The notes under the pieces were generated by a model. It made no database searches and was not told the DNA's origin. It saw nothing but the letters and a program-made list of their open reading frames with translations. Positions 1 through 64,000 of a DNA stretch of 64,000 nucleotides are shown here, one piece after another; the stretch's first letter is position 1, and each line of letters starts with the position of its first letter. Source of the stretch: Actinomycetales bacterium (GTDB taxonomy: Bacteria; Actinomycetota; Actinomycetes; Actinomycetales; Microbacteriaceae). The position numbers and the translations under genes were made by a program. The DNA lies in NCBI GenBank assembly GCA_015655415.1, contig JAATFB010000060.1, positions 1-64,000 on the forward strand, written 5' to 3'.

Positions 1-103
1 AAGGTGCGACGGCGCCCGTCGGCGCGCGCGCACGGCCCGAAGCGCACGCATCCGACACCCCTCCCGCAGTCATATGTGCGGGCAGGCAGATGAAGAGAGA
101 CCA

Positions 104-844
104 ATGAGAAGACGCACCATCGCTGCCGCAGCTGCGGCAGCCGTCGCCACCGCCCTCGCGGTGGCCGCGCCGCTGTCAGCCAGCGCGCACATCCAGGTTG
201 CCCCGAACCAGGCGCCCCCCGGCGGATACGCCCTGCTGACCTTCCGGGTTCCGACCGAGTCGGCGACCGCCGGAACCGTCAGGTTCGAGATCGACCTTCC
301 CACCAAGACGCCGTTCACCTCCGTGTCATACCAGCCGGTCGCGGGCTGGTCGACGGAGGTGACGACCTCCACGCTGCCGAAACCGGTGAAGATCGCGGGC
401 GCGACCGTCACCACGGCACCGACCCGGATCGTCTGGACGGCCGACCCCGGCGTCCGGATCGAGCCCGGCCAGTTCCAGCAGTTCAGCGTCACCGCCGGCG
501 CGGTGCCCGAAACCGGCAAGCTGCTGATGCCCGCCGTCCAGACCTACTCGGACGGCAGCGTCGTCCACTGGAATCAGCCGACGCCGGCGTCCGGAGAGGA
601 GCCGGAGCATCCGGCGCCGACCCTCTACATCGACGACGCCCCGCCCGGAGCGGACGCGCCAAGCCTGGTGACCAGCACACCGGCACCCGCGGCAGACGGT
701 TCGACCGTGGACCCCGCGGCGATCGGCCTGGGCATCGGCGGCGTCGTGCTGGGCGCGGTCGGGGTCGTGATCGGGGTGCTGGCCCTGACGCGGCGGCCCC
801 GGCCGACGCGGTCGGCAGCGGACGGCGACGGGGGCACGGCGTGA
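104..844 (+). CDS. YcnI/DUF1775-family secreted protein with C-terminal TM anchor
   Basis: ORF with signal peptide, AHIQVAPNQAPPGGYALLTFRVPTES motif, C-terminal TM helix; start trimmed to MRRRT. Confidence 0.85.
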   Translation: MRRRTIAAAAAAAVATALAVAAPLSASAHIQVAPNQAPPGGYALLTFRVPTESATAGTVRFEIDLPTKTPFTSVSYQPVAGWSTEVTTSTLPKPVKIAGATVTTAPTRIVWTADPGVRIEPGQFQQFSVTAGAVPETGKLLMPAVQTYSDGSVVHWNQPTPASGEEPEHPAPTLYIDDAPPGADAPSLVTSTPAPAADGSTVDPAAIGLGIGGVVLGAVGVVIGVLALTRRPRPTRSAADGDGGTA

Positions 845-1449
845 TCAGGCGCGCCACCGCGCTCGCGGCGGTGGTCGCGCTCGCCGGCGCCGCGGCGGCG
901 GGCGCGCTCACGGCGTCGCCGGCCTCCGCTCACGACTACCTCGTAGACAGCTCGCCTAAGGCGGGGTCGACGCAGACGACCCCGATCGACCGGGTGCGGC
1001 TCACCTTCGACGACGTCGTGCTCGACCTGTCGAAGACGGGGCCCGGCGCCCTGCTGCAGGTGACCGGCCCCGACGGCGGCTCGCGGCACTTCGAGACCGG
1101 ATGCCCCAGCATCCGCGACCGCGACCTGACCGTGCCGGTCGCCCTGGGGCGCGCCGGGAAGTACGTCGTGACGTGGCAGATCGTCTCGGCGGACGGGCAC
1201 GTGGTGTCCGACTCCATCCAGTTCGCCTACGCGCCCCCTCCGGGTACAAAGGCGGCCGCAGGGGCGTCCGCGAGCCCCTGCGCGGGAGCCGGCGCGACGG
1301 CGGCGCCCGCCGCGGGCGCCGGAACCGCACAGGGCACCGTCGACTCCGGTTCCGTCGGAATCGTCGTGGCGATCGCCGTCGCGATCGTCGTCCTCGCGCT
1401 GATCGCGGTGCTGGTGATCGTGCTGACACGCCGCCGAGTACGCGACTGA
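841..1449 (+). CDS. CopC-domain copper resistance-like protein
   Basis: ORF with signal peptide, AHDYLVDSSPKAGST...VRLTFDDVV and WQIVSADGHVVSDSIQFAY motifs, C-terminal TM; overlaps the upstream gene (GTGA). Confidence 0.85.
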   Translation: MIRRATALAAVVALAGAAAAGALTASPASAHDYLVDSSPKAGSTQTTPIDRVRLTFDDVVLDLSKTGPGALLQVTGPDGGSRHFETGCPSIRDRDLTVPVALGRAGKYVVTWQIVSADGHVVSDSIQFAYAPPPGTKAAAGASASPCAGAGATAAPAAGAGTAQGTVDSGSVGIVVAIAVAIVVLALIAVLVIVLTRRRVRD

Positions 1450-1469
1450 CGGAGTCCCGACCGCAATGT

Positions 1470-1510
1470 GGGGGCGGATGCCGTGCGCCCGCGCCACGGC
1501 ATCCGCCCCC
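1470..1510. terminator. Hairpin downstream of copC-like gene
   Basis: GGGGGCGGATGCCGTG / CACGGCATCCGCCCCC, perfect 16-bp stem, 9-nt loop. Confidence 0.6.
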
Positions 1511-1560
1511 GATGCCCCCCTGACGAGCACGTGCGGGCGCCCGCCGTGGCACCGGCGGTA

Positions 1561-1584
1561 TAGTTACTTCACGTCAAGCAACTA
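1561..1584. promoter_or_regulatory. Imperfect palindrome, candidate MarR operator overlapping a TATAGT -10
   Basis: TAGTTACTT-CACGTC-AAGCAACTA, 8/9 arm match; TATAGT at 1559-1564. Confidence 0.5.
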
Positions 1585-1611
1585 GTTCAGCCGTGACGTC
1601 CCTGGAGCTCC

Positions 1612-3459
1612 GTGACCACCGCTACCACCCCTCCGCCCTCCCGCACCCTCTTCAGCAAGGAGCACCCGCACTACAAGTGGGTCGCTCTCAGCAACACCAC
1701 CCTCGGCATGCTGATGGCGACGATCAACTCCTCGATCGTCATCATCTCGCTGCCCGCCATCTTCACCGGCATCAAGCTCGACCCGCTCGGCGAGGGCAAT
1801 GTGAGCTATCTGCTCTGGATGCTCATGGGCTACATGCTCGTCACCGCCGTGCTCGTCGTGACGTTCGGCCGTCTCGGCGACATGTACGGGCGCGTGCGGA
1901 TCTACAACCTGGGGTTCGTCGTCTTCTCGGTGGGGTCGGTCGCCCTCGCGTTCGACCCGTTCACCAGCGGAGCCGGAGCGATGTGGCTGATCGCCTGGCG
2001 CTTCGTGCAGGGCATCGGCGGCGCGATGCTGTTCGCCAACTCCACGGCCATCCTGACCGACGCCTTCCCCGCCCACCGCCGGGGCATGGCGCTCGGCATC
2101 AACCAGGTCGCGGCCATCGCCGGAAGCTTCATCGGCCTCATCGTCGGCGGCCTCCTCGCCGTCATCGACTGGCGCGCCGTGTTCTTCGTCAGCGTGCCGA
2201 TCGGGATCACAGGCACCATCTGGTCGTACATCTCGCTCAAGGAGGTGGGCACCCGCAACCCCGGCAAGCTCGACTGGCCAGGCAACGTCACCTTCGCGGT
2301 CGGCCTCTTCGCACTGCTCACCGCCATCACCTACGGCATCCAGCCCTACGGCGACAGCTCCACCGGATGGACCAACCCGTGGGTGATCGGCGGCATCGTC
2401 GGCGGCATCGTGCTGCTGGCGGTCTTCACCTTCATCGAGCTGAGGGCCAGGGCCCCCATGTTCAACATGCGGCTGTTCCGGATCCGCGCCTTCGCGATGG
2501 CCAACCTCGCGGGCCTGCTCGCATCCGTCGGTCGCGGCGGCCTGCAGTTCATGCTGATCATCTGGCTGCAGGGCATCTGGCTGCCGCTGCACGGCTTCGA
2601 CTATGCGGAGACGCCGCTCTGGGCGGGCATCTACATGCTGCCGATCACGATCGGCTTCCTCATCGCGGGCCCGCTCTCCGGCGTGCTGTCCGACCGCTTC
2701 GGCGCCCGCCTGTTCGCCACCCTCGGCCTGGTGGTCGTCGCCATCACATTCGTGCTGCTGCTGGTCATCCCGGTGAACTTCGACTATTGGCAGTTCGCCA
2801 TCATCACCGGACTCTCAGGGCTCGGCTCCGGGATGTTCGGGGCGCCGAACCGCACCGCCATCATGAACAGCGTTCCGGCGAACCAGCGCGGGGCGGCATC
2901 CGGCATGGCGGGAACGGTGCAGAACGCCGGCACCTCGCTGTCGATCGGCCTGTTCTTCTCGTTGCTCATCTCCGGGCTCGCCGCGTCCCTCCCCTCCTCC
3001 CTGTACAACGGGCTCACCTCGCACGGGGTGCCGGCCGCCGCGGCGCACAAGATCGCCGAGCTGCCGCCGGTGGGCACCGTCTTCGCCGCCTTCCTCGGCT
3101 ACAACCCGATCCAGAGCCTGCTCGGACCGACGGGCGTGCTCGCCCGGCTGCCGAAGGCCGACGCCGCGGCGCTGACGGGCAAGGAGTTCTTCCCGCAGCT
3201 CATCCAGCAGCCGTTCCACGACGGCCTCGTGGTGGTGTTCATCGCCGCCGCCATCATGTCGCTGATCGGCGCCGTCGCGTCGTTCGGCCGCGGCAAGAAG
3301 TACGTGCACGTCGACGAGCTCGTCGCCGCCCCGCATGCCATCGCGCACGAGCAGGGCCGGGACGCCTCCGGCACGGCGTCCGTGGACGCGAGCGATGCCG
3401 ACGAGCACCGGCGCGCCCAGGCGGGCGCGCCCGAGCGCACCGCGCCCGACCGCACCTAG
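1612..3459 (+). CDS. MFS drug exporter, DHA2/EmrB-QacA type
   Basis: 615 aa, about 14 hydrophobic segments, GRLGDMYGR and [12 protein letters not shown] motifs. Confidence 0.9.
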
Positions 3460-3468
3460 GATCGACGG

Positions 3469-3957
3469 ATGTCCACCCCGCCCGACAGCCCGGCGTCCCT
3501 GGACCGCGCTGAGACCGCGGCGCGTCTCGCGGTCGCGATCGGCCGGCTCAACCGCCGCATCCGCCCGGTGGGCGAGGGGCTGACGCACGCCCAGCTCTCG
3601 GCGCTGTCGAGCATCGTGCGCAAGGGTGCGCTCCGGCCCGGCGACCTGGCTCGCATCGAGTCGATCGCAGCGCCGAGCGCCACGCGCGTTGTGGCTGAGC
3701 TGGAGTCCCAGGGGCTGGTGGAGCGCCAGGCCGATCCGGACGACGGCAGGTCGTCACTCGTCAGCGCGACGGATGCCGGGCTCGCGGCCGTGCTCAGCGC
3801 CCGCGCCGAGCGCGCCCGCCGCATCTCGGTGCTCCTGGCGGGACTCGACGAGCACGAGCTGAGCACCGTCGCGGCGGCACTCGACGCGCTCGAGGCCGCC
3901 GCAGCGTATGTGCCCCCGCCGGAGTCGTCCGACACCCCCGCGCGAGAACAGCAGTGA
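3469..3957 (+). CDS. MarR-family transcriptional regulator
   Basis: 162 aa, wHTH: LTHAQLSALSSIVRKGALRPGDLARIESIAAPSATRVVAELESQGLVERQADPDDGRSS. Confidence 0.9.
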   Translation: MSTPPDSPASLDRAETAARLAVAIGRLNRRIRPVGEGLTHAQLSALSSIVRKGALRPGDLARIESIAAPSATRVVAELESQGLVERQADPDDGRSSLVSATDAGLAAVLSARAERARRISVLLAGLDEHELSTVAAALDALEAAAAYVPPPESSDTPAREQQ

Positions 3958-3967
3958 TCGTGCGCCC

Positions 3968-4004
3968 GCGCTGAGAACAGCAGGAATTCTGCTGTTCTCA
4001 GCGC
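3968..4004. terminator. Bidirectional terminator between convergent marR and helicase genes
   Basis: GCGCTGAGAACAGCAG-GAATT-CTGCTGTTCTCAGCGC, perfect 16-bp stem, followed by TTTCTG. Confidence 0.75.
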
Positions 4005-4052
4005 TTTCTGCTGTTTCCGACGCGGCGACGACGATCGCATCGCGAGGGCGAC

Positions 4053-4134
4053 CCGTCACGCGGACGCCGGAGCCGGACCCGTCACGCGGACGCCTGATCC
4101 GTCACGCGGTTGCCGGATCCGTCACGCGGACGCC
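4053..4134. repeat. Short direct repeats CCGTCACGCGGACGCC, 4 copies
   Basis: Copies at 4053, 4079, 4099 (GGTTGCC variant) and 4119. Confidence 0.7.
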
Positions 4135-5972
4135 ATCAGGTCGCTGATCCTGGCGTCTCCCGCGGCGACCTCTTCGAAGCCCGCCTCGATCTCTGCGCGG
4201 CCCAACAGCTCCGACATGCGTCGGCGGCGCTGGCGGGTGATGAGCGTCACGACCGTTCCGGGCTTGCCGGCCCGGCCGGTGCGACCGGAGCGGTGCAGGT
4301 AGGTCTTGTACTCGTCCGGGGCGTCGGCCTGCACGACGAGGTCGATGTCGTCGACATGGATGCCGCGCGCCGCGACGTCCGTCGCCACGAGCACCGAGAC
4401 GCGACCGTTCGACAGCTTGTCGAGGTTGCGCTGGCGCCTCGACTGGCTCAGATCCCCGTGCAACGACACGGCCGGGATGCCGGCGTCGTCGAGCTGGTCG
4501 GCGAGCTGCTCGGCGAACGCGCGAGTGCGGGCGAACACCAGCGTCTTGCCGTCGCGGTCGGCGAGCTGCTCGACGATCGCGCTCTTCTCGCGGTGCTCGA
4601 TGACGAAGACCCGGTGGTCGATCGTTCCCGACGCCTGGTCCTCGCCCGCCACCTCGTGCACCGCGGGATCGACGAGGAACTCGCCGACCAACGACGCCAC
4701 ACCGGTGTCGAGCGTGGCGGAGAACAGCAGTCTCTGGCCGCCGTCGCCGGTGAGGCGCAAAATGCGCTGCACCGGTTCCAAGAATCCCAGGTCGCACATG
4801 TGGTCTGCCTCGTCGAGCACCGTGATGGCGACCTCGCTGAGGTCAAGGTGCCCCTGCTCGATGAGGTCCTCGATGCGTCCCGGCGTGCCGATCACGATGT
4901 CGACCCCTCGGCGCAGCGCGCCAACCTGGCGGCCCTGGGGAACGCCGCCGTAGATCTGCGTGGTGAACAGGCCGACGCTTTGCGCGATCGGCTGCACGGT
5001 GCGGTCGATCTGCAGGGCCAGCTCGCGGGTGGGCGCCATGATCAGCGCCCGGGGCGAACGGCCCATGGTGCGCCTGCCGCTGGCACGGCCCGACTCGGAC
5101 CAGAGTCGCATCAGGCGCTCGACGAGGGGGGCGCCGAAGGCGATCGTCTTTCCGCTTCCGGTGCGGCCGCGTCCCAGCACATCGCGCCCGGCGAGCACGT
5201 CGGGGATCGTCGCGGCCTGGATGGGGAACGGCGCATCGGCGCCGAGGCCGGCCAGCGCGCGCACGATGTTGCCGCCGAGCCCCAGGTCGCCGAAGGTGAC
5301 GCCGTCGACGTCGGACGCCTGGATCGCCTCCGCCTCCAGTCGCTCGAGCACCACGTCGTCCGCCGGAGTGAACGAGGAGCGCGCGTCGTGCGACGGGTAG
5401 AAGTCCGATCCGCGCGGCTGACGCGGGGCGCGGTCCTCATCGGCGCGACGGCGCGGACGGTCGTCGCTCTGCCGGCGCGGGCGGTCGTCGCCGAACCGAC
5501 GTGCCGGACGATCGCCGGAGTCGCGGCGCGGCCTATCCTCCGCGCGTCGTTCCGAACGCTCGCCGCGATACGAACGGGAGACGTCGTGATCCTCGCGCCG
5601 ACGGAGCGGGCGGTCGTCTCTGGGGCCTACGGCGCGCTCGAAGCGACCAGTGGCGGCCCGATCGGCGGAGCGAGCAGGGCCACGCTCGCGACGGTCCGGC
5701 GCCCCCTCGACGTTTCGGGTCGCAACGATGTCGCGCGAGCGTCCGCCGCGCGGGCGTGCCGGGGCGATGCCGTGCGCGGCCCGCTCTTCCGCCGTCCAGC
5801 GGCGCTTCTTCGGGGCGTCCGCCTCGTCCGCGGGGCGATAGCCGCGGTGGCCGGCGCTGCGACTGCCGGGCTTGGAGGTGCCGAAGCGCTGAGCGTCGGC
5901 CTTCCGGGCGCCGTATCGAGGATCGAAGTCGCGGGCCGGACGTCCGCCCGCCGGTTTCTTGTTCTTGGGCAT
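4122..5972 (-). CDS. DEAD/DEAH-box RNA helicase with basic N-terminal extension
   Basis: GRGRTGSGKTIAF, APTRELALQID, VLDEADHMCD, FSAT and HRSGRTGRAGKPG motifs; start trimmed to MPKNKKPAGG. Confidence 0.9.
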   Translation of the reverse strand: MPKNKKPAGGRPARDFDPRYGARKADAQRFGTSKPGSRSAGHRGYRPADEADAPKKRRWTAEERAAHGIAPARPRGGRSRDIVATRNVEGAPDRRERGPARSADRAATGRFERAVGPRDDRPLRRREDHDVSRSYRGERSERRAEDRPRRDSGDRPARRFGDDRPRRQSDDRPRRRADEDRAPRQPRGSDFYPSHDARSSFTPADDVVLERLEAEAIQASDVDGVTFGDLGLGGNIVRALAGLGADAPFPIQAATIPDVLAGRDVLGRGRTGSGKTIAFGAPLVERLMRLWSESGRASGRRTMGRSPRALIMAPTRELALQIDRTVQPIAQSVGLFTTQIYGGVPQGRQVGALRRGVDIVIGTPGRIEDLIEQGHLDLSEVAITVLDEADHMCDLGFLEPVQRILRLTGDGGQRLLFSATLDTGVASLVGEFLVDPAVHEVAGEDQASGTIDHRVFVIEHREKSAIVEQLADRDGKTLVFARTRAFAEQLADQLDDAGIPAVSLHGDLSQSRRQRNLDKLSNGRVSVLVATDVAARGIHVDDIDLVVQADAPDEYKTYLHRSGRTGRAGKPGTVVTLITRQRRRRMSELLGRAEIEAGFEEVAAGDARISDLMASA

Positions 5973-6358
5973 GAGGATTCTTCTGGGTTGTTCTCGGGTG
6001 TGCATGGCAGAACCCGCGACACGTCGTCGCGTCCTTGCAGAACCTGTTGGCGGACGGCGACCAGCACCGCCACCGTGAGGACCGTTCACATACAGTGGTC
6101 ATCCGCCCCGGGGCCGTCGACGGCTGATCGACGTCCGGAATGGTGCTCACAGCACCGGCGGAACCGGCCCACAGGACTGACAAACCCATCCGCGCGAGTG
6201 CGCGGTGTCCTGAGCCGACTGGTCGAGTCTATCGCATGCGCACCGACGGACCGCGCCATCGCCGACGACGAGGTGTCGCGTGCGCCCTGCCTCGCGAGGC
6301 GACCTTCCGCGCCTGCGCCGCACGCCGGCCGGGGAAACGGACACGAGGAACCGATTCG

Positions 6359-6387
6359 TTGACAGCCTCTCGGTAATACTGTAATAC
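6359..6387 (+). promoter_or_regulatory. SigA-type promoter of the ABC importer operon
   Basis: TTGACA (6359-6364), 17-nt spacer, TAATAC (6382-6387). Confidence 0.65.
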
Positions 6388-6390
6388 AGT
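6378..6390. promoter_or_regulatory. GTAATAC palindrome, candidate GntR operator site 1
   Basis: ACTGTA-A-TACAGT, perfect 6+1+6 dyad overlapping the -10. Confidence 0.7.
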
Positions 6391-6393
6391 CGT

Positions 6394-8160
6394 GTGACGC
6401 TTTCTCGATCCGTCAATGATGACGGCACCCCGATCCGGCGGTTCCACCCGAAGCCGTTCCTCATCCTCAGCATCGTGCTCGCGAGCCTGTTCGCCATAGT
6501 CGCGATCTATCCGCTCCTTCGCGTCGTGCTCGGTCTGTTCAACGTGAACGGCGCGTGGACGGCCGCCCCCATCCTCCACATGTTCGCGGTCAAGGGCCTG
6601 TGGCAGATGCTCGTCAACACGATCGTCGTCGTCGTCGTGAGCAGCGTTCTGGCGCTCGTCGTGGGTGCCGTGTTGGCTTGGCTCAACGAGCGCACCAATG
6701 CGCGGATGGGTACTCTCACCGACTCGCTGCCGCTCATCACCTACCTGGTGCCCCCGCTCGCCGGCGCAATCGGCTGGGCGCTGCTCCTCTCACCATCGGC
6801 GGGCGTGCTCAACGTTCTGCTCCGCGGCGGCGACCCCAGCGGGAGCGGCCCGCTCAACATCTTCAGTTGGCCCGGTCTGGTCTTCGTCTACACCCTGTAC
6901 TCGGTTCCGTACGCGTTCATCGCCGTCTCGAACGGCCTGCGCAACACGGACACGAGCCTCGAGGAGCAGTCGCGGGTGAGCGGCGCCAGCCTCGGGCGGA
7001 CGCTGTGGAGCGTCACGATCCCCTCGATCCGACCGGCGCTCGGCGGCGCGGTTCTCCTCATGGTGACCCAGGCTCTCGCGCTCTACTCGGTGCCCGTCAT
7101 CATCGGTACCGGCGCGAACATCCCGACCCTGGCCGTGGAGATCGTCAACCTGCTCAACTTCTCCTACCCGCCCCACACCAGCGAAGCCATCGGCCTGACG
7201 CTCATCATGGTCGTCCTCGTCGTGGTCGCGTGGGTGGCACAGAGTCGCATCCTGAGGTCCGGGCGCCACGGAACCCTGGGCGGCAGGGGGCAGCGCTTCG
7301 AGGTCACGACCCTCAAGGGCTGGCTCTGGCCGGCCCGGGCGATCTTCCTGCTCTACGGCCTGTTCGCCGTGCTGCTGCCGGTGTTCGCGCTCGTCATCGT
7401 CACGCTCGAGGGCTTCTGGTCGGCGACCATCAACTGGTCGACGCTCAGCGTCAACTGGTTCCTGAAGGCGCTCCAGGACCCGACCACCACGAAGGCGCTC
7501 GGCAACTCGATGCTGCTCGGCGTGGTGGGCGCGACCGTCGGCATCATCATCGCCGCGATCGTCTCAGTGCTCGTCGCCCGGAACCGCACCCGGCTCACCG
7601 GCGTGGTCGACGGCGCGATCAAGCTCCCGTCGGTGGTCTCCCACATCGTCATCGGCGTGGGCATGATCCTCGCCTTCGGAGGGCCGCCGTTCATGCTCGG
7701 CGGCACGGTCGCGATCCTGTTGATCGCCTATCTCGTGGTCTACCTCGCGCAAGGTTCGGTGACCACCGATGCCGCCGTCGCACAGGTGGGCAACGAGCTC
7801 GCCGAGGCGTCCTCCGTCGCCGGCGCGGGCTACGGACGCACCTTCTTCCGTGTGTATCTGCCGCTGATCCTCCCGGCGATGGTCGCGGGCTGGGCGTTCC
7901 TGTTCGCCCGCATGGCCGGCGACCTCACGGTGACGGCGATCCTGGGCTCGCCGAGCAACGTCACCATGGGCTACCTCATCATGCAGATCTTCCACAACGG
8001 GTCGTACGGCCAGCTGGCGCCGATCGCGATCATCATCACGGTGGTCTCATCGGTGGTCGTCATCGCGGTCATCGCGATCTCGAACACGTGGAGCCGGCGG
8101 CACACCAGGAAACGGCCGATCAAGGCCGGGCGAGAAGCGACAGCGACGGTGGCGAAGTGA
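6394..8160 (+). CDS. ABC transporter permease, fused two-domain, Fe3+/2-aminoethylphosphonate class
   Basis: 588 aa polytopic protein with two BPD permease signatures (EEQSRVSGASLGRTLWSVTIPSIRPAL; NELAEASSVAGAGYGRTFFRVYLPLILPAM). Confidence 0.88.
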   Translation: MTLSRSVNDDGTPIRRFHPKPFLILSIVLASLFAIVAIYPLLRVVLGLFNVNGAWTAAPILHMFAVKGLWQMLVNTIVVVVVSSVLALVVGAVLAWLNERTNARMGTLTDSLPLITYLVPPLAGAIGWALLLSPSAGVLNVLLRGGDPSGSGPLNIFSWPGLVFVYTLYSVPYAFIAVSNGLRNTDTSLEEQSRVSGASLGRTLWSVTIPSIRPALGGAVLLMVTQALALYSVPVIIGTGANIPTLAVEIVNLLNFSYPPHTSEAIGLTLIMVVLVVVAWVAQSRILRSGRHGTLGGRGQRFEVTTLKGWLWPARAIFLLYGLFAVLLPVFALVIVTLEGFWSATINWSTLSVNWFLKALQDPTTTKALGNSMLLGVVGATVGIIIAAIVSVLVARNRTRLTGVVDGAIKLPSVVSHIVIGVGMILAFGGPPFMLGGTVAILLIAYLVVYLAQGSVTTDAAVAQVGNELAEASSVAGAGYGRTFFRVYLPLILPAMVAGWAFLFARMAGDLTVTAILGSPSNVTMGYLIMQIFHNGSYGQLAPIAIIITVVSSVVVIAVIAISNTWSRRHTRKRPIKAGREATATVAK

Positions 8161-8189
8161 CCAACACGGGATCGAGGGAGCGAAAGCAG

Positions 8190-9347
8190 ATGAGCGGGAC
8201 TGCGACGGAGGCGGCCTCGCCGGCCGAGGTATCCGCCGGACGCGCGCCGATCGTGCAGGTGAAGGGGCTGTCCAAGCGCTTCAAGCGGGAATCCGGTGCG
8301 ATCACCGCGGCGGTCGACGACATCTCTCTGGAGGTCGCGGCAGGCGAGTTCGTGGTCCTGCTCGGGCCGTCCGGCTGCGGCAAGACGACGCTGCTGCGGA
8401 TGCTGGCGGGACTCGAGGTGCCGGATGGCGGCTCGATCGCGATCCGTGGACGCACCGTGTACGACGCCGCCGCGAAGGTCAGCGTGCCGACCGAGCGCCG
8501 CTCGATCAGCATGGTCTTCCAGTCGTATGCGCTGTGGCCCCACATGACGGTCGCGCAGAACATCGCCTACCCCCTGAACCGGTCGGGAAAGAGGCTGGGC
8601 AAGGCGGAGATCGCACGGCAGGTCGAACGCGTGCTGGAGCTCGTGCGCATCCCGGATCTGGCACAGCAGTACCCGAACCAGATGAGCGGCGGGCAGCAGC
8701 AGCGCGTCGCGCTCGCTCGCGCGCTCGTCTCCGGCAGCGACCTCGTACTCTTCGACGAGCCGCTCTCGAACGTCGACGCGCAGGTGCGCGAGCGGTTGCG
8801 CTACGAGCTGCTCGACATCCAGCGCGAGCTCGGCTTCGCAGCGGTCTACGTCACGCACGACCAATCGGAGGCCATGGGCCTCGCGAACCGGATCGCGGTG
8901 ATGGGCGCAGGCCGCATCCGCCAGATCGCCTCTCCGCGCGAGACCTACGAGAACCCGGTGTCCCGCTACGTCGCGAACTTCGTCGGTGTGAGCAACGAGG
9001 AGCCGGGAACGGTCGTCTCGCTCGACGGGGACGTCGCGACGCTGCACACGGCGACCGGCGAGCTGCAGGGCCGTGTGACGGGCGGTGCGGTGGCGGTCGG
9101 AGACGAGGCCACTCTCGTGTGGCGTCCGGAGCACGCGACCGTGTCCGTGCAGGAGCCGACGGACGCTCGGTTCCGCTTCCCCGCACGCGTCGAGGCACTG
9201 CTGTTCGAGGGTGCCCACAACGAGGTGGTGCTGGATGTCGGGGGACGGCGTGCCCGGGCGTGGGCCCACGTGACGGCCGCCCTCGACGCGGGCTCCACCG
9301 TGTGGGTCGCCCTGAACCCCGCCTACGCCCGGGTCCTCAAGGACTAG
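8190..9347 (+). CDS. ABC transporter ATP-binding protein, FbpC/PotA/PhnT type
   Basis: Walker A GPSGCGKTTLL, signature MSGGQQQRVALARAL, Walker B LVLFDEPLSNVD, C-terminal TOBE-like region. Confidence 0.9.
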   Translation: MSGTATEAASPAEVSAGRAPIVQVKGLSKRFKRESGAITAAVDDISLEVAAGEFVVLLGPSGCGKTTLLRMLAGLEVPDGGSIAIRGRTVYDAAAKVSVPTERRSISMVFQSYALWPHMTVAQNIAYPLNRSGKRLGKAEIARQVERVLELVRIPDLAQQYPNQMSGGQQQRVALARALVSGSDLVLFDEPLSNVDAQVRERLRYELLDIQRELGFAAVYVTHDQSEAMGLANRIAVMGAGRIRQIASPRETYENPVSRYVANFVGVSNEEPGTVVSLDGDVATLHTATGELQGRVTGGAVAVGDEATLVWRPEHATVSVQEPTDARFRFPARVEALLFEGAHNEVVLDVGGRRARAWAHVTAALDAGSTVWVALNPAYARVLKD

Positions 9348-9431
9348 GCATCCGGATGGCTCAGCCGGAAGATCGTGCCCTCGTCGCGCGCAGTGAAGAC
9401 CTGCGCCGCCCCCGCGGAGACCTGCAGTGTT

Positions 9432-9444
9432 ACCGTAATACGGT
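9432..9444. promoter_or_regulatory. GTAATAC palindrome, candidate GntR operator site 2
   Basis: ACCGTA-A-TACGGT, perfect 6+1+6 dyad upstream of the gntR gene. Confidence 0.7.
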
Positions 9445-9481
9445 CGCAACCGCGCGGATTCGCCGCCGGCGCAGAACGCTG

Positions 9482-10225
9482 ATGAAAGGGTCACGCATCA
9501 TGGCCGCAGTATCGCAAGTCGCTACCCGTGGAACCCCGGCGACGGTGATGATCCCCAGGGTTGCCGCGCCCCTGCGGCAGGAGCTGCTCGGGCACATCCG
9601 CGCGGCGATCTCCGCTGGCGAGTACAAGCCGGGCGAACGGCTTGTCGAGAGGGTGCTCTGCGAGCGGTACGGCGTGAGCCGGACCGTCGTCCGGGAGGCG
9701 CTGCGCCATCTCGAGGCGGAGGGACTCGTGACCATCGTCCCGAACCGCGGGCCCGTCGTCACCGTGCTCTCTCGGCAAGACGTGGAAGGTCTCTTCGAGG
9801 TCCGTGCCGCCATGGAGGCTCTTGCCGCCGAGCGCTTCGCAGAGCGCGCGACACCGGCTGAGCGCGCGGAGCTTGCGGCATCCTGCGACGCGGTCGAAGC
9901 CGCCTACTCCACGGAAGAGCCGGAAAGCTGGATCAATGCGAAGGATGCCTATTACGACGTCCTGCTGAAGGGCGCGCACAACGATCTCATCCGGAGCACG
10001 ATCGTGGGCATCCACTCCCGCATCCAGGTCATGCGCGGTCGCTCGCTGTCGGCGCCCGGCCGGCGCGAGGCGAGCCTCGCAGAGATCCGCGAGATCACCA
10101 GGCTCGCCGTCGCGGGGAAGGCCGCAGAGGCGGCGAAGGCGGCACGCAGGCACGTCGAGGACGCCGAAAGGGTGGCCTTCGCGCAGAGCGCCGAACTGGC
10201 TCCGTCGAACACATCGGAAGGATGA
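9482..10225 (+). CDS. GntR-family regulator, FadR/FCD-type
   Basis: LRQELLGHIRAAISAGEYKPGERLVERVLCERYGVSRTVVREALRHLEAEGLV wHTH plus helical C-terminal domain. Confidence 0.9.
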   Translation: MKGSRIMAAVSQVATRGTPATVMIPRVAAPLRQELLGHIRAAISAGEYKPGERLVERVLCERYGVSRTVVREALRHLEAEGLVTIVPNRGPVVTVLSRQDVEGLFEVRAAMEALAAERFAERATPAERAELAASCDAVEAAYSTEEPESWINAKDAYYDVLLKGAHNDLIRSTIVGIHSRIQVMRGRSLSAPGRREASLAEIREITRLAVAGKAAEAAKAARRHVEDAERVAFAQSAELAPSNTSEG

Positions 10226-10231
10226 CGACAC

Positions 10232-11182
10232 ATGGGTGACGGGCTGGTCGACGGAGGCGCGGTCCTCTTCGTGGGCATCGGCGCGATGGGAGAGCCGATG
10301 TCGTCTCGGATCGCGAACGCCGGCGCGTATCGAGTGGTCGTCACCGATGCGGATGCGCAACGGGCATCGGCGGTGGCGGCGCGGATCGGGGCGGTCGCCG
10401 CGACGCCGGAGGAGTCGGCCGGCCCGCTGCACGAGTTCCGGACCGTGGTGCTCAGCCTGCCGTCGAGCCCCGTCGTCGAATCGGTGCTGCTCGGCGACGG
10501 CGGCATCTTCGGGCGCCTGGACCCGGGCTCGGTCGTCATCGACATGAGCTCCTCCACGCCGGCGAGCACTCGCGCGCTCGCCGCGACCGCCGCCCGGCTC
10601 CGGCTCGGATACCTCGACGCACCGGTCTCGGGCGGTGTTGCGAAGGCGCGCACCGGGGAGCTCTCGATCATGGTCGGAGGCGAGGAGGCGGTGTTCGCGT
10701 CGCGTCGCGAACTGCTCGAGTCGATGGGCACCACGATCACTCACGTCGGCGGTCCTGGAACGGGCCACGCGATGAAGGCGCTCAACAACCTGCTCTCCGC
10801 GATCGGCCTCATCGGCGCGGCGGAGGTGCTGGCGACCGCGACGAAGTTCGGCATCGAGCCGCGCATCGCGCTCGACGTGCTCAACGCGTCGACCGGGCGC
10901 AACCAGGCCACGGAGGTGAAGTACGGGCGTTATGTGCTCTCGCGCTCGTTCGACTCCGGCTTCGCGATGCAGCTGATGGTCAAGGATCTGAGAATCGCGC
11001 TCGAGATCGCGCATGACGCCCGGATTCCGGTGCCGATGAGCGCGAGCGCTCTCGAGGAGTGGACCGCCGCGTTCGACGCACTGGGGCAGAACGCCGACCA
11101 CACCGAGATCGCCGAGTATGTCGAGCGGCGCGCGGGGGTCCTTCTCACCGAGCCGACAGACGCGGCGATCGCCGCATCGTGA
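10232..11182 (+). CDS. NAD(P)-dependent beta-hydroxyacid dehydrogenase (3-HIBADH/GlxR family)
   Basis: GIGAMGEPM, DAPVSGGVAKARTGELSIMVGG and GPGTGHAMKALNN signatures. Confidence 0.88.
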   Translation: MGDGLVDGGAVLFVGIGAMGEPMSSRIANAGAYRVVVTDADAQRASAVAARIGAVAATPEESAGPLHEFRTVVLSLPSSPVVESVLLGDGGIFGRLDPGSVVIDMSSSTPASTRALAATAARLRLGYLDAPVSGGVAKARTGELSIMVGGEEAVFASRRELLESMGTTITHVGGPGTGHAMKALNNLLSAIGLIGAAEVLATATKFGIEPRIALDVLNASTGRNQATEVKYGRYVLSRSFDSGFAMQLMVKDLRIALEIAHDARIPVPMSASALEEWTAAFDALGQNADHTEIAEYVERRAGVLLTEPTDAAIAAS

Positions 11183-11199
11183 ACAAAGGGGAACTCGAC

Positions 11200-11616
11200 A
11201 TGAGCGAAGTCACGCAGGAACAGCAGGACTACATCGACAATATGGCGCGGGCCCGCGGATATGTCCTCGAGTACCACAAGGTCATGGCGAAGCAAGACTA
11301 CGCGACGCTCAAGGCCGTCGACAACATGGTGCATGCCGCATACCTCGCCCCCCGCGCGCTCGACAGAAGGACCAAAGAGCTCATCTTCATCGTGAGCCTC
11401 ACGGTGATGCGGGCGACGAAGGGGCAGATACAGGCGCACATCAAGGTCGCCCTCGATCTCGGGCTCACCCCGCAGGAGATCCTGGAGGCGATCGAGATCG
11501 CACTGCCCGAGGCCGGGATCGTCGCCTTCCAGGAGGGCTTCGCGGCCTGGCAGGAGCTGGTCGGCGCGGACGGGATCGAGCCGCAGGTCGAGGCGTTCCG
11601 CGCCAAGCGCCCGTGA
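11200..11616 (+). CDS. Carboxymuconolactone decarboxylase-family protein
   Basis: 139 aa; LDRRTKELIFIVSLTVMRATKGQIQAHIKVALDLGLTPQEILEAIEIALPEAG. Confidence 0.82.
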   Translation: MSEVTQEQQDYIDNMARARGYVLEYHKVMAKQDYATLKAVDNMVHAAYLAPRALDRRTKELIFIVSLTVMRATKGQIQAHIKVALDLGLTPQEILEAIEIALPEAGIVAFQEGFAAWQELVGADGIEPQVEAFRAKRP

Positions 11617-11646
11617 CTTGACACTCCTCGCCCCTGACCGAGTAGT

Positions 11647-11659
11647 GTCGTAATACAGG
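11647..11659. promoter_or_regulatory. GTAATAC half-palindrome, candidate GntR operator site 3
   Basis: GTCGTAATACAGG upstream of the comA-like gene; TTGACA at 11618 and TAGTGT at 11643 upstream. Confidence 0.55.
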
Positions 11660-11695
11660 ATTACAATTCAATCGGGCGCTTGCCGCTCCGGAGAG

Positions 11696-12541
11696 GTGAC
11701 AACGGTGTCAGATGCTTCGACGACCGAGCGGTCGTTCCCGTCCCTCGCGCTCAACGAGCGCGCAGCCAAGCCGCGCGGTGCGGGGATCACGGAGATCCGC
11801 GGCGGCTACTACACGATCGTCGGACCACAGCGCCTTGCGGACATCCTCGACGTCGCGGGCGAATGGGTCGACTGGATCAAGGTCCCCGGGCCCGGTGCCG
11901 CCCTGACCCCTGCCGGCACGTTGCGACAGCTGGCCGAGGTATCGCGTGCGCACGGTGTGAAGTTCGGGATCGGCGGCCTCATCGAGAAGGTGGTCACTCA
12001 GGGTCCGAAGGCAGTTGACGCCTACTTCGACAGGCTTCCCGAGCTGGGCTTCGAGGTCACCGAGATCTCTGCCGGCTTCCTCGCGTTGCCCGACTCCGAC
12101 TATCTGCGTCTCGTGGAGCGGGCTGCCAAGAGCGGCCTCACCGTCAAGGCGGAGGTCGGCATTCAGTTCGGGGCAGGCGGCACATCCGAGGCCGATGATC
12201 TCGAGTCGGCGGGGACCGGATCGGTGAGCCATGCGATCTCGCTGGCGCGGCGAGCGCTGGACGCCGGAGCGCACTTCGTCGTCCTCGAGTCCGAGGGCGT
12301 GACGGAATCGGTCAAGGTCTGGCGCACCGACGTCCCTTCGGCTCTCGCCGACGCGATCGGCATCGAGAAGATCATCTTCGAGGCCGCCGAGCCCAAGGTC
12401 TTCGAGTGGTACATCAAGAACTTCGGGCCCGAGGTGAACGTCTTCATCGATCACAGCCAGGCGCTGCTCCTCGAGGCGGTGCGATCGGGCGTCTGGGGCT
12501 CCACCACGCTGTTCAACCGCGTGTTCACGTACAAGGGCTGA
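11696..12541 (+). CDS. Phosphosulfolactate synthase (ComA)-family protein
   Basis: KPRGAGITEIRGGYYTIVG, WVDWIKVPGPGAALTP, GFEVTEISAGF and TVKAEVGIQFGAGG match the ComA TIM-barrel layout; GTG at 11705 after GGAGAGG is an alternative start. Confidence 0.75.
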   Translation: MTTVSDASTTERSFPSLALNERAAKPRGAGITEIRGGYYTIVGPQRLADILDVAGEWVDWIKVPGPGAALTPAGTLRQLAEVSRAHGVKFGIGGLIEKVVTQGPKAVDAYFDRLPELGFEVTEISAGFLALPDSDYLRLVERAAKSGLTVKAEVGIQFGAGGTSEADDLESAGTGSVSHAISLARRALDAGAHFVVLESEGVTESVKVWRTDVPSALADAIGIEKIIFEAAEPKVFEWYIKNFGPEVNVFIDHSQALLLEAVRSGVWGSTTLFNRVFTYKG

Positions 12542-12563
12542 GCGCCGGCGAGGCGCGGAAGGT

Positions 12564-14072
12564 ATGGGGAAGCGAATGACGAAGGTCGTAGTGATCGGTG
12601 CCGGAAACGCAGGGCTCTCGGCGGCGCTGTCGGCACGGGAGCACGGTGCGGACGTGGTGGTGCTGGAGGCGGCGCCCGAGGATGAGTACGGCAGCGACTC
12701 ATACTTCTCCGGAGGCCTGTTCCGGGTCTCCTACGAGAGGTACTCCGATCTGTCCGCGCTCGTGGACGATCTGACCCTCGCAGGCGAGGGGCTGGACGAG
12801 TTCGCGAGCTACGCCGAGGCCGACTTCCTCGACGACTGGGGCCGCGTCACCGGGTACCGGCTCGACCCTGAGATCTCCGACCACGTCGTCAGCAACAGCT
12901 TCGAGGCTCTCAAGTGGTTGCACGAGAAGGGCAAAGTGCCGTTCGTCTCGCCGATCATCGTCGACGAGAACGGGCGCGCCCGGCACAGCCGTCCCGGCTG
13001 GCACGGCGGCTTCGTCGAGGCGTCCGGCGCCGGCGCCGGGCTCACCGACGCCCTGCGCAGATCGACCGTGGCAAGTGGTGCAGACATCCGTTACGGAGTC
13101 GAGGCGATCGGGCTCACGCGGCGAGACGGCGGCCGGGGGTGGACGGTGGCGACGCGCACCACCGTCGGCGGCGTGGTCGCCGAGATCGACGCAGACGCGC
13201 TCATCGTGGCCAGCGGCGGCTTCCAGGCCGACACCGAATGGCGCACTCGGGACCTCGGCGTCGGCTGGGATCTCGCGAAGGTGCGAGGCTCCGTGCACAA
13301 CACCGGAAAGGGCCTGCGTCTCCTTCTCGACCAGGGTGCGAAGGCCGCCGGCAACTGGTCCGGCTGCCACGCCGTCGCGTGGAGCACGGGCTCCGGCGAG
13401 GCAGGGCGAGCCGATGCCAACCACGTCTTCGAGCGCGAGAGCCACCCGTTCGGCATCAGCGTCAACTCTCTCGGTGAGCGTTTTCTCGACGAGGGGGAGG
13501 ACTTCGGCGCATACACCTATGCGAAGTACGGCAAGGTCATCCTCACTCAGCCGGGCCAGGTCGCCTGGCAGATCTTCGACGAGAAGACCCGCAGCCTGTG
13601 GACCGATGAGTACCGCTACAAGAATCCCGAGGCGGCCCGCATCCAGGCCGGCAGCCTCGAGGAGCTCGCCGACAAGATCGTGCCCCGCGGCATGGGGTCG
13701 AAGGAGACCTTCCTCAAGACCGTGGCCGACTACAACGCGGCGGTCGACTCGGGCATCGAGTTCAACCCCTACATCAAGGACGGCAAACGCACGAATGGCC
13801 TCGTCCCCGACAAGACCAACTGGTCGCAGAAGATCGAGGACGGCCCCTTCTACGCGTTCGAGGTGACCTGCGGAATCACGTTCACCTTCGGCGGGGTGAA
13901 GGTGGACACGGGTGCCCGTGTGCTTGACCGCCGCGACGAGGCGATCCCGAAGCTGTACGCAGTCGGCGAAGCGGTCGGCGGCCTCTACTACTTCAACTAC
14001 GCGAGCGGGACGGGGCTCACCGCCGGCACCGTGCTCGGACGTGAGGCCGGCAGGCTGGCGGCGACGGCGTGA
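12564..14072 (+). CDS. FAD-dependent dehydrogenase, fumarate reductase/TcuA-like flavoprotein
   Basis: VVIGAGNAGLSAALSAREHGADVVVLE Rossmann motif; GGVKVDTGARVLDRRDEAIPKLYAVGEAVGGLYYFNYASGTGLTAGTVLGREAG C-terminal signature. Confidence 0.85.
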   Translation: MGKRMTKVVVIGAGNAGLSAALSAREHGADVVVLEAAPEDEYGSDSYFSGGLFRVSYERYSDLSALVDDLTLAGEGLDEFASYAEADFLDDWGRVTGYRLDPEISDHVVSNSFEALKWLHEKGKVPFVSPIIVDENGRARHSRPGWHGGFVEASGAGAGLTDALRRSTVASGADIRYGVEAIGLTRRDGGRGWTVATRTTVGGVVAEIDADALIVASGGFQADTEWRTRDLGVGWDLAKVRGSVHNTGKGLRLLLDQGAKAAGNWSGCHAVAWSTGSGEAGRADANHVFERESHPFGISVNSLGERFLDEGEDFGAYTYAKYGKVILTQPGQVAWQIFDEKTRSLWTDEYRYKNPEAARIQAGSLEELADKIVPRGMGSKETFLKTVADYNAAVDSGIEFNPYIKDGKRTNGLVPDKTNWSQKIEDGPFYAFEVTCGITFTFGGVKVDTGARVLDRRDEAIPKLYAVGEAVGGLYYFNYASGTGLTAGTVLGREAGRLAATA

Positions 14073-14593
14073 GCGAGACGGCGACCGAGCTCTCGTGGCA
14101 GGAGCGGGTCTACCGCGTGCTGCGTGAGCACGGGGTGACACAGTTCCCCTATGTGCCCGACGCAGGCCATAGATTCCTCATCGAGGCCGCGACCGCCGAC
14201 CCGTCGGTGCACGCGATCCCCTGCACCACAGAGGAAGAGGGCGTCGGCATCGTCGCGGGAGCCCATCTCGGCGGCGAGACGGGCGTGCTTCTCATGCAGT
14301 CCAGTGGCGTGGGCAACACGATCAACTTCCTGTCGCTCATCCAGCACTGCAGCTTTCCATTCCTGACGCTCGTGACGATGCGGGGCGACTTCGGCGAGCA
14401 GAACCCGTGGCAGTTCGCGATGGGCCAGGCCGTCGAGCCGACGCTCAACGCCATGGGCCTCATCACCCTCAGGGCCGATGACCCCGAGCAGGCCGTCAGC
14501 ACCGTCGAGGCCGCGCTGGGCATGACGCAGGTCGGTGGCCGCTCGGTCGCCGTGCTGTTCGGCCAGCGACTGCTGGGCGCCAAGAAGTTCTAG
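14069..14593 (+). CDS. Sulfopyruvate/phosphonopyruvate decarboxylase-like alpha subunit (TPP PYR domain)
   Basis: PYVPDAGHRFLIE, CTTEEEGVGIVAGAHLGGETGVLLMQSSGVGN; lone PYR-domain length; 4-bp overlap with upstream gene. Confidence 0.8.
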   Translation: MSETATELSWQERVYRVLREHGVTQFPYVPDAGHRFLIEAATADPSVHAIPCTTEEEGVGIVAGAHLGGETGVLLMQSSGVGNTINFLSLIQHCSFPFLTLVTMRGDFGEQNPWQFAMGQAVEPTLNAMGLITLRADDPEQAVSTVEAALGMTQVGGRSVAVLFGQRLLGAKKF

Positions 14594-14601
14594 GAGGACG
14601 A

Positions 14602-15180
14602 ATGCTGGAACGAACCCCTGCCCTCGCGGCACTGCTCGACGGGACTGACGACCGGCTCATCGTCACCGGGCTCGGCAGTGCGGCGAACGACGTGGCATAC
14701 ATCACGGATTTCGCGCCACGCGCGTTCACCATGGACGGCGTCATGGGCGCCGCCGCGTCGCTCGGTCTGGGAGTAGCGCTCGCGCAGCCCGCTCGCGAGG
14801 TGCTCGTCGTCACGGGAGATGGCGAACTCCTCATGAACATCGGCACGCTCGCGACGATCGCCCTCCAGAATCCTCAGAATCTCGGGATCGTGGTCCTCGA
14901 CAATGGCCTCTACGGTCTGACCGGCGGCCAGACCACGGCGACCGCGACGGTGGCCGATCTCGAGACGGTGGCGCGTGGTCTCGGCATCCGCCGCACGTTG
15001 ACGGTGCGTTCCGACGACGAGCTGACCGCGGCGCACGAGCTCATCGCAACGCCCGGGGACACCGCGGTCATCGTGGTCAAGGTCGCGCCGGGTCCGGCGG
15101 CCGCGGTCCGCATCGACCGCGATGGATCCAGACTGCGGTCGAACTTCCGCTCCTACGTGCTCTCGGAGGTCGGCCGATGA
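14602..15180 (+). CDS. Sulfopyruvate decarboxylase-like beta subunit (TPP PP domain)
   Basis: DGVMGAAASLGLGVALAQP and the TPP motif GDGELLMNIGTLATIALQNPQNLGIVVLDNGLYG. Confidence 0.82.
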   Translation: MLERTPALAALLDGTDDRLIVTGLGSAANDVAYITDFAPRAFTMDGVMGAAASLGLGVALAQPAREVLVVTGDGELLMNIGTLATIALQNPQNLGIVVLDNGLYGLTGGQTTATATVADLETVARGLGIRRTLTVRSDDELTAAHELIATPGDTAVIVVKVAPGPAAAVRIDRDGSRLRSNFRSYVLSEVGR

Positions 15181-16661
15181 CTGCGACCGTGTATCCCATG
15201 CTCATCGACGGGCAGGACTGGCCCGGCGACGGCCCCGGGATCATCGACGTCGACAACCCCTACGACGGTGAGGTGTGGGCACGGGTGCCGGTGGGCACCG
15301 ATGCCGACGTGGACCGCGCCGTCGCCGCAGCCACCCGGGCCTTCCAGTCCGGCCCATGGGGCACGATGCTCCCGGCGGCGCGAGCGAGGCTGATGCGGCG
15401 CCTCGGGGAGCTCATCGACCGCGAAGCCGAGGCGCTCACCCGCGCCCAGGTCATGGAGAACGGCAAGGCGATTCGCGAGCAGTCGGCGCAGACGAGCGGA
15501 CTGTCCTCATTCCTCAACTACTTCGCGGGGGTCGCGGAGATCCGCGGCGGCGAGACGATTCCCGTGAGCGTCAAGGACACCTTCGCCTACACGGTACGTG
15601 AGCCGCTGGGCGTCGTCGCCTGCCTCACCCCGTGGAACAGCCCGCTTGCGCTGCTGATGTGGAAGCTCGCGCCGGCGCTCGCCGCGGGGAACACGATCGT
15701 GATCAAGCCGTCCGAGGTCACTCCGGTGTCAACGGTGATGCTCGCCCGGCTGGCCAAGGAGGCAGGCCTGCCCGACGGTGTCATCAACGTGGTCACTGGA
15801 GCGGGCGCCACGGGGGCCGCGCTCGCAAGGCATCCCGGTGTACGCAAGATCGCGTTCACCGGCTCCACCGCTGTCGGCCGGGAGATCGGCAAGATCGCGG
15901 GCGAGAAGCTCATCTCGGCCTCGCTGGAACTGGGCGGCAAGTCGCCGAACATCGTCTTCGACGACGCGGATCTCGACGCGGCGATCGAGGGGACCGTCGG
16001 CGGCGTCTTCGCGGCCGCCGGGCAGACCTGCATCGCCGGCTCGCGCGTGCTCGTGCACGACTCCATCTACGACGAGTTCGCGAGGCGCCTGGTCGAGAGA
16101 TCCGAGCGGATCGTCCAGGGCGACCCGCTCGACTGGGACACCGAGGTCGGCACCATCGCCAACGCGCGGCAATACTCCAAGGTGCTGTCGCTGATCGAGA
16201 TGGCCAACGGCGAGGGGGCCCATCTGCTGCTCGGCGGCGGTCGGCCCGAGGCACCCGCCCTGCAGAAGGGCCTGTTCATCGCCCCGACGATCTACGGTGA
16301 TGTGACGCCGGACATGCGGATCACACAAGAAGAGGTGTTCGGGCCGGTCGTCGTGCTTCAGCGGTTCCACGACGACGAAGAGGCAGTCCGACTCGCCAAC
16401 GGGACCCCGTACGGCCTCGCCGCCGGCGTCTGGACGCGCGACGTCAAGCGCGCTCACCGGGTCGCCCGGCAGATCGTCGCCGGGACGGTCTGGATCAACA
16501 CCTACCGTAAGACGAACTTCGCGACGCCGTTCGGCGGCTTCAAAGACAGCGGGATCGGGCGAGAGAACGGCGCCAACGCCATCGACGAGTTCACCGAGGA
16601 GAAGCTCATCTGGCTCGACCTCGGCGACGGGGTGGCCGACCCGTTCAACCCGTTCGCGTGA
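15177..16661 (+). CDS. NAD(P)-dependent aldehyde dehydrogenase 1
   Basis: LTPWNSPL, FTGSTAVGREIG, LELGGKSPNIVF and AGQTCIAGSR motifs; overlaps upstream stop (ATGA). Confidence 0.93.
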   Translation: MTATVYPMLIDGQDWPGDGPGIIDVDNPYDGEVWARVPVGTDADVDRAVAAATRAFQSGPWGTMLPAARARLMRRLGELIDREAEALTRAQVMENGKAIREQSAQTSGLSSFLNYFAGVAEIRGGETIPVSVKDTFAYTVREPLGVVACLTPWNSPLALLMWKLAPALAAGNTIVIKPSEVTPVSTVMLARLAKEAGLPDGVINVVTGAGATGAALARHPGVRKIAFTGSTAVGREIGKIAGEKLISASLELGGKSPNIVFDDADLDAAIEGTVGGVFAAAGQTCIAGSRVLVHDSIYDEFARRLVERSERIVQGDPLDWDTEVGTIANARQYSKVLSLIEMANGEGAHLLLGGGRPEAPALQKGLFIAPTIYGDVTPDMRITQEEVFGPVVVLQRFHDDEEAVRLANGTPYGLAAGVWTRDVKRAHRVARQIVAGTVWINTYRKTNFATPFGGFKDSGIGRENGANAIDEFTEEKLIWLDLGDGVADPFNPFA

Positions 16662-16679
16662 TGCCCGTGGTCTGAGGCC

Positions 16680-18305
16680 ATGCGCGGATACCAGCTCGTT
16701 CCCACGCTGCTGCGACAGCGCGGGCTGACGACGGTCTTCGCGATGCTTGCGGAGACGAACGGACCGTGGTTGGGATACGGCATCGCCCACGGTCTCGTTC
16801 GTCTGGTGCGGACGAGGCATGAGGAGACGGCGGTGATGGCCGCCAACGGCTTCGCCCGAGTGACGGGTTCCCCCGGGGTCGCGAGCGTCACACGAGGGCC
16901 TGGTTTCGCGAACTCGATCAACGCGCTCGCCGCCGCAGTGGACACGCACGTTCCCCTCATCCTCTTCACGGGAGAGAGCCCGCGACCGACGGCGCAGTCG
17001 CAGAACCTCGAGCAGGAGGGCATCGCTCGGCTGCTCGGCGCGGGCTACGTCGCGGTGCATGAGGTCGCCGAGCTGCCTGATGTGCTCGACCGCGCGATCG
17101 ACCGCGCCACCTGGCGCGGCTGGCCGCAGGTCGTCGCCGTGCCGGAGCCGCTCCTCGGGGAGGAGGCGGAGCCGGGTGAATGGGTCCCGGTCCCGCCCGC
17201 TCCCGCGGTCCCGAACGCCGCCGCCGTCGCGAAGGCCGTGACGCTGCTCACGGCTGCGAAGCACCCGCTCATCATCGGCGGTCACGGGGCGGTCGGGGCA
17301 GCCGCGCGGACCGCACTGGAACGGCTTGCGGAGCATACCGGAGCAGCGCTCGGCACGACCCTGATGGCGATCCGGAACTTCGCGGGACACCCGAACGAGA
17401 TCGGCCTCGTCGGCGGCTGGGCTCCACGAGCGGCGCGCGAGTATCTGCAGTCCGTGGATCTCGTCGTCGCATTCGGCGCGACGTTGAACCGCTTCACGAT
17501 GGATCGGGGCCGGCTCTTCCCCGAGGCATCGGTCGTGCAGGTGCTGCTCGACGCGAATGACGCCGGCTCGTTCCGGCGCCCGAACGTGCTGCTCGTCGGC
17601 GACGCCGCCGAGACCGCGTCGGCGGTACTCGCCGAGCTCGATCGCCGCGGCATGCCGCAGCGCGCGTATCCGGGGCCGAGCTTCGCCTCGGTTCGGGAGT
17701 CGCTCCTCGCCGTGGAGCGCGGACGCGCCGCCGCCGGCGGGCTCGACGTCATCGCGGTCGGGCATCGGATCGACGAGCTGCTGCCGCCCGATCGCATCGT
17801 GGTGACCGACTCCGGCCGGGCGGTCATCCCGCTTCCCGATCTCGTCGACGCGCGAGACGGGCGCTCGTGGATCCACGGACGAGGCTACGGGTCGATCGGA
17901 CAAGGACTCGGCCTCGCGATCGGTGCGGCGACGGCACAGCCCGGCCGCACCACCGTGCTCTTCGTCGGCGATGGGGCCTTCCTCTCCGCCTGCCATGATC
18001 TCGACGCGGCGCGCCTGGCGGGACTCGAGAACCTCGTGATCGTCGTCCTCAATGACGAGAAGTACGGCATGGAGGTCGGCGCCATGACGCGCTTCGGCCT
18101 CTCCCTCGAAGCGATCAGCCAGTCGACCCCCGAGCTCGTCGCACTCGCCCGGGTGTACGGCGGCGACGGCGTCCGAATCGAATCCGTCGCCGACCTCGAC
18201 GCGCTCAGAATTCCGATCGGGCAGGGACTGTTTCTGGTCGACGCTCGGCTCGATGCCGAGTCAGACCCGGCCTTCGCCGTCGGCGACGGATCCGGCGCAA
18301 AGTAA
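16680..18305 (+). CDS. Full-length TPP-dependent enzyme, acetolactate synthase/benzoylformate decarboxylase fold
   Basis: HEETAVMAANGFARVTGSPGVASVTRGPGFANS and GDGAFLSACHDLDAARLAGLENLVIVVLNDEKYG. Confidence 0.85.
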   Translation: MRGYQLVPTLLRQRGLTTVFAMLAETNGPWLGYGIAHGLVRLVRTRHEETAVMAANGFARVTGSPGVASVTRGPGFANSINALAAAVDTHVPLILFTGESPRPTAQSQNLEQEGIARLLGAGYVAVHEVAELPDVLDRAIDRATWRGWPQVVAVPEPLLGEEAEPGEWVPVPPAPAVPNAAAVAKAVTLLTAAKHPLIIGGHGAVGAAARTALERLAEHTGAALGTTLMAIRNFAGHPNEIGLVGGWAPRAAREYLQSVDLVVAFGATLNRFTMDRGRLFPEASVVQVLLDANDAGSFRRPNVLLVGDAAETASAVLAELDRRGMPQRAYPGPSFASVRESLLAVERGRAAAGGLDVIAVGHRIDELLPPDRIVVTDSGRAVIPLPDLVDARDGRSWIHGRGYGSIGQGLGLAIGAATAQPGRTTVLFVGDGAFLSACHDLDAARLAGLENLVIVVLNDEKYGMEVGAMTRFGLSLEAISQSTPELVALARVYGGDGVRIESVADLDALRIPIGQGLFLVDARLDAESDPAFAVGDGSGAK

Positions 18306-18400
18306 CGATTTGGCCCGCAGGACGTTCAGGCGACTGAATGCAGACCGTCTGATTGTATTCTGGTAATCTGATAAGACGAAAATCGAAAGAGAGCGCGCAA

Positions 18401-19477
18401 ATGCAACGAAGCGTTTCACAGCTCGTCCGAACAGCACGGGTCGGCGGCGCCTTCGCCGCGGTCGCAGCCGCCGCGCTGATCATCGCCGGCTGCAGTTCGG
18501 CGCCGACGACGACTCATTCCACTGTTCCCAGCAACGACCCACTCGCCTCGCTCGTCGCCGCCGCCCAGAAGGAGGGATCGCTGACGATCTACGGCTCGCC
18601 GGATGAGCCGGGTGTCGACGCTGCGCTGAAGCAGTTCCAGCAGCAGTACGACATCCACGCCACGTATACGCGCCTGGCCGGCACGAGCCTCGAGTCACGC
18701 TACGCCTCGGAGAAGCAGTCGCACGCGACGACCGCCGACGTCATCATGCTCAACCTCGACCAGTTCGTGCCCGACTCGCTCAAGAGCGGGATCATCACCT
18801 CTCCCGCCGACCTCAAGATCCCCGGGTACCCGTGGCACTTTCCGGCGAAATTCCTGCTGCCGGACTATGGCACCGCCGAGGTCGGCGTCGGCGTGCGCGG
18901 CATCACCATCAACACGAACTATGTGAAGCCCGGCCAGATCACGACCTGGAGCGATCTGCTGAAACCGAAGTGGAAGGGGCACATCGGAGTCCCGGACCCC
19001 ACGTCGGCTGCGGTCTACACCGGTCACTGGTACACCGTCGCGCAGCACCAGAAGGGCGGCGCGCAGAAGTTCCTCGAGGGCGTTCGCGCACAGCTCGCCC
19101 GCACCGGGGTCTATGCGGCCGGGGCTCCCGCGACATCGGCCGCCGGCTCCGGGGAGGTGTGGATCGTGCCGATGAACATCGCGAGTCTCACCAACAGCGC
19201 GGTTCAGGAGGGGGCGCCGCTCTCCTTCGTCACCCCGAAGGACACGGTGGCCGACCAGCAGGTGATATTCGCGAACAGCGCCCCGGACCACCCGAACGCC
19301 GCGAAGCTCTTCATCGCCTACATGATGTCCCGGGGCGGTTCGCAGACGATGGCGAAGAACAACGACGAGCTGTCGCCCTACGACGCCTCGAAGCTCCCGA
19401 GCACGCTCTGGAGCTGGCCGATCAGCACGGCCGCCGAACAGCAGGACAACGTCAACCGCTGGCTCACCGGACGCTGA
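18401..19477 (+). CDS. ABC transporter solute-binding lipoprotein 1
   Basis: Lipobox LIIAGCSS, SLTIYGSPDEPGVDAALKQF periplasmic-binding fold; start trimmed to MQRSVSQ. Confidence 0.88.
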   Translation: MQRSVSQLVRTARVGGAFAAVAAAALIIAGCSSAPTTTHSTVPSNDPLASLVAAAQKEGSLTIYGSPDEPGVDAALKQFQQQYDIHATYTRLAGTSLESRYASEKQSHATTADVIMLNLDQFVPDSLKSGIITSPADLKIPGYPWHFPAKFLLPDYGTAEVGVGVRGITINTNYVKPGQITTWSDLLKPKWKGHIGVPDPTSAAVYTGHWYTVAQHQKGGAQKFLEGVRAQLARTGVYAAGAPATSAAGSGEVWIVPMNIASLTNSAVQEGAPLSFVTPKDTVADQQVIFANSAPDHPNAAKLFIAYMMSRGGSQTMAKNNDELSPYDASKLPSTLWSWPISTAAEQQDNVNRWLTGR

Positions 19478-19590
19478 CCCAGAGGCTCGCGACGACGGCC
19501 ACCGCCGTCCGGCGGGATTCCGCGTCACGCCGTCCGCTGAGGACGAGTTGTCTTCCCGTAACAAGACAAGATCGCAAGTGAAAGAGAGCA

Positions 19591-20688
19591 ATGCAAATGC
19601 AATGGCGCATTTCGTCCCGAACACGCATGGCACGTGCCGGCACCGCCATCGCGGCGATCGCGGCTGCGGCCGTGATCCTCGCCGGCTGCAGTTCGACCTC
19701 GACGGCCACGTCGAACTCCACCAGCACCAGCGCGAGCACGAGCGACCCCGCTCTGGCCCCGCTCATCGCGGCGGCGAAGAAGGAGGGCTCGCTCCTGGTC
19801 TACGGCTCCCCCGGCGAGCCCGGGCTCAAGGCGGCGGTGGCCGGCTTCAGCCAGAAGTACGGGATCAAGGCGAGCTACGTCCGACTCGTCGGCGGTGACC
19901 TCGAATCCCGATACAGCTCGGAGAAGCAGGCGGGTTCCCCGACTGCCGACGTTCTCATGCTCAATCTCGACAGCTTTGCGGACACCGCGAAGCAGCAGGG
20001 GCTCATCACCGACCCCGCTGACCTCAAGATCCCCGGCTATCCCTGGGGCTTCCCCTCGAAGTTCCTGCTCTCCGACTACGGAACCGCAGTCGTCGGCCTG
20101 CAGATCCGCGGCATCACCTACAACACCAACTACGTGAAGCCAGGCGAGATCAAGACCTGGAGCGACCTGCTGAACCCCAAGTGGAAGGGCCACATCGGCG
20201 TTCCGGATCCGACCTCGGCGGCGGTCTACGTCGGCCACTGGTACACCGTCGGTCAGCACCAGAAGGGCGGCGCGCAGAAATTCCTCGAGGGCGTGCACGC
20301 TCAGCTCGCCCACAACGGCGTCTACGCGAGCGGCGTCCCGGCCTCGGCTGCGGCCGGTTCCGGCGAGGTGTGGATCGTGCCGATGAACATCGCGAGCACG
20401 ACCAAGACGGTCTCCGACCAGGGGGCCCCGCTCAAGTTCGTCGTCCCGTCCCAGACGACGACCGACCAGCAGGTGATCTTCGCGAACAGCGATCCCGCCC
20501 ACCCGAACGCGGCAAAGCTCTTCATCGCCTACATGATGTCGAAAGAGGGCGCCGACACGATGGCGACGAACAACAACGAGACCTCGCCATTCGACACCGG
20601 CAAGCTGCCGAAGACGCTGTGGAACTGGGCGCCGTCGCTCGCAGACAAAGAGCAGAGCGACGTCAACCTCTGGCTCACCGGCCGATAA
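19591..20688 (+). CDS. ABC transporter solute-binding lipoprotein 2, paralog of the preceding gene
   Basis: Lipobox VILAGCSS and long blocks shared with binding protein 1 (SDLL.PKWKGHIGVPDPTSAAVY.GHWYTV.QHQKGGAQKFLEGV). Confidence 0.88.
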   Translation: MQMQWRISSRTRMARAGTAIAAIAAAAVILAGCSSTSTATSNSTSTSASTSDPALAPLIAAAKKEGSLLVYGSPGEPGLKAAVAGFSQKYGIKASYVRLVGGDLESRYSSEKQAGSPTADVLMLNLDSFADTAKQQGLITDPADLKIPGYPWGFPSKFLLSDYGTAVVGLQIRGITYNTNYVKPGEIKTWSDLLNPKWKGHIGVPDPTSAAVYVGHWYTVGQHQKGGAQKFLEGVHAQLAHNGVYASGVPASAAAGSGEVWIVPMNIASTTKTVSDQGAPLKFVVPSQTTTDQQVIFANSDPAHPNAAKLFIAYMMSKEGADTMATNNNETSPFDTGKLPKTLWNWAPSLADKEQSDVNLWLTGR

Positions 20689-20705
20689 GAGAAGGGGCTG
20701 TCTCG

Positions 20706-21236
20706 ATGATTCCAGTAGGCACGCCGACCACCGACATCAGCGACGCGCATCCGGATCTCCAGGTCTGCGAGACGCAGTTCACCCGGTACGGCGGCAAGAC
20801 AGCCTTCGGCGGTCGCATCCGGACCCTCAAGTGCCTGGAGGACACGGCGCTCCTCATGCAGGTGCTCGGTCAGCCGGGCCACGGCGCGGTGCTCGTCGTC
20901 GACGGGGAGGCGTCCATGCGCAGCGCGCTGCTGGGCGACCGGCACGCCGGCATGGCGGCCGCGAACGGATGGGCGGGCGTCATCGTGTACGGTGCCGTGC
21001 GCGACAGCGTGGGCATCGGACGGCTCGAGCTCGGGGTGAAGGCCCTCGGGGTGACGCCCAGGCGCAGCGGCAAGTCGGCGCTCGGCGCGGTCGACGCACC
21101 CGTCCGCTTCGGCGGCGCCGAGTTCGTCGCGGGCGGCTACCTGTGGAGCGACGAGGACGGTGTCGTGGTCGCCCCGCCCGGCTGGGACTCCGACTCGCTC
21201 GAGCCGGCGCCGCAGCAGCAGGCGTACGCGCACTGA
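20706..21236 (+). CDS. RraA-like / 4-hydroxy-4-methyl-2-oxoglutarate aldolase-family protein
   Basis: PTTDISDAHPDLQVCETQF, GDRHAGMAAANGWAGVIVYGAVRDS, LGVTPRRSGKSALG. Confidence 0.85.
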   Translation: MIPVGTPTTDISDAHPDLQVCETQFTRYGGKTAFGGRIRTLKCLEDTALLMQVLGQPGHGAVLVVDGEASMRSALLGDRHAGMAAANGWAGVIVYGAVRDSVGIGRLELGVKALGVTPRRSGKSALGAVDAPVRFGGAEFVAGGYLWSDEDGVVVAPPGWDSDSLEPAPQQQAYAH

Positions 21237-21242
21237 GTCCCG

Positions 21243-21282
21243 GGGGGTCGGGCGGCGATCGTCACGACGCCGCCCGACCCCC
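21243..21282. terminator. Hairpin between convergent rraA-like and MmgE/PrpD genes
   Basis: GGGGGTCGGGCGGCG / CGCCGCCCGACCCCC, perfect 15-bp stem, 10-nt loop. Confidence 0.7.
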
Positions 21283-21369
21283 GGGGCTGCCGAGAAAGCC
21301 GGACAACATCGCGAGGGGACGCGATCAGGGTCGCGCAGGCCACCGAGGCGCGTGCCCGCCCGGGAGGCC

Positions 21370-22800
21370 TCAGCGCTCCCGGACCCGACGCAGCACCTCC
21401 GCCGCGCTGTGGATCGCGCCGGGTTCCTCGGCATGAAGCAGTGCGCTCTCGAGGGCCACGACGTCGGCATCGCCTAGGCCGAAGGCGGCGTTGCCGCGGA
21501 ACTTCGCTGCGACCGCCGCCTCGCTCATCGGATTGGCTTCCGTGCCGCGCGGCTCCGGCACCTCCACGACGTATCGCGAACCGTCGCGCATCCGTACCTC
21601 CAGTCCGCCGGGGTAGACCTGGCGGCCGTTGTCGAACTTCTCGCTCACCTCGTACTCGACGGTGGCCGCCAGGTCGAGCACCGCCTGATCGCGCAGTCCC
21701 TTCTCCGTGTAGGTGTTCAGGTCGACGCGGCCGTGCAGGAGCATCGCCGACACGGAGTATTGCAAGCTGAACTTGCCGCCGTACGGGGTGAGCGGGCGGA
21801 TGCGCGTCTCGCGCGGCTCAAGCACTATCGTCACCGCCGGACTGGGGACGATCGCGGTGATCTCGGCGATCTCGGCGAGCCGGTCCTCGATCTGCGCGCG
21901 GATCTCCAGCGCCGCGTCGAGCGCCCCGTGCATCCAGTAGCAGGAGGGGTAGGCCTTGTAAGCCATCCTCGGCGTCTCCCATTCCCGGCCCAGCGAGTCG
22001 AGAACGGGGCTCATGTCGACGTCCGCGTAGCCCGTGAGCGCCTCGTAGAGCCCGTAGCGGCCCTCGAAGACGTCGTCGGGGCCCTCTGCTCCTAGTGCGG
22101 CGAGCTCGGCGGAGAGGATGCCGTTGTGTGCTGCCCAGCCGGCGTGCAGATGCTTGTTCGGCGTGCCCTTCGCGATCCAGGCATTGAGCCCGCCGGCGGT
22201 GTCGCCGGCGATGCCGAAGGCGTTCGTCGTCGCCCGCGCGTCGAGGCCGAGCACCAGGGCGGCGCCCGCGGTCGCACCGAAGACGCCCGCGGTCAGTGTC
22301 GCGTGGAATCCGTGCTTCTGAAAGTGGATGGGGCCCCCCATGCCGATTCGGGTCGCCACCTCGTTGCCCGCGACGAGAGCCGCCACGAACTGCCGCCCGT
22401 CGGCGTCGGTGCGCTCCGACATCGCGAACGCGGCGGGCGTGACGATCGTGCTCGCATGCACGCGGGAGTCCGTGTCGATGTCGTCGAAGTCGATCGAGTG
22501 CTCGAGCGAGCCGTTCGCATAGGCGGCGTGCGCGGCAGGAACGCGATGCGGGATGCCGATGACCGATGCCTCCTCGACCCCGCGCATCCGCGCGAACAGG
22601 GCGACCGAGGCACGCGCGGTCGCCGCCTCGCCCGGCAGCACGGCCCCGGCGATGCCGACCCCGATCGTGTCGAGCGCGTGGAGCTTCGCCGCGGTGACGA
22701 CCTCCGGCGGGACGTCCTCGTAGCGCAGCCCGCTCACCCATCCCGCGATGCGTCGCGCGGCCGTCTCGCTCGCCCCCGTGTGTGCGGTGTGTTCGCGCAT
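21370..22800 (-). CDS. MmgE/PrpD-family protein
   Basis: HALDTIGVGIAGA, AAYANGSLEHSIDFDDID, HAGWAAHNGILSAELAALG; start trimmed to MREHTAH. Confidence 0.88.
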   Translation of the reverse strand: MREHTAHTGASETAARRIAGWVSGLRYEDVPPEVVTAAKLHALDTIGVGIAGAVLPGEAATARASVALFARMRGVEEASVIGIPHRVPAAHAAYANGSLEHSIDFDDIDTDSRVHASTIVTPAAFAMSERTDADGRQFVAALVAGNEVATRIGMGGPIHFQKHGFHATLTAGVFGATAGAALVLGLDARATTNAFGIAGDTAGGLNAWIAKGTPNKHLHAGWAAHNGILSAELAALGAEGPDDVFEGRYGLYEALTGYADVDMSPVLDSLGREWETPRMAYKAYPSCYWMHGALDAALEIRAQIEDRLAEIAEITAIVPSPAVTIVLEPRETRIRPLTPYGGKFSLQYSVSAMLLHGRVDLNTYTEKGLRDQAVLDLAATVEYEVSEKFDNGRQVYPGGLEVRMRDGSRYVVEVPEPRGTEANPMSEAAVAAKFRGNAAFGLGDADVVALESALLHAEEPGAIHSAAEVLRRVRER

Positions 22801-22952
22801 CCTCGAGCTCCTCGCTGTCTGGTCGTACAGGACAATAGGCTGCCCATCAGGGCGAACAGGGCGGTGGCGCACTCGGCGCCATCTCCTCGTCACATGTGCA
22901 CCGGTCAGGAGGTTTGACCCGCGCAGCCGGCAGAACTACATTAGCTTGTGCG

Positions 22953-22965
22953 ACCGTAATACAGG
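22953..22965. promoter_or_regulatory. GTAATAC palindrome, candidate GntR operator site 4
   Basis: ACCGTAATACAGG upstream of ALDH 2, between divergent transcription units. Confidence 0.6.
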
Positions 22966-23036
22966 ATGCCAATTTGGCACCTGTGCGGCTGCCGCGGACG
23001 ATCGTCGTCCGGATGCGCTGAGAGGTGATCAGTTCG

Positions 23037-24497
23037 ATGGAGAGCTATCGGGAGCAGTTGATCGACGGCGAGCTGGTGCGCGGCCACGGGCCCGAGTTCG
23101 AGTCGATCAACCCTTACACCGAGAAGCCCTGGGCGGTGTTCACCGAGGCCGACGAGGGCGATGTCGATCGCGCAGTGACGGCCGCCGAGCGCGCCTTCGA
23201 GTCCTGGCGCAAGACATCGGGAGTCGAGCGGGCGCGTCTCATGAACGCCCTCGCGGACGTGATCGAGCGCGATATCGACCGCCTCGCGCAGATCGAGACG
23301 AACGACAACGGCAAGCTCATCAAGGAGAACAGGAACCAGATCCTGTTCGCCGCGCGCAACTTCCGTTTCTACGCGGGCTATATCGACAAGATCGCCGGCG
23401 AAGTGAAGACGATGGATGCGTACACGAGCTTCGACTTCACGGTCCGCGAGCCGATCGGCGTCTGCGCGCTCATCACCGCGTGGAACTCGCCACTGCAGCT
23501 CCTCAGCAACAAGCTCCCCCCCGCGCTGGCCGCAGGCAACACCGCAGTCATCAAGCCGTCCGAGTTCACGTCGGCGAGCACACTTGAGCTTGCGAGTCTC
23601 GCGATCGAGGTCGGCTTCCCTCCGGGGGTCATCAACGTCATCACAGGCTTCGGCAGCACCGGCGCCCTGCTCACCTCGCACCCAGGGGTGGGCAAGATCA
23701 GCTTCACGGGAGGCATCGAGACGGCGAAGCGCATCGCCGCGGCAGCGGCGGCGAACATCGTGCCGTGCAGCCTTGAGCTCGGCGGGAAGTCGGCGAACAT
23801 CATCTTCGAGGACGCCCCGTATGAGAAGGCGATCGCCGGTGCGATCGGCGGCGTCTTCGCGGCGGCCGGGCAGAGCTGCGTGGCCGGTTCCCGGCTGCTC
23901 GTCCAGGCGTCCATCTACGAGAGGGTCGTCGAGGACATCGCGCAGTGGGCGTCGCGGATAAAGCTGGGCGACCCGACGGACGCTGAGACGCAGATGGGAC
24001 CGATCGCCTTCCGGGGTCACTATGAGAGGGTCCTCGCCCACATCGCGGACGCGCTCGAGGACGGCTCCCGGCTGGTGGCCGGGGGTCACCCCGCGGCGCT
24101 TGGCGGCCTCTTCATCGAGCCGACGGTGTTCGCGGACGTCGACAACAGCTCGCGACTCGCGCAGAACGAGGTCTTCGGGCCGATCCTCGCGATCATCCCG
24201 TTCGACGACGAGGCCGAGGCGATCGCGATAGCGAACGACTCCAGGTTCGGCCTTGCCGGCGGTGTCTGGTCGAAGGACGTCACCCGAGCGTTGTCCGTGG
24301 CCAAGGAGATCCGCTCCGGCATCATCTGGGTCAACACCTACCGCACCAGCGCGGCGCAGGCTCCGTCGGGAGGCTTCAAGCAGAGCGGCTACGGCCGTGA
24401 GCGCGGCACCGAGGCGCTCCTCGACTACACGGTCGTCAAGAGCACCCTCGTCGACCTCACCGACACAGTTCGCGACCCGTTCGTCCTCGGTCGCTAG
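23037..24497 (+). CDS. NAD(P)-dependent aldehyde dehydrogenase 2
   Basis: ITAWNSPL, FTGGIETAKRIA, LELGGKSANIIF, AGQSCVAGSR; 23025 is an alternative start. Confidence 0.92.
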   Translation: MESYREQLIDGELVRGHGPEFESINPYTEKPWAVFTEADEGDVDRAVTAAERAFESWRKTSGVERARLMNALADVIERDIDRLAQIETNDNGKLIKENRNQILFAARNFRFYAGYIDKIAGEVKTMDAYTSFDFTVREPIGVCALITAWNSPLQLLSNKLPPALAAGNTAVIKPSEFTSASTLELASLAIEVGFPPGVINVITGFGSTGALLTSHPGVGKISFTGGIETAKRIAAAAAANIVPCSLELGGKSANIIFEDAPYEKAIAGAIGGVFAAAGQSCVAGSRLLVQASIYERVVEDIAQWASRIKLGDPTDAETQMGPIAFRGHYERVLAHIADALEDGSRLVAGGHPAALGGLFIEPTVFADVDNSSRLAQNEVFGPILAIIPFDDEAEAIAIANDSRFGLAGGVWSKDVTRALSVAKEIRSGIIWVNTYRTSAAQAPSGGFKQSGYGRERGTEALLDYTVVKSTLVDLTDTVRDPFVLGR

Positions 24498-24525
24498 CGC
24501 CAATCGCAATCGAAGGGAACGGATC

Positions 24526-25410
24526 GTGACAGAGCAGCGCATCGCCGTGGTCGGTCTCGGGAACATGGGCGGTGCCGTCGCCGCGAATCTCGCGCAGCGA
24601 GGCGAGCGGGTCACCGGCTTCGACCTCTTCGAGCCAGCCCGCAGGCGTGCGGAGGAAGCAGGTGTTCGGGCGTTCGACAGCATCGCCGAGGCCATCACAG
24701 ACGCCGACGTCATCGTGACCAGCCTGCCCAACGGCGCTATCGTCAAGAGCGTCTATCTCGGCGATGACGGTGTCATCGCTCACGCGGCGCCTGGTGCATT
24801 GGTCATCGAGCTGAGCACCATCAGCCAGCAGGACATGATCGAGGTCGGGAACGCCGCTTCCGCCGCCGGCCTCCGCGTCGTGGACTGCGCGGTGAGTGGC
24901 AGCCCCGCCCAGGGCGGCAGCGGTGACCTCGCGCTCATCGTCGGCGCCACCGATGACGACCTGGCGATCGCCCAGCCGGTGCTGCGCGAGATCGGCTCGA
25001 GCCTCCAGCACGTCGGCGGCGTGGGCAAGGGGAAGGTCGTCAAGCTGGTCAACAACCTGATGGCCATGGGGAACGTGCTCGTCGCGGCCGAGGCGTTCCA
25101 GATCGGCATCGCTGCAGGGATGGACGCACAGCGTCTCTACGACGTGCTCTCGACGAGCGGCGGCCGCTCGCACCACTTCGTCAACCGCTTCCCGAAGGCC
25201 ATCGCCGGGGACTTCGCCCCCGGTTTCACCATCGCGCTCGGCGAGAAGGACCTCGGCTTGGGCATTCAGCTCGCGCACGATGTCGGCGTTCCCGCACCGG
25301 CCGCTGAGACGGTGCACGCGATGTATGGCGTGGCGATGGCGGAGGGCGACGGCGATGACGACATCGTCGGCCTCCTTCGGATGTACCAGCGTTGGACGCC
25401 CCGGCGCTGA
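24526..25410 (+). CDS. NAD(P)-dependent beta-hydroxyacid dehydrogenase 2
   Basis: VVGLGNMGGAVAANLAQRG, DCAVSGSPAQGGSGDLALIVG, GKVVKLVNNLM; GTG start. Confidence 0.88.
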   Translation: MTEQRIAVVGLGNMGGAVAANLAQRGERVTGFDLFEPARRRAEEAGVRAFDSIAEAITDADVIVTSLPNGAIVKSVYLGDDGVIAHAAPGALVIELSTISQQDMIEVGNAASAAGLRVVDCAVSGSPAQGGSGDLALIVGATDDDLAIAQPVLREIGSSLQHVGGVGKGKVVKLVNNLMAMGNVLVAAEAFQIGIAAGMDAQRLYDVLSTSGGRSHHFVNRFPKAIAGDFAPGFTIALGEKDLGLGIQLAHDVGVPAPAAETVHAMYGVAMAEGDGDDDIVGLLRMYQRWTPRR

Positions 25411-25428
25411 ATGTGGGGCAGCCGATGA

Positions 25429-25596
25429 CGACGAGGGCTGCTGCGCGTCACCCGGGTGGTCATCGAGGCCAAGAGCATCCGGCCCCACGGGGACGCGACA
25501 GACAATCTCTGGATGAGCGACGGCGCCCCCGAGTTCCCGATGGCCCGTCAGGTCGCCGGCGTGAAGGCGGCGATCGACCGCGAGGTCAACGACTGA
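25429..25596 (+). pseudogene. Possible 3' remnant of a degraded gene
   Basis: Open GC3-biased frame ...[52 protein letters not shown]; too short for the ORF track and without a convincing start. Confidence 0.35.
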
Positions 25597-26776
25597 TCTT
25601 TCCCATCGACCTCGCCAGGGGCGCAAGGAGCACTGCTCGCGCCGACATGACGGCGGCGATCGTGACGAGCAAGGCCAGGGCGAAGACCGCGACACCCCAC
25701 CAATCGGTCGCGTCGCGGGCCGTGAACATGTGGTTCAGGTTGCGAAGGGCACCGGTGGAGAACACGAGCACGACGTGCACCACGGTGAAGGCGACGAAGT
25801 AGATCATGACCGGGAAATGAACGGCACGCGCCCACTCGATCGGATAGCCGCGGTTCAGCCGCTGGGCGTTCACGGGCCATGCACCGCTCATGCGGATGCC
25901 GGTGATAGCGGCGAGCGGAGCCGCAAGGAACACCGTGGCGAAGTAGGACAACTGCTGGAGGGCGTTGTAGTTCGTCCATCCGTCGTCCAGCGGCCAGTTC
26001 ATCGACGCGTACTGCAGGGCCGCGGAGACCGCGTTGGGGAACACCTCCCAGCTCGTGGGCACGATCCGCGCCCATTGGCCCGTGCTGAACAACAGCACGA
26101 CGAACAGCGCGCCGTTCGCGAGCCAGAGCGCGTCGACGCTGAGATGCAGCCACAGCTCGAGGCTGATCTTGCGGGCATGTGAGCTGCGTGGCCCCCGCGT
26201 ACGCGTCCAATAGGCGGCTGGACGCTTGGTCGTGCGCACGAGCCAACCGCTTCGCACGATGAGCACCAGGAAAAACAGATTGGCGAAGTGCTGCCACCCA
26301 AGCCATGCGGGCAGCCCGATCGGCGTCCACCCGGGGATGGGCGCCGATCCCGGGTAGCGCTCGATGAAGGCCCCGACGCCATCCAGCGAACGCAGCCATC
26401 GCGCCGCCAGGACGACGGCCACGGCAAGCACGATGACCCCGACCGCCGCACCGCCCCGGCCGAGCACACGTCGGCTCACGCGTCGGCGGGGCGGCGCGGG
26501 AGCCGTGGCGGGTGGTGCCTCGTGAGCCGCAGCCGCCGGGGGCGCGGCCGAGGTGGGCGGCGCCGGCTCGCCGCCGCCCCGCGATCCGCGCGGTCCGTCG
26601 GTCGTGGTGGGAGCAGCAGCCGCGCCCGGCGTGGCGATCAACCCGCTGCGCCGGCCCGGCGGCCTCACTGCGGCGGCATCCTCCTGCGGCGGCTTGACAG
26701 CGGTGGACTCCGCGCCGGATGTTCCCGGTGTGGCGGAGAGCCCCGCTCTCCGGCGCGGCACAGGCTGGTCGTTCAC
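25586..26776 (-). CDS. Membrane cytochrome b/b6-domain protein with disordered N-terminus
   Basis: 396 aa, several TM helices with His residues ([34 protein letters not shown]); overlaps etfA (ATGA). Confidence 0.72.
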
Positions 26777-27750
26777 GAGTCGCGCGCTTCGATCGCCTCG
26801 ACGACCTTGGGGACAACGTCGAAGACATCGCCGACGATGCCGAAGTCGGCGATGTCGAAGATGGGGGCGTCCGCGTCCTTGTTGATCGCCACGATCGTCT
26901 TGGCAGTCTGCATTCCGGCCAGGTGCTGCACCGCTCCCGATATGCCGAGCGCGACATACAGATCCGGAGACACCTGCACTCCCGTCTGCCCCACCTGCCG
27001 ATCCTGGGGAACATACCCGGCATCGACGGCCGCTCGACTGGCGCCGACGGCGGCGCCGAGCACGTCCGCGAGCCGCTCGACCAGGGCGAAGTTCGCGGCG
27101 GAGCCCAGGCCTCGACCGCCTGCCACGACCTTGGCGGCCGAGCGCAGCTCGGGGCGGTCGGATGTCGTCCTGATCGCCTCGACCGATGTGATCGTGGCGG
27201 CCGGCAGCTCACCGCCGAGGCCATCGATTCTCTCGACCCGCAGACTCTGCGCGCCGGTTCTCATGTCGAGCGCACCCTCACGCACGGTCGCCACGACGGG
27301 TCCGAAACTCGCCGCCGACTGCACGGTGTAGGTTCCGCCGAACACGGAATGGCACACGACGACGCCTTCGTCGTCGCGCATCAGGCCAGTGGCGTCCACC
27401 GCGACTGCCGCCTTCGCCCGGGCGGCGAGGCGCCCCGCGACGTCACGACCGTCGATCGTGTTCGAGATGAGCACGGCATCCGGCCGCTCGGCCTTTATCG
27501 CGGCGGCCAGCGCGGAGACCATGGGCTCGACCAGCGCATGGCTGTCCGTCTCGGCGACGAGCACGCGGCTGGCCCCCAACTCCGCCGAGCGCTCCGCGGC
27601 CGGCCCGATGTGCTCGGAGCGCCCCACCACGACGGCCACGGGCGTGCCGATCTGTGCCGCCACGCCGAGCAGTCCCGCGGCCGAGTCGAGCACGGTGCCC
27701 GTCGGCGAGAGATCGATGAGAACCAGAATCGGATTCATGCTGCGCCTCAC
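26773..27750 (-). CDS. etfA: Electron transfer flavoprotein subunit alpha
   Basis: [73 protein letters not shown] signature. Confidence 0.93.
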
Positions 27751-28523
27751 AGGAGCTTGGAATCGGCGAGAAAGTCAACGAGGCGACCGGCCGCATCCCC
27801 CTCGTCGACGAGCTTGAGACCAGCCACGCGCTCTGGTCGTCTGGCGACGCCGAGGACGATGGAATGGGCCCGCGTTTCGTCCTCGATGGCGACGCCGAGG
27901 TCCGAGACCGACAACGTCATGAGCGGCTTCCGGCGCGCTGCGATGGCGCTCTTCAGACTCGGGAAGCGCGGATCCGGCAGCGCCTCGGTGATCGAGATGA
28001 CACAGGGCGTCGCCGCTTCGACGGTGAGCCTGGCCGAGGCGGTCGCCCGTGTGCCTGCGACGCGCCCTTCGTCGATGCCAACGGTTGAGAGGCTGGTCGC
28101 GCTCGGCACCTGCAGGAATTCCGCGATCGCCGCGGGAACGGCGCCACTTGCGCCATCGGTCGACCGGTCACCGGCGACGACCAGGTCGAAGCCGATCCGG
28201 CGAACGGCCGCGGCCAGGACCTCGGCCGTCGTGACGAGATCGGCGCCTCTAAGGGCCTCGTCGGCGACGAGCACCGCACTGTCCGCCCCCATCGCCAGCG
28301 CCTTGCGGATCGATGGCTCAGACGACGCCGGCCCCATGGACAGCGCCACGATCTCGGTTCCGTCGTGCTCGTCGGCGTAGCTCAGCGCAACCTCGAGCGC
28401 GCGTTCATCGATCTCATCGAGCACGGCGCCGCTCGCTGCGCGATCGGCCAGGCCGGTCTGCTCGTCGAGCACACGCTGGCCGTAGGTGTCCGGAACTTCC
28501 TTGACCAGCACCACGATCTTCAC
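27747..28523 (-). CDS. etfB: Electron transfer flavoprotein subunit beta
   Basis: GTG-start [25 protein letters not shown]...[28 protein letters not shown]; overlaps etfA. Confidence 0.93.
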
Positions 28524-28650
28524 TCGGGCACCTCCCCGCGGGCCCGGACCGGGGTCGCCTCTGACCGCCCGACCATCGCCCACCTCTTCGCCGGCACATC
28601 TGACCCCTCGACGATTGCGCGCACCGGCTCCCTTGCGCAGCATCACCACG

Positions 28651-28663
28651 TCAATAATACAGT
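28651..28663. promoter_or_regulatory. TAATAC half-palindrome, candidate GntR operator site 5
   Basis: TCAATAATACAGT (minus strand ACTGTATTATTGA) upstream of etfB. Confidence 0.5.
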
Positions 28664-29057
28664 ACGACAGTCTCGCACCAGGCGTGATGTCGCTGATCGG
28701 CGGCGACCTGGCCCTCACCTCCACCCCGGGACGGGCGTGCGCGCCCGCGCCCAGGTCGCGCATCGTCAGGCCGACGGCAGCTGGCTGCGCGTGCTCGACC
28801 GGCCGGAGCGCCTCCGGCCGAGCGCGACCGGGACCACATCGCAGGAGTGAGCCTCAACACCTCCACCGCACTGGTCGGCTGAGAGCATTCGCAGCCCAGA
28901 AGACGCACCGAGTCGACGCGCATACGGGTTCTCAGCGAATTGACCTACCCTCTAGTCAGACCGTTCCGCCCCCGGAACGGCGCACTCCGCACCGCCGTCC
29001 GCACCGCGCCCGCTCCGCCGGAGACCACCGCACACCCCGGCAGAAACCCCATCGCCT

Positions 29058-30080
29058 GTGATCACGACAGATCCGGCGGGCACTCGCCCGCCACACGCCC
29101 GCCTGCGCGCGTGGCTGGTCGGCGCCTGCTCGGTCGTGGCCATCGCGGTGCTCGCTGCGCTCGGAGTCGTCTTCGTCGCACCCCGGGCGCACAGCTCCGA
29201 CGTGCACACCGCCCCACTGGCTGCGACGGCGCCGGGCGGCGCGGGCCTGCGGGCGCCGGCGGTGGGAATCCGCACGTTCACCGCCCCGGGCGGCCTGAAC
29301 ACGGCGTCGAACGTGCCGTACGCCACGTCGCCGGACGGAGTCCCGCTCACGCTGGACACGTGCTCGCCCGTCACCGACGGTGCGCTGCGTCCGGCGGTGC
29401 TGCTGATCCATGGCGGCGGCTGGACGCACGGCGACAAGGCCGGCCCCGACTACCACGCGGTGTGCGAGTGGCTTGCCTCCGAGGGATTCGTCACGTTCTC
29501 GGCCGACTACTCGCTCGGCGAACAGGGCCGCTTCCCCGTCGCCCCCGACGAGCTGCGCAAAGCCGTGGCGTGGATGCGCACGCCCGCCACCGCGAAGCGG
29601 TACGGCATCGATCCCCGCCGCATCGGGTTCGTCGGCGGCTCGGCCGGTGGCAGCATGGCCGCCCTCCTGGCCACGGAGGGCTCGGGACCGACCGACCGCG
29701 GGACGCGCGCGGCGGCCCTGGTCGAGATCTCCGGTCCCGTGGATCTGACGCCGAGGGGCCAGGAGCTGGGTCATCCCGGCCCGCTGCTGCAGTCCTTCGA
29801 GCTCGGCTACCTCGGATGCGCGACGTTCGCCGACTGCCCGCAGGCGGAGCGAGCGTCGGCGGTGTCGCATGTGGACCCGAGCGACCCGCCTACCTTCATC
29901 GAGGGCTCGGAGGGCGACTTCGTGCCGCACGAGCAGGGCGAGGAGTTCGCGGCGGCGCTCGCCGCGGCGGGCGTGCCGCACAGCGTGCGGATAGTGCCGG
30001 GCGCCGGCCACTCGATCGCCCTGCTGGATGCCGCCAGCCGATCCGCCGTCGCCGCGTTCCTGCACCGCTACCTGGGCTGA
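29058..30080 (+). CDS. Secreted/anchored alpha/beta hydrolase (esterase-like)
   Basis: Signal-anchor; LLIHGGGWTHGDK oxyanion motif, GFVGGSAGGSMAALLA elbow, GAGHSIALLD. Confidence 0.88.
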   Translation: MITTDPAGTRPPHARLRAWLVGACSVVAIAVLAALGVVFVAPRAHSSDVHTAPLAATAPGGAGLRAPAVGIRTFTAPGGLNTASNVPYATSPDGVPLTLDTCSPVTDGALRPAVLLIHGGGWTHGDKAGPDYHAVCEWLASEGFVTFSADYSLGEQGRFPVAPDELRKAVAWMRTPATAKRYGIDPRRIGFVGGSAGGSMAALLATEGSGPTDRGTRAAALVEISGPVDLTPRGQELGHPGPLLQSFELGYLGCATFADCPQAERASAVSHVDPSDPPTFIEGSEGDFVPHEQGEEFAAALAAAGVPHSVRIVPGAGHSIALLDAASRSAVAAFLHRYLG

Positions 30081-30082
30081 CC

Positions 30083-30100
30083 GGCCGCAGAGCTGCGGCC
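30083..30100. terminator. Hairpin between convergent esterase and RND genes
   Basis: GGCCGCAG-AG-CTGCGGCC. Confidence 0.5.
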
Positions 30101-30142
30101 GCTGCCCTCTGGCGCCCCTGTCGTTCTGCTCCTTCGGTCTCC

Positions 30143-33100
30143 TCAGGCGGTCTCGGTGGGAGCGGGCGGCTGCGCGGCGCCCTCGCCGCCGGCATCGGCC
30201 TCGCCGGCGCCGTCGCCCGCCACGGCTCCGCCGGCGTGCCGTGCCGCCTTGTGCGCCCCCCGGCGACCTCGGGCTCCCTCGATGAGGTTGTACAGCGTCG
30301 GCAGCACGACAAGCGTGAGCAGCGTCGAGGACACGAGCCCGCCGATCACCACGATCGCCAGCGGCTGCGAGATGAACCCGCCGTGCCCGGTGAGCCCGAC
30401 CGCCATCGGCAACAGCGCGAAGATCGTGGCGAAGGCGGTCATGAGGATCGGCCGCAGACGACGCGACGCGCCGTGCCGGACCGCATCCGGCACCGAGAGC
30501 CCTCGCCTGCGGTACTGGTTCACCAGGTCGACCAGCACGATCGCGTTCGTCACCACGATGCCGATCAGCATGAGCACCCCGATCAGCGACGCCACACCCA
30601 GCGGGATGCCCGAGACGATCTGCAGCACGATCGCGCCTGTCGCGGAGAACGGCACCGAGATCAGCAGCATCAGCGGCTGCCGCAACGACTTGAAGGTCGC
30701 CACCATCACGACGTAGACGATGAGGATGGCCGCCAGAAGCGCCAGCCCGAGCTGGGAGAACGCGGACGACTGGCTGGCCGTGACGCCGCCGACGGACGCG
30801 GAGGCCCCCTCGGGAAGCTTCGCGTCGTCGAGCGCCTTGGCCACCTGCGCGTTCGCTGTGCTCAGGTCGTCGCTGGCCGGTGTCGCCGTGATCGTCGCGC
30901 TGCGCAGACCGTGCTGCGTGGTCACCGTCGCCGGGCCGGTCCTCTGAGCCACGTCGGCCAGCGTGCTCAGGGGCACCGGGCCCCGGGCGGTCAGGATCTG
31001 CAGGCTCTTCAGCGCGTCCACGCTCATCGGCTGGTCCGCGTCGGCGATGTAGATCTTCAGGGTGGTGTCCTTGATCGCGACAGTGCCGACCTGCGTGGGC
31101 TGCATCGCCTGCGACACCTGAGTGCCCACCGCCACCTCGCTGAGCCCGTACTGCGCCGCCTTCGACCGGTCGACGACGACTCCGATGTACGGCAGCGAGG
31201 CACTGAGGTTGCTGCTGACCTGGCTCATCGAGCTCAGCTTCCGCAGCCTGTCGACGATCGTGTCGGATGCCTTCTGCAGGTCGGCCTGCGTCGAGGCGGT
31301 GACGTCGATCTCGATGTCGTTCGACACACCGAACCCGCTGCTCGAGGACACCGTGATGTCCCCCTCGTTTTTGATCCGGTGCAGCTGCCTCTCGACGGTG
31401 GCCTGGAGGGCGTCCTGGTCGGCATCCGGATCGGTGGTGACGGAGAACGTGGCCCCGCCCGATCCGCCGGCGAAGGCGTCCTGCAGCGCACTGCCGGTGG
31501 AGCCCACCGACAGCTGCACGATGCGGATGCCGTGGATGCCCATCAGCTTCTTCTCCACGACCCGGGCGGAGTCGTCCTTTGACTGCAGGCTGGTTCCGGG
31601 CGGGAAGGTCTGCGACACGCTCAGCGTGTTCTGCCCGGTCGAGCCGAGGAAGTTCGTCTTCATCAGCGGCGTCAGCGCGAGCGTTCCGCCCAGCACCAGC
31701 ACCGCGGCGATGATCGTCACCGCCGAGTGCTTGAGCGTCCAGCTGATGATCGGCAGGTAGCCCCTCTGCAGCCGGGAGGGATGCTCGAGCTCGTCGTGCC
31801 CGCTCGCGACGGCCTCGTCGATGGACATGTGGCTCGCCGGGTCGTCCTGGAGGCTCTCGGCGTTCCCGCCCTTCCGCGCCCTCTGCCGGGGCGGCCGCAG
31901 GAACCAGTACGCCAGCACGGGGACGATCGTGAGTGCGACGAGCAGCGACGAGAGCAGGGCGATCGTCACCGTGACCGCGAACGGCCGGAACAGCTCGCCC
32001 GTCACGTCGCCGACGAACGCGATCGGAAGGAACACCGCCACCGTGGTGACGGTGGAGGCGGTGATGGCGCCGGCGACCTCGCGCACCGCCTCCACGATGG
32101 TCTTCGCGCGGTCGACGCCCGCCACGAGATGCCGCTTGATGTTCTCGATGACGACGATGGAGTCGTCGACGACACGCCCGATGGCGATCGTGAGGCCGCC
32201 GAGCGTGATGATGTTGAGCGTGTAGCCGCTCGCCCACATGCCGATGAAGGTGATGAGCACCGAGGTCGGGATCGAGATCGCCGTGACCAGCGTCGACCTG
32301 ATGGAGAGCAGGAAGATCAGGATCACGATCACCGCGAACAGCAGGCCGAGCAGGCCCTCTTCGGTCAACGAGTTGATCGACTGCTCGATGAACGGCGCCT
32401 GGTCGAACACGACGGTGAACTTCGCGTCGTGCCCCAGCTTGTCGCGCAGGTCGGGGACCAGGCGCTCCACAGAGCGCGAGACCTCGACGGTGTTCGCACT
32501 GGGCAGCTTCGTGATGGCGATGGTGAGCGCCGGCTTGCCGTTGACCCGAGAGACCGAGGTCGTCGGGTCGTCCGAGACCGCGACGGATGCCACGTCGCCG
32601 ATCGTGTGCACGGCCGACTGTCCCGCTGCGGCCTGTGCGCCGCCCGTCTGGGCGGCTCCGGCGGATGCCGCCCCGGCGGATGCGCTGGGCGCCAGCGGCA
32701 GAGAGGCGATCTCATCGACGGAGGTGATCGTTGTCCCGGCCTGCACGGAGAGCGTCTTGCCGTCCTGGGTGATCGACCCGGCCGGCACCAGCACGCCGTT
32801 CTGGCTCAGCGCATCCTTGACGGACTGCACGCTTGCGCCCGCCGCGGCGAGCTTCGCGGCGTCCGGCGTGATGGTCACACGCTGACCGACCTGGCCGACC
32901 AGCTGCGCGTCGTTCACGCCCCCGACCTTCTTGATGTCAGGAAGCACGAGACGGTCGATGTCGTCGCCGAGCTGCTTGCCGCTCGTGCCGCTCGTGACGG
33001 CGAGCTGAAGAACGGGCAGATCGTCGATGCTTCCGCTGAGCACCTGCGGGTCGACATCGTCCGGGAGGGTGGACTTGATGCGGTTGATGGCCTGGTCGAG

Positions 33101-33424
33101 CTTCTGCTCGGCGGTGTTCAGGTCGGTGCCGTAGGTGAACTTGACCGTGATCAGCGACTGGTTGGTGCTGCTCACCGCCGAGGTGCTGTCCAGGTCGGGA
33201 ACACCCTGGATGGCCGTCTCGATGGGCGTGCTCACGTCGTTGTTGACGATCTCGGGGGACGCCCCCGGGTAGCTGGTCACGATGGCCAGCTGCGGGAAGT
33301 CGATGGACGGCGCGAGCTCCTGCTTCAGATTGCTCAGCGCGATCCCGCCGAACACGGCGACCACGATCGTGACGAGCGCGATGAGGGCACGATTCTTCAT
33401 GCTCAAGACGGCTAGGGCGTGCAC
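30143..33424 (-). CDS. RND-family efflux transporter permease (AcrB/HAE1-like)
   Basis: 1093 aa; ALIALVTIVVAVFGGIAL...SYPGASPEIVNNDVSTPIE, GRVVDDSIVVIENIKRHL, RPILMTAFATIFALLPMAVGL. Confidence 0.93.
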   Translation of the reverse strand: MHALAVLSMKNRALIALVTIVVAVFGGIALSNLKQELAPSIDFPQLAIVTSYPGASPEIVNNDVSTPIETAIQGVPDLDSTSAVSSTNQSLITVKFTYGTDLNTAEQKLDQAINRIKSTLPDDVDPQVLSGSIDDLPVLQLAVTSGTSGKQLGDDIDRLVLPDIKKVGGVNDAQLVGQVGQRVTITPDAAKLAAAGASVQSVKDALSQNGVLVPAGSITQDGKTLSVQAGTTITSVDEIASLPLAPSASAGAASAGAAQTGGAQAAAGQSAVHTIGDVASVAVSDDPTTSVSRVNGKPALTIAITKLPSANTVEVSRSVERLVPDLRDKLGHDAKFTVVFDQAPFIEQSINSLTEEGLLGLLFAVIVILIFLLSIRSTLVTAISIPTSVLITFIGMWASGYTLNIITLGGLTIAIGRVVDDSIVVIENIKRHLVAGVDRAKTIVEAVREVAGAITASTVTTVAVFLPIAFVGDVTGELFRPFAVTVTIALLSSLLVALTIVPVLAYWFLRPPRQRARKGGNAESLQDDPASHMSIDEAVASGHDELEHPSRLQRGYLPIISWTLKHSAVTIIAAVLVLGGTLALTPLMKTNFLGSTGQNTLSVSQTFPPGTSLQSKDDSARVVEKKLMGIHGIRIVQLSVGSTGSALQDAFAGGSGGATFSVTTDPDADQDALQATVERQLHRIKNEGDITVSSSSGFGVSNDIEIDVTASTQADLQKASDTIVDRLRKLSSMSQVSSNLSASLPYIGVVVDRSKAAQYGLSEVAVGTQVSQAMQPTQVGTVAIKDTTLKIYIADADQPMSVDALKSLQILTARGPVPLSTLADVAQRTGPATVTTQHGLRSATITATPASDDLSTANAQVAKALDDAKLPEGASASVGGVTASQSSAFSQLGLALLAAILIVYVVMVATFKSLRQPLMLLISVPFSATGAIVLQIVSGIPLGVASLIGVLMLIGIVVTNAIVLVDLVNQYRRRGLSVPDAVRHGASRRLRPILMTAFATIFALLPMAVGLTGHGGFISQPLAIVVIGGLVSSTLLTLVVLPTLYNLIEGARGRRGAHKAARHAGGAVAGDGAGEADAGGEGAAQPPAPTETA

Positions 33425-33523
33425 GGCGTTCCTTACGTCAGCGGGCGGTCACGAGGCGCTGTGAGGTGTACAGGAGGTCGGTGCGGCACCGATCGCGTGC
33501 GATTATTGCATCCGACTCTGGAC

Positions 33524-33541
33524 AGTTGACGCATGTCAACT
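33524..33541. promoter_or_regulatory. Palindrome upstream of RND gene, candidate repressor site
   Basis: AGTTGAC-GCAT-GTCAACT, perfect 7-bp arms. Confidence 0.55.
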
Positions 33542-33577
33542 ATCCTGGCGTCTCCCCGACGGGATGCACGGGCCGTC

Positions 33578-35011
33578 TCAGACGACGGCGCCGAGCATCG
33601 CCGCGTCCGGCATCGGATGCCTCGTGGCGGCCGGCCACGCCCTGCGTAACGCCTCGACCGCCCGCGGCATCTGCGACGCGGAGGAGGCCAGCGGGATGCG
33701 CAGATGGCGCTCGAACGCGCCGTCGACCCCGAACCTCGGCCCGGCGGTGATCAGCAGACCCTCACCGCGGGCCGCCAGCGCGAGCTGGGAGCTCACAGGG
33801 GCGCCGATGTTGACCCAGACGGCGAGCCCGCCGTGCACATGAGGCACGACCCAGTCGGGGAACGACGCGGACACGGCCCGTTCGACGGCGGACCGGCCGG
33901 CGGCGAGCTGGGCGCGGCGCTCCGCGAGCACCGTCTCGTAGTCGTCGAGGAGCGCCGTCACCACCAGCTGATCGAGCACCGGCGTGCCGAGGTCCATGTT
34001 CACGCGCACGGCGTGGAGCCGGCGGATCATGGAGCGCTCCGCACGCACCCAGCCGACCCGCAGTCCGCCCCACATCGTCTTGCTGGCCGATCCGATGGTG
34101 ATCACCCGAGCGCCGCGCGCGTAGGCGGCCAGGGGGGCCAGCGTCTCGGGCCGATCGATGTCCAGCTCGGCCGACGTCTCGTCGGCGACGACGATCGTGC
34201 CCTGCGCGGCCGCGGCCTCCAGCACGCGAGACCGCACGGATGCCGACATCGAGCGTCCGGTCGGGTTCTGGAAGTCCGGCATGAGATAGGCGATGGCGGG
34301 GCTCGTGCGCCGCAGCGCGGAGTCCAGCGCACCCAGATCCCAGCCGTCCGGGGAGTCGACCGAGACCGGCATGGTCACCAGCCGCGCACCAGCCGCGCCG
34401 ATCGCGTCGTAGGCGTGCGGATACGTGGGCACCTCGATCAGCGCGCGATCACCCCGGCTCACGAGGGCGCGAGCGACGAGGGCGATCGCCTGCTGCGCGC
34501 CGACCGTGACGAGCACCTCATCCGGGTCGGTCGGCAGCCCGCGCTCGGTGTAGCGGCGTGCCACCGCCTCCCGCAGCGACGGGAGGCCCACTGTGTCGTA
34601 GCCGTTGTCGAGCAGCAGGGGTGGGAGCCGCTCGGATGCCGTGCGCACGGCATCCGGCATCGTGGACGGCGCGGGAAGGGCGGCCTTCGTGAGGTCGAGC
34701 ATCCCGGTGCCCGGATCGGCCGACGACGCCCTCGCGCCGGGGAGTGCCGTGCGCGTGCCGGAGCCCCGGCGGCTCACCGCGAACCCCTGCTCGCGCAGCC
34801 GCTGGTATGCGGCGCTGATCGTGGTGCGGCTCACCCCCAGCTGCGCGGCGAGCTCACGTTCCGCGGGCAGCCGCGTGCCCGCCAGCAGCCGCCCGTCGAT
34901 GACGAGCAGCCGGATGCGATCGGCCAGCGCCTCGTACGAGGAGGCGCCGACGTCACGCCATTCGCCGAGCAGCTCCAGAAGCGGCCGGGGTCCGATCGTC
35001 AGGAACGACAT
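33578..35011 (-). CDS. MocR-type regulator (GntR wHTH fused to PLP aminotransferase fold)
   Basis: LPAERELAAQLGVSRTTISAAYQRLREQGF plus aminotransferase region IGSASKTMWGGLRVGWV. Confidence 0.9.
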   Translation of the reverse strand: MSFLTIGPRPLLELLGEWRDVGASSYEALADRIRLLVIDGRLLAGTRLPAERELAAQLGVSRTTISAAYQRLREQGFAVSRRGSGTRTALPGARASSADPGTGMLDLTKAALPAPSTMPDAVRTASERLPPLLLDNGYDTVGLPSLREAVARRYTERGLPTDPDEVLVTVGAQQAIALVARALVSRGDRALIEVPTYPHAYDAIGAAGARLVTMPVSVDSPDGWDLGALDSALRRTSPAIAYLMPDFQNPTGRSMSASVRSRVLEAAAAQGTIVVADETSAELDIDRPETLAPLAAYARGARVITIGSASKTMWGGLRVGWVRAERSMIRRLHAVRVNMDLGTPVLDQLVVTALLDDYETVLAERRAQLAAGRSAVERAVSASFPDWVVPHVHGGLAVWVNIGAPVSSQLALAARGEGLLITAGPRFGVDGAFERHLRIPLASSASQMPRAVEALRRAWPAATRHPMPDAAMLGAVV

Positions 35012-35026
35012 CAGGCCACTCTAGCC

Positions 35027-35072
35027 GGATTGGCTATTCATTCGAGCACCCTCTGTGGGATTGGCTATTCAT
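35027..35072. promoter_or_regulatory. Two direct repeats GGATTGGCTATTCAT, candidate MocR operator
   Basis: Identical 15-mers at 35027-35041 and 35058-35072, 31 bp start to start. Confidence 0.75.
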
Positions 35073-35073
35073 C

Positions 35074-35847
35074 ATGTCGCCAATACGCCAACGCGTGCCC
35101 GCAGCCGCTCCATCCGGCGGTGCCGCGATGCCGGTAGTGCGCGCCCTGAGCTCGCGGCCCGCGGGCCGCGTGCTTCGCGTCACGCAGCTGCTGGCCGGCC
35201 TGTTCCTCTACGGAATGGCCATCGCCATGATGATGCAGGCGACCATCGGGATCGAGCCATGGGACGTCTTGGCGCAGGGGATCACGCTGCGCACCGGCAT
35301 CCCGTTCGGGCTCGTGACCGATCTCGTCGGCGCCGTCGTGCTCCTGCTGTGGATCCCCCTGCGCCAGCGCCCGGGTCTGGGCACCGTGCTCAATGTGCTC
35401 CTCGTGGGGCCGGCCGCCCAGTTCGGCCTGTGGGCGGTGCCGCAGCCGGACGAGCTCTGGGCGCGCATCCTGCTGTTCGGGGCGGGTCTGGCCCTCATCG
35501 CCGTGGCATCCGGGCTCTACATCGGCGCACAGTACGGCCCCGGCCCGCGCGACGGCCTGATGACGGGACTGAACGCTCGCACCGGACGGCCGATCTGGCT
35601 CGTGCGCACCGGCATCGAGGCGGCGGTGCTGCTGATCGGATGGCTCCTGGGCGGCGACGTCGGATGGGGCACGCTCGCGTACGCGGCGTGCATCGGTCCG
35701 CTCGTGCATGTGGCGATCCCCCTGTTCGCGCTTCGCCTGCCAGACCCTGTTCCCGGCGACCCGGACGGCCGTCTGATCGAACCGGACGCCGCGGCACGGC
35801 GCCGCGAGCGCTCGCAGGAGCGCTGGGCCCTCGGTCGGCTCGACTGA
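35074..35847 (+). CDS. YczE-like integral membrane protein
   Basis: TQLLAGLFLYGMAIAMMMQATIGIEPWDVLAQGI and GPRDGLMTGL; divergent from mocR. Confidence 0.82.
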   Translation: MSPIRQRVPAAAPSGGAAMPVVRALSSRPAGRVLRVTQLLAGLFLYGMAIAMMMQATIGIEPWDVLAQGITLRTGIPFGLVTDLVGAVVLLLWIPLRQRPGLGTVLNVLLVGPAAQFGLWAVPQPDELWARILLFGAGLALIAVASGLYIGAQYGPGPRDGLMTGLNARTGRPIWLVRTGIEAAVLLIGWLLGGDVGWGTLAYAACIGPLVHVAIPLFALRLPDPVPGDPDGRLIEPDAAARRRERSQERWALGRLD

Positions 35848-35933
35848 GCGATAGCCGGGGCCGCCGGGGCGCATGCCTCGCGTCGGCGAACCGCACCCGT
35901 CGCGGACGCCGGTGCGTCATCGCCCCACGGCGG

Positions 35934-36048
35934 CACGGTCTCGACAGGCTCGACCGGCGGAAATCACACCACGGTCTCGACAGGCTCGACCGGCGACCCC
36001 CGCCAGGGTCCCGACGGGCTCGACCGGCGACCACGGCTCGACCGGCGG
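35934..36048. repeat. Dispersed CTCGACAGGCTCGACCG repeat, 3 copies plus a truncated copy
   Basis: CACGGTCTCGACAGGCTCGACCGGCG at 35934 and 35970, variant at 36004, partial at 36031. Confidence 0.85.
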
Positions 36049-36091
36049 AAGCCCGCCCGACCGACGACGACCCGGGTTGCAGGAACGCGAT

Positions 36092-36134
36092 ACACGATAT
36101 ATCGTGTCTTCTGTCAATCGAGATATATCTCGAT
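36092..36134. promoter_or_regulatory. Twin perfect palindromes, candidate PadR operator
   Basis: ACACGATATATCGTGT (36092-36107) and ATCGAGATATATCTCGAT (36117-36134), sharing GATATATC. Confidence 0.75.
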
Positions 36135-36150
36135 CTGAGGAGACGAGAGG

Positions 36151-37020
36151 ATGCCCACCATGGCACAGGAACGCTGGCTCGTGATGCCGGGCGAGGCCAA
36201 GACCATCGACGTGGAGCTGGTGCGCAGGCTCAAGGTGAGCCTGATCGGCGGCCAGGTCGACGTGATCGGCCACGACGAGCCCACCGCGCGCGTCGAGGTG
36301 AGCGAGGTCGTCGGCAAGGAGCTGAAGGTCTCCATCGACGGAGACACGCTCGAGGTCGATCATCCGCAGTGGCGCTGGGACAACTTCATCGACGTGTTCC
36401 GGTCGTGGCGGGGGAAGGCACGCGCCGACGTGACCGTGCTCGTTCCCCGCGACGTCGAGCTCAAGCTCGGCGTCGTCTCGGCGACCGCCCTCGTGAGCGG
36501 GCTGGTCACCGATGCGAGGCTGAACACCGTCAGCGGCGAGATCACCGCCGACGGGCTGGTCGGCGATCTCGACCTGAACACCGTCAGCGGCGAGCTGACC
36601 GTCCGCGACCACCGAGGGGAGATCGTGGCGCACACGGTCTCGGGCGACATCACGGTCTCGGGCAGCGTGCCGAAGCTGACCGTCGAGGGCGTGAGCGCGA
36701 ACGTGTATCTCGACCTGTTCGACGTCCCATACTCCGTCAGCACCAGCCTGGTGTCGGGGGATGTCACGATGCGCATCGACGAGAACGTGGGCGTGCGCTA
36801 CCGCATCAACACCGTCAGCGGCGTCGCACACCTCGACGGCACCACCATCGTCCGCGGCTCGATGGGCAAGACGTTCACCCACCACTCCGGCCCGCTGGAG
36901 GGACGCTGGCTCGACATGTCGGTCAACTCGGTCTCCGGCAACCTTTCTGTCGTGCGCCGGCCGGGCAGCGCGACGGCGGGCACGCCGACCACCGCGGACG
37001 CCACGGACGGCGCCGCATGA
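36151..37020 (+). CDS. DUF4097-type beta-helix (adhesin-like) protein
   Basis: Repeated LNTVSGEIT / LNTVSGELT / HTVSGDITVSG motifs. Confidence 0.82.
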   Translation: MPTMAQERWLVMPGEAKTIDVELVRRLKVSLIGGQVDVIGHDEPTARVEVSEVVGKELKVSIDGDTLEVDHPQWRWDNFIDVFRSWRGKARADVTVLVPRDVELKLGVVSATALVSGLVTDARLNTVSGEITADGLVGDLDLNTVSGELTVRDHRGEIVAHTVSGDITVSGSVPKLTVEGVSANVYLDLFDVPYSVSTSLVSGDVTMRIDENVGVRYRINTVSGVAHLDGTTIVRGSMGKTFTHHSGPLEGRWLDMSVNSVSGNLSVVRRPGSATAGTPTTADATDGAA

Positions 37021-37643
37021 CGCCCCCGGTGTTCTCCCACGGCAGCCTGCGCCTCTACCTCCTGAGCCTGCTCGACGAGTCGCCGCGACATGGGTACGAG
37101 CTGATCCAGGCGCTCAGCGACCGGTTCGGCGGAACGTACAGCCCGAGCGCGGGCACAATCTATCCGAGGCTGGCGAAGCTGGAGGACGAGGGGCTGGTCA
37201 CCAAGACCACGGTCGGCCGCAAGAGCGTGTACGCGATCACCGACGCGGGGCGCGCCGAGCTGAGGGACCGCGCATCCGAGCTCGACGAGATCGAGAGCCA
37301 GGTGACCGACTCCTTGCGCCGCATGGCCGACGAGGTGCGCGCCGGCGTGAGTCAGGCGATGCGGAGCCTGCGTGCCGACCTCGCCGCCGCAGCGCGCGAG
37401 GCGAAGCAGGAGGCGCAGACCACGTCGCGTTCCGCCGGCCACGACCAGGACGCGGATCCGCGCGCCGAGTCCCGCGTGGCGTTGCGTGAGGCCGAGATCG
37501 TGCTGAACGAGTTCCGTCAGCAGGTGCGGGCCGACCTCCGGCAGGCGGTGATGCGCGCCGGCATCCCCGACCGCGCCGTCGCCGAGCTGCGCGCCGGCCT
37601 GGCCCGTGTGCGCTCCGACATGCTCGGCCGCCTGGGCCGCTGA
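37017..37643 (+). CDS. PadR-family transcriptional regulator
   Basis: LRLYLLSLLDESPRHGYELIQALSDRFGGTYSPSAGTIYPRLAKLEDEGLV; ATGA overlap with DUF4097 gene. Confidence 0.92.
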   Translation: MTPPVFSHGSLRLYLLSLLDESPRHGYELIQALSDRFGGTYSPSAGTIYPRLAKLEDEGLVTKTTVGRKSVYAITDAGRAELRDRASELDEIESQVTDSLRRMADEVRAGVSQAMRSLRADLAAAAREAKQEAQTTSRSAGHDQDADPRAESRVALREAEIVLNEFRQQVRADLRQAVMRAGIPDRAVAELRAGLARVRSDMLGRLGR

Positions 37644-37743
37644 TCCCCCTGAGCGCGCGCCTCTGCCTACCACGCTGTGGGTTCTCCGCACGGCGCGAAG
37701 CGCCGGCTTGACAGTCATTGGGCAGGTAGTAGTGTCGTCCCTC

Positions 37744-39915
37744 GTGACAAATGAGGGGAGGCTCCCCGGGCTCGACGGCCGCTCCGCGAAACGGTGGCTG
37801 ATCGGGGAACCTCTACCCAGCGAGAAGCTCGAGGGTCAGCTGCTCCCGAAGCACCTCGCACTGCCGATCTTCGCGAGCGACGCCCTCTCCTCCGTGGCCT
37901 ATGCGCCGCAGGAGCTCATGATGGTGCTCCTGGTGGGCGGCGTCGCCCTTCTCGCCACCTCCCCGTGGATCGCGCTGGCGGTCGTGGTGCTCATGCTCAC
38001 GGTCGTCGCCTCGTATCGGCAGCTCGTCAAGGCGTACCCGTCCGGCGGAGGCGACTACGAGGTCGCGCACAAGAACCTCGGCGAGAAGGCAGGCCTCGTC
38101 GTGGCCTCGGCGCTGCTGGTCGACTACGTGATGACCGTGGCCGTCTCGGTGGCGAGCGGAGTGGACAACATCATCTCGGCGCTGCCCATGCTCAGCGGGT
38201 TCCGCGTGGAGCTCGCCGTCGCGTTCGTGGCCCTGATCGCCGCCATCAACCTGCGCGGCGTGCGAGAGGCGAGCAAGGCGTTCGCGATCCCGACGTACGT
38301 CTTCATCTGCAGCATCGGCGTGATGATCGTGACCGCGCTGGTGCGCACGGCGCTCGGCCTCGCACCCGTCGCGGAGTCGGCGCATTATGCGGTCAGGGCC
38401 GAGGGCCTCACCCAGGCGGCGATCGTGCTGCTGCTGCTGCGCGCGTTCTCCAGCGGGTGCTCGGCGCTCACCGGCGTGGAGGCCGTCGCCAACGGAGTTC
38501 CGGCGTTCCGCTCCCCCAAGATCCGCAACGCCCGCACCACGCTGCTCATGATGGGCGGCATCGCCGTGTTCCTGTTCGCCGGCCTCATGGCGGTGTCGCT
38601 CATCGCCGGGGTGCACTACGCCGAGAACCCTTGCGACCTGGTCGGCTGGAAGCAGTGCACCACACAACCGCAGCGCTCGCTGATCGCGCAGCTGGCGTCC
38701 GCTACCTTCGGCAACAACTCCATCCCGTTCTTCGTCGTGCAGGCGGCAACCGCCCTGGTGCTGCTGCTGGCCGCCAACACGGCGTTCAACGGATTCCCGC
38801 TGCTGGGATCCGTGCTCGCCCGGGACTCCTACGCCCCCAAGGCGATGTCGACTCGCGGCGACCGGCTGGTGTTCTCGAACGGGGTCATCGCGCTGGCGCT
38901 GGCGGCGATCATCCTGCTCGTCATCTACCAGGCGAACCTCACCAACCTGATCCAGCTCTACATCATCGGCGTGTTCGTCTCGTTCACGCTCGGGCAGTCG
39001 GGCATGGTGAAGCACTGGGTCACGCTGCTGCGCGACGGCGCACGCGAACGGGTGAGCATCATCCGGTCGCTGTGCATCAACGCGTTCGGGGCCGTGCTGA
39101 CCTTCAGCGTGCTGGTGGTCGTGACGATCACCAAGTTCACGCACGGGGCGTGGCTGGTCTTCATCATGATGCCGGTGCTCTTCCTGCTCATGCTCGGCGT
39201 CAACCGGTACTACCGGGACGTCGCCAAGGAGGTGGAGGTCGACCCGACCACCACCTTCGGCTCCAGCGGCGACCACGCGATCGTGCTGGTCGGCAAGATG
39301 CAGAAGCCGGTGCTGAAGGCTCTGGACTACGCGATCGCGGCCCGGCACCAGTCGATCGAGGCCGTGCACATCTCGGTCGACGAGGACGCCACGGAGCTGC
39401 TCCAGCGGCAATGGCGGGACATGAACATCCACGTGCCGCTCACCATCATCGAGTCGCCCTATCGCGACTTCGGCATACCCCTGATCAAGTACATCAAGCA
39501 ACGGCGCGAGCAGCACGGCTCGGAGGTCACCACCGTCTACCTGCCCCAGTACATCGTCGGACACTGGTGGGAGGCCTTCCTGCACAACCATCGTGCACGC
39601 CGCATCTCGAAGCAGCTCATGCTCGTGCACGGCGTGATGATCGCCCTCGTGCCGTGGCTGCTCGACTCGTCCGAGGTCATCTACGGCCGCCGCTCGCGTC
39701 CGCTGCCCGGGCAGGACCGCCGTGGCGAGCCGATCCGCGCCATCCCCCGCCGTCCGTTGGCGCCCGCCGCCCCGACCGGCGCCTGGCGAGGCAGGCGGGA
39801 GGCACGGTCCGAGACGTCCCCCATCGGCGACGCCACGGGCGCCGCATCGTCCTCCAGCGCGACGGAGCGCACCCGCAACGGCGAGAAGCCCGCCGCGCAC
39901 ACGGGACGGCACTGA
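37744..39915 (+). CDS. APC-family permease
   Basis: LPIFASDALSSVAYAPQE...YPSGGGDYEVAHKNLGEKAGLV, about 12 TM; GTG start. Confidence 0.9.
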   Translation: MTNEGRLPGLDGRSAKRWLIGEPLPSEKLEGQLLPKHLALPIFASDALSSVAYAPQELMMVLLVGGVALLATSPWIALAVVVLMLTVVASYRQLVKAYPSGGGDYEVAHKNLGEKAGLVVASALLVDYVMTVAVSVASGVDNIISALPMLSGFRVELAVAFVALIAAINLRGVREASKAFAIPTYVFICSIGVMIVTALVRTALGLAPVAESAHYAVRAEGLTQAAIVLLLLRAFSSGCSALTGVEAVANGVPAFRSPKIRNARTTLLMMGGIAVFLFAGLMAVSLIAGVHYAENPCDLVGWKQCTTQPQRSLIAQLASATFGNNSIPFFVVQAATALVLLLAANTAFNGFPLLGSVLARDSYAPKAMSTRGDRLVFSNGVIALALAAIILLVIYQANLTNLIQLYIIGVFVSFTLGQSGMVKHWVTLLRDGARERVSIIRSLCINAFGAVLTFSVLVVVTITKFTHGAWLVFIMMPVLFLLMLGVNRYYRDVAKEVEVDPTTTFGSSGDHAIVLVGKMQKPVLKALDYAIAARHQSIEAVHISVDEDATELLQRQWRDMNIHVPLTIIESPYRDFGIPLIKYIKQRREQHGSEVTTVYLPQYIVGHWWEAFLHNHRARRISKQLMLVHGVMIALVPWLLDSSEVIYGRRSRPLPGQDRRGEPIRAIPRRPLAPAAPTGAWRGRREARSETSPIGDATGAASSSSATERTRNGEKPAAHTGRH

Positions 39916-40100
39916 CGGGCGCCTTCCACGACCGCGTGAGCGACGATCGAGCTCACGACGCGTCGGGCACGACCGCGGAACGCGCGAAGCGGACCCCCGG
40001 CCGCGACGTCACGACACGGTGCCGCGGAGCATCCGGGCCCGAGGCGACGAGGTCGAGCACGGCGTCCGCGACCTCGTCGAACGGATCGAGGCTGGAGGGG

Positions 40101-41231
40101 TCAGAGCAGGGCCATGATCTGACGGGCGATGACACGTCCGGAACGGTTCGCCCCCATCGTCGACGCGTACGGTCCGTAACCGGCCAGGAACACGCGCGGG
40201 TCCGTCCACGCCTGCCCGGACTCCACGGTCACTCCGCCCGCCTTCTCCCGCAGCCGCAGCGGAGCCAAGTGGCGCAGCTCAGGTCGGAAGCCGGTGGCCC
40301 AGATGATGGCATCCGCCGATGTGAACGAGCCGTCGGGCCAGCGCACCCCGCCCGGCTCGATCGAGGCGAACATGGGACGCTCCCGGAGCAGACCGCGCGC
40401 TATGCCAGCGGCCACCCGGCGCGTCAGGGGCACACCGGTCGAGCTCACGATGCTGGGCAGGGCGCGGCCGGCGCGCGCCGCTGCATCCGCGTCCCGCACC
40501 GCGGCGACGCCGCCCTCGATGGTCTGAGCCCGCGCGGTGCTGAAGTCGACGGGCCGCCGTGACGCCCACGAGACGGATGCCGCGACGTCCTCCAGCTCCA
40601 GCACAAAGCCGACCGCGCTCGTGCCGCCGCCCACCACCACCACGTCCTGGCCGCGGAACTCCTCTGCGGAGACGTAGCCGTTGGTGTGCACATGCCGCCC
40701 CCGGAATGTGTTCGCACCCGGGTAGTAGGGAATGAAGGGGGCTCCCCAGGTCCCAGTCGCGTTGACGAGCAGCCGTGTGACGGTCTCGCCCTCGGTGTGC
40801 CGCAGCGCGAGATCGGCGCCGCGGTTCTCCACCGCCACGACCTCGACCGGCCTGTGCACCCGCAGGTCGAAGTGTTCCTCGTAGCGCCGGTAGTAGCCCG
40901 CGACGATGTCCTTGGCGGGCAGCGTGCGGTCGGCGGTCTCGAAGCTGATGCCGAGCTCGGACATCCCGGGCAGGTCGTTCACGTGATGCGCGCTCCCGAG
41001 ACGCAGGGCATCCCACCGGAACTGCCACGCCCCGCCTGTTCCCGGCCCCCGGTCCACGACGGTGAAGTCGACGTCGGGCTCCAGCTGGAAGCGACGCAGA
41101 TAATACGCGACCGCGAGCCCGGCTTGACCGGCTCCCACGACCGCCACCTGAACGCGTCCGGGCACTGGAGACACGGTCCATACCATCACGGATCGCTGGG
41201 AACCGGGGCCCGGGGCGGCGGGGGCCTGCAT
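40101..41231 (-). CDS. Flavin-containing monooxygenase-like FAD/NAD(P)-binding oxidoreductase
   Basis: VAVVGAGQAGLAVAYYLRRF and VVVVGGGTSAVGFVLEL dinucleotide motifs. Confidence 0.87.
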   Translation of the reverse strand: MQAPAAPGPGSQRSVMVWTVSPVPGRVQVAVVGAGQAGLAVAYYLRRFQLEPDVDFTVVDRGPGTGGAWQFRWDALRLGSAHHVNDLPGMSELGISFETADRTLPAKDIVAGYYRRYEEHFDLRVHRPVEVVAVENRGADLALRHTEGETVTRLLVNATGTWGAPFIPYYPGANTFRGRHVHTNGYVSAEEFRGQDVVVVGGGTSAVGFVLELEDVAASVSWASRRPVDFSTARAQTIEGGVAAVRDADAAARAGRALPSIVSSTGVPLTRRVAAGIARGLLRERPMFASIEPGGVRWPDGSFTSADAIIWATGFRPELRHLAPLRLREKAGGVTVESGQAWTDPRVFLAGYGPYASTMGANRSGRVIARQIMALL

Positions 41232-41319
41232 GCTAAACTCGGCGCTAGTTTTCGTTTCCCATTCCAAAGTCCCGAGTGAGCACGTCAGCCCCGGGCCTGG
41301 CATCGTGAGGGGGTCTCGC

Positions 41320-41517
41320 ATGGGGCGCGGCCGTCAGAAGGCAAAACACACCAAGATCGCTCGCGAGTTGAAGTCGTACAGCCCTGCTGTCGACTACGAC
41401 AAGCTGGAGCAGGAGCTGACCGGGCACTCGTCTCACGATGACCCGTATGCGGCGTGGGCCGACTACGACCCGGATGCCGCCGACGGCTTCGAGCATCAGG
41501 AGCGTTCCGCGGGCTGA
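41320..41517 (+). CDS. DUF3073-family small protein
   Basis: MGRGRQKAKHTKIARELKSYSPAVDYDKLEQELTG...DPYAAWADYDPD. Confidence 0.9.
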   Translation: MGRGRQKAKHTKIARELKSYSPAVDYDKLEQELTGHSSHDDPYAAWADYDPDAADGFEHQERSAG

Positions 41518-41532
41518 GCGGAATCCCCGATC

Positions 41533-41565
41533 GACGCGCACCCCTCCGGGTGCGCGTCTTTGTTG
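41533..41565 (+). terminator. Rho-independent terminator after DUF3073 gene
   Basis: GACGCGCACCC-CTCC-GGGTGCGCGTC then TTTGTTG. Confidence 0.85.
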
Positions 41566-41580
41566 TGGAACATCATGGCC

Positions 41581-41622
41581 CGAACCCGAACCCGAACCCG
41601 AACCCGAACCCGAACCCGAACC
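41581..41622. repeat. Hexanucleotide tandem array (CGAACC)x7
   Basis: Seven consecutive perfect copies. Confidence 0.95.
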
Positions 41623-41630
41623 GGGTAGCC

Positions 41631-41768
41631 GAACCGAGGCCGGCTCCTGAGCACCCGACGTCTCCGAAGGACATACCCGCATCCGAACCCCGATGACGTT
41701 CGAGACGACACATGTCCTCCGGAACGGCCACCACCCGACCATCGGCCCTCGGGTCGTCCCCGATCCGG
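41631..41768. repeat. Dispersed intergenic repeat, copy 1
   Basis: 138 bp, one mismatch against copy 2 by eye. Confidence 0.9.
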
Positions 41769-41849
41769 AACGGCCGCCGGATCCGGGCAGTCAGTTCCCC
41801 ACCGTCCTTCACCCCCGACCGACGGCCCCGTCAGACCGTCCGAGGTCCC

Positions 41850-41987
41850 GAACCGAGGCCGGCTCCTGAGCACCCGACGTCTCCGAAGGACATACCCGCA
41901 CCCGAACCCCGATGACGTTCGAGACGACACATGTCCTCCGGAACGGCCACCACCCGACCATCGGCCCTCGGGTCGTCCCCGATCCGG
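41850..41987. repeat. Dispersed intergenic repeat, copy 2
   Basis: Direct repeat of 41631-41768, offset 219 bp. Confidence 0.9.
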
Positions 41988-41994
41988 CGAGCCG

Positions 41995-42627
41995 TCACAG
42001 CCACCCGTTGGCGGACGCCTGCGCAACCGCGTCCGCCCGGTTCCGCGCGCCCGTCTTGCCGATCGCCGCGGACAGGTGATTGCGCACGGTTCCCTCGGAG
42101 AGGCCGACGTCCCGCGCGATCTCGTTGACGGTTCCGCCCCGGGCGGCGATCCGGAGCACCTCCGTCTCGCGCTGAGTGAGCGGCGACGCCCCGGACGCCA
42201 GCGACTCGGCGGCGAGGGCCGGATCCACGACGCGCAGTCCCTGCGCCACACGACGCACCGCGTCGGCCAGCTGGGCCGCCGGCGTGTCCTTCACGACGAA
42301 CCCGCTCGCGCCCGCCTCCATCGCCCGGCGCAGGTACCCGGGTCGCCCGAACGTCGTGACGATCAGCGAACGGCACTGCGGCAAAGTGCGGTGCAGCAGC
42401 CGTGCCGCGGCAAGACCGTCGAGCCCCGGCATCTCCACGTCGATCAGGGCGACCTGCGCGGCGGAGTCTCGCGCCGCATCCAGCACCTCGTCGCCCCGGC
42501 CCACCTGGGCGACGACGGCGAGGTCCGACTCGAGCTCGAGCAGTGCGGCGAGCGCGCCGCGCACCAGCGCCTGATCGTCGGCAAGCAGCACCCGGATCGG
42601 CTCGGTCATGTCCCGGCCCCCGCCCAC
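41995..42627 (-). CDS. LuxR/NarL-type response regulator
   Basis: IRVLLADDQALVRGALAALLE, LIDVEMPGLDGL, LTQRETEVLRIAARGGTVNEIARDVGLSEGTVRNHL. Confidence 0.93.
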   Translation of the reverse strand: MGGGRDMTEPIRVLLADDQALVRGALAALLELESDLAVVAQVGRGDEVLDAARDSAAQVALIDVEMPGLDGLAAARLLHRTLPQCRSLIVTTFGRPGYLRRAMEAGASGFVVKDTPAAQLADAVRRVAQGLRVVDPALAAESLASGASPLTQRETEVLRIAARGGTVNEIARDVGLSEGTVRNHLSAAIGKTGARNRADAVAQASANGWL

Positions 42628-43883
42628 GGGCCGGACGGCCGGCTCGCACCACGTCCAGGAACGCGCACAGCGACGATCGTGCCGCCGCCGTCGCCGGGCT
42701 CGATGGAGACCGCACCTCCGACCCGGCGGGCGCGTTCCCTGATCCCCGCGACGCCGTGACCGGAGGTCGCGATCTCGGACATCCCGCGGCCGTCATCGCC
42801 GATGATGATCGCCCGGCGCTCCAGCGCCACCCAGCAGTTGCGGGCCCGCGCATGGCGCACCACGTTCGTGACGGACTCGCGCAGCACCCACGCGAAGGTC
42901 TCGCGGAGCTCCGGGGCGACCACCTCGGGAGATGCCGGCAGGTGCGGCGTGACATCCGCAGCGACGAGTGCCGCGTGGGCGGCCGACAACTCGGTCCCCA
43001 GGCTCATCGCGCGATACCCGGCGACCGACGCCCGCAGGTCGGCCAGCGCCGAACGGGTCAACCGCTCGATGTCGGCGAGCTCGTGTTCCGCCCGGTCCGG
43101 ATCGCGTCGGAGGAGCTTGCGCGCGAGCTCGCTCTTGACGGTCACGACGGTGAGCGAATGCCCGAGGACGTCGTGCATGTCACGGGCGAAGCGCTCGCGC
43201 TCGTCGACCACGGCGAGCCTGGCGATCTCGCTCTGCGCATCCCTGAGCCTCTGCACCGCCTGGATCTGCTTGGAGAACGCGAACATCATGATCCCGATGG
43301 ATGCCGTGAGCGCGAGCGCGTACCAGTCGTCGGCGAACGTGCCCGCCACGCCGATCACGATCAGCTGAGCGAGCAGCACCGTGCAGATTGTCGAGGCGAA
43401 GAACGGCAGAGGGTGCCAGCTCATCGCCGCCATGACCGGCAGATAGATCCACAGCCAGACCGTGTTCACGCCGATGAACGGGATCGTGAGGCACGTCGCC
43501 GCGACGAAGACGAGATAGCCGATCGCGGTGACGAGCCATGAGCGTCCCCAGGTCAGCGGCGGAAGAACGAGGTAGATCACGGCGACCAGAGCGATGAGCA
43601 CGGTCAGGAGCGTCGCCGAGGGCACATCGGGTCGGTTCGTCCAGACGATGCCGACCGGGATGCCGAGATAGACGATCCCCCAGACGGAACCCCAGTACCA
43701 CCGCCTCGCTCGGGGGTGGGCGAGTCGGGCACGAGCGTCCGCCCAGCGCGACGCGCTCCGGCCGGCCCCGGTGGCGTTGCCGTGCGGCGCGTGGCGGGGC
43801 GGTGATCCCGCATCGGTGCCGGGCGCGTCCGGGTCTGCGGTCGGAGGCGTTGTCACGCTGCTCAGCGTAGGCGTCGTGGTCAC
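42606..43883 (-). CDS. Sensor histidine kinase (HisKA_3 type)
   Basis: ERERFARDMHDVLGHSLTVVTVKSELA and GDDGRGMSEIATSGHGVAGIRERARRVGG. Confidence 0.92.
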   Translation of the reverse strand: MTTTPTLSSVTTPPTADPDAPGTDAGSPPRHAPHGNATGAGRSASRWADARARLAHPRARRWYWGSVWGIVYLGIPVGIVWTNRPDVPSATLLTVLIALVAVIYLVLPPLTWGRSWLVTAIGYLVFVAATCLTIPFIGVNTVWLWIYLPVMAAMSWHPLPFFASTICTVLLAQLIVIGVAGTFADDWYALALTASIGIMMFAFSKQIQAVQRLRDAQSEIARLAVVDERERFARDMHDVLGHSLTVVTVKSELARKLLRRDPDRAEHELADIERLTRSALADLRASVAGYRAMSLGTELSAAHAALVAADVTPHLPASPEVVAPELRETFAWVLRESVTNVVRHARARNCWVALERRAIIIGDDGRGMSEIATSGHGVAGIRERARRVGGAVSIEPGDGGGTIVAVRVPGRGASRPSGPWAGAGT

Positions 43884-44623
43884 TGCCGCGCCGCGTCGCG
43901 ACGGTAGCGCCAGACGATGAAGGCTCCCAGCACCACCGTCCACGCCAGCAGCACGAGGGCCGGCTCGAGCACGTCGCCGCCCAGGCGCGCGCCCATCTGA
44001 CCGAGACGGTTGAGCCAATACGACGGCACGATCTGCGCGACGTCCTTCATCCACACCGGAAGAACGGACAGCGGAACCCACAGGCCGCCGAGAATCGCCA
44101 TGCCGAAGAAGACCACCATGAACAGCGGCTGCGCGAACTGCGGCCTGGCGAACTGCCCGATCAGCACCGCGATCAAGGCGAACGGGATGACCCCGAGCCA
44201 CAGCCCGAGCGCGGCCATCGCCCACGCTGCCGGGCTCAGCGACGCGTGGAAGACGATCACCGAGACGACGATCAGTGCGACGATGCTCACCAGCGCGACG
44301 ACCAGGGCGGCGACGACCTTCGAGACCAGATAGCCCATTCCCGTCAGCGGGGTCAGCCGCAGCTGACGGTTCCAGCCGACGGAGCGCTCGGTCACGATCG
44401 CGAAGGCCTGGCCCAGGGCGGCCATCATCCCGCCGTAACCGGCCATCTGCACGGTGGTGACGACGATCCAGGGCAGCCCGGTCACGTTGTCGAACTGGCC
44501 ACCCGAGCCGTAGATGCCGCCGAAGAGCAGCAGCATGACGAGCGGCACGGCGAACGTGAAGATCGTGCTCCTGACGTTCTTGAGCTGGCGGAGGGACTCC
44601 AGTCGCAGGTACGCGATGCTCAC
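43880..44623 (-). CDS. ABC-2 type exporter permease
   Basis: 248 aa, 6 TM, PLVMLLLFGGIYGSGG...GILGGLWVPLSVLP-type region. Confidence 0.87.
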   Translation of the reverse strand: MSIAYLRLESLRQLKNVRSTIFTFAVPLVMLLLFGGIYGSGGQFDNVTGLPWIVVTTVQMAGYGGMMAALGQAFAIVTERSVGWNRQLRLTPLTGMGYLVSKVVAALVVALVSIVALIVVSVIVFHASLSPAAWAMAALGLWLGVIPFALIAVLIGQFARPQFAQPLFMVVFFGMAILGGLWVPLSVLPVWMKDVAQIVPSYWLNRLGQMGARLGGDVLEPALVLLAWTVVLGAFIVWRYRRDAARQ

Positions 44624-45696
44624 GAGAGGCCTCCGATCGCGGGGCGGGTGGCGATCCGCGGGCCCCGCTCGTGCGCCCGCGGGTCGATTCCGTCGAAACC
44701 CGCACGCCCCGCACCGGCCTCGACAGGCTCGACCGACGGCATCACCCGCGGGCCCGCACCGGCCTCGACAGGCTCGACCGACGGCGTCACGGTGAGCGCG
44801 AGGAAGGCGTCGTCCATCGAGTGCGCGGTGACCTCGATGTCGTGGACGTCGTCGTGGTGCGATAACAAGGTGCGCAGGGCGGCGTCGGACTCGTCGCTGA
44901 CCAGGGTGAGCACGTCGCCGCGGTGTTCGAGACTCCGCACGCCCGGCAGCTCTCGCAGCTCCGCCTCGACCTCCGCCGTCCATGCGAAGTCGAATGAGGC
45001 CCGGATTCGACGGCCCGACACCACCGCCTTCACCTCGCCCGGCGTCCCGTCGGCGACGACACGGCCGGCGGCCATCATGACGATGCGGTCGGCGTACGCG
45101 TCGGCCTCGTCGAGATAGTGGGTGGCGAAGACCACGGTGCGTCCGGCATCCGTGAACTCGCGCATGGACTGCCAGAATGCGCGCCGCGCCTCCACGTCCA
45201 TCGCCGCGGTCGGCTCATCGAGGACGAGCAGGTCGGGATCGGAGACGATCGCGACGGCGAACCGCGCCCGCTGCATCTGACCTCCGGAGAGCCTGCTCAC
45301 CCGTTGCCTTGCGATCTCCGTGCACCCGGCGCGCTCCAGCGCCTCCCAGACGGGGAGCGGATGCCGGTGCGCCGCGGCGATCAGCGCGACCGACTGCGCG
45401 ACCGTCATGGTCGGCAGCAGCGCTCCGCCCTGCAGCATCGCGCCGACACGACCCGCGACGATCGCTTCGCGAGGCTGCCCGCCGAACAGCGCGGCGCTTC
45501 CCGAGGCCGGGTCGGCGAGTCCGAGCGCGAGATCGATCGTCGTCGACTTGCCGGCGCCGTTCGGGCCGAGCAGTGCGACGACCTCGCCAGATTGGATGGT
45601 CAGGTCGATCCCGTCGACCGCGGCAAGAGCTCCGAACGTCTTGCGCAGGTCCGTCAGGCGGATGGCTGGAGCGTGAGTGGTGGATGTGGCGTTCAC
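44620..45696 (-). CDS. ABC exporter ATP-binding protein with repeat-derived C-terminal tail
   Basis: LLGPNGAGKSTTIDL, RLSGGQMQRARFAVAIVSDPDLLVLDEPTAAMD; C-terminus contains PSVEPVEAGAG twice. Confidence 0.92.
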   Translation of the reverse strand: MNATSTTHAPAIRLTDLRKTFGALAAVDGIDLTIQSGEVVALLGPNGAGKSTTIDLALGLADPASGSAALFGGQPREAIVAGRVGAMLQGGALLPTMTVAQSVALIAAAHRHPLPVWEALERAGCTEIARQRVSRLSGGQMQRARFAVAIVSDPDLLVLDEPTAAMDVEARRAFWQSMREFTDAGRTVVFATHYLDEADAYADRIVMMAAGRVVADGTPGEVKAVVSGRRIRASFDFAWTAEVEAELRELPGVRSLEHRGDVLTLVSDESDAALRTLLSHHDDVHDIEVTAHSMDDAFLALTVTPSVEPVEAGAGPRVMPSVEPVEAGAGRAGFDGIDPRAHERGPRIATRPAIGGLS

Positions 45697-45790
45697 CTCT
45701 CCATCGAAGCCGCGCGGGGACGTGCGCGCCTCGGCCGCGCATCATCGGAGGTCCGTGACATCTGTCATGGAACCCGGGCCGCGCTCCCGA

Positions 45791-45869
45791 ACACCCGACG
45801 TCTCCGAAGGACATACCCGCACCCGAACCCCGATGACGTTCGAGACGACACATGTCCTCCGGAACGGCC
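45791..45869. repeat. Dispersed intergenic repeat, copy 3 (core)
   Basis: CACCCGACGTCTCCGAAGGACATACCCGCACCCGAACCCCGATGACGTTCGAGACGACACATGTCCTCCGGAACGGCC, as in copies 1 and 2. Confidence 0.88.
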
Positions 45870-45966
45870 GCCGGACCCAAACCTTCGGTTCCTCCGGCCG
45901 GATGGCTGGAGGAACCGATGCCGTGCGCACACTGCCATTGGAGAACGAGCCTGCGCGCCTCGCCTC

Positions 45967-46719
45967 TCACAGCGGGCGGCCGTCGACCCCCGAGACCACC
46001 AGGTCGGCCCGCCCGCGTGAGGCCTCGACCAGGCGGGCATTGGCGCCGTCCACATCGCGTGCCCACGCCGTGGCCGCCTCTCGGGTGCGGCCGTACCGCA
46101 CGTGGCGGGCTATCAACCGCCTCTCACGCTCGTGCTCCGGCGTCGCGCAGAACCAGGCGGCGTCCAGTCGCGAACGCACGCCCGACCAGGGGTCGCGATC
46201 CACCAGCAGATAGTTGCCCTCGACGACGACGAGGCGAGCCGACGGGTCCACCGGGATCGCGCCCACCACCCCCTCGTCGACCGAGCGGTCGAAGCCTGGG
46301 GCGTAGACCACGTGGCCGGTCTCGGCACGCAGCCGGTCGAGGAGGCTGAGGAAGCCCCAGCCGTCGAAGGTCTCGATCGCGCCCTTCCGATCGCGCAGGC
46401 CGAGGCGGGCGAGAGTGGAATTGGCGAGGTGGAAGCCGTCCATCGGCACGCACGCCGCGAATCCCGGACGGGCCCGGTTGATCCGGTCCACTAGGGCCCG
46501 CGCGAGGGTGGTCTTCCCGCTGCCCGGGCTCCCGGCGATGCCGAGCAGAGCCCGGGCAGCGCCCGGCTGCCCGAGGCCGTCGAGTCGCGCGACGAGCAGG
46601 TCGAGCGGGTCGGAGGCGCGTGGGGAGCGCGTCGGATGCGCGGAGCCCGCTCGGGGACCGGTCGCACCGACCCCGGCCGGTCGCGCGTCCCCGGCATCAG
46701 CAGAGCGTGTGGCCGCCAT
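45967..46719 (-). CDS. P-loop nucleoside/sugar kinase-like protein (uridine kinase/PanK fold)
   Basis: LLGIAGSPGSGKTTLARAL, CVPMDGFHLANSTLARLGLRDRKGAIETFD. Confidence 0.85.
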   Translation of the reverse strand: MAATRSADAGDARPAGVGATGPRAGSAHPTRSPRASDPLDLLVARLDGLGQPGAARALLGIAGSPGSGKTTLARALVDRINRARPGFAACVPMDGFHLANSTLARLGLRDRKGAIETFDGWGFLSLLDRLRAETGHVVYAPGFDRSVDEGVVGAIPVDPSARLVVVEGNYLLVDRDPWSGVRSRLDAAWFCATPEHERERRLIARHVRYGRTREAATAWARDVDGANARLVEASRGRADLVVSGVDGRPL

Positions 46720-46873
46720 CGAACACCATTATCGAACCCGTGACGAGTGAGGAGGCCGCCGAGGCCGGGTGGATGAGGGTCGGCACGATGAGCGCGGGTC
46801 CGATCCCGCGGCTCCCGTCGGTCACCAGGGCTCGCTCCCCGGTGGGGTCGTGCCGTTCGAGCACGGTCGTCAT
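46697..46873 (-). pseudogene. Internally deleted SDR gene: N-terminal and C-terminal ends fused in frame
   Basis: Manual translation: MTTVLERHDPTGERALVTDGSRGIGPALIVPTLIHPASAASSLVTGSIMVFDGGHTLC*. Confidence 0.7.
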
Positions 46874-46891
46874 CTCCTGGTCTCCTCGGTC

Positions 46892-47662
46892 TCAGACGAC
46901 GGTGTAGCCGCCGTCGATCAGGATGTTCTGACCCACGACGTACCGCGACCGCTCGCTCGCGAGGTAGACGACGAGATCGCCCAGTTCATCGGGCTCTCCC
47001 ATGCGGCCCTCCGGGATCCTTCCGATCCACTCCTTCACCATCTCCGGATTGCCGGCCACGAAGTCGCGGGTCATGTCCGAGGCGAAATAGCCGGGGGCGA
47101 TGGCGTTGACCCTGATCCCCTTCGGGAGCCATTCGATCGCCAGGCTCTTGGTGAGCATCACCACGCCGGCCTTCGAGACGTTGTAGGCCGTCTGCGTCTG
47201 AGGGATGTTGACGATGTATCCCGACATGGACGAGACGTTCACGATCGTCGCTGTCACGGATGCACGCACGACGCGCGCGGCGAACTCTCGTGCCGCCAGG
47301 AAGGTGCCGGTGAGGTTGACGTCGATGACGCGCCGCCACTCGTCGGGACGGGTGTCCAGCGCGGGGACGCCCGAGGAGATGCCCGCGCTGTTGACGAGGA
47401 TCCTCGCGACACCCAGCCCGTCCTCGACGCGATCGAAGGCGGCCGACAGGGAGGACTCGTCGGTGATGTCCACGGTGACGCCCACGATCCTCCGGCCGGT
47501 CGTCGCGGCGAGCTCCTGCGCCGACGCGTGGACCGCGTCGAGCCGGTCCATCAGCGCGACGTCCGCGCCGTGGCGGGCGAGGGCCGACGCCATCGCGAGC
47601 CCCAGCCCGCGAGCCCCTCCCGTCACGACGGCGGTCTGTCCCTGGAGAGGTGATTCGGTCAT
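46892..47662 (-). CDS. Short-chain dehydrogenase/reductase
   Basis: AVVTGGARGLGLAMASALA, NSAGISSG, YNVSKAGV, VVGQNILIDGGYTVV; start trimmed to MTESPLQG. Confidence 0.92.
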   Translation of the reverse strand: MTESPLQGQTAVVTGGARGLGLAMASALARHGADVALMDRLDAVHASAQELAATTGRRIVGVTVDITDESSLSAAFDRVEDGLGVARILVNSAGISSGVPALDTRPDEWRRVIDVNLTGTFLAAREFAARVVRASVTATIVNVSSMSGYIVNIPQTQTAYNVSKAGVVMLTKSLAIEWLPKGIRVNAIAPGYFASDMTRDFVAGNPEMVKEWIGRIPEGRMGEPDELGDLVVYLASERSRYVVGQNILIDGGYTVV

Positions 47663-47745
47663 GTGTCTTCCTTTGGCTTGCCCTTGGGTTGGTTGGAGTG
47701 CCCGTGGCGCGGTCGGATTGCCTGTGCAGCGGGCGGCGGACAGGG

Positions 47746-48750
47746 TCAGAGCTGAGGCTGGACGATCGCCTTGAGAGAATGCGGGTCGCGCCTTGCCAGG
47801 AGCAGTGCGCGTTCCGTCTCGGCGAGCGGGAACCGGTGGGTGACGATCGAACGAACGTCCACGCGGCCGCTCGAGATCAGGCTGATCGCGGTCGGCCAGG
47901 TGTGCGCGTAGCGGTTGACCATGCTTATCGTCAGCTCCCTCGGGTTGTAGTGCGCAAGGGCGAGCGCCACGTCGCCCTTGGCCATGCCCACTATCGCGGC
48001 CCGCCCGGCCGGCCGCAGCCGCTCCAGCGCCTCCGGGAGCACGCCGGAGGCGCCCGAGCACTCGATGAGCACGTCGAACCGGGCGTCGGCGTCGGCTTCC
48101 CCGTCGTGAGCCTCGAATCCCAGGCTCCTGGCGAACCCGACCCTGAACGGCGAGACGTCGGTGAGCACGACCCGCGCGGCACCCAGCGCGCGAGCGGCCT
48201 GGGCGGCGAGGATGCCGACGGGCCCAGCGCCCGTGACCAGCACGTCGTCGCCGGGCCTCAGCGTCGCCCGGCGACAGGCCCAGAGCCCGACCGAGAGCGG
48301 TTCGACCATGGCGCCGTCCTCATAGCTCATGCCGTCCGGGATCGCGAACAGGTTGCGCTCGTCGATGACCAGGCGCTGGACGAGTGCGCCGTCGTGCGGC
48401 GGCGTCGCGAGAAACACCAGACGGGGACAGAGGTGATAGTTCCCGGTCAGACATTCGCGGCAGTCCCGGCACGGCGTGCCCGGCTCGATGGCCACGCGGT
48501 CCCCCACCCGCACTCGCGTCACATCCGGACCGACGGCCGCGACCTGCCCGGCGGCCTCGTGACCGAGAACGATCGCCCCGTCGACCACGTAGTCGCCGAT
48601 CCTGCCCGCGGTGAGATAGGTGGTGTCCGAGCCGCACACGCCGACCGCCTCGATGCGCACCGCGACCTCCCGTCCCCTCGGATCGCGGGTCGGCCGTTCC
48701 TGCACGACGATCACGCCTGGTCGTTGCATGACGGCTGCCAGATTGTGCAC
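47746..48750 (-). CDS. Zinc-dependent medium-chain alcohol/polyol dehydrogenase
   Basis: VGVCGSDTTYLTAG, LGHEAAGQV, PCRDCRECLTGNYHLC, VLVTGAGPVGILAAQ. Confidence 0.92.
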   Translation of the reverse strand: MHNLAAVMQRPGVIVVQERPTRDPRGREVAVRIEAVGVCGSDTTYLTAGRIGDYVVDGAIVLGHEAAGQVAAVGPDVTRVRVGDRVAIEPGTPCRDCRECLTGNYHLCPRLVFLATPPHDGALVQRLVIDERNLFAIPDGMSYEDGAMVEPLSVGLWACRRATLRPGDDVLVTGAGPVGILAAQAARALGAARVVLTDVSPFRVGFARSLGFEAHDGEADADARFDVLIECSGASGVLPEALERLRPAGRAAIVGMAKGDVALALAHYNPRELTISMVNRYAHTWPTAISLISSGRVDVRSIVTHRFPLAETERALLLARRDPHSLKAIVQPQL

Positions 48751-48805
48751 CGGCGTTTCCCTCCTGGTCGTGTCGGGTGGCCCGGGATCCGAGCCTCCGC
48801 GACGG

Positions 48806-49705
48806 CTATTTGACGGCGCCGAACGACAGACCCGCCGCGAGCTGCCTCTGCATCAGGGCGGTGACGACGATCACCGGGGTGATGTACAGGACGCATGCTG
48901 CGGCCATCTGGCCGTAGTTGATCAGCGCGTTCGTGCTGGTGAAGGTGGACAGGAACACGGTGAACGTCTGCGTGAGCTGCCCCGAGAGCACGAGCGCGAA
49001 GGGCAGCTCGTTCCAGGCGAAGACGAAGACGAATCCCATGACCGTGAGGATGCCGGTGCGCGCGAGCGGGATCGAGATCCTCACCAGCGTCTGGAATCGA
49101 CCGAGGCCGTCGAGCTGCGCAGCCTCCTCCGTCTCCTCGGGAACCTGCTCGAAGAAGGTGCTGAACAGCCACGTGGCGAAGCTCGCGTTCATCATCGTCG
49201 ACATGCAGATGATCGACACCAGCGAGCCGTTCAGGCCGATGAACGAGAACATCATGTAGACGGGCACGACCACGGCCATGGGCGGAAGCATCCGCAGGCT
49301 GATGATCCAGAACTGGAGGTCCTTCGCCTTCCGCACGTTCAGCCGGGCGAGGCCGTAGGCGGCGGGAAGCGCCAGCACCAGCACAAGCACCAGCACGCAC
49401 GCCGTCACGATCACGGAGTTCGTGAAATAGCCCATGATCTGCGGGGTGAAGATCGAGCTGAAGTTCTCGAGATCGAGACTGAAGGGCACGACCACCGGTG
49501 GAACGACCTGGGTCTCGATGTAGTTCTTGAACGCCGTGCTCAACAGCCAGAGCAGGGGCAGCACGCTGGGCAACGCCAGCAGCGCGGCGAGCAGCCAGAA
49601 CATGGCGTCGGAGAGTCTCCGTCGGCCACGCGCCCGGAGCCGCCTGCCGCCTCGGGGGTGCTTGCCGGAGCTCCGCCCGACCTCTTCCACGAATGTGACG
49701 GCCAT
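48806..49705 (-). CDS. Carbohydrate ABC transporter permease (MalG type)
   Basis: EETEEAAQLDGLGRFQTLVRISIPLARTGI EAA motif; start trimmed to MAVTFVEE. Confidence 0.92.
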   Translation of the reverse strand: MAVTFVEEVGRSSGKHPRGGRRLRARGRRRLSDAMFWLLAALLALPSVLPLLWLLSTAFKNYIETQVVPPVVVPFSLDLENFSSIFTPQIMGYFTNSVIVTACVLVLVLVLALPAAYGLARLNVRKAKDLQFWIISLRMLPPMAVVVPVYMMFSFIGLNGSLVSIICMSTMMNASFATWLFSTFFEQVPEETEEAAQLDGLGRFQTLVRISIPLARTGILTVMGFVFVFAWNELPFALVLSGQLTQTFTVFLSTFTSTNALINYGQMAAACVLYITPVIVVTALMQRQLAAGLSFGAVK

Positions 49706-50628
49706 CAGTCCTCCTTGAACGCGAATCGGACCAGGAGCTGGCTGAGCAGGATCACGATGACGAGCGTGATGATCGCGATGGCGGATCCGTAGCCCGTGTT
49801 GAAGAACACGAAGGCCTGCCGGTAGATCTCGTAGGAGAGCACCGTCGTGGTCGTGCCCGGACCGCCCTGTGTGGTGACGAGCACGGTGGCGAAGGTGCCG
49901 ATCAGCTGCACGCCCGCGAGCAGCGCGATGAGCCCGATGACCTTGCGCATCATCGGCACCTCGAGGGAGAACACGCTCCGGATCCTTCCGGCACCGTCGA
50001 GTGCGGCGGCTTCTCGGACCTCGCCCGGAATGCCGAGCAGGCCGCCGTAGAGGATCACGGTCGCCAACGGCGTCCACTGCCAGACGACGATCATCATGAT
50101 GCTGAAGATCGCGATGCGGGGATCCCCCAGCCAGTCCGGGGCGGGCAGGCCCGCGGCGGACAGCAGGAACCCGAGCACCCCGACGCGAGTGTTCATGATG
50201 TAGCCGAAGAGCAGTCCGACGACGATCTCGGGGAGCATCACGGGGAGCAGATACACCGTTCTGATCAGCGAGCTGCCCCTCAGCTCGTGGACCCGATGGA
50301 AGACCTTTGCGATGAGGTAGCCGACGATCAGCTCGAACGGCAGGGCGATGACGACCACCAGGAATGTGCGGCCGTAGGTCGCCAGCATCTCCGGACTGGT
50401 CACCACGCGGACGTAGTTCGCCAGTCCGACGAAGTGGACGGGGGTGTCGGCGCCGACCTTGTAGTCCGTGAGGCTCGTGACCAGCGAGAAGATGGTGGGC
50501 ACCGCGCTCATCAGGGCGAGGAACACGATCAACGGCGCGACGAATGCGCGCCGGGCTGCCCGGGTGCTGTCGGGCCGGTGGGGCGTGCGTTGCGCCCGAA
50601 TCCGGTCGGGGGTGGTGAGCGTTGTCAT
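49705..50628 (-). CDS. Carbohydrate ABC transporter permease (MalF type)
   Basis: GEVREAAALDGAGRIRSVFSLEVPMMRKV motif, 6 TM. Confidence 0.92.
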   Translation of the reverse strand: MTTLTTPDRIRAQRTPHRPDSTRAARRAFVAPLIVFLALMSAVPTIFSLVTSLTDYKVGADTPVHFVGLANYVRVVTSPEMLATYGRTFLVVVIALPFELIVGYLIAKVFHRVHELRGSSLIRTVYLLPVMLPEIVVGLLFGYIMNTRVGVLGFLLSAAGLPAPDWLGDPRIAIFSIMMIVVWQWTPLATVILYGGLLGIPGEVREAAALDGAGRIRSVFSLEVPMMRKVIGLIALLAGVQLIGTFATVLVTTQGGPGTTTTVLSYEIYRQAFVFFNTGYGSAIAIITLVIVILLSQLLVRFAFKED

Positions 50629-50694
50629 GAGGCTCCTGCCATGCGTGATGTCGGAGGTGGGCGCAACGCGCGGGTCGCACCCACCTCCGACCTG

Positions 50695-52122
50695 CTAATG
50701 GACGGTGTAACCGGCGGACTTGAGCATGGAGCCGATCTGCGAGTCGGCGTCGGAGGTGGCCTGGTCGAGCGTCTTCTGCCCCGCCAGATACGCTCCGATC
50801 TGGTCGCCGAGCTGACTCATGATGTCGAAGGCCTCCGGAACCTGTGGGCGGAACGCCGGGAACGCCGTGTCGACCACCTTGGCCTGCACCTTCAACCACG
50901 GGTACTTCTTCTGCAGGGTCGTGTTGTCCTGCACCGAATAGCGGGCAGCGAACCCGCCGTCATCCATGAACGCGGCGTTGACCGCGGGGCTCGAGAACCA
51001 CTGGATGAAGTCCCACGCCAGGCTCTTCTTGCCCGAGTACTTGTTGATGCCCATCTCCCAGCCGCCGACGGGAGTGTTGAGGGCAACTCCGCTGGCCGTG
51101 GGGTCGGGCTGCACCGCGTACTTGCCCGCGACCGCCGACTTAGACGAGCTGCCCAGTGAGGCGATGTCGTAGTTCCACGGCTGGATCATCGCGGCCTGGC
51201 CGGTGGCGAACGCGGAGTACCTGCTGTTCCAGTCGATGTTGAGCGCGCCCTTGGGCTCGCAGTCCAGCAGATCCTTGAACATCTTGATGGTCGCCTTGCT
51301 CTGCGGCGAGCTGAACTGCGGCGTCATGTCCGAGTAGTAGTCCCCGCCCGGCTGGTCGGGACTCTCAGACGCGAACGGCTTGCCGCCCATGTTGTAGATG
51401 TACTCGAAGTACGCCTGCCCGACCGGCGTGCCGCTCTGGTTGTTGAGCGCGGTGCCGGCCACGCCGGTCTTCTCCTTGATGGCGTGGCATGCGGATTCGA
51501 ACTCCGACATCGTCTTGGGCGGCTTCACGCCCGCCTTGCCGAGGAGCTCCGTGTTGTAGACGTTCATCGTGAAATAGGGGGCGAAGGGCACGCCCAGCGT
51601 CTTGCCCTTCCACTGGGCCCCGGCCCGCATGACCTTGTAGAAGTCGTCGTACATCAGTAGGTCTTTGTCCGCCTTCTTGAGCCGGTCGTCGAGCGGCTCG
51701 ACGAATCCGGTCTGCGCGAACTTGCCGATCCAGGGCATGTCGTACATGATCACGTCGGCCTGCGAGCTCTTCTGCTGGCCGAGCAGCACCTCCTTCGAGT
51801 AGCCGTCGTTGTACGAATACCCGTTGTAGGTGACCTTGGCGCCGGTCAGCTTCTCGAAGCTGCCGATCATGTCGAGGGCGGCCGCGTACCAGGGGTCTTT
51901 GATGCCGACGATGTTGAGGGTCTTGCCCTCGTACTTGCCCTTGAGCTTCTCCGAGAACGATTCGAACGCGGCCTTGTTCTTGGCCGTCGGAGCCCACTGG
52001 GCGTAGGGGGCCTTGTCGGAGCCGGTGCCGGAGCCGCCGGAGGAGCACGCCGACAGCCCTGCCATCAGCACTGCGGCGCTCGCCGCCGCGACGATGCGGC
52101 GGATCCGTCTCTTCTGAGCCAT
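50695..52122 (-). CDS. Carbohydrate ABC transporter solute-binding lipoprotein
   Basis: Lipobox LMAGLSACSSGGSG; 475 aa binding-protein fold. Confidence 0.92.
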   Translation of the reverse strand: MAQKRRIRRIVAAASAAVLMAGLSACSSGGSGTGSDKAPYAQWAPTAKNKAAFESFSEKLKGKYEGKTLNIVGIKDPWYAAALDMIGSFEKLTGAKVTYNGYSYNDGYSKEVLLGQQKSSQADVIMYDMPWIGKFAQTGFVEPLDDRLKKADKDLLMYDDFYKVMRAGAQWKGKTLGVPFAPYFTMNVYNTELLGKAGVKPPKTMSEFESACHAIKEKTGVAGTALNNQSGTPVGQAYFEYIYNMGGKPFASESPDQPGGDYYSDMTPQFSSPQSKATIKMFKDLLDCEPKGALNIDWNSRYSAFATGQAAMIQPWNYDIASLGSSSKSAVAGKYAVQPDPTASGVALNTPVGGWEMGINKYSGKKSLAWDFIQWFSSPAVNAAFMDDGGFAARYSVQDNTTLQKKYPWLKVQAKVVDTAFPAFRPQVPEAFDIMSQLGDQIGAYLAGQKTLDQATSDADSQIGSMLKSAGYTVH

Positions 52123-52282
52123 GTGATTCTCCTTGCTGGAACGGTGTGGATGGCGGTGCGCTGAGGTCTCGTCCGGAGCCGGCCCCGGGACCGGCGGACG
52201 AGAAAGAGAAAGAGGAGGAGGGTCTTCACGCGCGGGGCGGTCGCGCCCGGCTCGCGTGGCGGGGTGCCGAGGCCGTCGCGCA

Positions 52283-53155
52283 TCAGTGCAGCGCGATCGT
52301 CTCCACGGCTCGGAGGCCGTTGCGGATGAAGCCGAGCGCGTGCTGCGCCAGATCGTCGGAGTCGTCCCAGAGGTTGCGCCAGACGGCGAGCATCCTGCTG
52401 AGGTTTTCGTTCACCACGGCGGTCGAGAACGTCTCGAACACGATCGGGCCGTCGTAGGAGATGGAGTCGAGGGCCCGGAAGAACCCCGGGAAGTCGACCG
52501 TGCCCGAGCCGAGGTATCCGCGATGGCTCTCACCGACGTGGACGTAGCCGAGTCGGTCGCCGCACAGGGCGACCGGGCGGTACATGTCGGACTCCTCGAT
52601 GTTCATGTGGTAGGTGTCGAGGTGGACGACGACGTTGGGGCGGTCGACCTCGTCGATGTACCGCAGCGCCTGGGTCGCGGTGTTGATCATGTTCGACTCG
52701 TACCGGTTGACGACCTCGATCCCCAGGGTGATGCCGTGCTCCGCGGCCCGGTCGGCGACGCTGCGGATGACCGCGACGCCGTTGGCCCTGGCCCTGGCCG
52801 TCGGCGGCTCGGAGTACTTGCGCAGCTCCCCGAAGAGCACGCCGACGAGATGACGCGACCCCAGGGCGGCGAGGACGTCCACCGCGCGGTTCAGCTTCGC
52901 CTCGCCGGCGCGCACCCGCTCCAGGTCCTCGCTGGTGACGTCGGTCTCCCGCGACTGGCCGAGGGAGGCCGTGATGGTGATCGGATGCCGGCCCAGGGTC
53001 TCGATCGCGGCGTCCACGTCGAACCCGTACGGGTCGAGCAGCGGCAGCTCCAGGATGTCGAACCCCGTCGCGCGCGACCGCGTGACCGCCCGCTCGAATC
53101 CCGGCGGGTCGAAGTCGCCCGCCCAGACGAGGCCGTGGCATCCGATCATCATCAT
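52283..53155 (-). CDS. Sugar phosphate isomerase/epimerase (xylose isomerase-like TIM barrel)
   Basis: LGIEVVNRYESNMINTATQALRYIDEVDRPNVVVHLDTYHMNIEE. Confidence 0.9.
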   Translation of the reverse strand: MMMIGCHGLVWAGDFDPPGFERAVTRSRATGFDILELPLLDPYGFDVDAAIETLGRHPITITASLGQSRETDVTSEDLERVRAGEAKLNRAVDVLAALGSRHLVGVLFGELRKYSEPPTARARANGVAVIRSVADRAAEHGITLGIEVVNRYESNMINTATQALRYIDEVDRPNVVVHLDTYHMNIEESDMYRPVALCGDRLGYVHVGESHRGYLGSGTVDFPGFFRALDSISYDGPIVFETFSTAVVNENLSRMLAVWRNLWDDSDDLAQHALGFIRNGLRAVETIALH

Positions 53156-53334
53156 TGATCCCTTTCACTACGCAGTGGGCGGCGGAGTCGATGGTGTCGA
53201 TGCCCCCGTTCTGCAGCGAAGGGCCCGGCCCATCGAGCGCCGATGGAGCTACAGGGCAGATACGCCCTGGACCACGTACAGATTGTCATGCATACATGGT
53301 GGTGTGCAAGTCGGGCGCATAACAGATTGGTGAC

Positions 53335-53640
53335 GTGACGGAGTCCGGTGACGCTGAGGCGGCCTGGCTGCTCTACGCCCGTCGGCTCGGAGACAATCTG
53401 CAGCGGTTCCGCTGGGCCGTCGGCCTGTCACAGGAGCGCGTCGCTCACGAGGCCGGCATCTCCACGTTCACGTATCAGAAGCTGGAGAAGGGCGAGTCGA
53501 ATCCCGGCACCCCCGCGAACCCGCGACTGCGCACCGTGGTGATGATCGCGCGGGCATTGGGCGTGCCGGTCCTCGACCTGCTCCCACCGTTCCCCGCCGA
53601 CGCGGAGGCACGAAGGCAGGAGTCCGGCAGCGCGTCCTGA
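53335..53640 (+). CDS. XRE-family HTH regulator
   Basis: LGDNLQRFRWAVGLSQERVAHEAGISTFTYQKLEKGESNPG. Confidence 0.9.
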   Translation: MTESGDAEAAWLLYARRLGDNLQRFRWAVGLSQERVAHEAGISTFTYQKLEKGESNPGTPANPRLRTVVMIARALGVPVLDLLPPFPADAEARRQESGSAS

Positions 53641-53718
53641 AAAGGGCGCACCGGGACTGACCCGCCACCGCCGGCTAGGACCGGCTCTGAACGGGCCGCC
53701 CAGCCGCGCCGCGCCCGG

Positions 53719-54822
53719 TCAGCCCGCGTATTCGCCGACCAGGCGCACCGCGCCGCCGTCGACGCCCTTCGCACCATGCTCGTAGCCGGTGAGATCGCGC
53801 TCGGCGCGCGAGACCACCGCGGCCTGCCACGCCGGGATCCCGTCGACGGCGAGCGTGGAGATCACGGATGCGACGGCATCCGCCTCGACGACGGCGAAGA
53901 AGCCGACGCCCAGGTTCCAGGTGCCCTCGGCGCTCTCCAGGCTGGTCCCGGCCAGCTCGCTCAGCACCCGGAAGACCGGGGCGGGAGACCACGTCGAACG
54001 GTCCACATCCGCCCACGAGCCGCGCGGCAGCACCCGTGCCAGGTTCGCCGCGATCCCGCCACCGGTCACATGCGACAGTGCGTGCACCGAGGCCCCGCTC
54101 GGCGACGCGAGCACCCGCAACAGCGGTGCCGTGTACAGCCGGGTCGGCTCGAGCAGCGCCTCGCCGACGACGCCGCCGAACTCGTCCAGGACGTCCGTGA
54201 ACGCGATGCCCCGGCGGGCGAGGATGTGCCGGACGAGCGAGAAGCCGTTGGAGTGCAGTCCCGAGCTGCCCAGTGCCAGGACGACGTCGCCGTCGCGCAC
54301 CTTCTCCGGGCCCAGCACCGCCTCCGCCTCCACGACGCCGGTGGCGGCGCCCGCGACGTCGTAGTCGTCGACGCCGAGGAGCCCGGGATGCTCGGCCGTC
54401 TCGCCGCCCACCAGCGCGGTGCGCGTCTCGGCGCACGCCGCCGCGATGCCGCGAACGATGTCGGCGATGCGCTCGGGCACCACCTTGCCGCACGCGATGT
54501 AGTCCGTCATGAAGAGCGGACGGGCCCCGACCACGACGATGTCGTCGACGACCATGCCCACCAGGTCCTGACCGATCGTGTCGTGCCTGTCCAGCGCCTG
54601 AGCTATCGCCACCTTCGTGCCGACACCGTCGGTCGACGTGGCCAGCAGCGGGTGCCGGTATCCGCGCAGCAGGGATGCGTCGAACAGGCCCGCGAACCCG
54701 CCGACGCCGCCCAACACCTCGGGTCCGTGCGTCCTGGAGACGGCGGACCTCATCAGCTCGACCGCGAGGTCGCCCGCGGCTGTGTCGACACCGGCATCGC
54801 GGTAGGTGCTGGTCTCAGTCAC
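53719..54822 (-). CDS. purM: Phosphoribosylformylglycinamidine cyclo-ligase
   Basis: TYRDAGVDTAAGDLAVELM, STDGVGTKVAIA, MVVDDIVVVGARPLFMTDYIA; GTG start. Confidence 0.95.
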   Translation of the reverse strand: MTETSTYRDAGVDTAAGDLAVELMRSAVSRTHGPEVLGGVGGFAGLFDASLLRGYRHPLLATSTDGVGTKVAIAQALDRHDTIGQDLVGMVVDDIVVVGARPLFMTDYIACGKVVPERIADIVRGIAAACAETRTALVGGETAEHPGLLGVDDYDVAGAATGVVEAEAVLGPEKVRDGDVVLALGSSGLHSNGFSLVRHILARRGIAFTDVLDEFGGVVGEALLEPTRLYTAPLLRVLASPSGASVHALSHVTGGGIAANLARVLPRGSWADVDRSTWSPAPVFRVLSELAGTSLESAEGTWNLGVGFFAVVEADAVASVISTLAVDGIPAWQAAVVSRAERDLTGYEHGAKGVDGGAVRLVGEYAG

Positions 54823-54884
54823 AACGTCAAGAGTACCGATGCGAGGCTCGTGCCGGATTCGGGGGTCGCGCGCACGCCGCAGCC

Positions 54885-56318
54885 TCAGCGCGCTGCCCCG
54901 ATCGCGGCGATCATGGCAGCGACCGACTCCTCGAAACGGGACTCCGGCGGCGCGCCGAAGCCGACCACCATCGCCGGACGGTGCGACACAAATGTCGCAC
55001 TCCTGCGCCCGGCGGATGGGGCACCCACTGCGTCGGCGCGGTACGAGCGCAGTCCCTCGATGCGCAGCCCGAGGGCTGCGGCGCGCGCGCTGACCTCGAC
55101 CTCGTCGACGCCGTCGGGCAGCTCGAGGAGGGACTGCAGGCCGGCGGCCATTCCGGTGAGGCGGGCATCGGGCATCCGCTGACGCAGCACGCCGTCGACG
55201 TGCTCCCGTCGGGCGCGGTATCGCAGGCGGGACGACCGCACCGTGCGGTCGTAACCGCCCGTCTCGATGAACAAGGCGAGGGCGAGCTCGGCGATGGCGC
55301 CCGTCGCCGCACCCGCGAGGCGACGCTGTTCGAGCACCGGAACCATGAGCTCGCGGGGCAGCACGCCCCAGCCGAGTCCGATCGCGGGAGCGAGCGCCTT
55401 GCTCGCCGTGCCCGCGTAGACGACCTGCTGCGGCGCGAGCGCCTGCAGCGCGCCGATCGCTCGGCGGTCGAAGCGGAACTCGCCGTCGTAGTCGTCCTCG
55501 ATCACGATGGCGCCCGTCCGTTCGCACCAGCGCACCACCGCCGTCCGACGCGCCGCGCTCAAGGCCACCCCGGTCGGAAACTGGTGAGCGGGCGTCAGCA
55601 GGGCCCCGTCGACGTCGAGGTCGTCGAGCAGGTCGACCACTGCGCCCTCGCCATCCACCGGCAGCGGCACCGGCTGCAGGCCGGCATCCGACAGGATCTC
55701 GCGGTGCAGCGCGTGCCCGTATTCCTCGATCGCGATCCGCCGCGCACCGCGCGCGACGAGCGCCAGCGCGACCAGCCGCAGCACGCCGCCGAAGCCGGGG
55801 GCGATCACCAGGTCATCGGGCGACGCCCAGACGCCCATCGCCCTGGCGAGGTAGCCGGCGAGCGCTTCGCGCGCCCGCTGTGCGCCCCGCAGGTCCTGAT
55901 ACCCCAGCGCCGCGCCGGGCGCCTGCGCGAGCGCGGTGCGCACGGCGGCCGCCCACGCGGTTCGCGGAAAGCCCGAGACGTCGGGGATGCCGCCGCGCAG
56001 GTCGAGGCGGAGCGCTCGCTCCGCCTGCGGGGCGGCCTCCGCCACGGGCAGGAAGCTGCGATCGGCGACGCTCGTACCCGATCCGACGCGCGCTTCGAGC
56101 CATCCCTCGGCGACGAGCCGGGAATACGCCTCCGCCACGCTGTTGCGCGCGATGCCGAGGTCGCGCGCGAGGCTGCGGGATGCCGGCAGCCTGGTTCCGG
56201 CGGGCAGCCTGCCGTCGCGGATGGCCGCACGCACGGCGTCCTCGAGCGACGCGGTCTTGCGACGCGGGTCGATGGCGAGGTGGAGGTCCAATCCGGAATT
56301 GGCCCACCCGTCCGTCAT
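54885..56318 (-). CDS. MocR/PdxR-type regulator
   Basis: LPASRSLARDLGIARNSVAEAYSRLVAEGWLEARVGSGT plus aminotransferase domain VIEDDYDGEFRFD. Confidence 0.92.
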   Translation of the reverse strand: MTDGWANSGLDLHLAIDPRRKTASLEDAVRAAIRDGRLPAGTRLPASRSLARDLGIARNSVAEAYSRLVAEGWLEARVGSGTSVADRSFLPVAEAAPQAERALRLDLRGGIPDVSGFPRTAWAAAVRTALAQAPGAALGYQDLRGAQRAREALAGYLARAMGVWASPDDLVIAPGFGGVLRLVALALVARGARRIAIEEYGHALHREILSDAGLQPVPLPVDGEGAVVDLLDDLDVDGALLTPAHQFPTGVALSAARRTAVVRWCERTGAIVIEDDYDGEFRFDRRAIGALQALAPQQVVYAGTASKALAPAIGLGWGVLPRELMVPVLEQRRLAGAATGAIAELALALFIETGGYDRTVRSSRLRYRARREHVDGVLRQRMPDARLTGMAAGLQSLLELPDGVDEVEVSARAAALGLRIEGLRSYRADAVGAPSAGRRSATFVSHRPAMVVGFGAPPESRFEESVAAMIAAIGAAR

Positions 56319-56365
56319 GTCATTGGACTCTATCAGCGGGCCACATCGCCCGTAACGTGAGGGAC

Positions 56366-56863
56366 ATGACAGAGAACAGCGGTGAGACCGCCGCCTTCGC
56401 CCCGACCCGTCGCCTCGACTTCGAGGGGCTCGTCCCCGCCTTCTCTCGCGCCGTGAGCGCACTGGACGCCGCCGCCGCCGAAGAGCTCGACCGCACCGCA
56501 GTCGACGCCGGCCTGCGCGAGCTGGTGAGGCTGCGGGCATCCCAGCTGAACGGATGCTCGTACTGCGTCGACACCCACACTCGCGCCGCGCAGGATGCCG
56601 GCGAGCCGCCGCAGCGCATTGCGGCCGTCACCGTGTGGGCGGAGTCGAACTTCTTCACCGTCGCCGAACGTGCCGCGTTCGCCCTCACGGATGCCGTGAC
56701 GCGCCTCTCCGAGACCCACGTTCCCGACGAGGTGGTCGCCGAGGCCCGCGCGCAGTACAGCGACGAGCAGGTCGCCGCGCTGCTCGCCCTGCTCGTCTCG
56801 ATCAACGCGTGGAACGAGATCGGCGTCACGGCACGCTGCTGGCGTCCGCGCCTCGGGGGCTGA
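56366..56863 (+). CDS. Carboxymuconolactone decarboxylase/AhpD-like protein
   Basis: VRLRASQLNGCSYCVDTHTRAAQDAGEPPQRIAAV (CxxC...H motif). Confidence 0.92.
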   Translation: MTENSGETAAFAPTRRLDFEGLVPAFSRAVSALDAAAAEELDRTAVDAGLRELVRLRASQLNGCSYCVDTHTRAAQDAGEPPQRIAAVTVWAESNFFTVAERAAFALTDAVTRLSETHVPDEVVAEARAQYSDEQVAALLALLVSINAWNEIGVTARCWRPRLGG

Positions 56864-57000
56864 GGTCGTCGTCCGCCGCCGCGGACGGGGAGGGCACGGA
56901 GCGCGAGCGAGCTCTCATCAGATTCGCCTCGATCGCGTGTGTCAGACTGGTGGCGCCGGATTCCCGGCACCACCCCCCACCTCAGGAGCACCTCGCCAGC

Positions 57001-58461
57001 ATGTGCGGCATAGTCGGCATCGTCTCTACCGAGCCGGTCAACCAACTGGTCTACGACAGCCTCCTCCTCCTGCAGCACCGCGGACAGGACTCGACCGGGA
57101 TCGCCACGGCAAACGGCAACACGTTCCACATGCACAAGGCACGCGGTCAGGTTCGAGAGGCGTTCCGCACCCGCGACATGCGCTCGCTGCTTGGGAACAT
57201 GGGCCTCGGCCACGCCCGCTACACGACGAAGGGCGACGCCGCCAACGAGCAGGAGGCGCAGCCCTTCTACGTGAACGCCCCGTACGGCATCGTCCTGGTG
57301 CACAACGGCAACCTCACGAACACCCGAGAGCTGGCCGACGATCTGTTCCACATCGACCGCCGGCACGTGAACTCGACCAGCGACACCGAGCTCCTCGTGA
57401 ACGTGCTGGCCACCGAGCTACAGGGGCAGATCACGGGCCTGGACTTCGACCCCGACCAGGTGTTCACGGCCGTCGAGCGCGTGCACGAGCGCGTGGAGGG
57501 CGCCTACGCCGCGATCGCGATGGTCGCAGGGCAGGGGCTGCTCGCCTTCCGCGACCCGTTCGGCATCCGGCCGCTGATCCTCGGCCGCAAGCCCGTGGGG
57601 CTCGTCGGAGACGAGTGGATCGTGGCGTCCGAGTCGGTCGTGCTCGAGGCCCTCGGCTACGAGGTCGTGCGCGACGTGCAGCCCGGCGAGGCCGTGTTCG
57701 TCACGCTCTCCGGCGAGCTGTACAGCAGGCAGTGCGCCAAGAACCCCGTGCTGGTGCCGTGCTCGTTCGAGTACGTCTACCTCGCGCGGCCCGACTCCGT
57801 GATGAACGGGATCTCGGTGTACGAGGCGCGGCTGCGCCTGGGCAACCGGCTCGCGGACACCATCGCCCGGTACGCCCCGCTGGGCGACATCGACGTGGTG
57901 ATGCCCATCCCGGACTCCTCGCGCCCGGCGGCGTCCCAGGTCGCCCAGAAGCTGGGCATCGAGTACCGCGAGGGCTTCTACAAGAACCGTTACGTGGGGC
58001 GAACGTTCATCATGCCGGGACAGGCGCAGCGCAGGAAGAGCGTGCGTCAGAAGCTCAACGCCATGTCCACGGAGTTCAAGGGCAAGAACGTGCTCATCGT
58101 CGACGACTCCATCGTGCGCGGCACCACGTCGAAGGAGATCGTCGACATGGCCCGGGCCGCCGGCGCCAACCAGGTGACGTTCACCTCCGCGGCCCCGCCG
58201 GTGCGGTTCCCGCACGTGTACGGCATCAACATGCCCAGCCGCCGGGAGCTCATCGCGGCCGGCCGGAGGATCCCCGAGATCGCGCTCGAGCTCGGTGCCG
58301 ACAGCCTGATCTACCAGGAGGTGCGCGATATGAAGGACGCGATCCTCGAGGGCCAGGACCTCGTGACCGACCTCGAGATGAGCTGTTTCACCGGGGACTA
58401 CATCACCGGCACCGTCACGCCCGAGTACCTGGAGTGGGTGGAGCGCACGCAGCTGAGCTGA
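57001..58461 (+). CDS. purF: Amidophosphoribosyltransferase
   Basis: MCGIVGIVSTE...LLLLQHRGQDSTGIA; VLIVDDSIVRGTTSKEIV PRPP motif. Confidence 0.97.
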   Translation: MCGIVGIVSTEPVNQLVYDSLLLLQHRGQDSTGIATANGNTFHMHKARGQVREAFRTRDMRSLLGNMGLGHARYTTKGDAANEQEAQPFYVNAPYGIVLVHNGNLTNTRELADDLFHIDRRHVNSTSDTELLVNVLATELQGQITGLDFDPDQVFTAVERVHERVEGAYAAIAMVAGQGLLAFRDPFGIRPLILGRKPVGLVGDEWIVASESVVLEALGYEVVRDVQPGEAVFVTLSGELYSRQCAKNPVLVPCSFEYVYLARPDSVMNGISVYEARLRLGNRLADTIARYAPLGDIDVVMPIPDSSRPAASQVAQKLGIEYREGFYKNRYVGRTFIMPGQAQRRKSVRQKLNAMSTEFKGKNVLIVDDSIVRGTTSKEIVDMARAAGANQVTFTSAAPPVRFPHVYGINMPSRRELIAAGRRIPEIALELGADSLIYQEVRDMKDAILEGQDLVTDLEMSCFTGDYITGTVTPEYLEWVERTQLS

Positions 58462-58492
58462 GGCACGACCGCCCGGTTCCGTCGCGCACGCA

Positions 58493-58548
58493 CACAAGGC
58501 ACAAGGCACAAGGCACAAGGCACAAGGCACAAGGCACAAGGCACAAGG
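58493..58548. repeat. Heptanucleotide tandem array (CACAAGG)x8
   Basis: Eight consecutive perfect copies. Confidence 0.95.
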
Positions 58549-58567
58549 CATCCGATAGCGTGAGCGG

Positions 58568-59083
58568 ATGCACCGGCATCCGTGGCTGCGGCTGCTCGCC
58601 TGGCTCGTCGACTGGGCCTGCGTGCTCGTCTGGGTCGGTGCGGTCGCGGCGGTCGGCGTCCCCCTTCACCTGGCGGGCGTCACGGACGGTCTCGGCACCG
58701 TCGGGCTCAACGTGGTCGGCGGCCTCACGGTGGTGGTGCCGGTGACGGTCGCGCTCACGGCCCTGGAGGCGAGCACGTGGAGGGCGACGCCTGGCAAGCG
58801 GACGCTCGGGCTGCGCGTGGCGGCGCGCGACGGGGGACGGGCATCCTTCGCAGTCTGCCTGCTGCGCAACACCCTCAAGGTGGCCGTGCCTTGGCTGCTT
58901 GGACACGCCGCGGTCTTCGCCATCGTCGCCGCAAGCGCCTCGCGCAGCGTGCCGACAGGGGTGTGGGCGCTCACGGTCGCGGCGTACGTGCTGCCGATCG
59001 CCTACGTGATCGCACTGTTCGTCGGCAGCGGGCGCACGCCCTACGATGTCGCCTCGGGCACGAGCGTCGCGAGGGTCGGCTGA
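58568..59083 (+). CDS. RDD-family membrane protein
   Basis: LLAWLVDWACVLVWVG...ATPGKRTLGLRVAARDGG...LLRNTLK. Confidence 0.88.
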   Translation: MHRHPWLRLLAWLVDWACVLVWVGAVAAVGVPLHLAGVTDGLGTVGLNVVGGLTVVVPVTVALTALEASTWRATPGKRTLGLRVAARDGGRASFAVCLLRNTLKVAVPWLLGHAAVFAIVAASASRSVPTGVWALTVAAYVLPIAYVIALFVGSGRTPYDVASGTSVARVG

Positions 59084-59179
59084 TCCCTCGTTCCGGCCGC
59101 CTCTGACCAGGAGCGACGCCACGCGCGTGCGTCGGCGATCCCGGCGAGGCGGCGGGTCCGTCAGCCCCGTTCGCTTCCG

Positions 59180-59845
59180 TCATCCCTGTTCGGCGTCGCG
59201 CCCGGTCGACGCGCCGCGCTGATCCGAGGCGCCGCCGTCTCGGGCCGCGATCTCGCCGAGGTCTGTCAGGTCGCGGTCCCCGGTGGCCGCACGCCGCACG
59301 CCGATGCGATCGGCCAGCACGGTGCGCTCGGTGCGCCTGGTGGCCGCGGCCGCGATGATGGCGGCGAGGGCGCCCAGCCCGACGCCGACGGCCACAGACG
59401 CCAGCAGCACGAATCCGAAGACGGTGTTGCGGTCATACCCCGAGCCCTGCGGGAACGAGTACGTGAGGATGAAAGACGCGACCGCGAACAGGACGCCGCC
59501 CAGGATCATGAAGCGGCCGTACCGGGGCGTGCGGCGGACCCGGACCTCGTGCTCCGACTCGACGATCGCCTCCTCGCCGGGCGGCTCGACGGGCGGCGAC
59601 TCGACGTGCGGCGACTCCACGGGCGGCTCGACGAGCGGCGACTCGACGGACGCCGGCTCGACGGGCGGCTCGACGGACGCCGGCTCCACGGACGCCGGCT
59701 CCTTGACGGCACCGGCCCCGGCGGCCGACGGCTCGGGCGCATCGACCGGGGTCAGGGCCGAGGCTCCCGCCGGGGCGCCGGTCTGCGACAGGTCGTCGGT
59801 CTGCGGCAGGTCGTCGCGGTCGGGATCGTCGGAGTCGCGGGACAT
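59180..59845 (-). CDS. Membrane protein with proline/glutamate repeat-rich N-terminus
   Basis: PASVEP / PPVESP repeats then two TM helices; start trimmed to MSRDSDD. Confidence 0.65.
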   Translation of the reverse strand: MSRDSDDPDRDDLPQTDDLSQTGAPAGASALTPVDAPEPSAAGAGAVKEPASVEPASVEPPVEPASVESPLVEPPVESPHVESPPVEPPGEEAIVESEHEVRVRRTPRYGRFMILGGVLFAVASFILTYSFPQGSGYDRNTVFGFVLLASVAVGVGLGALAAIIAAAATRRTERTVLADRIGVRRAATGDRDLTDLGEIAARDGGASDQRGASTGRDAEQG

Positions 59846-59907
59846 CCGTCCATTGTCTCGCATCCCGCCGGACACCCCGTCCCCGGCCCGTGCCGCCCAC
59901 CTGCCCC

Positions 59908-60010
59908 CTGCCCCATCCGCCCCACCTGCCCCATCCGCCCCATCCGCCCCACCTGCCCCATCCGCCCCATCCGCCCCACCTGCCCCATCCGCCCCATCCG
60001 CCCCACCTGC
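59908..60010. repeat. 27-bp minisatellite CCCCATCCGCCCCATCCGCCCCACCTG, about 4 copies
   Basis: Direct reading. Confidence 0.88.
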
Positions 60011-60202
60011 CCGCATCGGCCCGCGCCGAGAAGCCAGAAGAGGGCGGAAAGCACGAGCCAGAGGAGCAATTCCCGGCTTCTCGCTCGGCGCACCGGGGAA
60101 CGGGCGCCGGGGAGCGGGCACCGGGCATGGGAACAGGGGCCGGGAACAGGGGCCGGTGGTATTGGGGCCGGTGGTATTGGGGCCCGGGGGTACTGGGGCC
60201 GG

Positions 60203-60583
60203 TCAGCGGGGGCGGTACACCGGCAGGTACGGCTCGAGCGTTGCGCGGGTCCCCGAGGCGTGCACCGCGCCCGACGCGACCGCCTCCGCCCATGAGGTGC
60301 CGCCGGTCGCGAGGGCCAGCCAGGTGCGGGCATCCGTCTCGACGACGTTCGGCGGCGTTCCCCGGGTGTGGCGCGGCCCCTCGACGCACTGGACCGCGCC
60401 GAACGGCGGCACCCGGACCTCGACGGCGTTGCCCGGAACCCTCTCCGCGAGCGCCTGCAGCAGGAAGCGCACGGCCGTCGCAGCGACCTCGCGCGGCACG
60501 GACGCCTCGCCGGACACGAACGACGCCCGTGCCGCCGACACCGCCGCCGTGCCTTCCGCCTCCGGGATCCGTGCCCTCGCCAT
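60203..60583 (-). CDS. Sterol-carrier-like family protein adjacent to purD
   Basis: VEVRVPPFGAVQCVEGPRHTRGTPPNVVETDARTWLALATG; start trimmed to MARARIPE. Confidence 0.75.
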   Translation of the reverse strand: MARARIPEAEGTAAVSAARASFVSGEASVPREVAATAVRFLLQALAERVPGNAVEVRVPPFGAVQCVEGPRHTRGTPPNVVETDARTWLALATGGTSWAEAVASGAVHASGTRATLEPYLPVYRPR

Positions 60584-60689
60584 GCGCTCCATTCTGCCCG
60601 GGAGCGCGCGCCGACCCTCCACGTCCCGCGCCGCCGCCGGGCGCGCGCGCCCACGCTGGGCGGAACCGCCACACCCTACGATGGGCAGA

Positions 60690-61982
60690 ATGAGGATTCT
60701 CGTTCTGGGATCGGGCGCGCGCGAGCACGCCATCATCCGCGCGCTGCTGGCCGAGGACGCCGACCACGACATCACCGCCGCTCCGGGCAACGCGGGCATC
60801 GCCGACGATGCCCGCACCATCGGGATCGACCCGAGCGACGGTGTCGCGGTCGCATCCTACGCGGAGGCGCACGGCGTAGACCTCGTCGTCGTCGGTCCCG
60901 AGGCGCCGCTCGTCGCCGGGGTCGCCGACGCGGTGAGAGCGCGAGGCATCCCGGTCTTCGGCCCCGGCAGGGCGGCGGCGCAGCTCGAAGGCTCGAAGGC
61001 GTTCGCCAAGCGCATCATGGACTCCGCGGGAGTCCCCACCGGTCGTGCCGAGGTCGTCGGCACGCTCGGCGAGGCACGCGCGGCCCTCGAACGCTTCGGC
61101 GAGCCATACGTCGTGAAGGCCAACGGGCTCGCCGCAGGCAAGGGCGTGCTCGTCACGGAGGATCGCGGCGCCGCGCTCGCGCACGCATCCCGCTGGCTGG
61201 AGCACGGCACGGTGCTCGTCGAGGAGTTCCTCGACGGCCGCGAGGTTTCACTCTTCCTGCTCAGCGACGGCGAGCACGTGCTCCCCCTCGCACCCGCGCA
61301 CGACTACAAAAGGCTCCTCGACGGAGACCACGGACCGAACACGGGCGGGATGGGCGCGTACTCCCCCGTGCCGTGGCTCGACGAGGGTTTCGTCGACGAG
61401 GTCGTCGACACCATCGCGCTTCCCACGATCCGAGCCATGGACATAGAGCGGGCCCCGTTCATCGGGCTGCTCTACATCGGACTCATCGTGACCGACGCCG
61501 GGCCCCGCGTCATCGAGTTCAATGCGCGCTTCGGCGATCCGGAGACGCAGGCGGTGCTGCCGCGGCTCGTGACGCCCCTCTCGGGCCTGCTGCTCGCGGC
61601 GGCGACCGGCGGTCTCGGCTCGCTGCCACGGCCCGAGTTCGCGCTCGATGTCGCCGTGGCCGTGGTGCTCGCCAGCGAGGGGTATCCGGAGGCGCCGGTG
61701 ACGGGACGCCCGATCCACGGGCTGGATGCCGCATCCGCCGTTCCGGAGGTGCAGATCCTGCACGCGGCGACCGGCATCGAGGCGCGGTCGATGGATGCCA
61801 CGTCGAGCTGGTCGACCGAGGCCCTGGTTGCGACAGGAGGCCGCGTGCTGAACGCCGTGGCGCTCGGCACGACCTTCGAGGAGGCGCGCGAGCGGGCCTA
61901 CGAGGCGCTGGGCAGGATCACGCTCGAAGGCGGTCAGTTCCGCGCGGACATCGCCGCCGCCGTCCCGTCCGCAGCCCGCTGA
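60690..61982 (+). CDS. purD: Phosphoribosylamine-glycine ligase
   Basis: MRILVLGSGAREHAIIRAL, KANGLAAGKGVLV, GPNTGGMGAYSPVP, EFNARFGDPETQ. Confidence 0.97.
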   Translation: MRILVLGSGAREHAIIRALLAEDADHDITAAPGNAGIADDARTIGIDPSDGVAVASYAEAHGVDLVVVGPEAPLVAGVADAVRARGIPVFGPGRAAAQLEGSKAFAKRIMDSAGVPTGRAEVVGTLGEARAALERFGEPYVVKANGLAAGKGVLVTEDRGAALAHASRWLEHGTVLVEEFLDGREVSLFLLSDGEHVLPLAPAHDYKRLLDGDHGPNTGGMGAYSPVPWLDEGFVDEVVDTIALPTIRAMDIERAPFIGLLYIGLIVTDAGPRVIEFNARFGDPETQAVLPRLVTPLSGLLLAAATGGLGSLPRPEFALDVAVAVVLASEGYPEAPVTGRPIHGLDAASAVPEVQILHAATGIEARSMDATSSWSTEALVATGGRVLNAVALGTTFEEARERAYEALGRITLEGGQFRADIAAAVPSAAR

Positions 61983-62035
61983 GACGGGGCGGCCGTTCGC
62001 CGCGGTTCACGAGGTCGTGATTCGCCGGCTCACGC

Positions 62036-62120
62036 GATTCGCCTGTTCACGACATTCGCCCGTTCACGAGATTCGCCCGTTCACGAGATTCGCCCGTTCA
62101 CGAGATTCGCCCGTTCACGA
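62036..62120. repeat. 17-bp tandem repeat GATTCGCCCGTTCACGA, 5 copies plus degenerate flanks
   Basis: Units at 62036, 62053, 62070, 62087, 62104; degenerate unit at 62019. Confidence 0.92.
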
Positions 62121-62284
62121 GATTCGCCTGAACTGCATTCTTCACGCCCCGCTACATGGGAATCCGCATCGGTATGTAGCAGATCGTCAATTCTCTAGCA
62201 GCCGATTACGGGCGACAGCGCCCGACGACGACAGCGCACAGCGACCCAGCGCACAGTGGCCGCAGCACACGGGTGCGCAGCGCA

Positions 62285-62896
62285 TCAGGCGCCCACTGGT
62301 GGATCGATGAGCAGTGCGACGCGATCGGCGAGGTATCCGTCGAACGGTGCAAGGGCGCCCGGATCGGAGTCGGCCCAACGGACCCACGCCGCGCCATCGC
62401 GCACGGTGAGGGGTCCGGATGCCGCGACCAGGCTCGCATCCAGCGCAATGGGTCTCGCGTCGTAGTCGACGGTCGTGCCGGCGGGGAACCGCCCGCGGAA
62501 GGCCGCCACGCCCAGCTGACGACGACGCTCGGCGGATGCCGCCTGGTAGGTCGGTCGCCCTGGCTCGCGCGACCGCGTGACGGATCCGGTCGCGAAGACC
62601 GCGGGCGGGTGGTGCAGCGGGCCCGTGACGCCGGCGGCGGAGCGCGATCGGCCATCCCGACGATCGGGCACGGCCCCCTCGTCGGCGGCCAGCAGCAGCA
62701 CACCGAGCCGCCAGACGCGGCCGATCGGGCGCAGTCGCTCGGCGCGCGGCAGCAGCAGGATGCGACCGGGCGGCACGTACTCTGCGAGCGCCTCCGTGCG
62801 TGCGCCGGAGGCCGCAAGCCGGAATGCGGCATCCGCGAACGCGGCACGCACGTGCTCGATCGCCGCCGCGTCCGCCGCCGCGATCTCGTCGGGCAT
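62285..62896 (-). CDS. Conserved hypothetical actinobacterial protein
   Basis: 203 aa ORF with good GC3 usage; no family recognised. Confidence 0.6.
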   Translation of the reverse strand: MPDEIAAADAAAIEHVRAAFADAAFRLAASGARTEALAEYVPPGRILLLPRAERLRPIGRVWRLGVLLLAADEGAVPDRRDGRSRSAAGVTGPLHHPPAVFATGSVTRSREPGRPTYQAASAERRRQLGVAAFRGRFPAGTTVDYDARPIALDASLVAASGPLTVRDGAAWVRWADSDPGALAPFDGYLADRVALLIDPPVGA

Positions 62897-62956
62897 GCCC
62901 TCACACTATGGCTCTGCGCGCCACTCGCCGGTACCCCCACCCCCGCCCCCGCCCCC

Positions 62957-63009
62957 AGAAGCCACTTGGTGTCCCTCCGCCGGGCCGGTGAAAACACCAA
63001 GTGGCTTCT
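62957..63009. repeat. Long inverted repeat (hairpin)
   Basis: AGAAGCCACTTGGTGT - 21 nt - ACACCAAGTGGCTTCT, perfect 16-bp arms. Confidence 0.9.
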
Positions 63010-63089
63010 CGCCGGGGGCCTGGGGGGGAGGGGGGAGGAGGGGGGCTGGGGGGAAAGGGGCTGGGGGAAGGGGGCTGGGAGGAACGGGC

Positions 63090-64000
63090 TCAGGCCAGGA
63101 GGCGGTCCAGGTAGGCGTTGCGGAAGACGCCGTGCGGGTCGTACTTCGCCACCAGGGCCCGGAAGTCGTCGAACCTCGGGTACATCGACGGCACAGCGTG
63201 GTCGGGATCGAGGAAGACCTTGCCCCAGTGCGGACGGGCTCCGAGCGGGAACAGCGCGCCCTCGACGGCAGGAAGCACCGCCTCCACGCCCGCCTGGTCG
63301 CGCTTCCAGGTGAAGTGGATGCCCAGCACGTCCCTCTGGTACGCCGAGCTCAGCCACAGTCCGTCCGAGGCGACCGTGCGCAGCTCGGCCACCTGCAGCA
63401 CCGGCGCCATCCGCTCCGACAGGGGCAGCAGCGCACGGACGGCGTCGGCCGCACGCTCGCGCGGCACCAGGTACTCGCTCTGGATCTCCTGGCCGCTGCT
63501 CGGCGTGAACGCGAGCCGGAAGTGCGCGAGACGCTCGTACCAGGGCCCCGGCACGCCGAACTGGTCGGTGCAGCTGTCCGCCGCGACGCCGGGCAGCGGA
63601 TGCCGCTTCTCGGTCGCCTGCGCGGCGCCCAGGAACGTCTCCGGCGCCTGAAGCGAGTCATCGCCGACGACCCGCTTCAGCCAGATCTGCTGCACCCCGC
63701 CGACCCACCTGGTGAAGATGCTCACGCTGTAGGCGGCCGAGGTGATGGCGTTCAGGTTGTCGAGGACGGTCGACCAGTCGAGATCGACGTAGACGGTCTG
63801 GGCCACCTGGAACGTCGGCACGACGTCGAGGGTCACGGCCGTCACGAGGCCGAGGGCGCCCAGGCCCACCACCGCACCGTCGAAGTCCTCGTCCCCTCGC
63901 CGCAGCACGCGCAACGCGCCGGTGCCGTCGACGAACTCGATGCCGGCGACGACCGCGGCCATGCTCGCATTGCGATCCCCGGAGCCGTGCGTGCCGGTGG
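63090..64000 (-). CDS. FAD-binding alditol/xylitol oxidase-like protein (VAO family), truncated by window end
   Basis: Reading through the window end gives TGTHGSGDRNASMAAVVAGIEFVDG (covalent-FAD-type motif); C-terminus HWGKVFLD...YPRFDDFRALVAKYDPHGVFRNAYLDRLL. Confidence 0.87.
   Translation of the reverse strand, partial: TGTHGSGDRNASMAAVVAGIEFVDGTGALRVLRRGDEDFDGAVVGLGALGLVTAVTLDVVPTFQVAQTVYVDLDWSTVLDNLNAITSAAYSVSIFTRWVGGVQQIWLKRVVGDDSLQAPETFLGAAQATEKRHPLPGVAADSCTDQFGVPGPWYERLAHFRLAFTPSSGQEIQSEYLVPRERAADAVRALLPLSERMAPVLQVAELRTVASDGLWLSSAYQRDVLGIHFTWKRDQAGVEAVLPAVEGALFPLGARPHWGKVFLDPDHAVPSMYPRFDDFRALVAKYDPHGVFRNAYLDRLLA

Follow-up and report, generated by a model that had tools for sequence, protein, structure and literature searches.

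A PrpD-linked branch of the ComA family and a putative polycarboxylate catabolic cluster in an actinobacterial genome

Gene layout and an operator-like motif

The ComA-like gene was located in the window, the whole stretch of 64,000 nucleotides that was analysed, at 11705..12541 on the + strand (GTG start at 11705, alternative start at 11696). It adjoins, within 11705-16661, + strand genes for an FAD-dependent TcuA-type dehydrogenase (12564..14072), a ComD-like (alpha, 14069..14593) and a ComE-like (beta, 14602..15180) TPP decarboxylase subunit, and an aldehyde dehydrogenase of the type accompanying ComDE-like pairs (15177..16661). A preliminary description of the interval 11647-15180 had called the first four genes contiguous, and this was borne out: all four lie on the + strand with intergenic gaps of +22, -4 and +8 bases, followed by -4 to the aldehyde dehydrogenase gene. 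The unit continues past the beta subunit with, besides the aldehyde dehydrogenase, a second TPP enzyme of the acetolactate synthase/5-guanidino-2-oxopentanoate decarboxylase superfamily (16680..18305), two solute-binding proteins (18401..19477, SBP_bac_6, and 19591..20688, which may instead start at 19627) and an RraA/CHA-aldolase-like protein (20706..21236), all on the + strand.

Upstream on the same strand lie genes for a fused ABC permease of the ferric/putrescine/2-AEP type (6394..8160), an ABC ATPase (8190..9347), a GntR/FCD regulator (9548..10225), a beta-hydroxyacid dehydrogenase of the HIBADH/tartronate semialdehyde reductase type (10232..11182) and a carboxymuconolactone decarboxylase (CMD)-family protein (11179..11616). 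Downstream, an MmgE/PrpD protein is encoded on the - strand (21370..22800); its nearest solved relatives are iminodisuccinate epimerase and cis-aconitate decarboxylase, and it is not of the PrpD type that accompanies the ComA clade described below. A second aldehyde dehydrogenase (23025..24497) and a second HIBADH-type dehydrogenase (24526..25410) follow on the + strand.

An operator-like motif, GTAATACnGnATTAC, precedes the ABC importer, gntR, the ComA-like gene and the second dehydrogenase, so that the importer genes share the motif of the ComA-like gene. On the + strand it was found as repeats GTAATACTG/GTAATACAG directly ahead of the ABC permease gene (6373..6389), as a half site ahead of gntR (9435..9443), as the palindromic site GTAATACAGGATTAC ahead of the ComA-like gene (11650..11664), with which the interval start at 11647 coincides, and in the divergent intergenic region (22956..22964). 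The window contains five copies of the string GTAATACnG, compared to 0.06 expected, always ahead of cluster transcription units, and the whole 3.16 Mb genome has only ten. Because the motif recurs ahead of its units, a presumed GntR-controlled catabolic regulon would cover about 6.4-25.4 kb, with the GntR/FCD protein as its presumed regulator. A consensus scan detected no sigma-70 promoter ahead of the ComA-like gene, and no DtxR/IdeR box was found in the window; ahead of the same gene the best match reached 10 of 19 positions.

The ComA-like protein and its clade

The ComA-like protein matched the Pfam family ComA (PF02679) with 215.5 bits (cut-off 25.2) and scored 84.5 bits on the equivalog model TIGR03849 (cut-off 280), an archaeal model run without a bacterial ComA control. 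It falls in a monophyletic clade (support 100/100, long branch), at whose base it sits, and keeps 62 of the 74 clade-invariant columns. Of the columns invariant in true ComA it keeps 21 of 37 and has lost 16. Compared to ComA of M. jannaschii (1QWG), of B. subtilis type (1U83) and Xanthobacter XcbB1, with which it has PF02679 in common, the window protein also carries Mj D40, K43, G74-G75, E79, E103, S105, E133, E168, E205, E237 and R240, but lacks T76, K137, RESG 170-173, Q212, N227, R244 and T247. Catalytic residues were thus lost in part: the core acid/base residues (D40, K43, E79, E103, E133, E168, E205 and R240) are retained, whereas K137, R170-E-S-G, R244 and T247 are gone. Throughout the clade, window included, Q, E and W occupy the positions of K137, R170 and R244, candidate anion-binding residues of true ComA. 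On sequence grounds, the window protein belongs to a separate branch of the ComA family and is almost certainly not a phosphosulfolactate synthase. AlphaFold2 run on this sequence alone gave a mean pLDDT of 45.

In a wider survey of plasmid records and samples of Actinomycetota genomes, the clade was found elsewhere as a two-gene operon with an MmgE/PrpD dehydratase. Of 34 clade loci, 32 have the PrpD gene directly upstream, and in the remaining two it lies upstream at a distance of 1.7-3.5 kb. A DtxR-like box matching at least 15 of 19 positions was present at 14 of 19 same-order loci, compared to 26 of 6800 random windows. In C. glutamicum, cg2796-cg2797, a ComA homologue paired with a PrpD-like gene, belongs to the DtxR regulon: the pair is DtxR-repressed and cg2796 rises 1610-fold in a dtxR mutant (PMC1382209). 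The product of cg2797 shows 57% identity to Rubrobacter Rxyl_2563 (PMC2627906), and we infer from arrangement and DtxR control that it belongs to the window's clade. Unlike cg2796-cg2797, the window copy has neither an adjacent PrpD gene of that type nor a DtxR box, and heads an operon with TcuA and ComDE that has a GntR-type operator. No clade-type MmgE/PrpD gene lies directly upstream of it; the best matches to clade PrpD in its genome reach 30-31% identity, neither of them adjacent, and the TcuA-type dehydrogenase is its partner in place of PrpD.

The TcuA-type flavoprotein and the ComDE-like pair

The flavoprotein scored above the cut-off of the TcuA model NF006130 (465.4 bits, cut-off 369) and below that of TIGR02485 (219.6 bits, cut-off 372.55), and sits in a TcuA-like group whose members are 43-47% identical to it. 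No TcuB electron-transfer partner was found among the cluster genes at 6.4-25.4 kb. TcuA-type enzymes form a family of C-C desaturating dehydrogenases. The earlier suggestion that the flavoprotein takes the place of ComC was therefore rejected; a step ahead of the ComA-like enzyme would be more natural for it than one downstream.

Comparable loci differ in what accompanies this TcuA type. On Paracoccus versutus pTAV3 (NZ_CP035286), a ComA-family gene overlaps and directly precedes a TcuA gene whose product shares 45% identity with the window TcuA; PrpD and PrpF genes lie close by. This ComA belongs to another, distant lineage (54% to a Bradyrhizobium protein that is itself about 30% identical to the window's); unlike the window, the locus has an SsuA-type importer and, in the stretch shown, no ComDE. 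The Bradyrhizobium locus likewise has an SsuA-type importer, together with a sulfate exporter and a cysteine dioxygenase. In Hydrogenophaga, the gene of a LeuCD-type (aconitase-superfamily) hydro-lyase follows the same TcuA type, in the place of ComA. A cluster of Shinella sp. WSC3-e (pcSHIWSC3, 104-132 kb) resembles the window in its TcuA, HIBADH (44% identity to the enzyme at 10232..11182), RraA/CHA aldolase, aldehyde dehydrogenase, ComDE, PrpD, CMD, GntR, ABC importer and guanidino-type TPP enzyme, but lacks ComA and contains AcnA and a tripartite tricarboxylate transporter.

Both motifs that the preliminary description had reported for the decarboxylase were located and are intact, the TPP motif and the catalytic glutamate lying on separate subunits: GDG...LDN (GDGE...LDN, 30 residues long) in beta and TTEEEG (residues 53-58) in alpha, with TTEEEG, GDGE and DN invariant across nine to ten aligned homologous pairs. 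The pair resembles the ComDE sulfopyruvate decarboxylase, a split TPP enzyme with intact motifs, whose models are its best family models; it nevertheless remained below both equivalog cut-offs (TIGR03845, 105.3 vs 147.95 bits; TIGR03846, 142.6 vs 221.5 bits). Scores on the phosphonopyruvate decarboxylase model TIGR03297 were lower (63.4 and 109.6 bits, cut-off 312.5).

Proposed role and alternatives

We tentatively favour the reading that the cluster is a GntR-regulated catabolic regulon for an imported polycarboxylic acid, in which the ComA-like protein would hydrate the product of the TcuA-type enzyme. For the substrate, water as nucleophile and the order of steps, we infer the following. 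The importer would bring in a polycarboxylic acid, which the flavoprotein would desaturate beside a carboxylate. Water would then be added across the new C=C bond by the ComA-like protein, in a conjugate addition like that of ComA with sulfite, which would make this protein a hydratase for an aconitate-type acid that works without an iron-sulfur cluster. The resulting hydroxyacid may be oxidised or cleaved by the HIBADH- and RraA-type enzymes, the ComDE-like enzyme would decarboxylate the 2-oxoacid to an aldehyde, and the adjacent aldehyde dehydrogenase would oxidise it. Most other organisms would use this branch after a PrpD-type dehydratase, often under iron-starvation control; the most likely unifying reading is that the ComA branch hydrates an unsaturated polycarboxylate from PrpD or TcuA.

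The shared operator-like motif, the clade membership, the PrpD linkage and the iron control count in favour of the overall reading. The link of an independent ComA lineage to TcuA in P. versutus, and the displacement of ComA by a LeuCD-type hydro-lyase in Hydrogenophaga and by AcnA in Shinella, favour a hydratase. The missing clade PrpD and DtxR box in the window speak against it, as do the SsuA-type importers and the Bradyrhizobium sulfate exporter, which would be in keeping with chemistry on sulfonates. So does the unchanged indole tolerance after deletion or overexpression of cg2796-cg2797 (PMC7764795). Canonical aconitase was present in all 27 tested genomes with PrpD-ComA (0/27 lacked it), so a hydratase role is forced by none of them, and the window genome itself encodes two aconitase-superfamily proteins. 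If true, the hydratase reading would mean metal-cluster-free handling of aconitate-type acids and a new reaction of the ComA fold, and it gives cg2796-cg2797, a strongly DtxR-repressed orphan operon, a concrete and cheaply testable function. In the paper library searched, no paper mentioned phosphosulfolactate alongside tricarballylate, or alongside both aconitate and hydratase.

The ComA-like protein may instead be merely co-regulated, the ComDE-like enzyme and aldehyde dehydrogenase acting on an ordinary 2-oxoacid (e.g., a 2-oxoglutarate homologue) with no link to the ComA substrate. A related aldehyde dehydrogenase gene lies near the ComD-ComE pair in eight of nine plasmid loci examined, with ComA beside none; some of these loci also carry acyl-CoA dehydrogenase, CaiB, MaoC and CoA-ester lyase genes. 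Since the module is widespread without ComA, the 2-oxoacid it uses may have no connection with what the ComA-like protein makes. However, the window genes form a single unit in which they overlap or follow closely on one another, and the ComA-like gene, which comes first, has an operator-like site of its own; we consider co-regulation alone rather unlikely.

A bolder form of the hydratase reading, which we regard as rather unlikely, has PrpD and the ComA branch acting together as an aconitase without an iron-sulfur cluster, the ComA branch being its second half. Citrate, or a homologue of it, would be dehydrated by PrpD, and the ComA-like protein would add water back to the aconitate to give the isocitrate form. 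Bacteria and haloarchaea would thereby have a bypass that spares iron, and the window would show the same hydratase redeployed behind a tricarballylate-type dehydrogenase.

The preliminary description had proposed that the ComA fold catalyses a C-S, C-C or C-P addition or elimination in a degradative direction. Recruitment into a catabolic cluster for an addition or elimination is probable, but C-S or C-P chemistry was unsupported because ComA-specific residues are lost and no sulfite-handling gene was identified in the cluster. Addition of sulfite to, or its elimination from, a polycarboxylate would suit the established chemistry of the ComA family, the retained acid/base residues and the importers, exporter and cysteine dioxygenase of the related TcuA/ComA loci. 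The clade-wide replacement of K137, R170 and R244, the iron control of PrpD-ComA operons in many actinobacteria and the negative search of the window cluster for a sulfite oxidase, an exporter and a sulfonate importer make it improbable.

Still more doubtful is phosphonate degradation, with a phosphonopyruvate-type decarboxylase and a 2-aminoethylphosphonate importer. The best NCBIfam models were PhnR_burk for the regulator (99.7 vs 271.5 bits), PhnU2 for the permease (137.7 vs 593), PhnT2 for the ATPase (326.6 vs 457.7) and PhnS2, the only match, for the first solute-binding protein (46.2 vs 392.8), but all four fell below cut-off, alpha and beta favour the sulfopyruvate models, and a search of the cluster genes turned up neither a C-P hydrolase nor a PEP mutase.

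That the protein is a genuine ComA supplying a pathway of coenzyme M or sulfolactate is extremely improbable, and this reading was rejected on residues and gene context: against the 215-bit Pfam match and a single ComB-family (PF04029) match elsewhere in the genome stand the equivalog score, the missing RESG, K137, R244 and T247, the lack of any ComC-family (PF02615) match in this 87.6% complete assembly, and the absence beside the window gene of the lyase and PLP-enzyme genes that adjoin ComA in Xanthobacter, Mycolicibacterium, Nocardioides and Methylocystis. No ComB- or ComC-type gene was found in the cluster, as noted earlier, and its placement outside coenzyme M biosynthesis was supported. 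Databases call the whole branch phosphosulfolactate synthase, a label that residues and neighbourhoods contradict; its correction would remove false predictions of coenzyme M for actinobacteria and haloarchaea.

Gene order and conservation of the ComA-like protein

The preliminary description had placed the genes for a ComA-like protein, a flavoprotein and a split decarboxylase next to each other, with intact motifs in the decarboxylase, and this proved correct. The genes for the ComA-like protein (11705-12541, + strand; alternative start at 11696), an FAD dehydrogenase and the ComD-like (alpha) and ComE-like (beta) subunits of a TPP decarboxylase lie head to tail on the + strand at 11705-15180. 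An aldehyde dehydrogenase gene joins the 3′ end of this run without a break, the successive junctions being +22, -4, +8 and -4 bases. Beta has an intact TPP motif and alpha an intact TTEEEG glutamate, and alignment showed that both are invariant across nine homologous pairs.

The ComA-like protein matched the Pfam ComA family strongly and scored 84.5 against the archaeal ComA equivalog, the cut-off of which is 280. In a phylogenetic tree it grouped, with full support, with proteins from haloarchaea, Salinibacter, Methylosinus/Methylocystis and actinobacteria, and was basal in this clade, which a long branch parts from ten ComA sequences including those of M. jannaschii, the Bacillus structure 1U83 and Xanthobacter. 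Compared with true ComA, the window copy keeps 21 of the 37 invariant columns, among them D40, K43, E79, E103, E133, E168, E205, E237 and R240 (M. jannaschii numbering). It has lost K137 (Q157 in the window), the R170-E-S-G motif (R changed to E200, the remaining residues deleted), N227, R244 (W267) and T247, and nearly all of its losses are common to the clade. The lost residues may have served in binding the PEP phosphate or sulfite.

The genome of the window carries the divergent ComA copy only. A different ComA was found in four congeners (L013-L016), and the three of these that were aligned (L013, L014 and L016) contain the RESG motif and group with Bacillus ComA. Yet another ComA-family lineage is encoded on a plasmid of Arthrobacter sp. 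ERGS1:01 (L007), beside thioredoxin, thioredoxin reductase and a UGSC-family (seleno)protein.

PrpD partner of the clade and DtxR-like boxes in actinobacteria

Outside the window, an MmgE/PrpD gene was present upstream on the same strand in 34 clade loci, many of which come from related genomes and hence do not represent 34 independent events; in 32 of the 34 it lies immediately upstream of the ComA-like gene. The sole clade-type PrpD scored, that of Methylosinus, found its best matches among 2-methylcitrate dehydratase models and structures, with scores far under the model cut-offs. The two-gene operon of PrpD and ComA-like genes recurs widely among actinobacteria, haloarchaea and Salinibacter and on methanotroph plasmids (loci L002-L005, L025-L027, L030-L037, L074-L089 and L103-L105), and in actinobacteria it often stands behind a DtxR-like box. 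Where annotated, the clade ComA-like genes are labelled phosphosulfolactate synthase.

A DtxR-like box scoring at least 15/19 precedes PrpD in 14 of the 19 same-order or same-family actinobacterial loci, compared with 0.4% of random windows. By its arrangement, the PrpD/ComA-like pair cg2796-cg2797 of C. glutamicum can be likened to the clade; it is DtxR-repressed, with a 1610-fold increase of cg2796 in a dtxR mutant, and its function is reported as unknown (PMC1382209, PMC2807442, PMC7764795, PMC2627906). A canonical aconitase was found in all 27 PrpD-ComA genomes tested, so that none of them forces the idea of an iron-free aconitase.

TcuA linkage and the candidate reaction

No clade-type PrpD lies beside the window ComA-like gene, which is followed, in place of this pairing, by a TcuA-type dehydrogenase. 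The link between ComA and TcuA is not unique to the window. In Paracoccus versutus, a ComA-family gene overlaps the gene for a TcuA 45% identical to that of the window, a pairing like the window's but with a ComA of another lineage. Relatives of the Paracoccus ComA and TcuA occur about 9 kb apart in Bradyrhizobium, with PrpD and PrpF alongside, as they also are near the Paracoccus pair. In Hydrogenophaga, a LeuCD-type hydro-lyase gene comes after the same type of TcuA, with PrpF further on, and a Shinella cluster has nearly the gene set of the window, but with AcnA present and ComA absent.

Where other genes take the place of ComA, they encode hydro-lyases, and the PrpD and TcuA families both make an unsaturated polycarboxylate. 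From these two points, the ComA-like protein would catalyse the hydration of the unsaturated polycarboxylate delivered by PrpD or TcuA. Sulfonate chemistry is a possible alternative for the ComA-like enzyme, given the SsuA-type importers that neighbour both the Paracoccus and the Bradyrhizobium loci.

The window ComDE scored under both sulfopyruvate decarboxylase cut-offs. Among nine plasmid loci examined, ComDE-like pairs had a related aldehyde dehydrogenase nearby in eight and ComA beside them in none, and several of these loci also contain acyl-CoA dehydrogenase, CaiB, MaoC and CoA-ester lyase. The module of ComDE and aldehyde dehydrogenase probably decarboxylates a 2-oxoglutarate-like acid. 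In four loci of the survey (L050, L052, L054 and L056), genes for acyl-CoA dehydrogenase and for either CaiB or a CoA transferase accompany ComD, ComE and aldehyde dehydrogenase; some of these loci additionally have MaoC, CoA-ester lyase or an isocitrate-dehydrogenase-like gene. Such gene sets suggest degradation from a 2-oxoacid through a methylsuccinate-type acid to a CoA ester.

Operator-like motif and extent of the putative regulon

The palindrome GTAATACAGGATTAC is located about 40 bases 5′ of the GTG codon at which the ComA-like gene likely starts. The 64 kb contain five copies of the half motif of this palindrome, GTAATACnG, against an expectation of 0.06, and the whole 3.16 Mb genome has only ten. 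Two of the five sites are upstream of the ABC permease, one each is upstream of the gntR gene and the ComA-like gene, and one is before a divergent PrpD/aldehyde dehydrogenase pair. This distribution before cluster genes is the sequence signature of a single putative regulon of about 6.4 to 25.4 kb, and the GntR protein of the cluster may bind the sites. The products of the predicted regulon include an importer with two binding proteins, a CMD protein, an RraA-like protein and a second TPP enzyme, and both HIBADH-type and aldehyde dehydrogenases are encoded twice.

At 18401-20688, two tandem paralogous solute-binding proteins appear to share one ABC importer. Among solved structures, the MmgE/PrpD protein encoded at 21370-22800 comes closest to iminodisuccinate epimerase (127 bits) and not to 2-methylcitrate dehydratase.
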